DNA of 64,000 bases from Musa acuminata AAA Group (lineage: Eukaryota; Streptophyta; Magnoliopsida; Zingiberales; Musaceae), in contig NC_088331.1 of the NCBI RefSeq assembly GCF_036884655.1, positions 15,901,501 to 15,965,500 on the forward strand, given 5' to 3'. Shown piece after piece: positions 1 through 64,000 of the stretch. A program made the position numbers and the translations under genes. Position 1 is the stretch's first letter; the number at the start of each line of letters is the position of its first letter. Under the pieces are notes generated by a model. That model worked only from the letters and a program-made list of their open reading frames with translations. It made no database searches and was not told where the DNA came from.

Positions 1-23
1 GCTGTGGGTGGATCATTCCAACT

Positions 24-58
24 CCATTCTCCATTCTCCATTCTCCATTCTCCATTCT
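24..58. repeat. 7-bp microsatellite (CCATTCT)5
   Basis: Five perfect tandem copies of CCATTCT lie at 24-58. The rest of 1-856 has no ORF I can recognise. Its first 280 bases are mixed-composition DNA that could be the untranslated end of a gene lying to the left, but nothing shows this directly. Confidence 0.9.
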
Positions 59-856
59 ACTTTATTGCATTGTCCAGTGGTCTTGCACGATGCAGATGTG
101 GCTTGTCCGCACCGCACGTCGCTCACCATCGAGGCCATCGTACGCCAAGCGAGGGAGATGTGATATTTGATTTGTGTTCCTGGATACTTGTTCGATCTTT
201 AATTGGGTTCTTATTATGTTCTGTAAACACGACGTTCATCGTTCTCCATAAATTTATAAACAGGTCGGTCTCAGATAGATAGTCATGTTAATTAGAACTT
301 CACAGGGTAAGGAACTGTGCTGCTGCGTTTCTTGGTATGAACTGATAGAATAAGAAATAAATCAGCGATTATTTGTGCCGTGAGACTATCGAGGGAGGCA
401 TCCTGACCACCTTTCTCATTAACATTTAATATTTTCAGAGGCAATGTAGTAAATGTAGTCCAGAATCCGCCTTTAATTTTTAATGCAGGTCGGACAGTTT
501 AACCTGGGTCTTGCATTTCCAATTCAAGTCTATCTCAAAGCCCAGAGTTAGTTAGGTGTAACACGAGGAAATCATCATCTCTATATTGAACTTTATGATC
601 CATCCATGTCGGCAAGCCACTATGATTCTGATTATTTTGCAAGGTTGATAGAATTAAACTCAAAATAATGCATGCCTTCAATATGCTAAAACCTCAAGCA
701 AGCTACGAAGGGTGATTGATTGCTGAAGAGAAACACTGGTGGAAGTTGAAAACCAGTAAAAGGTGAACAGAAAACATATGAATGCAAAATCAGCAGAAGC
801 AGAAGAGTCTTGGGAAAAACATTTTTCTCTGTGTCTATCAGCATTAAACTAACTAA

Positions 857-1159
857 CTGACCTGTATGGCTTAATAATTAATGTCGTCAAGCATGTAATT
901 TTCAACTTTTCTTAATTAATGAACTTTCTTCCTTTCAAAAAAATAATAATAATAAAACAAAAAACTCATCAAGCATGTTCAGGAGTAAGTAATCTATCAG
1001 AATTCATCTGTCATGTGCGTAAAATTTCTTATTCTTTTCATTTTTGTAAACTTGATGAGTTTTTTGGTTTTATTTTTGAAACGAAGAAAGTTCATTAATA
1101 AAAAAAGTTGAGCATTACATTCTTGATGACATTAATTATTAAGTCATCCAGGCCATGTG

Positions 1160-1160
<1 letters not shown>
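857..1160. repeat. Foldback-like inverted repeat (possible MITE)
   Basis: The segment at about 857-978 reappears as its reverse complement at about 1046-1160, with an AT-rich loop of about 65 bases between. Both arms share the words CTTAATAATTAATGT and AATGAACTTTCTTC and end in AAAAAACTCATCAAG towards the loop. The arms differ by scattered substitutions and a short (AAT)n difference, so the structure is old. A non-autonomous foldback transposon or MITE is the likeliest origin. I could not define a clear target duplication, and the right end runs into a TA microsatellite. Confidence 0.7.

Positions 1161-1197
<37 letters not shown>
1160..1197. repeat. (TA)n microsatellite
   Basis: This is an uninterrupted TA dinucleotide run of about 19 units next to the right arm of the inverted repeat. 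From 1198 to 1828 the DNA is AT-rich and non-coding, with no recognisable feature. Confidence 0.95.
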
Positions 1198-1199
<2 letters not shown>

Positions 1200-1828
1200 A
1201 TCAACTAAATAAAGTTGATTGATATAAACTCCGCTAACCAACTGGTTGATGGAAGTTAATGCACGTTTTCTAAAATTTTAAAATAAAATATTCTTGAAAT
1301 TTGAGTAGGATTTGTGGGTAAGGATTTGGATGATGAGAATCAAACGGTGAAAAACAGTGTTTTTGCTGAAATTCTTAGAAAATCTCAGTTTTAAAGGCAC
1401 TTAAAAAACTCGAAGAGGATAGTTTAGAATATAAAATTCAAGTAATACTTTTAGAATTTATACTTATTATTTGGTATTTGACTATATTTATTATACCAAA
1501 CAAGACAAGTGTATCTCTTACTTTACCAGGAAGAGCAACAACAATACAAGTAATTATCATAAACATTGACGAAAGTGTTTTATCGAGAAAAGCCCAACTT
1601 CTTTTTTCTTTCTGCACAAAGCTTTCATGTTTTTAATTTGCTCTAAAGGACAATCTCGCTCAAGAGTGTATCAGAATTAAGAAAATGGAGCATTATGCAA
1701 GAATTTCTTAAAATCAAAGCACTCTATGGCAAAGGATAAAAATTTATGGTTTCCTTGACTAATAAATCGTCTATGAATAATAAATATTTACTTCTTTGAG
1801 TCAGATCCTGAAATTATTAGGATTAACC

Positions 1829-2033
1829 GGTAAAAATTAAACGAAGAATATAAAAAGATAGAAATTGTAGAAGAAACTATGAAATATATAAGATGTAATT
1901 GTCTAGTTCATTTTGATAGTGAGCTCTTGATAGCTATTTATACATACTCATTATACATATTCATCATGGAAGATTTTTCTCAACTACTTAGAGATTTTCT
2001 TAACTATTTTGAGGAAATCTTATCTACTTATCA
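1829..2033 (-). repeat. 3' LTR of copia element 1
   Basis: About 200 bp. It is a direct repeat of 5941-6106, with shared words such as TTAAACGAAGAATATA and GATAGAAATTGTAGAAGAAAC. On the minus strand it begins TGATAAG next to a purine tract (reverse complement of the run at 2034-2040), which is the PPT. A TATA box (TATTTATA read on plus) lies at 1935-1942. This copy has an extra stretch of about 30 bases relative to the 5' LTR. Confidence 0.75.
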
Positions 2034-4706
2034 TGCCCCCGCAAGATTGAGCTTCCATCAAGGATGTCGATCTTGGACCGATGAGATGAAAAAAATTTAC
2101 GGGCGAGAGGTTTTGTGAGTGAGTATGCTAGTTGATCAACTGTATATACGTGAGAAACACGGAGTTGATGTCTAACAACTTGATCTCGTACGAAGTGGAA
2201 GTCAATGGCTATGTGTTTCATGCGGGAATGAAACACCGGATTAGCACATAAGTAGGTAGCTCCAATATTATCACAGTATATTGTAGGAATAACCGTAGAG
2301 TTGACGTTGAGTTCCTTGAGCAGATTTGTGACCCAATTGAGTTCAGCAACGGCGGTGGCGATGACACGATATTCAGCTTCAATTGTAGATCGTGCAACCG
2401 TATTTTATTTTTTAAAACTCCAACTAATTGGAGTAGCTCCAAGGAAGACAATGTATCTTGACGTAGATGTTTTATCATCAAAGTTTCCTGCCCAATCAGC
2501 ATTAGCAAAGGCATGGAGTTGGAGTGAAGTATTTTTACGAAGAAAAATACCATGATTAAGAGTCCCTTTAAGATATCACAAAATTCGTTTGACCGCAGAC
2601 CAATGTGTAGTAGATGGTCGATGCATGAATTGCGATAATTTATTGACGGCAAATGAAATATCTGGACGGGTGAGAGCCAAGTACTATAAGGAGCCAAGGA
2701 CTTGTCGATATTGAGTCGAACCTGTAGCAGAACTTCCATCACATAATTTAAGTGATTCACTAGTAGAGAGAGGAGTTGTAACCTCTTTCGCATCTTACAT
2801 GTTTATCTTTGATAATAAATCTTGAATATACTTTCTTTGTGATAGGAAGAGACTTGAAGGTGTAAATGTTGCTTCCACTCCCAAAAAGTAGCTTAAAGTT
2901 CCTAGATCTTTGAGAGAGAATCGATCGGCTAAGTGTTTTAGAAATGCCTGAGTCTTCAAAGGATCATTTCCTGTGACAATAATATCATCCACATATACTA
3001 AAAGATATATTATGCTTTCATTGTGTTGGCAAATGAATAACGAGGTATCAGACTTGGAATTGATGAAGCCAATTGAGGTAAAAAACGAGCCAAGCTGGTT
3101 ATACCAAGCCCTTAGAGCTTGACGAAGTCCATAAATAGCTTTTTGAAGTTTGCAAACATGCATCGGATATTGAGGATGAACGAAATCAAGAGGTTGCTGC
3201 ATAAAGACATCTTCAATAAGTGTCCCCTGTAAAAAGACATTGTTAACATCCAATTGTCGTATGTGCCAGCCCTTTGAGATGGCCAAACTCAGGATAAGAC
3301 GGATTGTTGTAGGTTTAACAATGGGACTAAATGTCTCTGTGAAGTCGATACTAGGTCGTTGATGAAACCCTTGGCGACTAGACGTGCTTTATATCTGGCA
3401 ACGGATCCGTCAGGGTTCCGCTTAATTCGAAAGACCCATTTACACCCTATGATATTTTGTGTGTGATGAAAGGGTACTAAGGACCATATAGAGTTATGGA
3501 GGAGAGCATCATATTCATCACACATGGCTTTACGCCAGTGAGAAGATTTTTGAGCTTGAGTGATTGTAGTGGGTTCACTAGCCTCAATTGAGGAACTTGT
3601 TATAGCATGTAAGTCAAGGACTTGACGTGGTTTGACAATACCACTTTTGGAGCGTGTTGTCATTAGATGTTTAGGGGGGATAGAAGTGGTAGATTATGTT
3701 GGTGGTATAGCCGAGGGCGAGTCACTGTCATGGACCGGGCCAACCGTCGGCATGACAATGTCACTAGGTCTAGGAGAAGGTAAAGCATTGGTAATATTGT
3801 CGAGAGTATTGCTTCATTAATAGGGGAAACTTGTGAGGAAGGGAGTAGAGAAATAGAGGGAGTGAGAAGTTGTTGAACTGGAGTAATAGTAGTATGCGGA
3901 TCTTGAGGGTAAGGACTGGATGGTGTCATTGGAGGTTCGTGTGATGAGATCGGAGGGATATTCCAGTGATGCATGTTTATCAGAGTAGCTTGCATAGTAG
4001 GATTATTTTGAAAAGGAAAGACAGACTCCTCAAAAATAACATGACATGATATAAAGACTTTTTTAGTTTGAGGTTCATAGCATCGAAAAGCATTATGTTC
4101 AAGAGAGTAGCCTATAAAAGTGCAAGGCTTAGATCGTAGTGTTAGCTTATGTGACGCATAGGGACGGAGCCATGGATAACATAAACAGCCAAAAACTTTG
4201 AGTTTACGAAGGTTTGGAAGCTTGTGGAATAATTTTTCAAATTGTGACTGGTATTGTAAGACTAGAGTGAGCATATGATTAATGAGATAAACTATAGTTT
4301 GAAAAGCTACTGACCAAAAAGGTGGTGGCATGGATGCTTGATCTAGAAGGGAGAGACCAGTTTCAACAATATGCCAATGTTTGCGTTCGGTAGAGCCAAC
4401 CAATTGGGGAGTATATGGGGGTGACTTGAGGTGTTGTATGCCACAAGCAGAGAGACAGGATGCGAGAGCTTGATATTCGCCTTCGCCATCAGAGTAAACT
4501 GTTTTAACGGAAGATTGAAAAAAATTCTCGACCAACTTTCGAAAGTTAGTAAATACTGTGGAAACATCAGACTTATGGTGGAGAGGATATAACCATGTGT
4601 ACTTAGTAAAATAGTCTACAAAAATGACATAAAAGCGAAACTTGTCAAAAGAAGGAATTGGGGCAGGGCTCCACACGTCGGGTATAAATGATTTCAAATA
4701 GTTTAG
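2034..4706 (-). pseudogene. copia pol remnant: integrase core, reverse transcriptase, RNase H
   Basis: This is the 3' part of a Ty1/copia polyprotein read on the minus strand, broken by frameshifts. In coding order: integrase core from about 4706 to 4300 (FVDYFTKYTWLYPLHHKS, then YSDGEGEY and the PPYTPQLVGSTERKH region); the IN C-terminal tail and linker to 3663; the RT start at 3663-3289 (SHWRKAMCDEYDAL, GCKWVFRIKRNPDGSVARYK); RT palm at 3286-2795 with QLDVNNVFLQG, AIYGLRQA and the YVDDI active site; then RNase H from 2793 to about 2050 in shifted frames. At least three frame changes make it non-functional. The pol sequence starts abruptly at the inversion point near 4706. Confidence 0.85.
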
Positions 4707-4707
4707 A

Positions 4708-5937
4708 GCAAGGCGGCAACTACACATCTTGGCGGGCACACCTTTCTAATCTTCTATTTGGCTCTGATCTCCTAGGTTATGTTGATGGCTCTCTCCAATG
4801 TCCACCTGAAATGATCAACATCCCAGGTGAACCCAGTCTAGTGCCAAATCCAGCCCACAAACTATGGTTACGTCAAGATCGCCTCATCCTCCAAGCTATT
4901 CAAGCTTCCGTTGCTGGATCCATTGCCCTGCTAATATCCTCATGTACGACTGCTGCAGAATTATGGTGCAAGTTACAAACAACTTTGGCAAATCGCTCGC
5001 GTACTCTTATGCTTGGACTTCTCTCCAATCTGATGAAAACGAAACAAGAGGGAAGTACTATTACTGATTATCTACAACATATCAAAGTTATCATCGATGA
5101 TTTAGCTTTGATAGGTCATTCTCTTAGTGATGAAGAAGTCATAATCCATACCCTCAATGGCCTAGGAGGCGAGTACAAAGAACTGACAGCAGCACTTCGG
5201 GCACGCGACTCACCAATATCATTCGAAGAACTTTATGATAAGTTGATCGACTATGAGACGTACTTGAAGCGTGATGATAGGTTGTCCGGACCACCTATTA
5301 CAGCTCAGGTCAATCAAAAGTCCAAGAGGAAGAACAACCAGTACAACTCCTACCCAACCTAATTGGATTGTGGACTCGGGCACCTCTCATCACATCACAT
5401 CTGATCTTCAAAACTTGTCCATCCACAACAACTATGACAAAAATGAAGATATCATCATCGGTGACGGTAAAAGAATTCCTATTACTCATTCTGGTTCCTT
5501 AACGCTTAGATCACTTATCACAACTTTTATACTCGATGATGTTCTGTATGCACCTAACATTAAAAGAAACCTCATTTCCGTTTCTCAATTCTGTAAACAA
5601 AATAATACCTCAATTGAATTCTTTACTAATTTTTTTCTTATGAAGGATTTGAGCACGGGGGCATCCTTGGTCCAGGGCCAGAACAAAAATAACATTTATA
5701 AGTGGCCATCCGCTTTGCAAATTACCCTTCCTACTGCTCACTCTTTAGTCGCAGCTCCGGTCGATGTATGGCATCGTCGTCTTGGTTATCCTTCCTCTTT
5801 TATCCAGCAAAAAATACTTTCTCGTTATTCTCTTCTTACCTTGAAAATCAATAGCACTGTCAATCATTGCGATGATTGTTTTTGCAATAAAAGTCATAAA
5901 CTACCTTTCGGGGCAACCTCCATTTCTTGCTCTGATA
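4708..5937 (+). pseudogene. Inverted copia gag - protease - GAG-pre-integrase remnant
   Basis: This plus-strand block encodes the 5' half of the polyprotein of the same element. Gag runs from about 4708 to 5360 (GGNYTSWRAHLSNLLF at its start, SLSDEEVIIHTLNGLGGEYKEL in the middle). Then, in another frame, comes the protease with the WIVDSGTSHH active site at about 5368, followed by the GAG-pre-integrase region (VWHRRLGYPSS, then C-x2-C). The gag CCHC knuckle seen in element 2 is missing because gag and protease are joined directly near 5350. The block ends in TGCTCTGATA, which is the PBS read in reverse, touching the 5' LTR. Gag begins at the inversion joint and lacks its N terminus. Confidence 0.8.
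5929..5937 (-). other. Remnant primer-binding site of copia element 1
   Basis: GCTCTGATA is the reverse complement of TATCAGAGC, part of the initiator-Met tRNA PBS seen complete in other elements here. It lies just inside the 5' LTR, as expected for a minus-strand element. Its TGCTCT is the inverted match of AGAGCA at the other end of the flipped block. Confidence 0.65.
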
Positions 5938-5940
5938 CTA

Positions 5941-6106
5941 TGATAAAAATTAAACGAAGAATATAGAAAGATAGAAATTGTAGAAGAAACTATGAAATGT
6001 ATAAGATGTAATTGTCTATTTATACACACTCATTATACACATTTAGCATGAAGGATTTTTCTGAAAGATTTTCTTAACTATTTTGAAGAAATCTTATCTG
6101 CTTTTG
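5941..6106 (-). repeat. 5' LTR of copia element 1
   Basis: About 165 bp matching 1829-2033, with a TATA box on the minus strand at 6017-6024. The outer edge fades near 6106, and I could not match a target-site duplication with the left flank. Confidence 0.7.
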
Positions 6107-6930
6107 AAGTTCTTTTAATCTTTTTTTTTTCCTTTCTTTTCCCGGATGTTATCACAAACTTGTAAAACAGAAAGAGCAAGAAAGAATATGATAGTTTGGA
6201 TTGTTGCTGCAATTCGTGATGAAAACATTGAAGCCGACTATTTTAGCTTCTACTACTGCATCCTACCTAATAACACTCCATAAGAATCAATAAATGATGA
6301 TTTAAAGCAGAAGAAACCAAAATTGAAGATGGCATCTACTAGTTTTGAAGATGGCTCTCTCGTCCGTCTTCTTTGTGCCAAGCTCTCGCGTGCACTCGAC
6401 GGACACGGGGAGCAAGGCCCACAAGCTGACACTGTAGCGGCAAGAGAGTTGGACCCACACAAGGACCATCGGGTAGGAAAATGCCACGGTTCCCAGCGAT
6501 GAACTACGACCACCACCGATAGCAAATGCAAGCGGGAGCGCGACTCCTTCGCCGTAAGCAACAGGGACCCAACGGGGCTGGACCACCCCCTGGTGGCGAG
6601 GAAATGGCCGCGATCACCTACGATGCAGGAGCACGGGGGAGCGGGACTCCTCCGCCGTAAGCAGCAGGGATCCACGTTGGCGGGACCACCACCGGCGGCG
6701 AGGAAATGGCCGCAAGCATCTGCGATGCACGATCAAAAGCCAGTGACCCTTCACCGGCCCAAGTCACCGAGGAAACAATCTGAGAAGTCTGCGATTCCAC
6801 GCTAACAACAGGATTTGCCGGTGGAAGAACCCGATGGCCAGAGACATCGTCAGATCAAGAGTGACTGCGGGCGATAGAGAAGAATCGAAAGCCAACGTCG
6901 CTTCATCTCATCCTCATCTTTATTGTCGAT
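6107..6930. repeat. GC-rich block with about 102-bp tandem duplication
   Basis: After an AT-rich stretch to about 6300 the DNA becomes GC-rich. A unit of about 102 bases occurs twice in tandem, at about 6539-6640 and 6641-6742. Both copies carry CGCCGTAAGCA and GGCGAGGAAATGGCCGC. ORFs of up to 140 codons occur on both strands, but they are arginine/serine/proline-rich composition effects with no recognisable domain. The origin is unknown; it may be a degraded exon or leader. Confidence 0.6.
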
Positions 6931-8170
6931 TATTGGTGGTATGTTTAATATAACATCATCATCTAAATACAAAGCTCTGTCTGAATATTGATTTTTTTTA
7001 ATATATAACAATATTTTGCTCAAATTCATCTAGAGCTTTCCACAAACTATCACATCATGAGTCAATAATAGAAATTAAGGCAATGATAGCTCAATCTAAA
7101 ACTCACGATTCATTAGGTATCAAAATTATAGGCACTCTATTTTTGCAAATTTACCATATGATATCTCGTTCTCGTTTTCATGGTCATCGTTTTCATGGTC
7201 ATAGCTAACAGTGGGTTTGATATAGCATCATTCAAATGCAAAACTCTCTCATTTTTTACATGTTGACTTTTATTGTATGCAATAATATTTTATTCAAATT
7301 TCAAACTCTATTTTTACATAAATCTATTATATGATATGTGATCCTCGTCTTGGCATCCAAATGTAGGCCATATATTGTTAAATTATATGATCTTATCTAA
7401 TTTATGTTAAATTATATGATCTTATCTAATTTAATAGATATATTATAGATATGATTGGATTCTAATGATGATTATTAATCAATAAAAAAAAATTTGTATG
7501 ATTTTTTAGGAGATGAAGATATCAATGAGATATCTTATACAATAAAAATCAACATTAGGAACATAAGAGAGCTTTGCATTTGGAGGATGCTATATCAAAC
7601 CTACAACCACTTAACATCAAATGATATACATGTAAAAGTAGATTTCTTGTAGTTTAGATTTCTCATGAATAAAAGGATTTACATGAAAATTGTACACAAA
7701 ATATTGGGCGATCAATGTCTTGATTTTTATTACCAACAACTGATAAAGTGATAGTTTGAGGGGAGTTCTACATGAATATGAAAAAAATATTATTATGCAT
7801 AATGAAAATCGATATCAAGAACCCGAGAGAACTATGCATTTAGAGGATGTTATATCAAACATCCTTCTAGTAACCAAAAATGAAAAGGAGGATGAGTTGC
7901 CATATAGTAGACCTACAAAAACAAAGTTCAAGCAGTATTGATGGCTCATGAATAGTGAAATTTTGATTAAAATTATACACAAAATATCAGGCGATCAATG
8001 TTTTAGTTTTCATTACTTACTCTAGATATCATAGTTCACGGGAAACTCCAAATGAAAATCAAATAGAAAAAAAGTTTTGAATGTGAGAAAAATACTATTA
8101 CAAAAAATAAAAATTAATGTTTAGAATATGACAGAGCTTTGTCTTGAGAGGATGCTATATCAAACCTCCC
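6931..8170. repeat. Inverted-tandem repeat cluster (five copies of a roughly 260-300 bp unit)
   Basis: A recognisable core ending GATGCTATATCAAAC occurs on the plus strand near 7566-7600, 7826-7862 and 8131-8167. Its reverse complement (GTTTGATATAGCATC and variants) occurs near 7213-7250 and 6939-6980. Spacing is about 260-305 bases. Flanking words such as ATTATACACAAAATAT and GGCGATCAATGT repeat in register. The two minus-oriented and three plus-oriented units form a large inverted repeat centred near 7400, where a separate duplication of about 28 bp (GTTAAATTATATGATC core) lies. It could be the long terminal repeats of a foldback or Mutator-like element. No coding sequence is visible. Confidence 0.6.
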
Positions 8171-9500
8171 ACTAGTTAGCAACTACGAAGACAAGGATAA
8201 AATATCATACAGCAAGCCCTGCAAAAACATAGTTTCAGTAGACTCATTAATAAAAGATTTTATTGGAAAGAATCCATAAAATATTGAGTCATTATTATAT
8301 CATGTCTCCCTATTATTGTACGCATAAAAAACACAATATTATAAAGGCTCACAATAGGACTAATTGTTTAGCTTTTTAATAAATTTTTCAACCATAAGAA
8401 ATCAATCTCTGTGATGGGACATCCCATGAAAGATATTTAATGTAGCACAACAAATTGATTGGTAGATTAAGAAGCAAAATGATGTGACATAATAAATGTA
8501 TTACATCAAAGGAATATCACTCTAATCTTATCTTTATGGTAATCTATATAAATATATAAAAGAGCTTGATTTTAAATGATGTTTTTTGTGAAATATTACT
8601 TTATATGAAAGAATCCATAAACGATTAAGGATTTAAGTAATTCTTAAAATTTCTCATAAATAAATAAGATATTCGTGCATAGCCATAAAGCATAAATGTA
8701 AACATGCGAAGACAAATTTGATGTTGTGTGAGTTAGTTGAAACGTAATTCACTATGTTTTCTTAATATGGATACTTTACTCAATAAAGTTAAGTTTTTGG
8801 AAAGACATCTTATTCACCATACAATATATGCACCAACATTTATTTATTTATTTATTATGTTTTATTTGTTTGAAAAAAAAATTATATTTTGTGAGGCACT
8901 ACTAGAGGAAAACATCAAATTTCCCTCATTACCCTTATATACCAAGTGATAAGTTGAGGTTTTCTATGCATGTGACTTTCGAGCACATTATCTGCATGCA
9001 CGACAGGGTTATACGCATACAATGACTCATTGGATATGGGCAACGCGACATTCATTGATGGGATGGAAGAAGAAATAAATTCTTCTTCCTACTTCCACGA
9101 GAGGTGGCAAGTAAAACTCATCTTATTCTTATGTTGACATCTTTCTTAGTTCTTTTCTTTTCATAGTTTTTATTTTTCAATATATTGGTGCTAGAGTCTT
9201 CAGGATTCTTTATAATTGTTCTTGAAGAAGAATCTACTCTCGGTTGCATTTTAGGATGTCTTTCTCAATCAAACTTACATCAAGGTGGACAATATGTCTT
9301 AGGACTATATTTCTCATGTTTGGATTTCTCTAATCTTATTTTCTCAATTCAATATTGTTTAATTAGATTTATCAATCTGAATGCTTTTATTTATTTTTAT
9401 TCTAATAAAAATTTGATTTTTAGGATATTTTTAGGATAACTAGTGGAGTATCATGAATTTTACCACATGGAATCCTGAATAGATGTACAAAGTAGTCTTT
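8171..9500. other. AT-rich stretch without recognisable features
   Basis: I see no ORF with a recognisable domain, no LTR pair and no RNA gene here. Short ORFs at 8737-8949 and 9185-9439 are low-complexity and unsupported. Confidence 0.6.
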
Positions 9501-9559
9501 TAATTCTACAAGGAAAATAATCATCAGCAACGGACAAAAGTTATCATTAAAAGTTAAAA

Positions 9560-9970
9560 AAAAATATCATTAAAAGAATTAGTGATGACATAAGCTATCA
9601 CCAGCTTCCATTGGCGTCGGTCCCGTGGTTAAAAATTTTATTGACTAATAAAGACAATTGTCACTAAATTATGGATTTTAGTGACAACTTATTTTTGTAG
9701 CTAATACATTCAAATTATATCACTAAAAATAAATAAATTGATGAAATAATGTATTTGTGATAATATTTGATGATGGATGATTCTATCACCAAATGGCTTG
9801 ACGAAAACTTTTAGTGATAACTAGTGTCACTAATTTTTGATTAAATGAAAAGAATGACGATAATTTAGTGATGTACTGACCTATCACTAAAATTGTTGAT
9901 AAAATAACTTTAGTGACAAGCTACTTGAGTATGTTACTAACACTTATTTAGATGAAAAGAACACTTGGTA
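9560..9970. repeat. Left subterminal repeat region of the CACTA-like element
   Basis: About ten imperfect copies of a short motif, TTTAGTGACAA/TTAGTGATAA or its reverse complement (TGTCACTAAA, TATCACTAAAA), are packed here. In CACTA elements such arrays bind the element's own DNA-binding protein. Confidence 0.6.
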
Positions 9971-10433
9971 ATCGACTGTCCTATCAATAAAAAATTTTTT
10001 GACAACCTATAATTTTTTAAGAGTTTCAAAATCATATCAGAATTATTTACTCCTCTACATTCTGTTCTGCATCGTCTTCTACTTCCTACATAAAGTCACA
10101 ATTGCCCAATTATATAAAGACAAGCCTTTAGGCTGATATCATCACAAATTTTGCATATATAAAGCAACTAATATTGAAGCATGCAGTTAGATGGTCACTT
10201 ATTTCTTAATGAATAAGGATGTATTAGTTAACAACTATTTTTATAATGTTTCAAAACTTCATGATATTAACAATCTAAATAAATTTCAATCTAGTCACAT
10301 ATGTTACTATGCATTTAAATTACCAGAATCATTTATCCCTATCATTTTAATATGTTTGCTATGCATATGTAAATCAAACTTGCTAGATTAATTTGTTTGA
10401 CATAAATAATACTAGAAAGTTAACATGCCATAC

Positions 10434-11335
10434 CTCTCTAGTAGCCTTTGATGATAAGGGGCTTCATCAATAGAAGGAATTTCTCCATTGATTTTAAACA
10501 GGCTGCCAAACCAAGTGACAATAATTTTATGGGACCATAATATCAAAAGTAAATAAATAAACTGATAAAACTAAATTTGTTCCAATTTTGAAGTGCAGAT
10601 GTTCCAATTTTGGAGCATATAATGTAATCACTGCTAGATCAATAGAGTAAAAGTTGTGCATCAAAGCATTCAAATGGTGTCTTAGAGTGGAGGACATCTT
10701 AAAGTGTTAGAGATAAAATATAAGTTAAGATCTTTACTATATGCTCAAACTTTTGGTAAACATGGTTCACCTAGTGTTTTGTTACCCATATATGAATCTT
10801 CATATGAAGCCCATCGATTTAAGCTTCCACCTGACACTTGGATCCCTTGGTCCATTTTCAAGTCACTTCCAAGTACAAATAGTTCAACAGAATTATTCTT
10901 CAGAATATCAAACAAGATATAAATTTAAAAGAAAACACAAACTTACAGGGATGGGTACCATCTGATTTAACCTTCTGCCAACTTCATCATCTATGACAAA
11001 AAAAATCATCTTTAAGAGTTTCTTCCAGAATTGGAACATGAACTAGAGAGTCTGCTGTCATCCATCTCTTCTTCGTCATCCTTGATCAATACATAATTGA
11101 GTATTAAATATTTCATGACATAATAAACCAAAATATACCATTAAATCTTTAACAAACTCAAGCAAGTTCATTATCTTACGTAACACTTAATCTATAGTAT
11201 GGGTCAACCAAATCTTGTGTGAAATTAGATGCTTGTGTACACTCATATTCATGTGAAGTTCCAAAAGCAGCTACAGTAGTACAAGTGCATATGATCATCT
11301 CATTCTCTAAGGTAGCATGGTCTATATCAGCGTAC
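10434..11335 (-). pseudogene. OTU-type cysteine protease (deubiquitinase) gene fragment, exons without the catalytic part
   Basis: Three exons with plausible splice sites read on the minus strand. Exon 11335-11180 encodes a stretch containing LENEMI and DLVDPYYRL, and ends GTTAC before GTAAG. Exon 11080-10947 joins it in phase: RWMTADSLVHVPILEE, then, after a one-base slip at an 8-A run near 11010, DDEVGRRLNQMVPIP before GTAAG. Exon 10502-10434 encodes FKINGEIPSIDEA...HQRLLER and ends before GTATGG. The order 'EVG(K/R)RLNQMVPIP - KINGEIPS(I/V)DEA - HQRLL(E/D)RL' is the segment just upstream of the OTU catalytic domain in plant OTU proteins. The following exon, with the catalytic Asp-Gly-Asn-Cys loop, is absent: only AT-rich DNA and the transposon end follow. 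An apparent 2-base loss at the start of the last exon breaks the frame. It is therefore a captured, dead fragment. The family assignment is from remembered motifs. Confidence 0.6.
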
Positions 11336-12435
11336 CTTCTCTAATACAACTATTGCCAATAAAACTTGAATTGTGCTGAGTGGTGTTTCCTGAATATGAA
11401 GCGTTTGGAGAAAAGTCACCATGAAAAAAATCAATTCCCCACTGATAAACTTAAGTTTTGCTCATATATAACCATCAACTAGTGTGCCAGCAGAGGCGTA
11501 GCCATCAATTCCTAGAATTATTTATTGTAGCTCAAAGGATATTTCAACCATCGTCGAATTTTCCTAGCACCATTAGCAGAGATCAACCGCTGCAAGAGAG
11601 GTGCTATGCTAAGTAGATAGGAAAATTAAGTCAATCCAAATTAAATGTAAGAATCAAGATAATCTGCACCATACATTTAAGAGTTGAAAGGCATGTACAT
11701 ACATAATGGCCATTTGAATAGAATAAACATAAGATTCAGTAACGTGAAATTGGATCATTCTTATATATGATGTGCTTACTAGATCCATCCATTAATTTAG
11801 AAATTTAGACAAATGATAATGTGATTATGAATTGGTTCCTTCTCAGCATAAATAAAGTTTGGGGGAAACTCCCTAGTTAAAGAACCAGTATGCTATCAGA
11901 ATTCAATGATTTTTTATTGAATGTGTAGGAGAATTTATATAGTAAGATTAAACTCATCAGATTAGGTTTCTGTTGAGCGTTACCACACTGATATGAAATC
12001 AACATGTAGTAAGCAGTGAGTCAGCCAAACAGTAAACCACTGTTATTTTGAAATTTGTAAACGTCCCTGGCATAGATTTGCGTGAATCTTTGCAAAGCAA
12101 TCCACTAATGATGCCCAAATTTCCTTAAAGCTTACACCTAGATTTCAAAATATGTCAAATTATATTAGTTATTTATTACCCTATGTATGGGAGAATGATT
12201 TTAGAAACTACAGAAGATCTGACAAGAATCAAGAAACAACCACAAAATTTCATATCAAAGTATCGAAATGTGATCTGATAAGGATGCTGCAATTATTCTT
12301 CGTGTTGTAAAATAGGTCCATGTAATTAAATGCCAAGATTAAGTGCTGGAATGGAATCGAAACCAAAATCTAAGGAATAATTCAGTAGCAGATAGGATTC
12401 GTCCAAGTGTGGTACTTAAAATAAAAAATATGAAC

Positions 12436-12830
12436 TCAAAGAGCAGGAGGATTTGACTTATTTTGTGCAATTACCGCTCGACAACCAACGATGTGGAAGG
12501 GAGGCAGGGGCTGCCTGAGACAGAGAGGGAAGGGAGAAGGGAAGGGGGGGATGTGGTGCCGGCGAAAGTGGGTGGCGAAAGCGGTAGCTACTGTTGGAAA
12601 AGGGAGAATGGAAGGGAAGAGGGAAATGCACACTGGTTACTGGGAAAGGGAGAAGAGAGAGGAGAGAGAGAGAGAGAGGTACCGTCGAAGAGGAGGTGGT
12701 GCCTGCCCCGGTCGCCAGTCGGCGATCGTCGCAATCGTCGATACCAACCGCCACCGATCACCGTTCTTTTGGAGAGAGAATCGCTCGCTATTCTGGAGTA
12801 AGGCCAGGGTTTAATTTGGAGCCATTTAAT
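12436..12830 (-). other. GC-rich block, possible 5' exon/UTR of the captured gene
   Basis: This is a sharp GC-rich island inside the AT-rich transposon, upstream (minus strand) of the OTU-like exons. On the minus strand it reads from AAACCCTGGCC, similar to the start of many plant transcripts, through an ATG ORF at 12754-12458 (serine/proline-rich, no domain). The position suits a first exon and promoter-proximal region of the captured OTU gene, but no splice junction ties it to them. Overlapping plus-strand ORFs are purine-rich shadows. Confidence 0.35.
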
Positions 12831-13165
12831 ATTAGCCGTAGGATTTAATGAGTCGGATTGTTTATAATTCTACGGTACAGATCATAGTCCATTTAATTTA
12901 ATATATAATTATAAATTTATAAATTAGTGCAAAACAATATTATCGCCAATCGAGTTTTTGGTGACAGCGATAAAAATACTTATTAATAAAAATATTATTT
13001 GTCAACATAAGATTTTCATCACAAATTAAAATTTTTTTTATGACAATGTTGTTATCAACATTGTCACTAATATTTAAATATTGTGGATTTAGTGATAATT
13101 TTTTAGTGACAAATCTAAATACATGGTGAAATTTTAGTGGCTAATGGTATGTTGTTTTCTTAGTG

Positions 13166-13875
13166 TAAATACACTTGAAACTTTTACCTTGATCTCAACT
13201 GAGAATGTACACACTTAATTTCTCCTTGTAAATTTCAGGAGGTCATGCATTGAAGTAGATATATGTTCAACGAAGAATAAATATGCAAAGAAATACTAAC
13301 ACAATTTTCACGGAGTAGAAAGCTTATTATTTTATTCTTAAACGGTAGATGTAGTGCTTGTCATTTGAGAAACCCATTTATCTATACTTTGCCGTTGTTT
13401 TATTTGGATTGATCGGTCAACCACGTCAACCCAGTCCTAACGACAGCAGCAACACCAACAACAACAAAATCAACAGTTGAAGTATCAAGCGATGGGCGTG
13501 GATCCTACCGACTGCATCTCTCCTTCCTATGGGAAGTCCTCATCTACCGAGCAGCCAAACAAACGAACACATTTATTATCGTCACCACCAGCCATGCAAC
13601 GGCGTCGAGCCAACCCAATCATCATCCATGAACTCAGAAGCATTACACGTAGCACATGCACCCACCTCACGCTGATAGAATCAGAATTCCTTGTGTTTAA
13701 ATTCTCCTAATTCTAGTTTATTCATTTTCTTTTTTATCTTGGTTTTCCCTCCTTCTACCGCTTTCTGCTGCAAAGAGGAGCGCAAGCCACGACGCGGAAG
13801 ACATTCTACATAGGCTTGTCAAAGCCATGGGGCCGTGCAAAGGAGGAGCGCAAAGTCACGAGCTCAGTCCCAACT
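13166..13875. other. Spacer between transposons, nothing recognised
   Basis: This is mixed-composition DNA. An ORF of 77 codons at 13477-13710 begins after a CAACA-rich stretch and has no recognisable domain. Confidence 0.5.
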
Positions 13876-13976
13876 GATAAAAAAAATAAAAACGTACACA
13901 GTAGTGATGTCTATTTATACATAGTGAAAAGATGATTTTTTTTCAATTGAGCAGTCAGATTTTCTCATATGCTATC
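13876..13976 (-). repeat. 3' LTR remnant of copia element 2
   Basis: This remnant of about 100 bp has a TATA box (TATTTATA on plus, 13912-13919) and ends GCTATCA next to the purine tract of the minus strand. The segment TAGTGAAAAGATG...TCATATGCTAT recurs at 19542-19605. Confidence 0.6.
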
Positions 13977-16788
13977 ATGCCCCCATAAGATCGAGCTCCT
14001 ATCAAGGATATCGATCTTAGACCGATGGAACAAAAATAATTTACAGACTAGAGACTTCGTAAGTGAGTCTATTAGTTAATCAGCCGTATGTATATGAGAG
14101 ACACGAAGTTGATGTTTGACAACTTAATCTCGTACGAAGTGAAAGTCGATAAAAATATGTTTCATGCGTGAGTGGAACACTGGATTGATATATAAGTAGG
14201 TAGCCCCAACATTATCATAATATATTATAGGAGTAAGGGTATAGCTGACTTTGAGTTCCTTGAGAAGATTTGTAACACAATTGAGTTCAGTAGCAACGAT
14301 AGCGATGACACGATATTCAGCTTCAGTTGTAGACTAGGCGACTATCTTTTACTTCTTAGAACTTCAACTGATTAGATTGGACCCAAGAAAGATGACATAT
14401 CCTGACGTGGAAGTTCTGCCATCAAAGTTTCCCGCCCAATCAGCAACAACAAAGGCATGAAGATGAAGTTGAGTGTGTTTATAGAGAAAGAGACCATGAT
14501 TCAGGGTTCTTTTAAGATACTACAAAATTTGTTTAACCGTAGACCAATGTATATCAGAAGGCTGGTTCATGTATTGAGATAATTTATTGACTGCAAATGA
14601 GATATCTGAACGGGTAAGAGCCAAGTACTTGTCGGTATTGAGTTGAATCCGTAGATGGGCTACCATCACACAGTTTAAGTGATTCACTAGTAGAAAGAGG
14701 AGTTACAACCTCTTTTGCATCCTGCATATTTATCTTTAATAATAAGTCTTGAATATACTTCCGTTGTGATAGGAAGAGGCCTGAGGATGTAAATGTTGCT
14801 CCCACTCATAAAAAGTAGCTCAAGGGTCCTAAATCTTTGAGGGAGAATCAATCAGCCAATTACTTTAGAAATGTCTGAATCTTCAAAGGATCATTACTTA
14901 TGACAATAATATCATCGATATACACTAGAAGATATATTGTATTTCCATTTTATTATCATAGGAATAAAGAGGTATCAGACTTAGAGTTGATGAAGTCATT
15001 TGATATCAGAAACAATCCAAGTTCAGTATACCAAGCTCTTGGAGCTTAACGGAGTTTATAAATGACTTTTTATAGTTTGCATATATATCTTGAATACTGG
15101 TGATGAATGAAGTCAAGGGGTTATCGCATAAAGACATCTTCAGTCAAAGTCCCTTGTAAAAAGGCATTATTAATGTCTAATTATCGTAAGTGCTAGCTTT
15201 TGGAGATAGTCAAACTTAGAATAAGCCGAATTATTATGGGTTTAACTATAGGACTGAAAGTCTTTATGAAGTCAACTCCAGGTCGTTGATGAAACCCTTT
15301 GGCTATTAAACATGCTTTATATCTAGTAACAGACCCGTCTGAGTTCCACTTAATTCGAAAGACCCATTTACACTCGATGATGTTTTGTGTAGGATGAAAA
15401 GGTACAAGAGTCCATATAGAGTTATGGAATAGAGCATCATATTCTTCACACATGACTTTACCCTAATGAGAGGATTTTTTGGCTTAAGTAATTGTGGTGG
15501 GTTCACTAGTCTCAGGAGATGATTAGATAATAGCATGTAGGTCGAGAACCTAACGTGGTTTAAAGATACCACTTTTTGAGCATGTTGTTATTGGATATCT
15601 AGGAGTTGTAGGTTGTGTTATTGGTATAGGTGGTGGAGAGGCATTGACATGAGTCGAGGTAGGCTGAGATACATCATTGGCACAAGGTAAAAAAGGTTAT
15701 TGTGTTTCAGAGGATATTATTTTAGTAGTATGGGAGGCTTGTGAAGAAGGAAGAGGAGAAGTAATGGAGGGAGTGAGGAGTTGTTGAACTGGGAGAACAA
15801 AAGAGTGTGGATCATGAAGAAAAGGATTGGATGGTGTGGAAAGAGGTTTGATTGAGGGGATCGATGGTATACTCCAGTGATGTATATTTGTTAGAGTGAT
15901 CGGCATGGTAAGAGACTCATGGTTTTGAAATGGAAAGGCAGACTCCATAAAAACAACATGACATGAAATAAAGACTTTTTAAGTTTTAAGTTCGTAGCAC
16001 CAAAAGATATTATGTTTAAGAGAATATCTTATGAAGATGCAAGGCTTAGATCTTGGTGTTATCTTGTGCGGGGCATAGGGACGTAGCTATGGATAACATA
16101 AACAACCAAATATTCTAAATTTTTGAAGGTTTAAGGATTTGAAAAATAGTTTTTCAAATGATGATTAGTATTAGAGAATTGGAGTGAGCAGACAATTAAT
16201 AAGGTAGACGACAGTTTGAAAGGCTGCAGACTAAAATGTTGCTAGCATGGAGGTTTGATGTAGAAGTATGAGACCAGTTTCTATGATATGTCGATGTTTG
16301 CGTTCAGTAGAGCCAACTAGTTGAGGAGTTTGAGGGGGTGACTTAAGGTGTTGGATGCCACAAGTGGAGAGGTAGGATGTGAGGGTTTGATATTCACCTC
16401 CATCATCAGAGTATACTGTTTTAATTGTAGATTGAAAGAAGTTTTCGACCAGCTTTTTAAAGTTAGTGAAGATTGTGAAAACTTCTGATTTATGATGGAG
16501 AGGGTATATCCATGTGTACTTAGTAAAATAGTCTACAAAAATAATATAAAATCTAAACTTGTCAAAAGAAGTGACAGGAGGAGAGCCCCAAACATCAGTA
16601 TAAATAATTTCAAATGGTTTAGAACATGCTATGGATGAAGTGCCAAAAGGGAGACTATGTCTTTTATTACTGAGACAAGCATTATAATAAGTGATAATGC
16701 TATTATTTATAACGGTAGGAAGAGAATAACGAGAAAGTAATTTATTTTGGATAAAGAGTGAGGGATGACTGAGACGACGATGCCACAC
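13977..16788 (-). pseudogene. copia pol remnant of element 2
   Basis: Integrase is the best-preserved part (16788-16231): GAG-pre-integrase MWHRRLSHPS, then DVWGSPPVTSFDKFRFYIIFVDYF and YSDDGGEYQ, and the SPPQTPQLVGSTERKHRH segment with its catalytic Glu. RT is fragmented: CEEYDALFHNSIWTLVPFH and CKWVFRIKWNSDGS at 15453-15193, and the region around 14940 where the YVDDI block would lie. The C-terminal RT segment (FLSQRKYIQDLLLKINM) is at 14805-14584. RNase H is recognisable only by comparison with element 1. Numerous frameshifts and stops make it non-functional. Confidence 0.75.
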
Positions 16789-18270
16789 GTCAATTGGAGC
16801 TACAACTAAGGAGTAAACAGTGAGTTGTTTTATTTGTGAAACTATCCTTACTCTAGCCTTGGACCAAGGATGCCCCCGTGCTCAAATTCTTGACAAGAAA
16901 AGAGTTAGGAAAGAATTAAATTGAGGTATTATTTTATTTATAAAATTGAGAAACGAAAATGAAATTTCATTTAATGTGAGGTGTAAACAAAACATCATCG
17001 AGTGTAAAAGTTGTGGTAGGTGAATTAAGCATTGTGGAACCAGTATGAGTAATAGGAATTTCTTTACCGTCACCGATGATGATGTCGTCATATCCACTAT
17101 AGTTGTTGTGGATGGACAAGTTTTGTAGACCAGAGGTGATGTGATGGGATGCGCCAGAGTTGACAATCCAATTATGATCACTAGTGTTTGGAGTAGTCGT
17201 GAGATTTGCTTAAAGCTAATGTGATTTAGCAGGAAGTTTAGGTCAAGATCGATAGACCTTTGTAGAATAACTAACTTTATCACATAGTTGGCAAACAACT
17301 CTTTGTTGGCTTGTGTATTGAGGGCGCTAGGATTGCTCATGATTGAAGTAGCCACATTGGTTGTTGTGATTGAAATGTTGATAATGTGGAGGAGGGATGA
17401 TTTGTTTGGAGCTCATAGGTTCAGGAGGCATCTTAGTCAAACCTTTGTTGACAGTCTTGGTATACGGATTGCCCCTCATAGTAGATTTTTTATTGACTTG
17501 AGCTGTGATGGATGATCCTGGCAATGTGTCCTCGCACTTTAAATATATCTCAAAGTCAGTCAACTTGTCATAGAGTTCTTCGAACGACAATGGTGAATCA
17601 TGTGCCCGTATTGCTGCTATCAATTCTTTGTACTCATCTCCTAGGCCATTAAAGTTATAGACAGTAACTTCTTCATCACTGAGTGAATGACCTGTTAAGG
17701 CCAAGTTATCGTTGATAATCTTTACGTTGTGTAGATAATCAGCAACAATACTTCTCTCTTATTTTATTTTCATGAGATTGGATAGGAGACCAAGCATGCG
17801 AGTGCGTGAACGATTTGCTAGGGTGGTTTGCAACTTGCACTAGGCTTTGGTAGCAATGTCACATGAAGATATGAGTGGGGCGAGGGGTCTAGCGACTGAG
17901 GCTTGAATTACTTGAAGGATGAGACGATCCTGGTGTAACCATAGTTTGTGGTCCGAATTTGGTAGTAGACTGGATCCTCCCTGGAATGTTGAGCATCGCT
18001 AGTGGACAATGGACAATGAAGAGAGCCATCAACGTAGCCTAGAAGATCATAGCCAAATATGAGATCGCTAGGATGAGTAGTTACCACCTTTGGATAATTT
18101 GAAAGGGATGAGGATTACTGCATTTATGGGGAGATAAGATCTATATATGGAAAAGTAATATGATTCCCTGTGAAAACAGTAACTAGAGCATAAAAGGTAG
18201 ATGATAAGGATATATGAAAGATATGTACCAATATGTATGGGAGAAGCAGAAGTTTGCAGCGATGACAAGG
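16789..18270 (-). pseudogene. copia gag-protease remnant of element 2
   Basis: Gag starts near 18100 (PFKLSKGGNYSS, the counterpart of GGNYTSW in element 1) and is clearest at 17704-17327 (SLSDEEVTVYNFNGLGDEYKEL, SFEELYDKLTDFEIYLK). A degraded zinc knuckle follows at about 17300-17230. The protease active-site region (a WIVDSGASHHITS-like stretch) lies near 17165-17120 in a shifted frame. At least three frames are used. This copy shows the gag-to-protease segment that is deleted in element 1. Confidence 0.7.
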
Positions 18271-19541
18271 ATTAGGGAGGAAGAAGTGTTAGTGTAGATC
18301 AGTGTCACTTGAGGTGGGTTGTTGGCAAATAAAGTCTTCGTTGAAGGAGGAATGTAACTCTATGCAAAATTATGTAAAGCTACACATCTCTATACAGCAG
18401 TTCTGCAGTAAGGAATCAGGAGTGCGTGCTTCCAGTGACGAGCAGCACTTTGTAGTAGCGATGGGCAGAAGTGGCGTGGAAGTTGTTTCAGATGCCGCTC
18501 ATTGAGACGAAGTTCGGGTACACCGTCGCTGGGTCACTCGAGCTCCTCGCGGTGCAAAGAGACCAAACGCTTTGCTGTTGCGATGCTAACTGGGCCCAAC
18601 AAACGCTTGGCGCTACGTTGTAGGGTTGGAGCTCGTTGCGGTAGCCGTGGTCATGGCTGGAAGTAGGGAAGCTGCCATCGTACAGCCGATTGTGGTCGAC
18701 GGCCAAGAACCGGTTCTCATCCCAGTTCCTTCAATCTTGGAGGAGGATCATTGAAGAAGAACTATAATCGGTGCAATTCAGAGAGCAATGGTAAGAGGAG
18801 GGTTGGCTGCAACTGGTGCAGATCGGTCGGCGGCCAAGAACCGGTGCTCGTCCCAATTCCTTCGTTCCTGGAGGAGGATTGTTGAAGAAAAACTGCAATT
18901 GGTGTAGTTCAAAGAGCAATGGTAGAGAGCAATCAGCAACCAGAGAAGGTGGCAACACCCGCCACCTCGTACGCCAGCTACTGCCGTAGGAAGGCTTCTA
19001 CAGCAACTACGTGTACCCCATGGAATCTGGATGACCATCGGGACCACGCAAGGAGAAGATGTCCGCTAAGCTCTTGACTGGTCGCAGCCGTAGCCGCTCG
19101 ACCCAAGGGGAGGCGGGCGATGGTGGACTCTGGCCGGGAAGCGATCATGGGGCTGCTATGGGATGGGACGCTACCAGCATTGTCTCCGGCAAGGGCTTGG
19201 CTAAGAATGACTGCGGTGGAAGGTGGGATGAGGCACCCTTGTCTCGCTCGAGTGGGATGGGGCGTGAGCGGCTAGTGGGCGGTTGCAGCGCAATGGGTGT
19301 TTGGTGCGGGCGGCGTTGATGGAGGAGATGGAAAGGGGGGCGGCAGGTCCGCCTAGGAGAAAAGAGATTGATAGAGGAGATGGAAAGGGGGGCGGCAGGC
19401 AGATCCGCCTATGAGAAAAGAGGTTGACAGAGGAGATGGAAAGGGGGTGGTAGATCGCCTAGGAGAAAAAGGGCCATGGCGTGATGTCGGACAACAAAAA
19501 GGAGAGAGAGTTTCTTGGCGTGGACTGGAAGGGTGCTGCAT
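18271..19541 (-). repeat. GC-rich tandem-repeat region upstream of gag in element 2
   Basis: This sits between the gag start and the 5' LTR piece and is much more GC-rich than its surroundings. A unit of about 130 bases is duplicated (near 18716-18790 and 18852-18925; both contain GGAGGAGGAT and a TTGAAGAA word). A unit of about 57 bases is present about three times at 19318-19470 (GGAGATGGAAAGGGGG each time). No PBS is visible, and element 1 lacks this block. It may be an extended leader or an unrelated insertion. The ORFs within it are composition artefacts. Confidence 0.5.
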
Positions 19542-19605
19542 AGTGAAAGAGATAATTTTTTCAACTGAACAGTAAGATCTTTTTAAGAAATCTCATCTGC
19601 TATGC
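19542..19605 (-). repeat. 5' LTR remnant of copia element 2
   Basis: This short segment resembles the terminal part of the LTR at 13915-13976 (ATAGTGAAA...TTTTTTCAA..TGA(A/G)CAGT...CTCAT.TGCTAT). It marks the probable 5' edge of the element. Confidence 0.5.
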
Positions 19606-19881
19606 AATTAAGGACTAAGATATGCAAAAAGCAAAAGTTAGATGAATACTTTCATATGATCATTATTTTTGTTTAATTAAAATAAAATTAATATATAAAG
19701 TTTGGTTATTTGTCATAGTGATAGTGGGACTATTATGGATTTTGTTTATGCTTTGATTATTTATCATAGAAGGAGGAATTGTATTTATGGTGATAAAATT
19801 GATAGCGAGACTATTATGAATCCTATTCTAATTAGAAGCAAATTTATTGATTTTTACTTAGTTGTGGAGGGATGATAAGCC
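19606..19881. other. AT-rich spacer at the left edge of the nested stack
   Basis: There is no recognisable coding sequence. A short imperfect duplication (GATAGTGGGACTATTATGGAT, later GATAGCGAGACTATTATGAAT) spans about 19720-19825. Confidence 0.5.
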
Positions 19882-20254
19882 TATTGAATATCATATTTTG
19901 ATGATGAAACCAATTGATAAGTGTTTATGAATTGATCTACATTTTAAGTGATGTAGGATACTTCGATCAGGATGATACAATTAAAGTAGGAAGAATCATG
20001 TTGGACCGGTGAAACATGTCAGAAGATTGAACATCTAGCCGGAGAATGAATGACGTATCGATAGAAGGCTTCGGGCCATGAATTCGGGCATCGGGCTAAG
20101 AAGAGCTGAAATTGTGCCAAGGATATCAGAGTTACGGAGGTTAACTGGCCGATTGGACAATAGGCTGCAAGAGAGGACGATGCGTCGAAGAATCGGATGA
20201 AGCATCGATGGACCAATGACATGCTGGACAACATGATTTATGCATAGTAATAAT
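19882..20254 (+). repeat. Old Sirevirus-like LTR 'H', piece 1 of 3
   Basis: This is a diverged copy of the start of the D-type LTR. TATTGAATATCATATTTTGATGATGAAAC corresponds to the TGTTGAATCTCG start, followed by matches such as CTTCGATCAGGATGA and GGCTTCGGGCC. It ends at the target duplication ATAAT (20250-20254) where element D inserted. The LTR resumes at 28788. No polypurine tract precedes it, so this could be a 5' LTR or a solo LTR. Confidence 0.75.
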
Positions 20255-21105
20255 TGTTGAATCTCGTATTTTGATGACGAAACTACTTAATATATGTTTA
20301 TGATTTAATCTGCGTTTTGAGTGACGTAGGATGCTTCGATCAGGATGAGACAATTAAAGCAGGAAAATCATGTTGTGCCGAAGGAACATGTCAGAAGATT
20401 GGACGTCGGGCCGGTGGATCGGTCGACGTATCGACAGAAGGCTTCGGGCCGTGGACTTGGGCATCGGGCCAAGAAGAGCGGGTATTGTGCCAAGGATATC
20501 GGAGTTGCGGAGTCAACTGGCCGATTGGGCAATAGGCTGCAGGAGAGGACGATGCGCCGAAGAATCGGACGAAGCGTCGAGAGACCAATGACATGTCGGA
20601 CAACTTGGTTAATTGCTTAGGATTAATTGTCTCGATCGAAGTTTTGTTTTGTGTGCAGGATTAACTACGATGAGAGTAAGACAAGCAGCAGGTGTTGCGC
20701 CGGAGTCAAGATCATGATCACATTGGGAGTTCGAGAGTTCGACAGAAGTTCGGACGGTCGTCGGAGGTTCAGCGAGAACAGATCCGAGAAGTCCAGAAGC
20801 TTGCCAAGCGAAGCTCGTCGGAACTCGCCAAGTGGATCGTCGCAAAGTCCAGGAGTATGCCGGATGTCCGCAGAAGGATCACCGAGGGTTTATCGGATGA
20901 TCGACGGAAGTTCGCCGGAAACTCGCCGGAAGAAGCGATTGACGCATCGGAGCATAGCTGCAGAAGTTGTCTTAGAGTTAATCGTAGTTAGCACGATGAT
21001 TAAGCTTGAAAAAGGGAGGTGATCTCATTAGCTTAATCTTGGGGCAATTGGGCCCCTAAAAAGATTCAAATTGGGCCGAATGGAGCGAACCATTCGGACC
21101 CTGAT

Positions 21106-21525
21106 TGCACCAAGCGGTGCAACCGCCTAGGCCAGGAGGTGCAACCGCCAGGGCTGCGAGACTGGGCGGTGCAACCGCCCAGAGCTCAGTCTTCGAGCTA
21201 GACTGGGCGGTGGAACCGCCCTGATAGAGAGGTAGCACCGCCTGAGCTCGGTCTCCAAGCGAGACTGGGCGGTGCAACCTCCTCTGTCAAGAGGTAGCAC
21301 CGCCAGAGCTCAAGTTTCGAGCTCTGGCAGAGAGGTGCATCAGCCTGAGCTCAGTTTCGAGCTCTGCCAGGTGATGCAACCACCGAGCTCAGTCTTCGAG
21401 CTCTGCCAGGCGGTGCAACCACCGAGCTCAGTCTTCGAGCTCTGGCAGAGAGGTGCAATCGCCTGAGCTCAGTCTTCGAGCTCTGCCAGGCGGTGCCACC
21501 TCTCCAGTCAAGAGGTGCAACCGCC
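21106..21525. repeat. GGCGGT/ACCGCC palindrome array in U3 of element D
   Basis: Some fifteen copies of short inverted repeats of the type GGCGGTGCAACCGCC are separated by GAGCTC-containing spacers (GAGCTCAGTCTTCGAGCTC, itself palindromic). Sirevirus LTRs are known to carry clusters of short palindromes in U3. The array lies 60-480 bases upstream of the TATA box, as a cis-regulatory region would. Confidence 0.75.
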
Positions 21526-21585
21526 TGATCCCGGAATTCCGGGATTTGATCGTTTTGAGCTCCAAATTTGAATTGGGTTGGGGCC

Positions 21586-21593
21586 TATAAATA
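21586..21593 (+). promoter_or_regulatory. TATA box of the element D 5' LTR
   Basis: TATAAATA lies in the context GGGGCCTATAAATACCCC. The same context is kept in the LTRs of B and H, and the 3' LTR of D has it at 27755-27762. It sets the U3/R border about 25-30 bases downstream. Confidence 0.75.
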
Positions 21594-22129
21594 CCCCACC
21601 CATTCAACACTGAAAGGAAAGAGATCCACACCGAATTCTTGATCTTTTCAGTGATTCTAAGAGCTCAAATTTGTGTAAAGTCCTAAAGTTCTCCTCCTTC
21701 TGTTCTTCAAGTCTTGAGTTGTAAAGAGAGGAGAGAAAGGATCTGTAAAGGTTGTCTTCTGAGCCTGTCAAAAGGAGAGAAACTGTAAAAGGGTAGTTAG
21801 CCTTCGCCCATTGAAGGAAGGCAGCTAGTTGACGTCGGTGACCTCGTCGGAGGAGGAAGCCAAAAGTGGAGTAGGTCAAGACTGACCGAACCACTCTAAA
21901 TCTCTGGTTTGCTTTTACCTTGAGCACTTTATCATTACTGCAAACCTCCTACATTGCTACTGCCCTCTGCGCCTTTACGAACGAGTTTCTAAGCTCTGAT
22001 CTTTCAGAATCTGCATTCAAACGTAAATCGTGTTTTCGTACGATCTTCACACTGCAGTTTACGCTTACATTCGGATTCCATTTATAACTGCAAATTGCTT
22101 TCTACGTAAAACTCTTTTCAAGGTTCAAA

Positions 22130-22505
22130 ACTGCTTTTAGATTCAAAACTACATTTAGACGTAAAATTACGTTTAGACGTAAAACTGCGTTTAGACGCAA
22201 AACTGCGTTTAGACGTAAAACTGTGTTTAGACGTAAAACTGCGTTTAGACGTAAAACTACGTTTAGACGCAAAACTGCGTTTAGACGTAAAACTGCGTTT
22301 AGACGTAAAACTGCGTTTAGACGTAAACTGCGTTTAGACGTAAAACTGCGTTTGGACGTAAAACTGAGTTTGGACGCAAACTGCGCTTAGACGCAAACTG
22401 CGCTTAGACGCAAACTGTGTTTAGACACAAACTGTGTTTAGACGCAAACTGTGTTTAGACGCAAACTGCGCTTAGATGCAAAACTGCGCTTAGACGCAAA
22501 CTGCA
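22130..22505. repeat. 18-bp tandem array in R-U5 of element D 5' LTR
   Basis: About 20 copies of an 18-base unit, CGTTTAGACGTAAAACTG, with 17-base variants (CGCTTAGACGCAAACTG) towards the 3' side. The array lies downstream of the TATA box, so it should be in the transcript. The unit length is a multiple of three and gives a repetitive minus-strand ORF, which I treat as an artefact. Confidence 0.9.
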
Positions 22506-22638
22506 CTGTGATTCTGCTTTTATATCGAAATCGTTTTTTATCGGACGAACGCAGCTTTCGTTTTTAAAATCGCTGTAAGATTTCCGCTGCACTAATTCAC
22601 CCCCCCCCCCCCTCTTAGTGCTCTCGAATCCTAACAAT

Positions 22639-22650
22639 TGGTATCAGAGC
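22639..22650 (+). other. Primer-binding site of element D
   Basis: TGGTATCAGAGC, complementary to the 3' end of plant initiator-Met tRNA, lies two bases after the 5' LTR end. Confidence 0.9.
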
Positions 22651-22686
22651 GGGGTATTTCTCATTTCAGATTTACACCTGAGAGAA

Positions 22687-23697
22687 ATGGCTCTTCAAGA
22701 GGGCTTTTCGGTCTTTCGTCCACCGTTGTTTAACGGATTGGACTACACTTATTGGAAAACTCGAATGAGAGTTTTCTTGATTTCTACGAATTTAGACTTA
22801 TGGAGTATCATTGAAAACGGTTTTCAACTTCCCTCCAAACCGATGAACGAATGGTCGGATTTGGAGAAGAAGAATTTTTCTTTAAACGCAAAGGCTATGA
22901 ATGCCTTATTTTGCGCATTGGACAAAAATGAGTTCAATCGGATTTCTACGTGTGAAACGGCTTTTGACATTTGGCGAATTCTTGAAATCACGCACGAGGA
23001 AACTAGTAGAGTTAAAAACTCGAAAGTTAACTTTTTATTGCATGATTTTGAGTTTTTTCAAATGCAACCAAGCGAGACTATAGGCGACATGTACACCCGT
23101 TTCACGGATGTCGTCAATAGTTTAAGAGCTCTTGGAAAATATTTTTCGGATTTTGAACTCGTAAACAAGATTTTGCTTTCTCTTTCTAAAAAGTGGGATT
23201 CAAAAGTAACTGCAATACAAGAAGCTAAAAATCTAAACAACTTACCACTTGAAGAACTAATTGGTTCATTGATGACATATGAAATGGTGCACAATGCACA
23301 TGATGAACATGTTGAACACAATCACCTTCCAAAGAACAGGAAGGATTTGGAACTCAGGACAAATGAATGCCACTTGAGCGATGACTCAAGTGATGAGGAC
23401 AATGATGAACAAACCAACCTTCCAAAGAACAGGAAGGATTTGGGACATAGAACATTTGAAGACCACTCGAGCGTAAGCTCAAGTGATGGTGAACTTAAAC
23501 TACAAATGAAACGAAAATTAAAAAGCAAAAAGAATGGAACTACTTGCTTTAAACGCAAGAAGAAGAACAAAAATTGGGATGAATCGAGCTCCTCTGAAGA
23601 CGAGAAAGTCAACAAAAGCAAGGCGGCAAACTACGCCTTACCAGCCTACGACATTGAGGTAATTAAAATGCCTTTGGTTTATTTTGAAATTACTTGA
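22687..23697 (+). CDS. gag: Gag protein lacking the zinc knuckle (element D)
   Basis: This 336-residue gag ORF is intact. I choose the ATG at 22687 because an upstream in-frame ATG (22618) lies in the LTR, and MALQEGFSVFRPP matches the gag starts of A and B. Residues about 12-30 (FNGLDYTYWKTRMRVFL) look like the N-terminal DUF4219-type segment, and about 50-205 the UBN2/copia capsid-like region (ETIGDMYTRFTDVVNSLRAL, LNNLPLEELIGSLMTYEM). An acidic/lysine-rich tail follows, with two copies, 31 residues apart, of LPKNRKDL. Where A and B have a C-x2-C-x4-H-x4-C knuckle, D goes from TTCFKRKKKNKN straight to the acidic segment, leaving one cysteine. Homology to A/B gag stops at 'EV' near 23660, followed by a short unique C terminus ending YFEIT. 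It should form particles; RNA binding would have to use the basic stretch. Confidence 0.85.
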   Translation: MALQEGFSVFRPPLFNGLDYTYWKTRMRVFLISTNLDLWSIIENGFQLPSKPMNEWSDLEKKNFSLNAKAMNALFCALDKNEFNRISTCETAFDIWRILEITHEETSRVKNSKVNFLLHDFEFFQMQPSETIGDMYTRFTDVVNSLRALGKYFSDFELVNKILLSLSKKWDSKVTAIQEAKNLNNLPLEELIGSLMTYEMVHNAHDEHVEHNHLPKNRKDLELRTNECHLSDDSSDEDNDEQTNLPKNRKDLGHRTFEDHSSVSSSDGELKLQMKRKLKSKKNGTTCFKRKKKNKNWDESSSSEDEKVNKSKAANYALPAYDIEVIKMPLVYFEIT

Positions 23698-25480
23698 TGC
23701 TTTCATGATATATCTTCTTTTTTAGTTTAGAATTAATTTTCTTGAAAATTACATGTTTAAAAATAAAAATACAAAAATTATGATCATGCTGATAATTTCG
23801 AAAATGATGATATTGCATATCTTATGATAAACAAACAAAATGATTTTGATCATGGTTAAGAAGTAATAATGTGTATCATGTTTGATTAACATTGTTGAAT
23901 GAAATCACGTTTGATTTAAAGTAATGCATAAAGATGTAATATTAAATGGTTATTAACAATTTTATGCATGATACTTTAAGTTATCCATGATCATGAGCTT
24001 GTTTGATCTTCTTGATTTAATTTCAAGATCTATAGCAAAAATCATGTCTGAATATATGAAAGTGTTAATTTCATTTTTGGATTCACTTAACAATTGGTAT
24101 CCTAACAATCAGATTCTCTCATACACTTATGAAAAATAATTTTCTAAAATGGATTTGATGAAATGATTCTTGCTTATAAATTCCATCTTGAAATATGAAT
24201 GATAGTGTTTTTGCTTGCAAAGATTTGTTTCACATTCATATCTCCTATGATTCATGTGCAAAAAAAAAAAAAAAATTTATAAATCATAATAAAATGAGAT
24301 TTCTTATGCAAAGTGCTTTTGTGATTCTTTTCTAAAGAGAATAATCATAATCATGATCTTGATAATTATAACATGAAGCTCTTTATAAATCAAGATCGTT
24401 CATTATGCTCCCTACATTTATCAAAAAGGAGTTCTTCAAATGAAATGCAATTCAATGAAGTGTCATATTGATATCTTGAAACTTGGAATATTTTAAAATG
24501 TGATCTTGATAAGAATGTTTCAAGTTGCTCTTTGTACTATATCTTTTCGAATGAATCATGAGCCTTGATATCGTATATTTCATAATACAAGATTTATTTG
24601 CCTTATGTCTTGAACTTTCATGCTTATCTTAATTTGGCATATAAAGACTAAGGCATGCTTAGATGAAAAGGAATCTCTTAAAAAATGCTTTTCCCTTCTG
24701 ATCGAGATTAATGATTTCATGATATTTTGTGAATCTCGAAATTAATTTTAATGACTTGATTATGAATTTCAAGTTAATGATTTGATTTGAATAAGTTTTA
24801 TCTAAATCATAATCTTGATCTTGCAAAATTGAAGTCACAAATAATATCTTGTGGTATTCATGGATTGAAACATTGTATGCTTAAATTAATCATTCTCCTA
24901 TGTTTCAAAAATTCCTTAAAAGCCTTATGTGATGATTGAAAACTAACTTGCTTTATGATGAATTACGAATCATGACTTGATCTATGATGTAAATGCCTTG
25001 AAATGATTAAAATATTTAACACTTTTATGCTCTTCCCCCTACTTTCTTCTTGTTTTCAATGATAAAATGGGGAGAAGTTTTGATCATGCATGGTAGGATA
25101 TAATTTGACAAAATTGATACCATCATGATATGAAACATTTATGATGTGCAATTATGCATGCAATACTTGTGCTTTCTAATTATGATGTGATGTATTGCAT
25201 ATGATGTAAATCATGATTTAAAATGCTATGAGTGCCAAGTTACACATTTTGAGAAGAAATTATTATATTGAAATATTAATGTAATTATGAATGGTGATAT
25301 GATATCATGCATGTAATACTTCAACTTATGATAATGATGCATGCAATGATAAAATATTCATGATGAAAAATTATCTTGACATTCATAACTTGATTATTCA
25401 TCCTTTGTCATGATTTTGAAATCGTTGTAAAAGAAAAAAAGAACTACAAAGCTGTATTCTCTCTTTCCTTTTTACAATGA

Positions 25481-25494
25481 CAAAGGGGGAGATA
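25481..25494 (+). other. Internal polypurine tract (mPPT) of element D
   Basis: CAAAGGGGGAGATA follows a T-rich stretch and the word ATGA. It copies the true PPT but lies about 900 bases upstream of the LTR. Multiple such tracts are a known Sirevirus feature. Confidence 0.6.
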
Positions 25495-26174
25495 GCTAGC
25501 TTGTACAAGTCAAGAAGATGTAAAAACTTGATTGCTAGCTTGCCTATCTTAAGTAGCAAAGATTGCTAACTTGCTTATTTCAAGAAGAAAAATTGTCTTC
25601 TTGAACATCATTATCTTGAATATCTGAAGAAGCAAAACTTGCAATTTACACATTGCAATAGGAAGCAAGAATCATGAGCTTACACAAGAAAGCTATCTTG
25701 CATTTGCTTTCGAAATTTTTGCTAGCTTATATATTGTGAAACTTGTATATCGTAAAAATTGCTAGCTTGTTGGTCTAAAGAGAAGCAAAAGGTTGCTATC
25801 TCAAAAGAAGCTAATGTGCTATCTTGCCTATCTCAAGAGGCAAAAAAAAAAAAAAAAAAACTAACTTGCGCATCTAGCAAAGTGAACAAAATTTTCAAGA
25901 AGCAAGAGTTGCCTTCTTGAACATCTCTAATTTGCTAGCTTGCATGATATAGAACTTGCTATCTTGAACATTACCAAAAGTGTTATCTTATATGCTATAA
26001 AACTTGCATATCTAAAACTTGATAGCATGAATGTTCTAAGCATGATATAACACTTGCTAAATCTTCTAGCTCCAAGATTGCATGATGATAAAACTTGATA
26101 TTATGCTTTTCATGCAATGAGTTGAACCAATATCACAAACACTTGATTGTGATACTTCTCCTTTTTGTTGATGA

Positions 26175-26188
26175 CAAAGGGGGAGAAG
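26175..26188 (+). other. Second internal polypurine tract (mPPT) of element D
   Basis: CAAAGGGGGAGAAG is preceded by CTTTTTGTTGATGA. The same context recurs in A (53453-53466), B (48261-48274) and, reversed, C (56342-56355). Confidence 0.6.
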
Positions 26189-26387
26189 TATGTTGATGAC
26201 ATGACATGTGATGCATAAGTTTATGCATATGTTCATGTTGACGTGTTGCAAGTATTCATGATGAATATTGCAATGACTTGAATTCAGTTTGAATTCAAGG
26301 TTCTATCAATATGGCATATTGATAGGGGGAGTTTGTTTAAACTCCGGGAGTTAAGTTTAACTCCGTCATCAAGTGGTTGTCATCATC

Positions 26388-26401
26388 AAAAAGGGGGAGA
26401 T
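26388..26401 (+). other. Polypurine tract of element D
   Basis: AAAAAGGGGGAGAT directly abuts the 3' LTR start (TGTTGAATC) and primes plus-strand DNA synthesis. Confidence 0.85.
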
Positions 26402-28787
26402 TGTTGAATCTCGTATTTTGATGATGAAACTACTTGATATATGTTTATGATTTAATCTGCGTTTTGAGTGACGCAGGATGCTTCGATCAGGATGAGACAA
26501 TTAAAGCAGGAAAATCATGTTGTGCCGAAGGAACATGTCAGAAGATTGGACGTCGGGCCGGTGGATCGGTCGACGTATCGACAGAAGGCTTCGGGCCGTG
26601 GACTCGGGCATCGGGCCAAGAAGAGCGGGTATTGTGCCAAGGATATCGGAGTTGCGGAGTCAACTGGCCGATTGGGCAATAGGCTGCAGGAGAGGACGAT
26701 GCGCCGAAGAATCGGACGAAGCGTCGAGAGACCAATGACATGTCGGACAACTTGGTTAATTGCTTAGGATTAATTGTCTCGATCGAAGTTTTGTTTTGTG
26801 TGCTGGATTAACTATGATGATAGTAAGACAAGCAGCAGGTGTTGCGCCGGAGTCAAGATCATGATCACGTTGGGAGTTCGAGAGTTCGACGGAAGTTCGG
26901 ACGGTCGTCGGAGGTTCAGCGAGAACAGATCCGAGAAGTCCAGAAGCTTGCCAAGCAAAGCTCGTCGGAACTCGCCAAGTGGATCGTCGCAAAGTCCAGG
27001 AGTATGCCGGATGTCCGCAGAAGGATCACCGAGGGTTTATCGGATGATCGATGGAAGTTCGCCGGAAACTCGCCGGAAGAAGCGATTGACGCATCGGAGC
27101 ATAGCTGCAGAAGTTGTCTTAGAGTTAATCGTAGTTAGCACGATGATTAAGCTTGAAAATGGGAGGTGATCCCATTAGCTTAATCTTGGGGCAATTGGGC
27201 CCCTGAAAAGATTCAAATTGGGCCGAATGGAGCGAACCATTCGGACCCTGATTGCACCAGGCGGTGCAACCGCCTAGGCCAGGAGGTGCAACCGCCAGGG
27301 CTGCGAGACTGGGCGGTGCAACCGCCCCAGCCAGGCGGTGCAACCGCCCAGAGCTCAGTCTTCGAGCTAGACTGGGCGGTGGAACTGCCCTGACAGAGAG
27401 GTAGCACCGCCTGAGCTCGGTCTCCAAGCGAGACTGGGCGGTGCAACCTCCTCTGTCAAGAGGTAGCACCGCCAGAGCTCAAGTTTCGAGCTCTGGCAGA
27501 GAGGTGCATCAGCCTGAGCTCAGTTTCGAGCTCTGCCAGGTGATGCAACCACCGAGCTCAGTCTTCGAGCTCTGCCAGGCGGTGCAACCACCGAGCTCAG
27601 TCTTCGAGCTCTGGCAGAGAGGTGCAATCGCCTGAGCTCAGTCTTCGAGCTCTGCCAGGCGGTGCCACCTCTCCAGTCAAGAGGTGCAACCGCCTGATCC
27701 CGGAATTCCGGGATTTGATCGTTTTGAGCTCCAAATTTGAATTGGGTTGGGGCATATAAATACCCCACCCATTCAACACTGAAAGGAAAGAGATCCACAC
27801 CAAATTCTTGATCTTTTCAGTGATTCTAAGAGCTCAAATTTGTGTAAAGTCCTAAAGTTCTCCTCCTTCTGTTCTTCAAGTCTTGAGTTGTAAAGAGAGG
27901 AGAGAAAGGATCTGTAAAGGTTGTCTCCTGAGCCTGTCAAAAGGAGAGAAACTGTAAAAGGGCAGTTAGCCTTCGCCCATTGAAGGAAGGCAGCTAGTTG
28001 ACGTCGGTGACCTCGTCGGAGGAGGAAGCCAAAAGTGGAGTAGGTCAAGACTGACCGAACCACTCTAAATCTCTGGTTTGCTTTTACCTTGAGCACTTTA
28101 TCATTACTGCAAACCTCCTACATTGCTACTGCCCTCTGCGCCTTTACGAACGAGTTTCTAAGCTCTGATCTTTCAGAATCTGCATTCAAACGTAAATCGT
28201 GTTTTCGTACGATCTTCACACTGTAGTTTACGCTTACATTCGGATTCCATTTATAACTGCAAATTGCTTTCTACGTAAAACGCTTTTCAAGGTTCAAAAC
28301 TGCTTTTAGACGCAAAACTACATTTAGACGTAAAATTACGTTTAGACGTAAAACTGCGTTTAGACGCAAAACTGCGTTTAGACGTAAAACTGCGTTTAGA
28401 CGTAAAACTGCGTTTAGACGTAAAACTACGTTTAGACGCAAAACTGCGTTTAGACGCAAAACTGCGTTTAGACGTAAAACTGCGTTTAGACGTAAAACTG
28501 CGTTTGGACGTAAAACTGAGTTTGGACGCAAACTGCGCTTAGACGCAAACTGTGCTTAGACGCAAACTGTGTTTAGACGCAAACTGTGTTTAGACGCAAA
28601 CTGTGTTTAGACGCAAACTGCGCTTAGACGCAAAACTGCGCTTAGACGCAAACTACACTGTGATTCTGCTTTTATATCGAAATCGTTTTTTATCGGACGA
28701 ATGCAGCTTTCGTTTTTAAAATCGCTGTAAGATTTCCGCTGCACTAATTCACCCCCCCCCCCCTCTTAGTGCTCTCGAATCCTAACA
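26402..28787 (+). repeat. 3' LTR of element D (2386 bp)
   Basis: This is a near-identical copy of 20255-22636. It has one extra palindromic unit of about 21 bases at about 27322-27343, a TATA box at 27755-27762, and its own version of the 18-bp array at about 28299-28662 with different unit composition. It ends ATCCTAACA before the target duplication ATAAT (28788-28792). Confidence 0.9.
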
Positions 28788-29912
28788 ATAATTGTCTAGA
28801 TTAAAGTGTATTTTTACATGTGTAAGATTAACTATGATAGTAAGGCATAAAGCAAAATGAAGTCCCGGAGTCAAGAATGAGATTTCGTTGGGAGTTCGAG
28901 AGTTCGTCAGAAGTCCGGACATTCGTCGGAAGTTCTATCGGAATTGACTGAGAAGTCCCGGAGCTTGTCAAAGAAGCTTATCGGAACTTGCCAAGAAGAT
29001 CATCATGAAGTCCAGGAGCTTACTGGGAGTCCACTGGAACATTGCCGAGAGATCGTTGGAAGTTCGTTGAAAGATCACCGGAAGCTCGCGGGAAGAAACC
29101 TAGACTTACGAACTTTGTTTAGCTTAGTAAATATCTTAAAATTCATAGTTAGCACATAATAGGGATTAGAATTGGGCCAACCCAATTAGGAGATAGTTGG
29201 GCCAAGTTTGGGCTGTGTTAGGCTAAGAGAAAGACCCAAACAGTGACCAAATAGGTGAAACCGTCGTGGCACAGTATCTGAGACTGTGTCAGGTGATGGT
29301 ACTGCCAGTTTGGGTGGTGGTACCACCCATACTCAATCTCCAAGACTGCCTCCGCAGTGGTGCCGCTATTCTGGGCAATGGGACCGCCCAATGTCAGGCT
29401 ATAGGCGGTGGTACTACCCATACCCTGAAATTTCGGGGGTTTAAATTTTGTGCTCCAAATTTGAATTCATTTAGGGCCTATAAATACCCTAGCTAATCCT
29501 ATTTGGATAAGTAAGAAATGTTAAGAAAAGCCTTATGATTCTAAAGTTGTAAACTTTAGAAAGTTGACTTCCATCCTCCTAAAGCTTAGAGAGATTTTTA
29601 AGGGAGGTGTAAGAGGGATATCTTATAAAAGTGGGTTATAAAAGGTTGTCTCCTAAACTTGTGAAAAGGAGAAGAGAGGAGTAAAAGGGTAGTTGGTCTT
29701 TTCCTATTGAAAGAAGACCGATAATGGATGTCGGTGGCCTCGATGGAAGAGGAATCGACAAAGTGGATATAGGTCACGATGACCGAACCACTATAAAAAT
29801 ATGGTTTGTGTTTCTCTTGTGCAATTTACTTTACTGCAAACTACTTTACTTGCTTTACATCCACTATACTCTTCCGTATACTTTTAAAGTCAATACCTTT
29901 ATGAAATGGTTT
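28788..29912 (+). repeat. Old Sirevirus-like LTR 'H', piece 2 of 3
   Basis: This continues 19882-20254 after element D: TAATTGTCTAGATTAAAGTG and onward parallel the D LTR from 20625. It contains GAGTTCGTCGGAAG-type phrases, then a palindromic segment (GGTGGTACCACCC and GGGCAATGGGACCGCCC, 29280-29420) and a TATA box at 29479-29486. It stops at target duplication GGTTT (29908-29912), where element A begins, and resumes at 60800. Confidence 0.75.
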
Positions 29913-30326
29913 TGTTGATGATGAAGTCAATTGTTATTTGTTTATCTAATCTATATGTTGAGAAAAGTATGCAGGATTAACTATAATAGTAGTAAGACAT
30001 GCAGCAGGTAATGAGCCGGAGTCAAGACCAAGATCATGTTGGGAGTTCGAGAGTTCGTCGGAAGTTCTGCGAAAACCAACCGAGAAGTATAGGGGCTTGC
30101 CATAGAAGCTCGTTGGAACTCGCCAAGAAGATTGTCGCGAATTCCAGGAGCTTGCTGGGAGTTCGTCGGAGCATCCCCGAGAGTTCGTCGGATGTTCGCT
30201 GGAAGTTCGTCGGAAACACGCCAGAAGAAGCGATTGACACACCAGAACATGAATTACAATAATGATGTCATAATTATCATAGTTAGAGTTTAGATTAAGT
30301 TAGGATTGAGAGGTAATTTCACTAAC
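29913..30326 (+). repeat. 5' LTR of element A, piece 1
   Basis: It begins TGTTGATGATGAAGTC. Compared with the 3' LTR at 53848, the bases after TGTTGA up to the second TGATGATG are missing (14 bp). The following phrases (GCAGGATTAACTA, GGAGTTCGAGAGTTCGTCGG) match the 3' LTR. The Angela-like insertion interrupts it at target duplication CTAAC (30322-30326). Confidence 0.8.
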
Positions 30327-31818
30327 TGCTAGTCATAAGTGCCCAGCAAGCCAATCACGTGAGTGATGGCACGTGTGACTTGATACAGAATCTTTTTGCT
30401 TATTATATTTTGGCGTATATCACTTTATAACTATTGCATAAATGCATATATATTGTGATGTCCTTGGATTTGTGCAATGGGAATCGGATCGTGATGAGAT
30501 CACGATAATGAGATCGATTCACCTTTAAACACATATCCTAAATAATCCCGGTCATAGGTTACTCGAGAGGGACATCGTGATAACCGGATAGACTGGTGTG
30601 CTGTATACCCGTCCATATGATGGATGCAGCTGGTCTCATAGCTGCTCGTGTAGGGACACTAGGGATACAGTACAGGTGCTCATTGGAGAATGAGTTCACT
30701 GATTGATCCGCTTACGGAATGCTGGATGGTTGATGATGCCTTATTGTCAGACAACGATTCCGTAGTCCTAGTGGTGTATCTGATTCTTAGACTTGAGACA
30801 CCAAGGATATCCTGTATGAGTGCTCCACTCTTTGATACCAGACTTATAGGTTTGGCTGTTCCCAGATCTAGTACAGCTGGTCATTGGGAGTGGTAGTCGA
30901 CCTTACGAGGGCTATTGAGTGTCGATAGAGGATCATCCACTCTCGGTATCATGAGAGGAATATCCCATGTGTTCTTGCTCAGACAAATCCCTGGCCAGGG
31001 TCATTCGGGTTGAGAGAGAAAGAGTTCTCCGGGAGAATCCGATTAGAGCGATACTCGAGTAGAAACCGTATGGGTCTGACAGCACCATGCTCGATATACG
31101 GTCTCTGGGATATTAGATGGATGAGGGACTATAGGTACATGGTAACTGAGGACAGACAGGTCCAATGGATTGGATTCCCCTGTATCGTTTGGGGACTACG
31201 GCGTAGTGGCCTAGTACTTCCGTAGTCGATGAGTCGAGTGAATTATTACAGAGATAATAATTCACTGAGTTAGAAGGAGTTCTGACAGGTATGACTCACG
31301 GCCAGCTCGATATTGGGCCTAGAGGGTCACACACATATGGTAGGCATTGCGTTGAGTAGAGGTTCGGATATGAGATATCCGACGGAGCCCTTGTCTTATT
31401 GGATGCAGATCCAATACCCACTTGGGAAGGACCTATTAGGGTTTGACACGGGATCTCTATAAATAGGAGGGATTCACAACCTCATAGGCTAGAGTCTTTG
31501 CTTGCCCTTCCTATTCTCCTCTCCCTCTCCCCTCAGAGTAGGCCTGGAGTTTTGAGGAGCGTCGTCGCAACCCTGCTGTGTGGATCACCGCTAGAGAGGA
31601 GGACGCTTGACCTCCTTCACCCTCTCCTAAGGATCTGCAAGGAAACAGGGATATACGATCTCCCTAGGTAACACAATCTTTATACGCAGTTTTGTGTTTT
31701 TTGCGGATTTTGCGCACCAATCTTCGCACGACGATGAACATCTTTTTGGGAATCGGGGATTTTTGTTTTCTTGTTCTTCCGCTGCGCATATGATGTCGCC
31801 CCCTATGATTTCCCAACA
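30327..31818 (+). repeat. 5' LTR of Angela-like element 1 (1492 bp)
   Basis: It starts TGCTAGTCATAAG and ends TTTCCCAACA. TATA box at 31458-31465 (CTCTATAAATAGGAGG). It is nearly identical to 37608-39099; differences are single bases, for example within TATCG(T/C)TTGGGG/CTGGGG near 31188. Confidence 0.92.
31458..31465 (+). promoter_or_regulatory. TATA box of Angela-like element 1 5' LTR
   Basis: TATAAATA follows GGATCTC about 360 bases before the LTR end. The equivalent in the 3' LTR is at 38739-38746. Confidence 0.75.
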
Positions 31819-31819
31819 G

Positions 31820-31831
31820 TGGTATCAGAGC
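31820..31831 (+). other. Primer-binding site of Angela-like element 1
   Basis: TGGTATCAGAGC lies one base after the LTR end and matches initiator-Met tRNA. Confidence 0.9.
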
Positions 31832-33703
31832 CAGGTTGTTCGTGCGAATGATTGGTTTTTGAACTACGTGTGTTGTGTTTAGGAAGAATATTGACGTCAA
31901 AATCGTTGACGCAAAAGCAAGGAAGGGCAGCAACAGTTGCTGCCCTCGATCTGCATGCCTGTAGCCAGCCGCAGCCGCAGCCAGGCAGCACAGCGCCGGC
32001 GCATGCGCAAGCGCTGTGCCTGCAGCAGCCGGCCGGCGGTCTGCTTGCAGCAGGCTTGCGGCCGGCGGGGCTGGCAGCCCGCTCGGTAGAAGCGCCTGCG
32101 GCCACTGAGCCCGCGGGCAGAGGCGCCGCGGGGCAGCAGCGCGGGCTGAGGCACCGCAGGGCAGCGGCGCCTGTGGCCGCTGCTCCCACGGGCAAAAACC
32201 CCGCAGGGGCGGCCGCCAGCAAAAACCCCGCAGGGGCGGCCGCCAGCGAGACAGCACCACCTGCGGGCGCTGACTCGCGGGCAGAACCGCCCGCGGAGGC
32301 GGCGGCGCCCGCGGGGGCGCCCACCTGCAGCGGCAGCGACCCCAGCGGGCGTGCCACCTGCAGGCGAGGGCAGTGCCCTCGCCCTCGCCGCACAGGCCGC
32401 CGCCAGCAGGGTGGCGGCGGCGGCGGCGCAGCAGCAAGGGGGAGAATGGCATTAGGGTTTTCTGGGCAAAAAGACAGTTTTGCCCCCTCGGAATTTGAGA
32501 AATTCCAGTTTCTGTCTTTTGTCCAAATTATGAAAATACCCTTAGGAATAGAGAAATTCCCTATATATCCCTGATTTCAGAAAATATTAATTAATTAAAA
32601 GGTTTAGTTGATTATTATTTTTTTATTATTATCTAGTAGTCCTACATGATGATGATTATTTATACATGTGATGTATGATGAGTGGACGGATGATCATGGA
32701 CCGTGTGATGTGTGTACTTGTGATTATTATTATTGAGGTCTGCGAACCTCCATTATATTTCTCGTTTATTGTCGGGCCTGCGTGCCTATGATTAAGTTGT
32801 AATCACATGAGGAGGCGCAGCGGGAGCGTGGAAGCCATAGCGGGACCCACGAGACGGACGATCGTGATGCATGGAGATGCATCAAGATGTCGACGGAACC
32901 GACGAGGACGAGATGGACGATCACAAGGCATGGAGATGCACCGTTGCACACATAGATCTTGATGTGAGTGATTAGGCCTACTGGCTCGGGCCTAATCATA
33001 TTAGGTTGTGGTCCATGATCATCTGGTGTGATTGCTTATACACATACTAGATATGTATATATATTTGCATGCGATGTAGATATATATTAAATATGTATAT
33101 GTGTGACATGTCATATTAGGAGACCAAATCATAGAAACATCTCTCGATAAAATTAAGTCGGTAAACGTGAGGCAATTAGATTGACCCACGTGGCCTTCCA
33201 TCGTTATGAGTAGGAACCGAATCCCGGTGTAGGTTGAGTTGGTCGAGTCCCTCGAGACTCACCTATATCGCGATTCGCTATCTTGCTTACGACATAGAGA
33301 TGTCACCGGTGACCTGAGGACATGATATGCTTGGTCGAGTCCCTCGAGGGTATATCATCAAATCAGACTCATCTTGTAACGAAGGTGTTGACTTAACCGA
33401 GCATCATGGTTGGTCGAGTCCCTCGAGGCCATGGTGATTCGGAGGCCGAACAGGACGGGAATCACAAGGAGTTGTGATCGGCAAGAGTTGTCTACCTTTT
33501 AGGCTTAGTGTGATTGGTCGAGTCCCTCGAGGTTACACTAAGACGCTGATTGGATCCTGATCCCCACTAGAAGTCTGCCGGAGACTTCCGTTTCACGTGC
33601 TGAGGGTGTCGCGTGACTCGTTAGTAAAATAGTGGGAGCATATTAAGATAGAAGTCCATATCTTGATAGTTTATTTCTTGCAAAATCTGCATGTTATTCA
33701 TTT
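31832..33703 (+). other. Long untranslated leader of Angela-like element 1
   Basis: About 1.9 kb between PBS and gag. Positions 31900-32450 are strongly GC-rich, with a 27-bp unit in tandem (32193-32219, 32220-32246) containing the palindrome CCCCGCAGGGG. The ORFs here on both strands are alanine/arginine composition artefacts. The GC block recurs, diverged, in Angela-like copy 2 (62441-62710). The rest is mixed and contains four copies of a 19-base hairpin motif (33239-33532). Confidence 0.7.
33239..33532. repeat. Four copies of a 19-base hairpin motif in the leader
   Basis: TTGGTCGAGTCCCTCGAGG occurs at 33331-33349, 33410-33428 and 33514-33532, and with one change in the last base at 33239-33257. 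The core TCGAG-TCC-CTCGA is an inverted repeat able to form a stem. Spacing is 79-104 bases and the sequences between copies are not similar. Confidence 0.85.
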
Positions 33704-33727
33704 TTGCTACATCTTTATTTTCAGAAA

Positions 33728-35266
33728 ATGTCGTTTTCAAATCCCTTACGTGGCATACTTGATGTCAACCGCCTCACTGGTCCAAATTATACGGATTGGC
33801 TCCGTAACTTGAGAATTGTTCTCACAGCGGAGAAAATCGTGTACGTCCTTGATACAGTGATGCCTACGCCCGAAGAAGGGGCAAGCGAGGATGAGATCGC
33901 TCGCTACGTGAAGTACATTGATGACTCCACTCTTGCTCAGTGCTATATGTTGGGCTCTATGACTCCAGAGTTACAGAGACAACATGAAAAGATGGATGCC
34001 AGATCCATTCTCCTACATGTCCGTAAATTGTTTGAGGAACAGGGAAGGACTCAACGATATGAGATATCCAAGAGCCTTTTCCGCGCTAGGATGACTGAGG
34101 GGACACCGGTTCAGAACCATGTCCTAAAGATGATTGAGTGGATAGAGAAACTCACAGGTCTAGGAATGGTCCTAGAGGATAACTTGTGTGTGGACATTGT
34201 GCTTCAGTCCCTACCAGATTCCTTTTCACAGTTCATAATGAATTTTAATATGAACAAGCTTGAGGTGACTCTCCCAGAGCTCCTCAATATGTTGAGGGAG
34301 GCAGAGAGTACTATTAAGAAAGAGAAGCCAGTTCTCTACACTGGTGAGACCAGAAAGAAAAGGAAAGCAGAAAGGTCCCTTAAGAAGGGAAAGGGCAAGG
34401 GCAAACAAGGTAAAGCAAAGGTTGCTAAGAAAGACCCAACAAAGGACAAAGGCCAGTGCTTCCACTGTGATAAAGATGGGCACTGGAAGAGAAACTGCAA
34501 AGAGTACCTTGCAGAAAGGGCGAAACAAAAGCTTGATGAAGCTTCAGGTACATTCATGATCAGTCTCCATTTGTCAGACTCTTATGATAACACATGGGTA
34601 TTAGATACCGGTAGTGCTTATCATATATGCAATTCGTTGCAGGTTCTGGCAAGGCCTAGGAGACTAGAGAGAGGCGAGATGGACCTCAAGATGGGTAATG
34701 GAGCAAAAGTTGCTGTATTAGCTGTTGGCGAGGTCGCCCTACATCTGTCTAGTGGAGCTTTTATTGCATTAGATGCATGTTATTTTGTTCCTTCTATTAT
34801 CAAAAACATTATCTCCATTTCATGTTTAACAGTTAGTGGATATAAATTTGTTTTTGAGAACAATGGTTGTTCGATATTATTAGATGATAAGATCATCACG
34901 AAAGGAACATTGCATAATGGTTTATTTATGTTAGACACCACTCCACATATCATGAATATAAATGTGTCCAAAAGGAAACGAGATGAGTTGAACAGTGCAT
35001 ACCTGTGGCATAGTAGGCTAGGTCACATCCATGAAAGAAGGATTCAAAAGTTGCTAAATGATGGATATCTAGATCCATTCGACTATGTGTCATATGCAAC
35101 TTGTGAGCCTTGCATTCGTGGAAAACTGACCAACTCTCCATTTAGTGGAACTGGAGAGAGAGCCACGGAGTTGTTGGAACTCCCATGTCAACTCATGCCA
35201 TTGGAGGTTACTCCTACTTCATTACATTTACTGATGATTTCTCAAGGTATGGATATGTGTACTTAA
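33728..35266 (+). CDS. gag-pr: Copia Gag-protease (with GAG-pre-integrase), frameshifted before integrase
   Basis: The ORF is open from 33704; I prefer the ATG at 33728 ([20 protein letters not shown]), which matches usual copia gag starts. Capsid-like region about residues 1-200. CCHC knuckle [14 protein letters not shown] at about 244-257, after a lysine/glycine-rich linker. Protease active site LDTGS with Asp at residue 293. GAG-pre-integrase [11 protein letters not shown]...CEPCIRGK at about 425-465. The frame ends at 35266 in 20-30 nonsense codons, because a short deletion near 35175-35185 joins the sequence to the integrase part in another frame. Gag and protease themselves look intact. 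Confidence 0.85.
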
Positions 35267-37593
35267 TGAAGTACAAGTCCGAGGCCTTTGAGAAATTCAG
35301 AGAGTATAAGAATGAGGTGGAGAACCAGACTGGAAAGAGTATCAAAACTCTTCGATCAGATCGAGGAGGTGAGTACTTAAGTACAGAGTTTACTCACTTC
35401 CTCAAGGACCATGGGATATTATCCCAATGGACACCTCCTTATACACCTCAGCTCAATGGTGTCTCTAAAAGGAGAAATCGTACATTATTAGATATGGTAC
35501 GGTCCATGATGAGTTTCGCTGACCTACCCATCTCATTCTGGGGATATGCCCTAGAAACCGCAGCTTACCTTCTGAACAGAGTTCCAACTAAGTCGGTGGT
35601 GTCTACACCATATGAGATATGGAAAGGGAAGAAGCCTGATCTTAAAGTAGTTAAGATTTGGGGCTGCTCTACCCATGTTAAAAGACACAACCCCGATAAG
35701 TTAGAATCAAGGACAGGGCGATGTAAATTTGTGGGATACCCCAAGGAAACTTGTGGGTATTACTTCTATCATCTCGAGGACCAAAAGGTCTTTGTAGCTA
35801 AGAGAGCAGTGTTCCTTGAGAAGGAACACATTCTTGACGGAGACAGTGGGAGAATGATAGAATTGAGCGAGGTTGGAGAACCAAGCTCAAGCACCACTCT
35901 ACAGCCCGAGTCTGTTCAGGTATCTAATACACAAGTTTCAACTTTACGCAGGTCTGATAGAGTATCCCATCCTCCTGAGAGATATGTGGGACATATTAGA
36001 GCAGAGGATGCTGAGGATATTGATCCTCAGACCTACGAGGAGGCTATTATGAGTATAGACTCCGGGAAGTGGAAAGAAGCCATGAATTCTGAGATGGATT
36101 CTATGTACTCCAATAAGGTTTGGAACCTAGTTGATGCACCCGAAGGTATTGTACCCATCGGTTGCAAGTGGATCTTTAAGAAAAAGATCGGAGTAGATGG
36201 AAAGGTAGAGACCTATAAAGCAAGGCTAGTGGCTAAGGGGTATCGTCAAAGGCAAGGTGTTGACTACGACGAAACTTTCTCACCCGTAGCAATGCTAAAA
36301 TCCATCAGAATTCTATTGGCTATTGCAGCACACTATGATTATGAGATCTGGCAGATGGATGTGAAAACCGCATTCCTCAACGGGAACCTGGAGGAGGAGG
36401 TGTATATGATGCAACCTGAGGGATTCGTGTCCAAGAACTGCCTAGATAAGGTGTGTAGGTTGCTTAGATCCATTTATGGACTAAAGCAAGCTTCCCGAAG
36501 TTGGAACATAAGATTTGATGAGGCAATCAGATCTTATGACTTCGTTAAGAACGAAGATGAGCCTTGTGTATACAGAAAGGTAAGTGGGAGCGCTATTAGC
36601 TTTTTGGTGTTATATGTGGATGACATCCTCATCATTGAGAATGACATAGGAATGCTATCCACAGTAAAGGCTTGGTTATCTAGACACTTCTCCATGAAGG
36701 ACTTAGGAGAAGCATCTTATATCTTGGGGATTAGAATCTATAGAGATAGATCCAAAAGGATGCTTGGCTTGTCCCAGTCCAGGTACATAGAAACTATTGT
36801 CAAAAGGTTTGGCATGGAAAATTCCAAGAGAGGTCTCATACCGATGAGACATGGGATATCGCTTTCTACGAGTATGTCCCCAAAGACTCTAGAAGAAAGG
36901 GCGAACATGGATATGATACCTTATGCCTCAGCAATAGGGTCTATCATGTATGCCATGCTATGTACTAGGCCTGATATAGCGCATGCTCTGAGTGTCACGA
37001 GCAGGTATCAGGCGGATCCAGGCTTGGAGCACTGGAAAGCAGTAAAGTGTATCCTTAAGTACTTGAGAAGGACTAAGGATCTTTTACTAGTATATGGAGG
37101 TAATAGCCTTAAGGTTGAAGGCTACACTGACTCAAGTTTTCAGTCTGATGTCGATGATAGCAAGTCGAATTCAGGGTATGTGTACACCTTGAATGGAGGA
37201 GCAGTGTGCAGGAAGAGTTCCAAGCAAGATACCACTGCTGACTCGACCACAGAGGCGGAGTACATTGCTGCATTAGATGCAGCAAAGGAGGGAGTCTGGG
37301 TGAAGAAGTTCATCACAGATTTGGGAGTCGATACAGATAGCGACAAGTCGACTTCCTTATATTGCGACAACTATGGGGTGATTACTCAAATAAGGGAACC
37401 CGGGTCTTATCAGAAGCATGTTCTGAGGAGGTTCCACCTTATCAGAGAGATCGTGACCCGAGGAGATGTAGCAGTGGAAAGAGTTCCATCCGAAGATAAC
37501 ATTGCAGATCCACTAACAAAGCCATTGTCTCAGATTGTCTTTGAGCGTCACAGGGGTCTGATGGGGATCAGACACATAGGTGATTGGCTTTAG
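35185..37593 (+). pseudogene. pol: Copia integrase (inactive) - reverse transcriptase - RNase H
   Basis: An 802-codon open frame covers the rest of pol. The start shown is just the first in-frame ATG; the true protein would come from the gag frame. Integrase core: [27 protein letters not shown] (second catalytic Asp), PPYTPQLNG. The first catalytic Asp segment is deleted just upstream. The position 36 residues after the second Asp, where the catalytic Glu should be, is Lys (AAA at 35467-35469). RT: GCKWIFKKKIG, QMDVKTAFLNG, LYVDDIL. RNase H: YTDSSFQSD, STTEAEYIAA, LYCDNYG. RT and RNase H keep their catalytic acids and have no stops. The PPT follows within 15 bases of the stop. Confidence 0.85.
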
Positions 37594-37596
37594 GTC

Positions 37597-37607
37597 AAGT
37601 GGGAGAT
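37597..37607 (+). other. Polypurine tract of Angela-like element 1
   Basis: AAGTGGGAGAT lies immediately before the 3' LTR start TGCTAGTC. Confidence 0.75.
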
Positions 37608-39099
37608 TGCTAGTCATAAGTGCCCAGCAAGCCAATCACGTGAGTGATGGCACGTGTGACTTGATACAGAATCTTTTTGCTTATTATATTTTGGCGTATA
37701 TCACTTTATAACTATTGCATAAATGCATATATATTGTGATGTCCTTGGATTTGTGCAATGGGAATCGGATCGTGATGAGATCACGATAATGAGATCGATT
37801 CACCTTTAAACACATATCCTAAATAATCCCGGTCATAGGTTACTCGAGAGGGACATCGTGATAACCGGATAGACTGGTGTGCTGTATACCCATCCATATG
37901 ATGGATGCAGCTGGTCTCATAGCTGCTCGTGTAGGGACACTAGGGATACAGTACAGGTGCTCATTGGAGAATGAGTTCACTGATTGATCCGCTTACGGAA
38001 TGCTGGATGGTTGATGATGCCTTATTGTCAGACAACGATTCCGTAGTCCTAGTGGTGTATCTGGTTCTTAGACTTGAGACACTAAGGATGTCCTGTATGA
38101 GTGCTCCACTCTTTGATACCAGACTTATAGGTTTGGCTGTTCCCAGATCTAGTACAGCTGGTCATTGGGAGTGGTAGTCGACCTTACGAGGGCTATTGAG
38201 TGTCGATAGAGGATCATCCACTCTCGGTATCATGAGAGGAATATCCCATGTGTTCTTGCTCAGACAAATCCCTGGCCAGGGTCATTCGGGTTGAGAGAGA
38301 AAGAGTTCTCCGGGAGAATCCGATTAGAGCGATACTCGAGTAGAAACCGTATGGGTCTGACAGCACCATGCTCGATATACGGTCTCTGGGATATTAGATG
38401 GATGAGGGACTATAGGTACATGGTAACTGAGGACAGACAGGTCCAATGGATTGGATTCCCCTGTATCGTCTGGGGACTACGGCGTAGTGGCCTAGTACTT
38501 CCGTAGTCGATGAGTCGAGTGAATTATTACAGAGATAATAATTCACTGAGTTAGAAGGAGTTCTGACAGGTATGACTCACGGCCAGCTCGATATTGGGCC
38601 TAGAGGGTCACACACATATGGTAGGCATTGCGATGAGTAGAGGTTCGGATATGAGATATCCGACGGAGCCCTTGTCTTATTGGATGCAGATCCAATACCC
38701 ACTAGGGAAGGACCTATTAGGGTTTGACACGGGATCTCTATAAATATGAGGGATTCACAGCCTCATAGGCTAGAGTCTTTGCTTGCCCTTCCTATTCTCC
38801 TCTCCCTCTCCCCTCAGAGTAGGCCTGGAGTTTTGAGGAGCGTCGTCGCAACCCTGCTGTGTGGATCACCGCTAGAGAGGAGGACGCTTGACCTCCTTCA
38901 CCCTCTCCTAAGGATCTGCAAGGAAACAGGGATATACGATCTCCCTAGGTAACACAATCTTTATACGCAGTTTTGTGTTTTTTGCGGATTTTGCGCACCA
39001 ATCTTCGCACGACGATGAACATCTTTTTGGGAATCGGGGATTTTTGTTTTCTTGTTCTTCCGCTGCGCATATGATGTCGCCCCCTATGATTTCCCAACA
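37608..39099 (+). repeat. 3' LTR of Angela-like element 1 (1492 bp)
   Basis: It has the same length as the 5' LTR and about nine single-base differences by eye. It ends CCCAACA before target duplication CTAAC (39100-39104). Confidence 0.92.
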
Positions 39100-39104
39100 C
39101 TAAC

Positions 39105-40145
39105 TTAATTAGGGGCCAATTGGGCCCTTAACAAACCCAAATTGGGCCGAATGGAACAGCCCATTCGGACCCAGAATTCCTAGCCGGCGGTGGCATCGCC
39201 CAGGAGACTTGGTCTCCTAGGGATTCTGGGCGATGGTACCGCCCCTGTCAGGCAGTAGTACCACCGGTAGTTATTACTGCCAGTGGTGGTACCGCCCTTG
39301 TCAAGTGGTGGTACTGCCTGAGCTTGGTCGTCGAGCACTGTTATGCGATAGTATCGCCCAGACTGAGCGGTAGTACCGCTTAGTGATAGATGATAGGCGG
39401 TAATACCACCCAGTTATGGCGGTAGTACCGTCAGGACCCTAGAAATCCAGGAATGAACACTTTTAACCTCCATTTTTGAACTCATTGGGGCCTATAAAAA
39501 CCCTACCCTTTCCTGCATGAAAGGGCATGAAAAACTTGCTTTAATCTTGAGTCTTTGAGGCCTTAAAGTGTTGTAAAAGCTAGAGTTCTCCTCCTTCTTT
39601 CTTCTAAGTGTTAGAGATCATTTAAGAGATGAGTGAAACTTGTAAGGGTTGTCTCCTAAACCCGTCAAAAGGAGAAAAACTGTAAAAGGGTGATTGGTCT
39701 TCGCCTATTGAAGGAAGGCCTCTAGTGGATGTTAGTGACTTAATTGGAGGAGGAAGCCGATAGTGGATGTATGTTATGTTGACCAAACTACTCTAAAACC
39801 TCAGTTTACATTTACTTTGAACATCTTTCCTTTATAGCAAACAACCTCTCCTCCTTACTGTACTTTAAATACGTCTACATTCACTTTGGCATAAAACATT
39901 TTTCGAGATTGGTTTTCTATGAAGACTTTATGAAATATACATTTTTGTGATTTATACTATTGCAAATCACCTTAATCTTCTCTTGCATTTTCACTTTAGA
40001 CTTCAAGCTCAAATTCCTTCCGAAACGAATTGAGTTGAATCGACTTTAATCGAAACAAGGTTTTTGAAATCGTGAAAGTTTTTCATTGTACTAATTCACC
40101 CCCCAACCCCCCCCCCCCCCCCTTAGTGCGCTCTTAATCCTAACA
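39105..40145 (+). repeat. 5' LTR of element A, piece 2
   Basis: It resumes the A LTR after the Angela-like guest (TTAATTAGGGGCCAATTGGGCCC). It contains a palindrome-rich segment with GGCGGTAGTACC-type units (39180-39440), a TATA box TATAAAAA at 39493-39500, a poly-C tract at about 40100-40122 broken by AA, and the end ATCCTAACA. Confidence 0.8.
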
Positions 40146-40147
40146 AT

Positions 40148-40159
40148 TTATATCAGAGC
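40148..40159 (+). other. Mutated primer-binding site of element A
   Basis: TTATATCAGAGC differs from TGGTATCAGAGC at its first bases. The position after the LTR end is right. Confidence 0.6.
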
Positions 40160-40195
40160 AAGGTTCACTCTTAGTTGGATTAAAACCCAAGAGAG

Positions 40196-41752
40196 ATGAC
40201 ATTTGTCGGGAACCAAGAGGGTCACTCAATTACACGTCTGCCTATGTTTAATGGGACAGATTATACATATTAGAAGACTCGAATAAGGATCTTCCTTATT
40301 TCTATGGATTTTGAGCTTTAGAACGTTGTTGAAAATGGTATTCAAAAGTCTTCTCTTCTAATGAACGATTGGAATGAGTTGGAGAAGAAGACTTTCATGT
40401 TAAATGCCAAGGCTATGAATGCCTTGTTTTGTTCACTAGATAAAAACAAGTTCAATCGTGTTTCGATTTGTGAAATGACTTTTGATATTTGGCACATATT
40501 AGAAGTGACTCATGAAGGCATGAGTAGAGTGAAAGAGTCAAAAATTAACCTTTTAGTATATTCTTATGAACTATTTCGAATGAAACCAAGTGAGACCATA
40601 GGAGACATGTACACCCATTTTACGGATGACGTCAATGGCCTGAAAGGACTCGGTAAAGGTTTTTCGGATTTCGAGCTCGCTAATAAAGTTTTAAGATCCC
40701 TTCCAAAGAGTTGGGACCCTAAAGTCATGGTCATTCAAGAGGCCAAAGATTTAAACAACTTTCCTCTTGAAGAATTAATTGGGTCACTAATGACCTACGA
40801 AATGACATGCAAAGCTCATGAAGAGCATGAGGACACCCTTCCAAAGAACAGGAAGGATATGATACTTAGAATTCAAGAAGACCACTTAAGAGAAAACTCA
40901 AGTGATGAGGACTTTGACGATGACTTGACACTTTTAACAAGAAAATTTAAAAAATTCATTAAAAGAAATAAATTTAAAAATGACACTAAAAATAAATTTA
41001 AACCCAAGAAAGACTAAGTAATTTACTACGAATGCAAGAAGCCGAGATACTATAAAAGAGAATGTCCCCAAGCCAAGAAGAGAACACCAAAGAAAAAGGT
41101 ACTCAAAGCAACATGGGATGACTCAAGCACATCTAAAGAAGAGGAGTCTAACACTGAGCAAGTTGCTCATTATGCACTAATGGCCATTGGAGAGGAGGTA
41201 TCTAATTCAATTGATGCAAATTTATCATTGGATGAATTATTTAATATTTTTCATTATTTATTTGATGAATGCAGAACAATTAATAGAAAATATAAATTGT
41301 TAAAAAAGAAGCATGATTCTCTTATTAGTAATTTTGATAAATTAAAAATTAAGTATAATGATAATTTAGCTCTATGTACGAAATGCCATGATTTAGAAAT
41401 AATTCAAAAGGAGAACTTGCTACTCACGGATACCTTAAAGAAATTTGAGATTGGTAGCAAGTCATTGAACATGATCCTTACCGATAAGAGTCACGTTCAC
41501 AAAAGAAGTGGAATCAGATTTGTGAGAAGCTCTCACCAAAATCCAACCACCTTCATTAAAGGCCCTATCTTGTATATTTTGTACCAAAACAAATGCAACT
41601 TTTATTGCAAATATGGACATAGAGCTTATCATTGTCCATTCAAGAAGGTTAGTCCAAACAAATTGATTTGGGTTCCTAAAGGAACTATAAAGAATTTCAT
41701 GCAACATGATAAGCAATTTAGAACGGTTTTTGAGGCACCCGAGGTCAATTAG
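40196..41752 (+). pseudogene. gag: Sirevirus-like gag of element A (three in-frame stops)
   Basis: A single frame of 519 codons has stops at 40271 (TAG), 40319 (TAG) and 41015 (TAA) but no frameshift. N-terminal PMFNGTDYTY, capsid-like ELEKKTFMLNAKAMNALF and ETIGDMYTHFTDDVNGLKGL. A mutated first knuckle follows (YECKKPRYYKRECPQ; the His is lost). Then an acidic/coiled segment and a second C-x3-C-x4-H-x4-C knuckle (CNFYCKYGHRAYHC), and a VSPNKLIWVPKGT tail. In Sirevirus polyproteins this tail precedes protease, but here the frame ends and no protease follows. Element B inserted 70 bases downstream. Confidence 0.75.
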
Positions 41753-41826
41753 GTACCTAAAAATTATCATCTTTTTTAAAAACGTATACCATCACAAGCT
41801 AGAAGTAAGAGATGATATCTTGCTTT

Positions 41827-43299
41827 TGTTGAATCTCAGATTTTGATGATGACGTCAATTATCATTTATTATCTAATCTATATGTTGAGATAAGTGTGCA
41901 GGATTAACTATGATGAAAGTAAGATATGCAGCAGGAGTTATGCCGGAGTCAAGACTATGATCACGTTGGGGGTTCGAGAATTCGACGGAAGTTCGGACGG
42001 TCGTCGGAGGTTCTACGGGAACAAATCTGAGAAGTCCAGGAGCTTGCCAAAGAAGCTCGTCGGAACTTGCCAAGTGGATCGTCGCAAGTCCAGGAGTTTG
42101 CCGGAAGTCCACAGGAGAATCACCGAGGGTTCATCGGATGATCGACGGAAGCTCGTCGGAATAAGCGATTGACGCACCGGAGCAAGTTGCAGTAAATGTC
42201 TTAAGAAATTCGTAGTTAGTACGATGATTAAGTTAGAAATGGGAGGTGATCCCATTAACTTAATCTTGGGGCAATTGGGCCAAATGGATCAGCCCATTAA
42301 GACTCAGATTACTTGGCCAGAGGTGGCACTGCCTGGGTCGACGGTGGCACCGCCCAGGGCTCAGTCTTTGAGCTATGGCTAGGTGGTGCAACCGCTTCTG
42401 ACAGAGGTGCAACCGCTTGAGCTCAGTCTCCGATCTCTGGCAGGATGTGCAACCGCCCCTAATAAGCGGTGGCACCGCCTAGAGGCTCAGTCTTCGAGCT
42501 CTGCCAAGCAGTGCAACCGCCCCAGTCAAGCGGTGCAACCACCAGACCCCGAAATTCCGGGAGATGACAATTTTGAGCTCGGAATTCAAACTAGTTTGGG
42601 GCCTATAAATACCCCACCCTTTTAGCAATGAAAGGGCAATAAAAAACCACTGAAACCCTGATCTTACTCTGTGATTTTTAGATCTCAAAAGTGTTGTATG
42701 AGTTAAAAGTTCTCCTTCCTCTTTTCTTCCAAGTTTTGATCTGTCAAGAGAGGAAAGAAAATTCTATAAGGGTTGTCTCCTAAGCCCGTCAAAAGGAGTG
42801 AAATTGTAAAAAGGTGGTTGGCCTTCGCCTATTGAAGGAAGGTCTCTAGTGGACGTCGGTGACCTCGTCGGTGGAGGAAGCCAAAAGTGGATGTAGGTCA
42901 AGATTGACCGAACCACTCTAAATCTCGGTTTGCATTTACTTTGAGCATATTATCTTTATTGCAAACCTCCTCAATAGCTTACTGCCTTCTGTGCATTTAC
43001 GATCGTGTTTCAAAGTTTAGTATTTTCTAAATCGGCGTTCAGACGTAAATCAGTTTTATCGTATGGACATTATATTTTAGTTTACACTTACATTCTAATT
43101 TCCATCATAACTGCAAACTACCTTCATAGACTTGCTTTAACTACAACTTGCTTGATCACAAGTTAAAGTGATTTACGAATCGGCTTTTCTACCGAAATCG
43201 CTCTTATCGTACGAACGCAGTTTTAATCGTCGAAAGTTTTCCGCTGCACTAATTCACCCCCCCCCCCCCCCCCCCCTCTTAGTGCTCTTGATCCTAACA
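41827..43299 (+). repeat. 5' LTR of element B (1473 bp)
   Basis: Starts TGTTGAATCTCAG and ends ATCCTAACA. TATA box at 42604-42611 in GGGGCCTATAAATACCCC. Palindromes with GGTGGCACCGCC and GGTGCAACCGC lie at 42310-42545. A poly-C run of about 20 lies at 43257-43276. Confidence 0.88.
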
Positions 43300-43301
43300 A
43301 T

Positions 43302-43313
43302 TGGTATCAGAGC
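43302..43313 (+). other. Primer-binding site of element B
   Basis: TGGTATCAGAGC lies two bases after the LTR end. Confidence 0.9.
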
Positions 43314-43349
43314 GGGGTTAACTCTCAAATGGATTAAAACCCAAGAGAG

Positions 43350-44930
43350 ATGGCATACGTCGGAAACCAAGAGGGCCATTCTATTACACGTCCACCCATG
43401 TTCAATGGGACAAACTACACCTATTGGAAGACCCGAATGAGGATCTTCCTTATTTCAATGGATTTTGAACTTTAGAATCTTGTCGAAAGTGGATTTTCAA
43501 AGTCTTCTCTTCTAATGATCGATTGGAATGAATTGGAGAAGAAGACTTTCGCTCTTAATGCAAAGGCTATGAATGCCTTATTTTGTGCGCTTCATAAAAA
43601 TGAGTTTAATCGTGTTTTAGTTTGTGAAACCGCTTTTGATATTTGGCATACACTCGAAGTAACTCACGAAGGCACAAGTAGAGTGAAAGAGTCAAAAATT
43701 AATCTTTTGATACACTCTTTTGAACTTTTCCGAATGAAACCGAGCGAGACTATTGGCGACATGTACACCCATTTCACGGATGTCGTCAATGGTCTAAAAG
43801 GACTCGGCAAAAGTTTTTTGGATTTTGAGCTCGTAAATAAGATTCTAAGATCCCTTCTTAAGAATTAGGACCCTAAAGTTACTGCTATTCAAGAGGCTAA
43901 AGATTTAAACAACTTCCCTCTTGAAGAACTAATCGGGTCATTAATGACTTATGAAATGACATGCAAGGCTCATGTAGAGCAAAAAGACATCCTTCCAAAG
44001 AACAGGAAGGATATGACACTTAGAACTTTAGATGACCACTTGAGAGAAAACTCAAGTGATGAGGACTATGACGATGACTTGACACTTCTAACAAGGAAAT
44101 TCAAAAAATTCATTAAGAGAAACAAGTTTAAAAATGACAAAAAATAAACTTGAACCCAAAAAGGACCAAGTTATTTGCTACGAGTGCAAAAAGCCGGGAC
44201 ACTACAAAAGTGATTGTCCCCAAGCCAAGAAGAGAACATTAAAGAAGAAGGCACTCAAAGTAACGTGGGATGACTCGAACGCATCCGAAGAAGAGGAGTC
44301 CAACACCGAGCAAGTTGCTCATTACGCCTTAATGGCCATCGGAGAGGAGATAACAAATTTAATTGATGCAGATTTATCATTTGATGAGTTATTAAATGCA
44401 TTCTATGACTTATTTGATGAATGCAAGATTATTAGTAGAAAATATAAATTACTAAAAAAGGAGCATGATAGTCTTACTTATAATTTCGATAAGTTAAAAA
44501 CTAAATATCATGATAGTTTAGGTTCTTGTATAAAATGTCATGATCTAGAAACTATCCAAAAGGAAAACTTGCTACTTAAGGACACCTTGAAGAAATTCGA
44601 GGTTAGTAGCAATTCTTTGAACATGATCCTTACAAACAAGGGTCACGTTCCCAAAAGAAGTGGAATCGGATTTGTGAGAAATCCTCACCAAAATCCAACC
44701 ACCTTCATAAAAGGCCCATCCTACATGTTCGACACCAAAGTAAATGCAACTTTTGTTGCAAACATGGACACAAAACATATTATTGTCCATTCAAGAAAAT
44801 TAGTCCGAACAAATTAATTTGGGTTCCTAAAGGAACCATGATAAACTCTATGTAACATGACAAACAATGTAGATTAGTTTTTGAGGCACCCAAAAGTAAA
44901 TGGGTACCTAAAAATTATCTTGTCTTGTAG
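43350..44930 (+). pseudogene. gag: Sirevirus-like gag of element B (stops and frameshifts)
   Basis: It starts MAYVGNQEGHSITRPP at 43350. In-frame stops at 43473 and 43866 (TAG); a frameshift near 44134-44147; another near 44735 that throws the second knuckle out of frame. The first knuckle is intact: CYECKKPGHYKSDC. Capsid-like region as in A (ETIGDMYTHFTDVVNGLKGL). The frame beyond 44817 can be followed to a WVPK-type tail ending near 44930. No protease follows. It is strongly similar to the A and D gags. Confidence 0.75.
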
Positions 44931-45822
44931 AAACGTAAACCATCCCAAGCTGGGAGCAAGAAATAATATCCTGCTCTTTGGATTCTCGATATTCATAACC
45001 CGAGATCCAAAAAGAACACGTGATGCTCCCTAGCCTAAATAACAAAAAGAGGATTAAAAAATTAAAATTACAAGAGCAATACAGATATAATCCTATTTGA
45101 TCCCTCAGAATTGGAAACCCATGATTCTACCTTCACATATCCTTTGGTTTTCCGAACCCATCAAATTGGCTTGTTTGTTACTTTCAAATCCAACTATATC
45201 ATGAACTTACATCTTGTAAGCAAGTTTGTCATGGACTTGTAAAACTTACAAACTTGGATAACTTGTCATAAACATGCATACGACATTTGAAGTAGAGTAT
45301 GCACGTCACTAGATCTATCTTGATCGTACAAAATTTCTCATTTTAAAATGAAAATTCTTACGTAATTACTTAAGTAAAGTTGACTGCTACATAAATAAAA
45401 TTTTTTCTCAAGTCAAAAACATTCAAATCAGACCACACAATAGTCAAAACGAGTGCTCACTGCCTGCAGGCGGTGGCATCGCCCTAGCTGGAGGTAGCAC
45501 CTCCGGCTATCACGTATTGCAAGTGGTTGCACCACCCAGCCAGCGGTGCAACCGCCCGCAATCCTGCCCCCTTTTAAACCAAGCTAGGGTCGGTGGTGGA
45601 ACCGACCCCAACTCACTCCCTTCCCCTCTTTACTCTTCCAATGCTTCTCCACCTCCATTTCTCCCCTCTTAGCATCTCAAATACTTCTCATTTCGAAGCA
45701 AAAGATCAACAATCTCTCCTTTTCTTGAAGATCTCACTTAAGGTATTCTCTAAGAAACCTCTAAATTCTGTTTTTGATTCATTTACTCTTGCTTATTACT
45801 ATCCTCTTAAATAATAGTAGTT
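44931..45822 (+). other. Spacer and 5' region of the captured ORF in element B
   Basis: To about 45430 the DNA is AT-rich and non-coding and matches A from 50425. From 45463 to 45600 it carries GGCGGTGGCATCGCC and GGTGCAACCGCC palindromes like the LTR U3, a TTTTAAACC box and a GGTCGGTGGTGGAACCGACC palindrome, followed by a CT-rich leader. The leader has a plausible 5' splice site (AAG before GTATTC, near 45740). A has the same arrangement at 50950-51276. This suggests the captured unit arrived with its own promoter/leader. Confidence 0.45.
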
Positions 45823-47604
45823 ATGTGCTCTAGAAGATCCTCAAGGGACAAAGGGAAGAGGAGATTAGTGGAAGACTTTGATCTTACCCTTTTCGATTCA
45901 ACATATCATGCTAAAAATTTTTCCTCTTTTAAATTTAGAAGTGTCAATAAGGGAAAACATGTAGATTTAGATGAACTAAGAGACTTAGAGATAATCCAAT
46001 GGTTTGCAAACCTAGATCTACTCCATATTTTACAAATTAGTGAACCCATCTATCCAAGATTTGTTAGACTGTTTAACAACAATTTACAAGTAGATGAAGA
46101 AGAAAGAATGTCTACCTATCTCTTAGGACAACACATCTCCATTACGGATAAATTCATTTGTGACATGATAGGCATTCTCGTAAAAAATAGAAGACTTTAT
46201 TTTAGAGGATCGTGGGTCAATGAAATAGTTTGGACAACATATGTTGAAGCCTTAGGAACAATTTTCGGTAATCCCAACTTAGTGATAGTTTCTAAAAGCC
46301 GTGAACATCTACTACCACTAAACACTAAAGTACTTCATCATATCCTAACTAGCATAATTCTCCCTAAACAATACCATCATGATGAAGTAAGTCAAATGGA
46401 TGTTAAAAGTGCTTTTCTTAACGACTTTATTTCCGAAGAAGTTTATGTTGAACAACCTTCTGGATTTTGAAATAATAGCCTCCCTAATCATATGTTTAAA
46501 TTAACTAAAGCTCTCTATGGTTTAAAACAAGCCCCTAGGGCTTGGTATGAGAGACTTAGTTCTTTTCTTATTGAAAATAATTTCACAAAAGGCAAGGTTG
46601 ATACTACATTGTTTATCAAGAATTTTGAAAATAATTTTCTTATTGTTCGGATTTATGTTGATGATATTTTCTTCGATTCTATAAATGAATCTCTTTGTGA
46701 ATCTTTTGCTAAAACCATGAGTCTCAAATTTGAAATGAGTTTGATGGGAGAATTAACCTTTTTCTTAGGCTTACTAATTAAGCAACTAAGCAATGACATC
46801 TTTATTAGTCAAACTAAATATGCTTTAAATCTACTGAAAATATTTAATATGGATAGCTCAAAAGCTATTAACACCCCTATGAGCACCTCCACTAAGTTAG
46901 AAGTTGATGAGAGTGGAGAAAGCTTCGATAAAAAAACTTATAGGGGTATGATAGGAAGTTTACTTTACCTCACTGTAACTAGGCCAGATATCATGTTCAG
47001 TGTAGGACTTTGTGTTAGGTTTCAATCGAACCCTAAGATATCTCATATCAAAGCGGTTAAAAGAATACTTATATATCTTAAAGGTACCACAAATCTAGGA
47101 TTATAGTATCCAAAATTCGAAAACTTTGAGTTAATTGCTTATGCTGATGCGGATTTTGTTGGGTGTAGACTAGATAGAAAAAGCTCATCAAGAACATGTC
47201 AATTTTTGGGACATTCCCTTGTTTCCTGGTCATCTAAGAAACAAAACTCAGTTGCACTATCAACAACCGAAGCTGAATATATTGCAGCTAGTGTATGCTG
47301 TGCACAAGTTGTGTGGATGAAAAATACCTTAGAAGATTATAAAGTCTATCTTAAAAATATTCCCATTAAATGTGATAACACGAGTGCAATATGTTTAACA
47401 AAAAATCCCATTCAACACTCAAGAACAAAACATATTGATATTAGACATCACTTTATATGAGATCATGTTACTAATCATGATGTAATCATAGAGTTCATAG
47501 ATACTAAGCATCAACTAGCTGATATTTTTATAAAACCTCTAAGTGAAGAACAATTTGATTTCATAAGAAGAGAACTAGGAATGTTGATGTGTCCGAATGC
47601 ATAA
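45823..47604 (+). pseudogene. Captured plant transposon-protein-like ORF fused in frame to RT/RNase H (element B)
   Basis: One reading frame of 593 codons is broken only by stops at 46468, 47104 and 47458. Residues 1-190: basic start (MCSRRSSRDKGKRRL), then segments such as RLFNNNLQVDEEERMSTYL and HISITDKFICDMIGI, and HHILTSIILPKQYHH. This pattern (R-x-F-N/Y-N-L...D...L-G) resembles the plant 'putative transposon protein' domain (Pfam Transposase_32-like; assignment from memory). At SQMDVKSAFL (about 46394) it changes to copia RT motif A, then KALYGLKQAPRAWYERL, YVDDI, TRPDIMFSV, and RNase H ADADFVG, STTEAEYIAA, CDNTSAI. RT lacks its fingers and integrase is absent. A shares only the first part, so the RT was added at HHDEVSQ by recombination. 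Confidence 0.7.
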
Positions 47605-48875
47605 ACTTGTTAAAATTATTATTCGGACTTTATTGATTGAATGATCAAATCACTTAATTACCATTACATGCCTAAAATAACATGTTGGAAATTAATACAA
47701 AAATTTCCATAACAATGAGCATGTCTTCATGATTGTATAGTTTTGTCCGATTGCATGAAAGTGTTAAATTAAATTTTCAGTTCCAATCGGATATCATGAA
47801 TACATTATTCTCTTTTGGACTTAATAAACATATGCCACATATAGTTTGATTCACATAATTAATTTTTGACAAATAGAATCATCTAGCAAATGCATATCTT
47901 TTAGACTTATCATGTGAAAAATATTCTCTTCGAGAAATAGATTTGATGATTCCTTCTTATAAAAGGAAGATATTTTTATGTGCAAGGATTTGATTCACAT
48001 AAATATCCTAATCCTTGTAAAGCATGCCTTAATATCGTATCGATTTGAACTACACAAATGACTTTCCTCCTTCATGCAAAAAGATAATAACAAATAAAAA
48101 GGAAGAAGTTTTCACTCTATAATCTTCATGTTATGTTTTTCTTGAGATGTTTGTATAATTTATATCCTATCACTCTATATAGATAAATGACATGAACCTA
48201 CTTATGGCATCGCATGTATATTTAAAAGTTATTTATATCGTTCTCCTTTTTTTTTTATGACAAAGGGGGAGAAATATATAAATTGATATTATAAATGTCA
48301 TATTATGTTGAAAAAAGCTGATAACTATGATTATGTCATATTATGTTGAAAAAAAGCTAAATAAATTGATGTTATATATGAATTGATGCTATGATTATGC
48401 CATGCTTGCATCAACGAAAATATATGAATTAATGATAACTATGATTGCCATATTAGCAATATGCCATGTTTGCATCATGTTAAGATATCAAGAACTTGCA
48501 TCGTAGTCCTACGTGTTGATATCTTACTATGTGATGAAATGCTATGATTGCTAAAATACTTGAAATGTGTGCATCATGTTAAGATATCAAAATCTTACTT
48601 CAAAATTTTACATGTTGATATCTTACCATATGATGAATTGCTATCATTACCATAATTCACATTTGAAATTTAAAAATGGATGTCAAGCCTTGACATAATA
48701 CATTATTTTCAGAGAGATACATCATGATGGGAATCATGATGGGAGTATTGATAAGGTAACTTATCAATATGTCTCTTGAATTCAAAGGCTTCGAATTCAA
48801 GAATGACTTATCTCAATTATGGCACATAGATAGGGGGAGTTAAGGTTAACTCCGTTATCAATTGATTGTCATCAT
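47605..48875 (+). other. Non-coding 3' region of element B with internal PPT
   Basis: AT-rich and without ORFs. An mPPT, CAAAGGGGGAGAAA, lies at 48261-48274 after a T-run. A 60-base phrase with TGTTAAGATATCAA is repeated near 48475-48530 and 48575-48630. Confidence 0.65.
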
Positions 48876-48890
48876 AAAAAAGGGGGAGAT
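48876..48890 (+). other. Polypurine tract of element B
   Basis: AAAAAAGGGGGAGAT directly precedes the 3' LTR. Confidence 0.85.
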
Positions 48891-50419
48891 TGTTGAATCT
48901 CGAATTTTGATGATGACGTCAATTGTCATTTGTTATCTAATCCATATGTTGAGATAAGTGTGTAGGATTAATTACAATGAAAGTAAGACATGTAGTAGGA
49001 GTTGTGCCGGAGTCAAGACTATGATCACGTTGGGGGTTCGAGAATTCGACGGAAGTTCGGATGGTCGTCGGAAGTTCTGCGGGAACAAATCCGATAAGTC
49101 CAGGAGCTGGCCAAAGAAGCTCGTCGGAACTTGCCAAGTGGATCGTCGCAAGTCCAGGAGTTTGCCGGAAGTCCGCAGGAGCATCACCGAGGGTTCATCG
49201 GATGATCGACGGAAGCTCGCCGGAAGAAGCGATTGATGCACCAGAGCAAGTTGTAGTAAATGTCTTAAAAAATTCGTAGTTAGCACGATGATTAAGTTAG
49301 AAATGGGAGGTGATCCAATTAACTTAATCTTGGGGCAATTGGGCCCTTGATAGACCCAAATTGGGCCGAATGGATTAGCCCATTCAGACCCAGATTACTT
49401 GGCCAGAGGTGGCACCGCCTAGGGCTTAGTCTCTAAGCTCTGGCTGGGCAGTGCAACCGCCTTTGACAGAGGTGCAACTGCTTGAGCTCGGTCTCCGAGC
49501 TCTGGCTGGGCGGTGCAATCGCCCTAGTCAGGTAGTGGCACCACCTGAGCTCGGTCTCCGAGCTCTGGCAGGAGGTGCAACCGCCCCTGACAAGCGGTGG
49601 CACCACCCATAGGCTCAGTCTTCGAGCTCTGCCAGGCGATGCAACCGCCTCAGTCAGGCGGTGCAATCGCTAGACCTCGGAATTCCGAGAGATGACAGTT
49701 TTGAGCTCAGAATTCAAACTGGTTTGGGGCCTATAAATACCCCACCCTTTCAGTAATGAAAGGGCAACCAAAAACCACTGAAATCCTGATCTTACTCTGT
49801 GATTTTTAGAGCTCAAAAGTGTTGTATGAGTTAAAAGTTCTCCTTCCTCTTTTCTTCCAAGTTTTGATCTATCAAGAGAGGAAAGAAAATTCTGTAAGGG
49901 TTGTCTGCTAAGCCCGTTAAAAGGAGTGAAACTGTAAAAAGGTGGTTGGCCTTCGCCTATTGAAGGAAGGCCTCTAGTGGACGTCAGAGACCTCGTCGGT
50001 GGAGGAAGCCAAAAGTGGATGTAGGTCAAGATTGACCGAACCATTCTAAATCTCGGTTTGCATTTACTTTGAGCATATTATCTTTATTGCAAACCTCCTC
50101 AATAGCTTACTACCTTCTGCACATTTACAATCATGTTTCAAAGTTCAGTATTTTCCAAATCGGCGTTTAGACGTAAATCAGTTTTATCGTACGAACATCA
50201 TATTTCAGTTTACGTTGACATTCTAATTTCCATCATAACTGCAAACTGCCTTCATAGACTTTCTTTAACTGCATCTTGGTTGATCACAAGTTAAAATGAT
50301 TTACGAATCGGCTTTTCTACCGAAATTGCTCTTATCGTACGAACGTAATTTTAATCATCGAAAGTTTTCCGTTGCACTAATTCACCCCCCCCCCCCTCTT
50401 AGTGTTCTTGATCCTAATA
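48891..50419 (+). repeat. 3' LTR of element B (1529 bp)
   Basis: It starts TGTTGAATCTCGAATTTTG and ends ATCCTAATA (the terminal CA has mutated to TA). TATA box at 49732-49739. It is longer than the 5' LTR mainly by extra palindromic units in 49390-49680. Confidence 0.85.
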
Positions 50420-50424
50420 GCTTT

Positions 50425-51276
50425 TGGGGTGCTCAAGATTTATGACTAGAGATCCAAAATGACTCATAACGCTCTCTAGATAAAATGACAAAAAGAGGAT
50501 TAGTAGAATTAAAACTATCAATTACAAAATGATACATATATTCTATATGTTAATGATGTAATCTTATGTGATAAACACTTAAGTTTGATCCCCCAAAATT
50601 TTGAAACTTGTAAACTCTTATGCATAAATTCCCCTTCACATATCCTCCGGATTTTTGAATTTTTTCAGATACATTCCTCCCTCAATTTTTTCGGATCCAA
50701 CTATATCTTATTCATGAACTTACGGCTTGCGATGCTTGTATGATGAGTCATAAACATATTGAAAATATATAAGCTCTATATGACATTTGAGTAGAGTATG
50801 TATTTCACATGATCGATCATGAATATACGATATTTCTCATCTTGTGATGTGAATTTTTACATGATTATGTAATTAGGGTTGTGTGCTCCACAAACAAACA
50901 CTCCCTTTAAATTGAAATCACCCACATCAGCCCACACACCTTTGTGAGCAGCTCTCATTGCCTGTAGGCGATGGCTGCCGCTAACTGTCACGGGTGGTAG
51001 GCGGTTGCACCGCCCATAATCTACCCCCTTTTAAAACTGAGCTAGGGCTAGCAGTAGAACTGACCCCATCTCTTTTTCCACCCTCCTTTGTAGCTCTAAA
51101 CTCTCCTTCAACTCCATTCTCTCCCTCTAGCTACCCAAAACTCTCTATTTTCTACAAGATCAAGGATCAATTCTACATCTTCTTGAAGATCTCAACTAAG
51201 GTATTCTCTAAAAGGCTTTGATTTCTCTTTTGTATCATCTACTCTTGCTCATTATTTATCTTCATAATAGCAGTAT
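50425..51276 (+). other. Element A spacer and 5' region of its captured ORF
   Basis: Element A resumes here after B. It matches 44960-45822 of B: AGATCCAAAA, the ACAAAAAGAGGATTA word, the GGTAGGCGGTTGCACCGCC palindrome near 50995-51020, TTTTAAAAC and GAGCTAGGGCTAG. No gag-protease continuation is seen. Confidence 0.55.
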
Positions 51277-52312
51277 TTATAGGTTCTAGAAGATCCTCTA
51301 GGGACAAAGGGAAGAGGAGATTAGAAGAAAACTATGATTCCACACTTTTTGATTCAAATCAATATGCCCTAAAATTTATATCCATAGAATTTAGAAATAT
51401 TCATAAGGAAAAATATATTGATTTAGATGAACTAAGTGATTTAGAACCTATTCAATAGTTTACAAATCTAGACCTTTTCCCAATCCTACAAATGAGTGAA
51501 CCTATCTACCTTAAACTTGTTAGGTTATTTTATAACATTCTACATGTAGATGAAGAAGAAAGGGTGTCTACCTATCTTTCAGGACGTCATATATCCATTA
51601 CGGATAGATCCATTTACGACATCATAGGCATCTCGGTAAAAGAAAGAGGTTGTTACTTTAGAGGACAATGGGATGATGAAACAATTGGGACCATGTATAT
51701 TGATGCCTTAGGAATAATTTTTGGCAATCCCAACTTAATGATAATTCCAAAAAGCTGGGAACATTTATTACCATTAAGCACCAAAATACTTCATCACATC
51801 TTGATTAGTATCATTCTCCCGAAACAATACCATCATGATGAAGTAAGTCAAATAGAACTAAGTACCATGTATTGGATCAGGAAAGGATATAACAACTGTT
51901 TTGGCTACCTTATCCAATAAAACATGATAGAAATATCTAAAAAGGACATGATGCTTCCATATAGTAGCATAATCATTAGAATACTTCATGCCTACGATAT
52001 TACAATTCCACCCGCGAAGAAGTTATAAAGCTAGATAGATTTAGTATCATAAATAAAAATCTACTTCGACGGATGAGATGTATATTTAGAAATAGTATGT
52101 GGGTTAGAATGCCGAGAAGAACCGATCCCCCTCAACCTGAACTAGAACCGAAAACATCAATCTTTAGGGGTAATCAATATCCTCCAACTGGTCCCTTTGA
52201 GGAATCACATATAGTAGAGCAAGCACCTTCTTCATCTATCGAAGATATAGGGATTCGGATGGATCATTTTGAACAAAGACAAGATCGACTCGAACAACGC
52301 CAAGATTAAATC
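51277..52312 (+). pseudogene. Captured plant transposon-protein-like ORF of element A (full length, broken)
   Basis: The same ORF as in B but continuing past the point where B switches to RT. Best open part 51492-51920: RLFYNILHVDEEERVSTYL, HISITDRSIYDIIGI, HHILISIILPKQYHHDEVSQ, then STMYWIRKGYNNCF, which is the native continuation. After a stop and a frame change, 52073-52309 encodes RMRCIFRNSMWVRMPRR, a proline-rich linker, and MDHFEQRQDRLEQRQD, a coiled-coil-like C terminus. The start corresponding to the B ATG is mutated, and a stop lies near 51460. It shows the ancestral, complete form of about 345 codons. It occupies the place of pol between gag and the 3' non-coding region. Confidence 0.6.
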
Positions 52313-53833
52313 TTAACTGAGCTACAGTAGATTCACCGACAGTTTGACACCTTATTTAGACATTTTAACTTTCCACCACCTAAATAAGCATGTGTATGTA
52401 TTTTGAAAAAATGAACATAATCCTCCTTGTTATGTTGTAATGCTATGTTGTGTACCTTAATATTGTAAAATGCTACTCACTTTGATGATCGTAATGCTAT
52501 GCTTTTATGCTACTTATTTTGATAAGTAAAATTCTGTGCTAACTATCTTGATAGTTAAATTCTAAGCATACTTTAAATTAATGAGTATTTACGACTTGAT
52601 ATATTTAACTATTGGTATCTACGACTTGATGTATTATTTCATGAGTATTTACGAAGTTAGGAATGTTAGTGTGCCCGGATGCATGAATTTGTTAAATTTT
52701 GGTTTCGGACTTTCTTGATTCCTTGATCACTCATTTAAATTTTGTGCTGTGAATTTTACATGATGATAAGGTTGTGTGCTTCAATAACATGTTTACTTGA
52801 ATGTTGAAAATTTTGTACCTTGATGCTAAAATTTTTCATGATGATGAACATGTTTATCTTCATGATTGTAATTGAAAAGCTATAATAAAACATTGTCCGA
52901 ATGCATAATTTTGTTGTATTTCTCTTCTGGATTTAATGTATTTTTTGAATAGAGCTTTCATGAGCTTATGCTATATCAAATTTATTTCATATCCATGCTC
53001 CATCACTAAATGATTTTTGATACATGGAATTAATTGACAAATGCATCTCTCATGGACTTATCTTTTATAAATTTTTTTATTAAAAAATGAATTTGATGTA
53101 ATGATTCTTTCACATGAATTCCTTCTTGATGAAGGAAGATTTTTTGAGATGAACACTTGCAAGAATTTAATTTCACATGTATATCTTGATCCTTCTGAAA
53201 AATGAAGCATAATGAAACTCTCTTATCGATCTTAACTTCATTTAAAGTTGGTTCTCAATGGCTTAACCTTCCTTACTTTTCTCCTTCGTGTAAAGGTTTG
53301 ATGATAAGTAAAAAGAAAGAAGTTAATGAATGATATCAAGTCATGAATGCTTGAAAAATAATTTGTATGAATTTCTTTACAAGTTGAAAAATGACATGAA
53401 TTTTTACCACACTTGCATTTATTGTTGAATCGTTCTCCTTTTTGTTGATGATAAAGGGGGAGAAATATATGGTAAATTTATGATAGAATGAATTGCTATA
53501 CATTTGAAATGTTTGCATTATGATAAGATATCTAGGGTTTAACTTGTAATTTTACAAAGTTGATATCTTGCTATATGATGAAATTGCTATGATTGCTATC
53601 CTTCATATTTGAAATATAAAACTTGAAAATGGATGTCATACCTTGACATCATTTTCAGAAAGTTACATCATGATAGGAATCATGATGGGGGTATTGATAA
53701 GTTTAAATGAATTTAACTTATCAATATGTCTCTTGAATTCAAAGGCTTTGAATTCAAGAATGACTTTTCTCAAGTATGGCATATAGATAGAGGGAGTTAA
53801 GGTTAACACCATCATCAATTGATTGACATCATA
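52313..53833 (+). other. Non-coding 3' region of element A with internal PPT
   Basis: AT-rich with no ORF. Short phrases repeat (for example TGAGTATTTACGA near 52580-52660). An mPPT, AAAGGGGGAGAAAT, lies at 53453-53466 after TTTTTGTTGATGAT. Confidence 0.65.
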
Positions 53834-53847
53834 AAAAAGGGAGAGAT
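53834..53847 (+). other. Polypurine tract of element A
   Basis: AAAAAGGGAGAGAT abuts the 3' LTR; one G is mutated relative to B and D. Confidence 0.75.
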
Positions 53848-55102
53848 TGTTGAATCTCAAATTTTGATGATGAAGTCAATTGTTATTTGTTTATCTAATC
53901 TATATGTTGATAAAAGTGTGCAGGATTAACTACGATGGCAGTAAGACATGCAGCAGGTGTTGAGCCAGAGTCAAGACCAAAATCATGTTGGGAGTTTGAG
54001 AGTTCGTCGGAAGTTCTGTGGGAACCAGCCGAGAAGTCCAGGGGCTTGCCATAGAAACTCATTGCGAACTCACCAAGAAGATCGTTGCGAAGTCCAAGAG
54101 CTTGCTGGGAGTCCGTCGGAGCATCGCCGAGAGTTCGTCGGATATTCACCCGAAGTTCGCCGGAAGCTCGTCGGAAGAAGCGATTGACACACCGGAACAT
54201 GAATTGTAGAATGATGTCTTAATTGTCATATTTAGAGTTTAGATTAGGTTAGGATTGGGAGGTAATCCCACTAACTTAATTAGGAGCCAACTAGGCCCTT
54301 AACAGACCCAAATTGAGCCGAATGGAACAACCCATTCGGACCCAGAATTCCTGGCCGGTGGTGACACCGCCCAGGAGACTTGGTCTCCCAGGGATTCTAG
54401 GCAGTGGTACCACCCTTGTCAAGCGGTAGTATCGTTGGCAGTTACTACTGCCAATGGTGGTACCACCCCTATCAGGCGATGGTACCGTTGGAGCTCAGTC
54501 TTCGAGCACTGTCAAGCGATAGTACCGCCCAGATTGAGCAATAGTACCGCTCAGTGATAGATGACAGGCGGTAGTACCACCCAGTTATGGCTGTGCTACT
54601 ACCAGGACCCCGAAAATCCAAAAATAGACACTTTTAGGCTCCATTTTTGAACTCATTGGTGCATATAAAAACCCCATCCTTTCATGCATGAATGGGCACG
54701 AAAAACTTGCTTTAATCTTGAGTCATTGAGGCCTTAAAGTGTTGTAAAAGCTAGAGTTCTCCTCCTTTCTTCTAAGTGTTGAGATCATTCAAGAGAGGAG
54801 TGAAACTTGTAAGGGTTATCTCCTAAGCCCGTCAAAAGGATAAAAGATGTAAAAGGGTGGTTGGCCTTCGCCTATTAAAGGAAGGCCTCTAGTGGACACC
54901 GACGACCTCGTCGAAGGAGGAAGCTGATAATGGATGTAGGTCACATTGATTGAACCACTTTAAAATCTCGGTTTGCATTTACTTTGAGCATCTTTCCTTT
55001 ATAGCAAACTACCTCTCCTCCTTACTGTACTTTAAATACGTCTACATTCGCTTTAAAGTAAAACATCTTCCGAAATCGGCTTTCTACGAAGACTTTATGA
55101 AA
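53848..55102 (+). repeat. 3' LTR of element A, piece 1
   Basis: It starts TGTTGAATCTCAAATTTTG and has the same order as the 5' LTR, with a palindromic segment at 54355-54605 and a TATA box TATAAAAA at 54664-54671. It is interrupted near 55102 by element C, with filler DNA at the joint, and resumes at 60614. Confidence 0.8.
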
Positions 55103-55159
55103 TCTAGACAGTTATTACAGTTATTACAGTTATGAAATCTATGAAGACTTTACGAAATC
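55103..55159. other. Filler DNA at the truncated end of element C
   Basis: A mosaic of short copies: TCTAGACAGTTATTACA also occurs in the C 5' LTR (about 60266-60282), TTATTACAG is doubled, and ATGAAATCTATGAAGACTTT resembles the adjacent A LTR. This is what templated end-joining repair leaves behind. Confidence 0.6.
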
Positions 55160-55547
55160 ATAGTTAATCCTGCACATGCAAGCCAAAACTCTACTCCGAT
55201 CTAGACAATTATTACAATGCGAATTGACATTCTGTTGTCCGGCACGTCATTGGTTAGTGCTTCATCCGATTCTTCAGCGCATCATCCTCTCTTGCGGCTT
55301 GTTGCCCAATCGGCGATTGACCTCCACAACCCCAATATCCTTGGCGCAATTCCGCTCTCCTTGGCCCGATGCCTGACGTCCGAAGCCTTCTGCCATCCAA
55401 TATCCTGACGTGATATCCTCTAGCGCAACGTCAATTCCTCCTGCGTCAACTATCTAATCCTGATCGAGTAGACCTGCATCACTCAAAATGCAGTTAACCA
55501 TCTAAACACAATCAATTAGTTTCATCATCAAAATCCGAGATTCAACA
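55160..55547 (-). repeat. Truncated 3' LTR of element C (U3 start only, 388 bp)
   Basis: On the minus strand it starts TGTTGAATCTCGG at 55547 and follows the 5' LTR to GTGCAGGATTAACTAT, then stops. The counterpart in the 5' LTR is 60226-60613. Palindromes, TATA box and U5 are lost. Confidence 0.8.
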
Positions 55548-55562
55548 ATCTCCCCCTTTTTG
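55548..55562 (-). other. Polypurine tract of element C
   Basis: ATCTCCCCCTTTTTG on plus is the purine tract of the minus strand next to the LTR start. Similar internal tracts lie at 55765-55775 and 56342-56355. Confidence 0.8.
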
Positions 55563-58054
55563 ATGATGACAACTAATTGATGACTAACGGAGTTAACCTA
55601 AACTCCCCAGAGTTTAACCAAACTCCCCCTATCAATATGCCATTGATAGAACACTTGGATTATCCCAAATCCAAGTAACATTCATCACATGTTATGAAAA
55701 AATATTTAAACCATCATGCAAATATATAAAATATTCAATTCAATGCATGAAGTCATCAATATACTTCTCCCCCTATGTCATCAACAAAATGGAGAAGTAG
55801 CTCTAGCTATTTTAAAAGATATGCAAGTTTTTACAACATGAAGCTAGATTTTCATCACAACATATAAGCACAAAAGCATAACAAGATTCTTAAGTTCAAT
55901 CATGGCAATTCAACACTTGCTTCTTGTGCAAGATTGTACTTTGCTTTTCTTTGCAAGTAACAATATTTATGATGTTTGATATAGCAAATTTTATATCATG
56001 CAAGGTAGCAAACTTTTGTGATGTTCAAGATAGTAAGTTCTTTCAACGAAATGATCGAGCTAAGAAATTTTTACGATATGCAAGTTTTACTACATAAAAG
56101 CTAGTAAAAATTTCGAAAGCAAATGCAAGATAGCTTTCTTGTGTAAGCTCATGATTCTTGCTTCCTATTGCAATGTGCAAGTTATAAGTTTTGCTTCTTG
56201 AAATAGGCAAGATAGCTCATTTGCTTGAGATTACAAGATAGCATTTCTTGCTTTCGAGATGAGCAAACTAATAAGTTTTGCCCCTTTTTGCGATGTGTAC
56301 GTTTGTAATTTTTTGCTTCCATTGTCTTGTGCAAGCTAGCTATCTCCCCCTTTGTCATTGTCAAAAAGAAGGAAAGACCCATTACATCAATTATGACAAA
56401 GGTAAGTATCAATCTCATTTCTGCATCATTATATTTTCAAATTAAAACATGCACTATTTCAAAAACCTTATATTTCATTCATGCGTGATATTGAATAAAT
56501 CAATCAACATTATGAGCATATCATACATGATATATCTTTTTGGCAATAACTCATAGTATTTTAAATCATGATTTACATCATATGCAATACATCATATCAT
56601 AATTAGAAAGCACAAGTATTGTATGCATCATTGCCAATCATAGATGTTTCATAATGGTATCAATTTTGTCAAATTATATCCTACCATGCATGATCAAATC
56701 TTCTCCCTATTTTATCATTGAAAACAAGAAAGAAGTAGGGAAGAGCATAAAAGTGTAAAGTATTTCAATTATTTCAAGGCATTTGTATCATAGATATAAA
56801 GAAATCATATCATCAAAGATAAGACCATTTGAATACCAAAAGACATGATTCATTTTATCAAATCTCTTCCTTTTATAAATAACAAAAATTGTAGGTGTAC
56901 AAAGAAGAGATTGTGATTAAAAAAGAATCTCAAGTAGTAAATCCAAGAAATCAAGATCATAATTTGAATACAAACTCATTCAAATTTAAATTGTCAAATT
57001 CATCAAAATCTCAACATTACTTTTAAGAGATTCATAATGGTATACATAGATTTATCATAATAATCAAGGGAAAATCTTAGGAGATCATGATATAGATAAA
57101 ATTCATTCAATCTTATAAGAGAACAAGATATTAATTCAAGCATATAAAATTTCTCAATTCATTATGAATCATAAAAAGAATTATGGTTCCGAAAACTCAT
57201 GATTCATTTAGAAAAATTTTCTCTTTAGTGCACGATAAGAAGAAATATAGCAATGATACCAATCATAATTCATTTGGATAGTAGATGCTAAAAAGGAACA
57301 TTGAGGATACAAGATCTTGATTTTTATAGAGTAAATCTGAAGTTATAAATATCAAAAAATCAAGATAAAGCTCATTTAAATTCAAATCATCAAATCAAAA
57401 TCATTTTCAAGATATTCATAAAAAGATGATAAAATAGATTCATCAAACCAAGAATTTTCAAGAAAAATACTTTTATCTATTTAGTTATTTCATATAAGCA
57501 TGCCTTTGTCCTTTTTGTGCCAATATATATATATATATATATATATATCATCAATCATTTAGGATCGAAAAATAAATTTCTTCATAAAAACCATCAAGAT
57601 CATTATGTATAACTTTTAAAATCTCATGCATAAAATGGTATCAAAACATTTAATATTTTCATTCCATCATTTTGAATTGGTTTTATTGAACATAATTTTG
57701 AATGATTCTTATAGATAACTAAAACTTCTTTAGTTTTAATTTATATGATTGACTTTATCTTAGCATGCTCAAATTTTGTTCATATGTCAAAACCATATAT
57801 CATGTTTGAAAACCAAAGATAAGGTTAAAAAAAAAATCATCAAGCCTTCCATTCAAAAGCCATGCATCGTCATTGAAAATCAATATGGAAATCGTCAAAA
57901 TATATATTCTTACTTCTCAAGCACATACATAAGATTAATCTTACTAGGTGTATAAGCATTAGATTTATATCTAACATTTTATTGCATTAACATAACACAT
58001 GCAATTTTCAAGAAAATTAATCCTAAACTAAATTAAAAATGACTCATGAAAGTA
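55563..58054 (-). other. Non-coding part of element C interior
   Basis: This is the reverse-complement counterpart of the D region 23698-26387, with the same degenerate phrases (CAAGCTAGC, TTGCTTCTTG) at 55800-56370. A (TA)n run of about 30 bases lies at 57519-57548. There is no ORF of note. Confidence 0.65.
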
Positions 58055-58976
58055 TTATGTAATTTCGAAATAAATTAGGGGGATTTCGATTACCTCATTG
58101 TTGAGAGTGGTTGAGGCATAGTTTACCACCTCGCCTTTCTTGATTTTCTCCTCGTCTTCGGAAGAGCTCAATTCATCCCAATTTTTGTTCTTCTTGCGTT
58201 CAAAGCAAGTAGTTCTATTATTTTTTCTTTTTAAGTTTTGTTTCATTTGTAGTTTAAGTTCACCATCACTTGAGCTTATGCTCGAGTGGCCTTCATGTGT
58301 TCTATGTCCCAAATCCTTCCTGTCCTTTGGAAGGTTGTTTTCGAGTTTTCTTTTTGTCACATTGTTCATTTCGTAGGTCATTAGAGACCCAACAAGTTCT
58401 TCAAGAGGAAATGTTTTAAGGTCCTTGGCCTCTTGAATAGTCGTAACTTTTGGTTCCCAACTTTTTGGAAGGGATCTTAAGATTTTAATGACTAGTTCAA
58501 AGTTAGAAAAACTTTTACCAAGAGCTTTGAGTCCATTGATGACATCCGAGAAACGGGTGTGCATGTCTCCGATGGACTCACTTGGTTTCATCCGGAAAAG
58601 TTCATAAGAGTGCACAAGAATGTTGATTTTGGACTCTTTCACTCAGCTAGTACCTTCATGAGTGACCTCAAGAGTTCTCTAAATATCAAAAGCCGAATCA
58701 CAAATCGAAATGTGATTAAATTCATTTTTGTCAAGTGCACAATATAAGGCATTCATAGCCTTTGCATTTAAAGCAAAAACTTTCTTCTCCAATTCATCCC
58801 ATTCGCTCATCGGAAGAGAAGATTTTTTTTAATCCATTTTTGACAATATTCCAAAGCTCGAGATTCAATGAAAGTAAGAAAACTCTCATTCGAGTTTTCC
58901 AATAGGTGTAGTCCTTCCCATTGAAAAAGGGAGGACGAATGAGAGAGTGGCCCTCTTACAAGCCATAAAGAGTCAT
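58055..58976 (-). pseudogene. gag: Zinc-knuckle-less gag of element C
   Basis: The start ATG is at 58976. The frame carries several stops in its first third (including two just upstream of 58642, after the words corresponding to FDIW and GTS) and is then open from 58642 to 58055 (195 codons). The open part has ESIGDMHTRFSDVINGLKAL, FPLEELVGSLMTYEM, one LPKDRKDLGHRT repeat, then TTCFERKKNKNWDELSSSEDEE with no CCHC knuckle, ending EIPLIYFEIT. The knuckle deletion point and the C terminus YFEIT are the same as in D, so these are properties of the subfamily and not of one damaged copy. Confidence 0.75.
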
Positions 58977-59012
58977 TTCTATTTGGGTGTTAAACCAAAG
59001 TAGAAAACCGTG

Positions 59013-59024
59013 GCTCTGATACCA
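59013..59024 (-). other. Primer-binding site of element C
   Basis: GCTCTGATACCA is the reverse complement of TGGTATCAGAGC, two bases from the LTR end at 59027. Confidence 0.9.
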
Positions 59025-59026
59025 AT

Positions 59027-60613
59027 TGTTAGGATCGGAGCGGCACTAAGAGGGGGGGTGAATTAGTGCAGCGGATTAAAATTTCGGTTTCGAAAAAATC
59101 TTTCGTACGATAACAAACAATATCGATGAAAATCGATTTGAAAGCTTGATGACATAGAAGCATATGGAAGCGTAGTGACTAAGTAAAGAAGTTTGCAGTA
59201 TGTAAATGGCAAGATTAGGATGCAAACCATAGAACACAGTAGTTTTAAAGTGGTTCAGTCAAAATGACCTACATCCACTTGCGAAGCCTTCTTCGAAGAG
59301 GCTCCCAACTTCCACTAGCAAATCTCTTTGTAGGGGAAGGACTAATACCCCTCTTACAACATTTACAAGTGGTTCACACTCTTACAATTCTTTTCAACAA
59401 GAAGAAGGGAGGTGAACACTCAAGCAATTTGAAAACTAGACTTGCTAAGACTTTGCTAAGGCTCTTTTCTCAATCTCTTGCTTCTCAAAGGTTATGATCT
59501 CACCTGAGAATAGAGGGGTATTTATAGGCCACAAGAGGATTCAAATTTGGGCTCCAAAATTTGAATTCTCTTAGGTTTCCGAGGCTGGCGGTGCCACCGC
59601 TTGTCGGTGGCGGTGCCACCGTCGGACCTCTCGGGTGCTTGGCGGTGCCACCGCTCAGTCCAGTGGTGCCACCGCTCATATCTTGGGTTCTGGGCGATGC
59701 CACCGCCTACACTATTTCAGCCCACTAGTTGGGCTCCAAACATGGCCCAAACCAGTCCGAACTCGGGCCCAATTGGCCCCTACTTGGGTTATAGGATTAA
59801 CACCTAATCCTAACTCTAATTAACGTGCTAACTACGAATTTAAAGACATTTTATAAGCTATTACAAAGTTCATAAGTCAAGACTTCTTCCGGCGAGCTTC
59901 TGGCGAACTTCCGGCGGTCTTCCGATAAACTCTCGGAAACCATTCTGTGGACTCCCGGCAAGCTCCTAGACTTCATGATTTGATCTTGGTGAGTTCCAAC
60001 GAGCTTCTTCGGCAAGCTCCGATCTTTCTCGGCCAACTCCGCGAACTTCCCACGAACCTTTCGGTGAGCTTCCGAAAAACCCTTCGGCAAGCTCCCTACT
60101 CATTCTCAGCTAGTTCCGACAGCGTTCCCGACGAACCTTCGGACTTCCGTCAAACTCTTGAACTCCCAACGAATCCTTCGTGCTTGACTCCGCACTTTGT
60201 TTTGCTTTATGTCTTCATCGTTATCGTAGTTAATCCTGCACATGCAAGCCAAAACTCTACTCCGATCTAGACAGTTATTACAATGCGAATTGACATTCTG
60301 TTGCCCGATACGTCATTGGTTGGTGCTTCGTCCGATTCTTCAGCGCATCATCCTCTCTTGCGGCTTGTTGCCCAATCGGCGATTGACCTCCGCAACCCCG
60401 ATATCCTTGGCGCAATTCCGCTCTCCTTGGCCCGATGCCTGACGTCCGAAGCCTTCTGCCATCCAATATCCTGACGTGATCTCCTCCGGCGCAACGTCAA
60501 TTCCTCATGCGTCAACTATCTAATCCTGATCGAGTAGACCTGCATCACTCAAAATGCAGTTAAACATCTAAACACAATCAATTAGTTTCATCATCAAAAT
60601 CCGAGATTCAACA
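59027..60613 (-). repeat. 5' LTR of element C (1587 bp)
   Basis: On the minus strand it runs from TGTTGAATCTCGG (60613) to GATCCTAACA (59027). TATA box on the minus strand at 59526-59519. The palindromic segment at 59583-59710 uses GGCGGTGCCACCGC-type units. It is shorter than the D LTR and lacks the 18-bp array. Confidence 0.85.
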
Positions 60614-60794
60614 GTCTTCTCTTGCATTTTCACTTTAGACTTCAAGCTCAAACTCCTTCCGAAACGAATTGAGTTGAATCGGCTTTAATCGAAATAAGGT
60701 TTTTAAAATTGTGAAAGTTTTCTGCTGCACTAATCACTAATTCACCAACTACCCACCCCCCACCCCCTCTCTTAGTGCACTCTTGATCCTAACA
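60614..60794 (+). repeat. 3' LTR of element A, piece 2
   Basis: It matches the end of the A 5' LTR from 39977 (TCTTCTCTTGCATTTTCACTTTAG and onward), with an interrupted C-rich tract near 60755-60772, and ends ATCCTAACA before target duplication GGTTT (60795-60799). Confidence 0.8.
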
Positions 60795-60799
60795 GGTTT

Positions 60800-60867
60800 T
60801 TCATTGGAAACAGATTTAATCACAATGAAGTTTTTAACCGACATAATTTTTATCGCTACACTATTTC
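60800..60867 (+). repeat. Old Sirevirus-like LTR 'H', piece 3 of 3
   Basis: This is the DNA that must follow H at the right side of A's target duplication. It reads as U5-like AT-rich DNA and is cut at 60868 by the second Angela-like LTR. Membership rests on the GGTTT duplication more than on sequence similarity. Confidence 0.5.
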
Positions 60868-62710
60868 TGCTAGTCATAGGTGCCTAACAAGCCAATCACG
60901 TGAGTAATGGCACGTGTGACTTGACAAGAAATCTTTTTGCTTATTATATTTTGACATTTATCACTTTATATTAACTATTGCTTATATGCATGTATATATT
61001 GTGATATCCTTGGATCTATGCAATAAAAATCGGATCGTGATGAGATCATGATAATGAGATCGATTTACCTTTAAACACAGATCCTAAATAATCCCGGTCA
61101 TAGGTTACTCGAAAGGGACATCGTGATAACCGGATAAACTGGTGTGTTGTATACCCGTCCATATGATAGATGCAGCTGGTCTCATAGCTGCTCGTGTGGG
61201 GATACTAGGGATACAGTACAAGTGCTCATTGGAGAACGAGTTCATTGATTGATCCACTTACGGAATACTGGATGGTTGATGATGCCTTATTGTCAGACAG
61301 CGATTTCGTAGTCCTAGTGGTGTATCTAGTCCTTAGACTTGAGACACTAAGGATATCCTGTATGTGTGCTCCATTCTTTGATACCAGACTTATAGGTTGG
61401 ATGTCCCAGATCTAGTACAGTTGGACATTGGGAGTGGCAGTCAACCTTACGAGGGCTATTGAGTGTTGATAGAGGATCATTCACTCTCGGCATCATCAGA
61501 GGAATATCTCATGTGTTCTTGCTCATACAAATCCCTGGCTATGGTCATTCGGATTGAGAGAGAAAGAGTTCTCCGGGAGAATCCGATTAGAGCGAGACTC
61601 GAGAAGAAACCATATGAGTTTGATAGCACCATGCTCGATATACGGTCTTTGGGATATTAGATGGATAAGGGACTATAGGTATATGATAACTGAGGACAGA
61701 CCGGTCCAATGGATTGGATTCCCCTATATCGTCTGGGGACTACAACGTAGTGGCCTAGTACATTTGTAGTCGATGAGTCAAGTGAATTATTATAGAGATA
61801 ATAATTCACTAAGTTAGAAGGAGTTCTGACAGGTATGACTCACGACCAGCTCGATATTGAGCCTAGAGGGTCACACACATATGGTAGGCATTGCAATGAG
61901 TAGAGGTTTGGATATGAGATATCCGCTAGAGCCCCTATCATATTGGATATCCAATAAACCCCTGAATTATTAGATCCCATGAACGAGATCCAATAAAAGC
62001 CCATGAGAGATTATTGGATAGAGATCCACTAATCTAAAAGGCTTGGGTAATTGGATGCAGATCCAATATCCACTAGGGGAGGATCCATTAGGGTTTGATA
62101 AGGGATCTTTATAAATAAGAGGGATTTAGTAGTTCATAGGCTAGAGCTTCTGCTTGCCTCTCCTATTCTTCTCCCCTTCTCCACCTCAGAGCAGGCTGGG
62201 AGTTTTGAGGAGCATCATCGCAGCCCTGCTATGTGGATCACCGCTAGAGAGGAGAACGCTTGACCTCCTTCACCCTCTATTAGAGATCTGTAAGGAAACA
62301 AGGATATACAATCTCCCTAGGCAACACAATCTATTCTATACGTAGTTTGTTTCATGGATTTTTGAGTACCAATCTTCGCACGACGATAAACATCTTTTTG
62401 GGAAATTGGGGATTTTTGTTTTTCTTATTCTTCTGTTGCACATGCTTGCAGCAGGCTTGCGGCCGGCGGGGCTGGCAGCCCGCGAGTAGAGGCGCCTGCG
62501 ACCACTTCTCCTATAGGGTGAGGTGTTGTAGGGCAACGACGCCTTCTACCACTGCTCCCGCGGGTGAAACCCCCCCGTAGGGGCGATCGCCCAGCGGGGT
62601 AGCACTACCTGCGGGCATTGCCCCATGAGCAGAACCGCTCGCAGAGACGGTAGCGCCCGCGATGACGCCCACCTACAGGGGCAGCGCTGCTAGTGGGCGG
62701 GCCGCCTGTA
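60868..62710 (+). mobile_element. Angela-like element 2: LTR plus truncated leader
   Basis: Starts TGCTAGTCATAGG and follows the LTR of Angela-like element 1 with many substitutions to about 62440. It carries about 115 extra bases (about 61946-62060) that element 1 has lost between two ATTGGAT repeats. The last ~30 bases of the LTR, the PBS and about 220 bases of leader are deleted: CTGTTGCACAT joins directly to GCTTGCAGCAGGCTTGCGG, the leader GC block. The leader then continues to 62710, where another element interrupts it. TATA-like TATAAATA at about 62110-62117. Confidence 0.8.
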
Positions 62711-63156
62711 TGTCACGGACAAACTTCTAAACAGGGTGTTTGATGTAATGCTTATGTATGTCCGTGTCTTTTGGTATGTTCATGCATTGTACAGCATGTT
62801 GGGGGACGGTCGAAGGCTTGATAGTCCCATTTTAGTTGGGTCGGTTGCCGCTTTAGGCTTGTAAATAAAGGTTGTGTTATGTGGACACGTGTGAGAGATT
62901 TTCAGTCTGTAATAGACCATTTTATCCTTTGTTGTGCAACTGTTCAGAGCTTGTAAAGTCTGTTTGTAATTTGCATTGTCTATAAAGTGTTTTTCGGAGA
63001 TGATTGCTTGTGGATCCCGAGTGAGGCCTTTTCTCTGTCCTGTTCTCTCTTTTGTGGGACCTAAGGGACCATGGGAGGCTTCGGGGAGGCTGACCTCTGC
63101 GGACGGACACGCAAGGGTGCCGCACGACTTAGGCAAAACCAGCTAAGTCCGTGACA
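62711..63156 (+). repeat. LTR (446 bp) of an unclassified retrotransposon with 10-bp inverted ends
   Basis: Begins TGTCACGGAC and ends GTCCGTGACA, a perfect 10-bp inverted repeat, and is followed by a PBS. TATA box TATAAAG at 62981-62987. It interrupts the GC-rich leader of Angela-like element 2. Because a PBS follows it is a 5' LTR on the plus strand; the other LTR lies beyond the window. Ty3/gypsy is possible but no coding domain is in view. Confidence 0.8.
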
Positions 63157-63158
63157 TT

Positions 63159-63170
63159 TGGTATCAGAGC
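63159..63170 (+). other. Primer-binding site of the last retrotransposon
   Basis: TGGTATCAGAGC lies two bases after the LTR end and continues CGGGACAAGC. Confidence 0.85.
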
Positions 63171-64000
63171 GGGACAAGCACTCATAGAAACACTTAGCAT
63201 GCAAACGTGGGGGACCTAGCGGGGCTGCGCTGAGGGCAGTTAGCACATGCGCGACCGTTTGGGGGAAAACGGGTATGGAGATGTAGGGAAAAGGAGTCGC
63301 TCAGAGGAGCGGGCATCTGAGATTGGCATTTAGAGGAATGGCCAACCCTTCGCGCAAGAGGCACCACGAGAACAGACAAGCTTGGAAGAATGTGAAGCGT
63401 ACAAAGGTTGGGATGGCTGAGTTTGAGCTATGGCTCAACGTTGACAACTATACTTGATGGTGCTCAAGGCAAGCGAGGCGCTTGGTATAGGATGAGACCA
63501 TCCAAGGTGGAATGAGTTGCTCAACGACCAAAAGAGTTATGCAAAGCTCACAGAGGTGAGGGGAATTGCTAGCTCGAAGAATTTGGTACTCATACATGGG
63601 CTTGTATGCGAACGACGGAATGTTCGTGGCCATCCCAAGGCGTCCGAAACTCGGCGCCATGGAGCATTGAAACTTTCTCTTCGGCATGTGAAGGATACGT
63701 CCGTAGGAGGCTGAAGGGTGCAACTAGTTCAGCATGTTGCTAGGCCTTGAGGGGCGCAGTGGGGGCTGTATTGACGTGGAGTCGCAATCTAGCAAGTGTG
63801 TTTGCAGGAGGCAGAACAATGCACAGTTTGTTCAGCAGATTGGAGTAGTCTAAGGGGATGGTGGTCTCCGAAACGAAGAGAGATGTTGCTCCAACGGGAC
63901 AGTTATCCAGGAGGGATAAGTCCCGGCTCTCCAGAGGGAGAATCATGTGGGACGGATCTCACAAGTTGAGGAGGAGTACCTCAACAAACAACAATTCCAC
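63171..64000 (+). other. Leader or degenerate gag region of the last retrotransposon
   Basis: This is mixed-composition DNA with only short ORFs (longest 91 codons, minus strand) and no recognisable gag motif. It is likely a leader or a decayed gag; the rest of the element is outside the window. Confidence 0.5.

Follow-up and report, generated by a model that had tools for sequence, protein, structure and literature searches.

In wheat, the elements RLG_Sabrina, RLG_WHAM and RLG_Wilma have been described as a 'cooperative complex' in which pol-less LTR retrotransposons replicate with an autonomous partner, and some of the pol-less elements carry unique coding segments for which the authors propose a possible supply of protein (PMC9744471). 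The PF20167 domain has been reported from an accessory ORF in Athila, an LTR retrotransposon (PMC11728184). In banana, SIRE/Maximus is given as the family with the largest share of Musa assemblies (18-24%; PMC11754795). A literature search directed at extra ORFs in pol-less elements found nothing on point. How, then, does a banana element in which a PF20167 domain runs in frame into reverse transcriptase (RT) compare with these systems?

The element in question, B, lies in a 64,000-nucleotide stretch of Musa acuminata AAA Group (NC_088331.1, positions 15,901,501 to 15,965,500 of the forward strand), referred to below as the window, on contig C5 of the genome searched. Three elements are nested here. 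The oldest, A, is interrupted twice, by the young element C within its 5' LTR and by B within its internal part; all parts of A and B described below read on the + strand. What remains of A includes a gag region split by B (40140-41826, start approximate), an accessory ORF with its native C terminus, broken into three pieces (51273-52309), and the 3' LTR (53848-55109, ends approximate). Element C (30327-39099), sitting in the 5' LTR of A, has LTRs that are 99.4% alike and CTAAC on both sides; the haplotype represented by contig C27 is without it, and A's 5' LTR is unbroken there. Two blocks that are 97% alike (20253-22638 and 26400-28789) contain the same LTR motif cluster and are perhaps the LTRs of another related element.

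B is a complete LTR-to-LTR element (41827-50419) nested in the related element A. Between its 5' LTR (41827-43299, with a ~64-bp tandem repeat at 42342-42535) and its 3' LTR (48891-50419, with a ~62-bp tandem repeat at 49406-49663) lie a decayed copia-type gag region (43300-45009), assigned through the Pfam match of the gag of the relative L012 (PF14223, as expected of a copia gag) and alike in partners with and without pol; a non-coding segment (45010-45822) with no match in pol-bearing relatives and with the motif GGTRSNACC at 45493, 45525, 45545 and 45595; the 5' part of the PF20167 (Transposase_32) accessory ORF (45823-46400), cut off by the junction; RT from about motif A onwards and RNase H, both of the pol-bearing type (46392-47604); and a 3' untranslated region (47605-48890) with a purine-rich tract immediately 5' of the LTR. 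In keeping with Ty1/copia elements, the LTRs are bordered by a 5-bp target-site duplication (TSD), GCTTT, at 41822-41826 and 50420-50424, and a TSD was also present in three of five sister copies checked. The two LTRs are 87% identical with gaps counted and 91.4% over aligned bases, and their distance of 0.093 corresponds to about 3.6 My at 1.3e-8, the rate used for wheat (PMC9744471). A run of 20 C near the end of the 5' LTR (43257-43276) is shorter in the 3' LTR.

An earlier, sequence-only reading of this locus had described one fused frame interrupted by nothing but three stop codons, and this holds: the frame at 45823-47604 passes from the PF20167 domain through copia RT into RNase H, and its only internal stops are codons 216, 428 and 546. 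Pfam assigned PF20167 weakly to 45823-46395 (E 0.0012, 19.2 bits against a cut-off of 45) and RVT_2 to 46396-46467 (E 1e-05) and 46471-47103 (E 2.3e-32); no Pfam family matched 47107-47457, which aligns with the RNase H of pol-bearing relatives. B aligns with ORF-bearing copies as far as 46400 (46395 in one copy) and with pol-bearing copies from 46392-46394 onwards. At this point the ORF-bearing sisters read GAAGTAAGTCAAATGGAATTAGG and the pol-bearing relatives, for example, TTTCAAATGGATGTTAAAAG, and B switches within TCAAATGGA (46392-46400), a junction word common to both parents. The earlier reading also placed the junction at a shared word, but the one it named, GTAAGTCAAAT, occurs in A and B and not in the RT parent. 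A likewise carries this domain, ending in its native C terminus, in a different frame and with breaks of its own.

How often did this fusion arise? A 38-base junction pattern with up to three mismatches was found at two places in the 1.53-Gb genome, its reversed control at none, although this pattern could miss a junction copy that has diverged to the extent of B's two LTRs, in which the mismatches might number more than three. Because the second place, on contig C27, is collinear with window positions 39098-55822 at 99.0-99.5%, it is read as an allele, the same insertion in another haplotype, and each of the three stops that break the fused frame occurs in both haplotypes. A search with 201 bases, which would place a diverged junction copy above half matches, recovered no further junction copy among the 40 scored of 2951 candidates. 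As far as these searches reach, B would thus represent a single event at one locus in two haplotypes, and a propagated chimeric lineage was rejected, with the proviso that diverged copies could be missed. Save for the allele, then, no other junction copy was found, an outcome that had been taken in advance as a sign of chance nested insertion; such an insertion is nonetheless excluded by the single LTR pair and the GCTTT duplication around B.

The relatives of B fall into two partner types. Six pol-bearing elements (in L019, L020, L021, L022, L023 and L025) have gag followed by PR-INT and, where the stretch reaches, RT-RH, and no accessory ORF was detected inside them, some being only partly covered and L023 having stretches left out of the sequence. 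One of these, in L020, belongs to a related subfamily; its pol can be read through without a break and, searched as two pieces, shows the Pfam domains to be expected, PF13976 and PF00665 lying upstream of PF07727 in the copia order, with integrase before RT. The ORF-bearing partner is arranged as gag, non-coding segment, PF20167 ORF, short tail and 3' region, and no PR-INT was detected between gag and ORF in 10 elements (L012, L014, L015, L016, L018, L027, X, Y, A and B, the last two checked through their contig C27 copies). Apart from the replaced part, most 250-base bins of either partner are 92-98% like B; single bins are lower, and the 3' bin 48300 is only 72-85% like B in all partners. 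In gag, dS within the B family is 0.05-0.12 between partners and 0.06-0.08 among four ORF-bearing copies, whereas the ORF differs between subfamilies by a dS of 0.28-1.24; this contrast suggests that the ORF lineages are old and that the gag of the B family is close to that of its pol-bearing partner, the comparison covering the B family, with the pol-bearing partners of A, X and Y outside the sample. The whole family probably belongs to SIRE/Maximus (Sirevirus).

The junction of B is not the only place where ORF-side copies resume pol-type sequence. Among the 34 ORF-side matches within the 40 scored of 2951 candidates, 30 were classified: 17 resume at 47581, seven at 46905, three at 47496, one (L047) at about 47062, and two otherwise, one of these apparently cut by an LTR insertion and the other without further match. 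The join to the 3' region falls at about 47414 in element X, at about 47503 in element Y and, as judged by eye, near the RNase H end in A. Since A joins there, 47581 is regarded as an old arrangement and the remaining ones as tails that were regained, which agrees with the earlier suggestion that the A-like structure is the older one. The 46905 class (L013, L016, L017, L029, L031, L036 and L039) consists of the native ORF and tail followed by the C-terminal part of RT and RNase H, and occupies seven places on seven contigs, which reduce to five groups should contigs 11 apart be homologues. Such contigs (for example C8, C19 and C30) are similar in length, and the match offsets of one ORF copy are identical on C5, C16 and C27 (L043, L042 and L040), so the banana genome is probably triploid; the 46905-class copies on C9 and C31 may be alleles. 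In L016rc, the sole copy of this class tested for a TSD of its own, none was found. L047 (C8:23974273-23975873, junction at about 326) is a second, independent in-frame fusion, in which the PF20167 ORF continues via AGAATACTTA into the last part of RT and then RNase H, again with stops in the fused frame. The word shared at the junction has 10 bases in L047, nine in B and eight in the 46905 class (TGATGAGA), against only about three at the 47496 junction, and a random breakpoint pair shares a word of at least eight bases with a frequency of 2.3e-4. In the copies sampled, RT/RNase H sequence has been regained repeatedly.

Taken together, B is probably a recombinant copia-type LTR retrotransposon, formed between a pol-less and a pol-bearing partner by a template switch in reverse transcription, and the earlier view of a gag-plus-ORF parent joined at a short shared word to RT/RNase H of a pol-bearing relative is borne out. 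Both parental structures are directly seen: ORF copies that keep the native C terminus, and copies that have gag-PR-INT-RT-RH but no ORF. The pol-less partner would have contributed the 5' part of B, i.e. the LTR, gag, the non-coding segment and the N-terminal part of the PF20167 ORF, and the pol-bearing partner of the same family the RT/RNase H part. We infer that the switch took place while two co-packaged RNAs were being reverse-transcribed: the minus strand would have been begun on the pol-bearing RNA, its synthesis would have crossed over to the ORF-bearing RNA at TCAAATGGA, and the recombinant product would then have integrated into A. The fused frame, now broken, would be a by-product.

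A scar like that of B would, however, also be expected from a deletion in an ancestor with ORF plus pol, or from gene conversion of an inserted copy. The former supposes an ancestral gag-ORF-pol element of which B and the other classes are different internal deletions, and it is attractive in that every junction runs from the ORF side to pol, several of them at a short shared word, just as a deletion between repeats would leave it. Yet the ancestor it needs is not evident in either partner, given that no PR-INT was detected between gag and ORF in the 10 elements checked and no ORF in the six, partly covered, pol-bearing ones. Moreover, copies joining at 47581 carry extra tail sequence missing from the 46905 class, so the 46905 class is not their parent. 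Microhomology deletion is consequently unlikely. Slightly less likely still is that gene conversion or ectopic DNA recombination placed pol sequence into a gag-plus-ORF copy already inserted: the TSD and LTRs would survive such an event, B is old, and a second tract edge would not be visible, since in the 3' part one partner is about as similar as the other, but the seven places of the 46905 class on seven contigs make it seem that recombinants replicate. Finally, selection for a chimeric gene that tethers the accessory domain to RT/RNase H is a highly improbable account of the fused frame, since the in-frame joins of both B and L047 amount to a one-in-nine chance, B was found at a single locus, with three stops in both haplotypes, and L047 has stops too.

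What is the domain that the pol-less partner brings? The PF20167 cut-off of 45 bits is passed by unbroken relatives (L028 and L015, 59.3 each; L013, 48.7), and neither the piece of B, truncated at the junction, nor the one tested from A (33.2 bits) reaches it. A wide profile retrieved 632 relatives at E <= 0.01 among 7997 candidates scored, and all of the best 120 of them contain PF20167. Distant named relatives of the ORF are labelled 'Putative plant transposon protein', the nearest relatives are without a functional name, and the high-scoring ones with a species name are from Musa. One predicted protein of Musa acuminata var. zebrina, P0013, aligns with the ORF along 21% of the query, has PF17801 and, by eye, gag-like sequence, and is perhaps an annotation spanning a retroelement. 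The description of the domain as a captured plant ORF was not upheld, as PF20167 has been reported from an LTR retrotransposon (PMC11728184); a host gene captured by this element was accordingly rejected, although the domain may have an ancient host origin.

Between subfamilies, dN/dS of the ORF is 0.12-0.23 in six bootstrapped pairs (95% intervals 0.08-0.35) and 0.12-0.26 across fifteen pairs, compared with 0.82-1.37 in two wrong frames of the ORF as a control; gag gives 0.13-0.20 in the bootstrapped and 0.10-0.19 in the subfamily-pair comparison. Selection is not evident in close pairs within the B family (0.28-0.95), as expected from the decay of copies after insertion. By this measure the ORF of the pol-less partner is kept by selection, and its product is probably an accessory factor acting in trans for the family. 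The N terminus of the protein is basic, and a coiled coil is predicted at its C terminus. Could it be envelope-like, as proposed for extra ORFs of plant LTR elements? The Athila accessory ORF with PF20167 lends some weight to this thought, for such ORFs may resemble envelope proteins (PMC11728184), but a membrane segment was found in none of six proteins (best 19-residue hydropathy 1.1-1.3), and the basic N terminus and coiled coil are more in keeping with a soluble protein, perhaps a nuclear one; an envelope-like gene is quite improbable and was rejected.

The predicted fold of the ORF protein may resemble that of VANC, a plant transposon anti-silencing protein. In the fold search, no other family was clearly named and none was thereby ruled out; Foldseek alone returned nothing informative, a literature search for the VANC21 structure found nothing on point, two profile searches of solved structures listed no VANC21 chain, and DUF1985 was absent from the 24 families listed, PF20167 being found in 29 of 29 members. 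If the protein binds DNA, what might it recognize? The LTR tandem repeats, with a period of 62-64, contain the palindromic words GGTGCAACC and GGTGGCACC, which are found also just 5' of the accessory ORF. The motif GGTRSNACC was spotted by eye in the LTR repeats and counted afterwards, which makes the following a post hoc test: nine fetched elements (six with ORF, three with pol) have 4-13 sites per LTR and 0-4 in the segment upstream of the ORF (0 in L015, where it is mostly missing), and never one in the counted gag, ORF, pol and 3' stretches, simple shuffles giving 0.0-0.2. The distribution in X and Y is alike. The window holds 48 sites, none before 21116; among those assigned, B has five in its 5' LTR, four in the upstream segment and three in its 3' LTR, the upstream segment of A has one and element C one. 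A weak similarity links the upstream segment with the LTR repeats (best E 0.001), so this sharing may reflect common descent.

It is conceivable, and offered here as a tentative model only, that the family is a two-part retrotransposon, in which one RNA supplies pol and the other a VANC-like, DNA-binding anti-silencing PF20167 protein that would bind GGTRSNACC and lift silencing of the family. Its targets would be the palindromic repeats in both partners' LTRs and upstream of the ORF, and frequent switching between the two RNAs would keep their ends alike and yield chimeras such as B. If this were true, anti-silencing would reach from Mu-like DNA transposons to LTR elements. Whether the extra ORFs of Tork and Athila exist and affect methylation was described as open in a 2026 paper (PMC12844716), and the question would become directly testable through the possible fold link, PF20167 occurring in Athila too. 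B alone is a curiosity; the family, with a selected accessory protein in its pol-less partners, matters more, and the unexpected part lies in that ORF and its possible VANC-like nature.

Compared with VANC of the VANDAL transposons of Arabidopsis, the banana ORF has neither a sequence match nor DUF1985, and it resides in an LTR element, with a putative function, rather than in a Mu-like DNA transposon (PMC5735166, PMC10398659). With the sunflower Athila accessory ORF it shares the Pfam family and its place in an LTR retrotransposon, but Athila is Ty3/gypsy, whereas the ORF described here belongs to pol-less copia-type partners (PMC11728184). The chimeric nature of B recalls the complex LTR elements of Triticeae, whose chimeric daughters are ascribed to abnormal template switching; there, two parents were fused into a large complex element, and B has a normal size and layout (PMC1950507). 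With its exact junction at one locus in two haplotypes, B falls within this known way of making LTR-element chimeras, and there is no evidence for the non-standard element type once suggested. Another parallel is the wheat complex, in which pol-less LTR elements likewise replicate with an autonomous partner. Those elements are, however, Ty3/gypsy with minimal common sequence, whereas the partners here are Ty1/copia, are still 92-98% like B in most bins of gag and the 3' part, and appear to be still recombining (PMC9744471).
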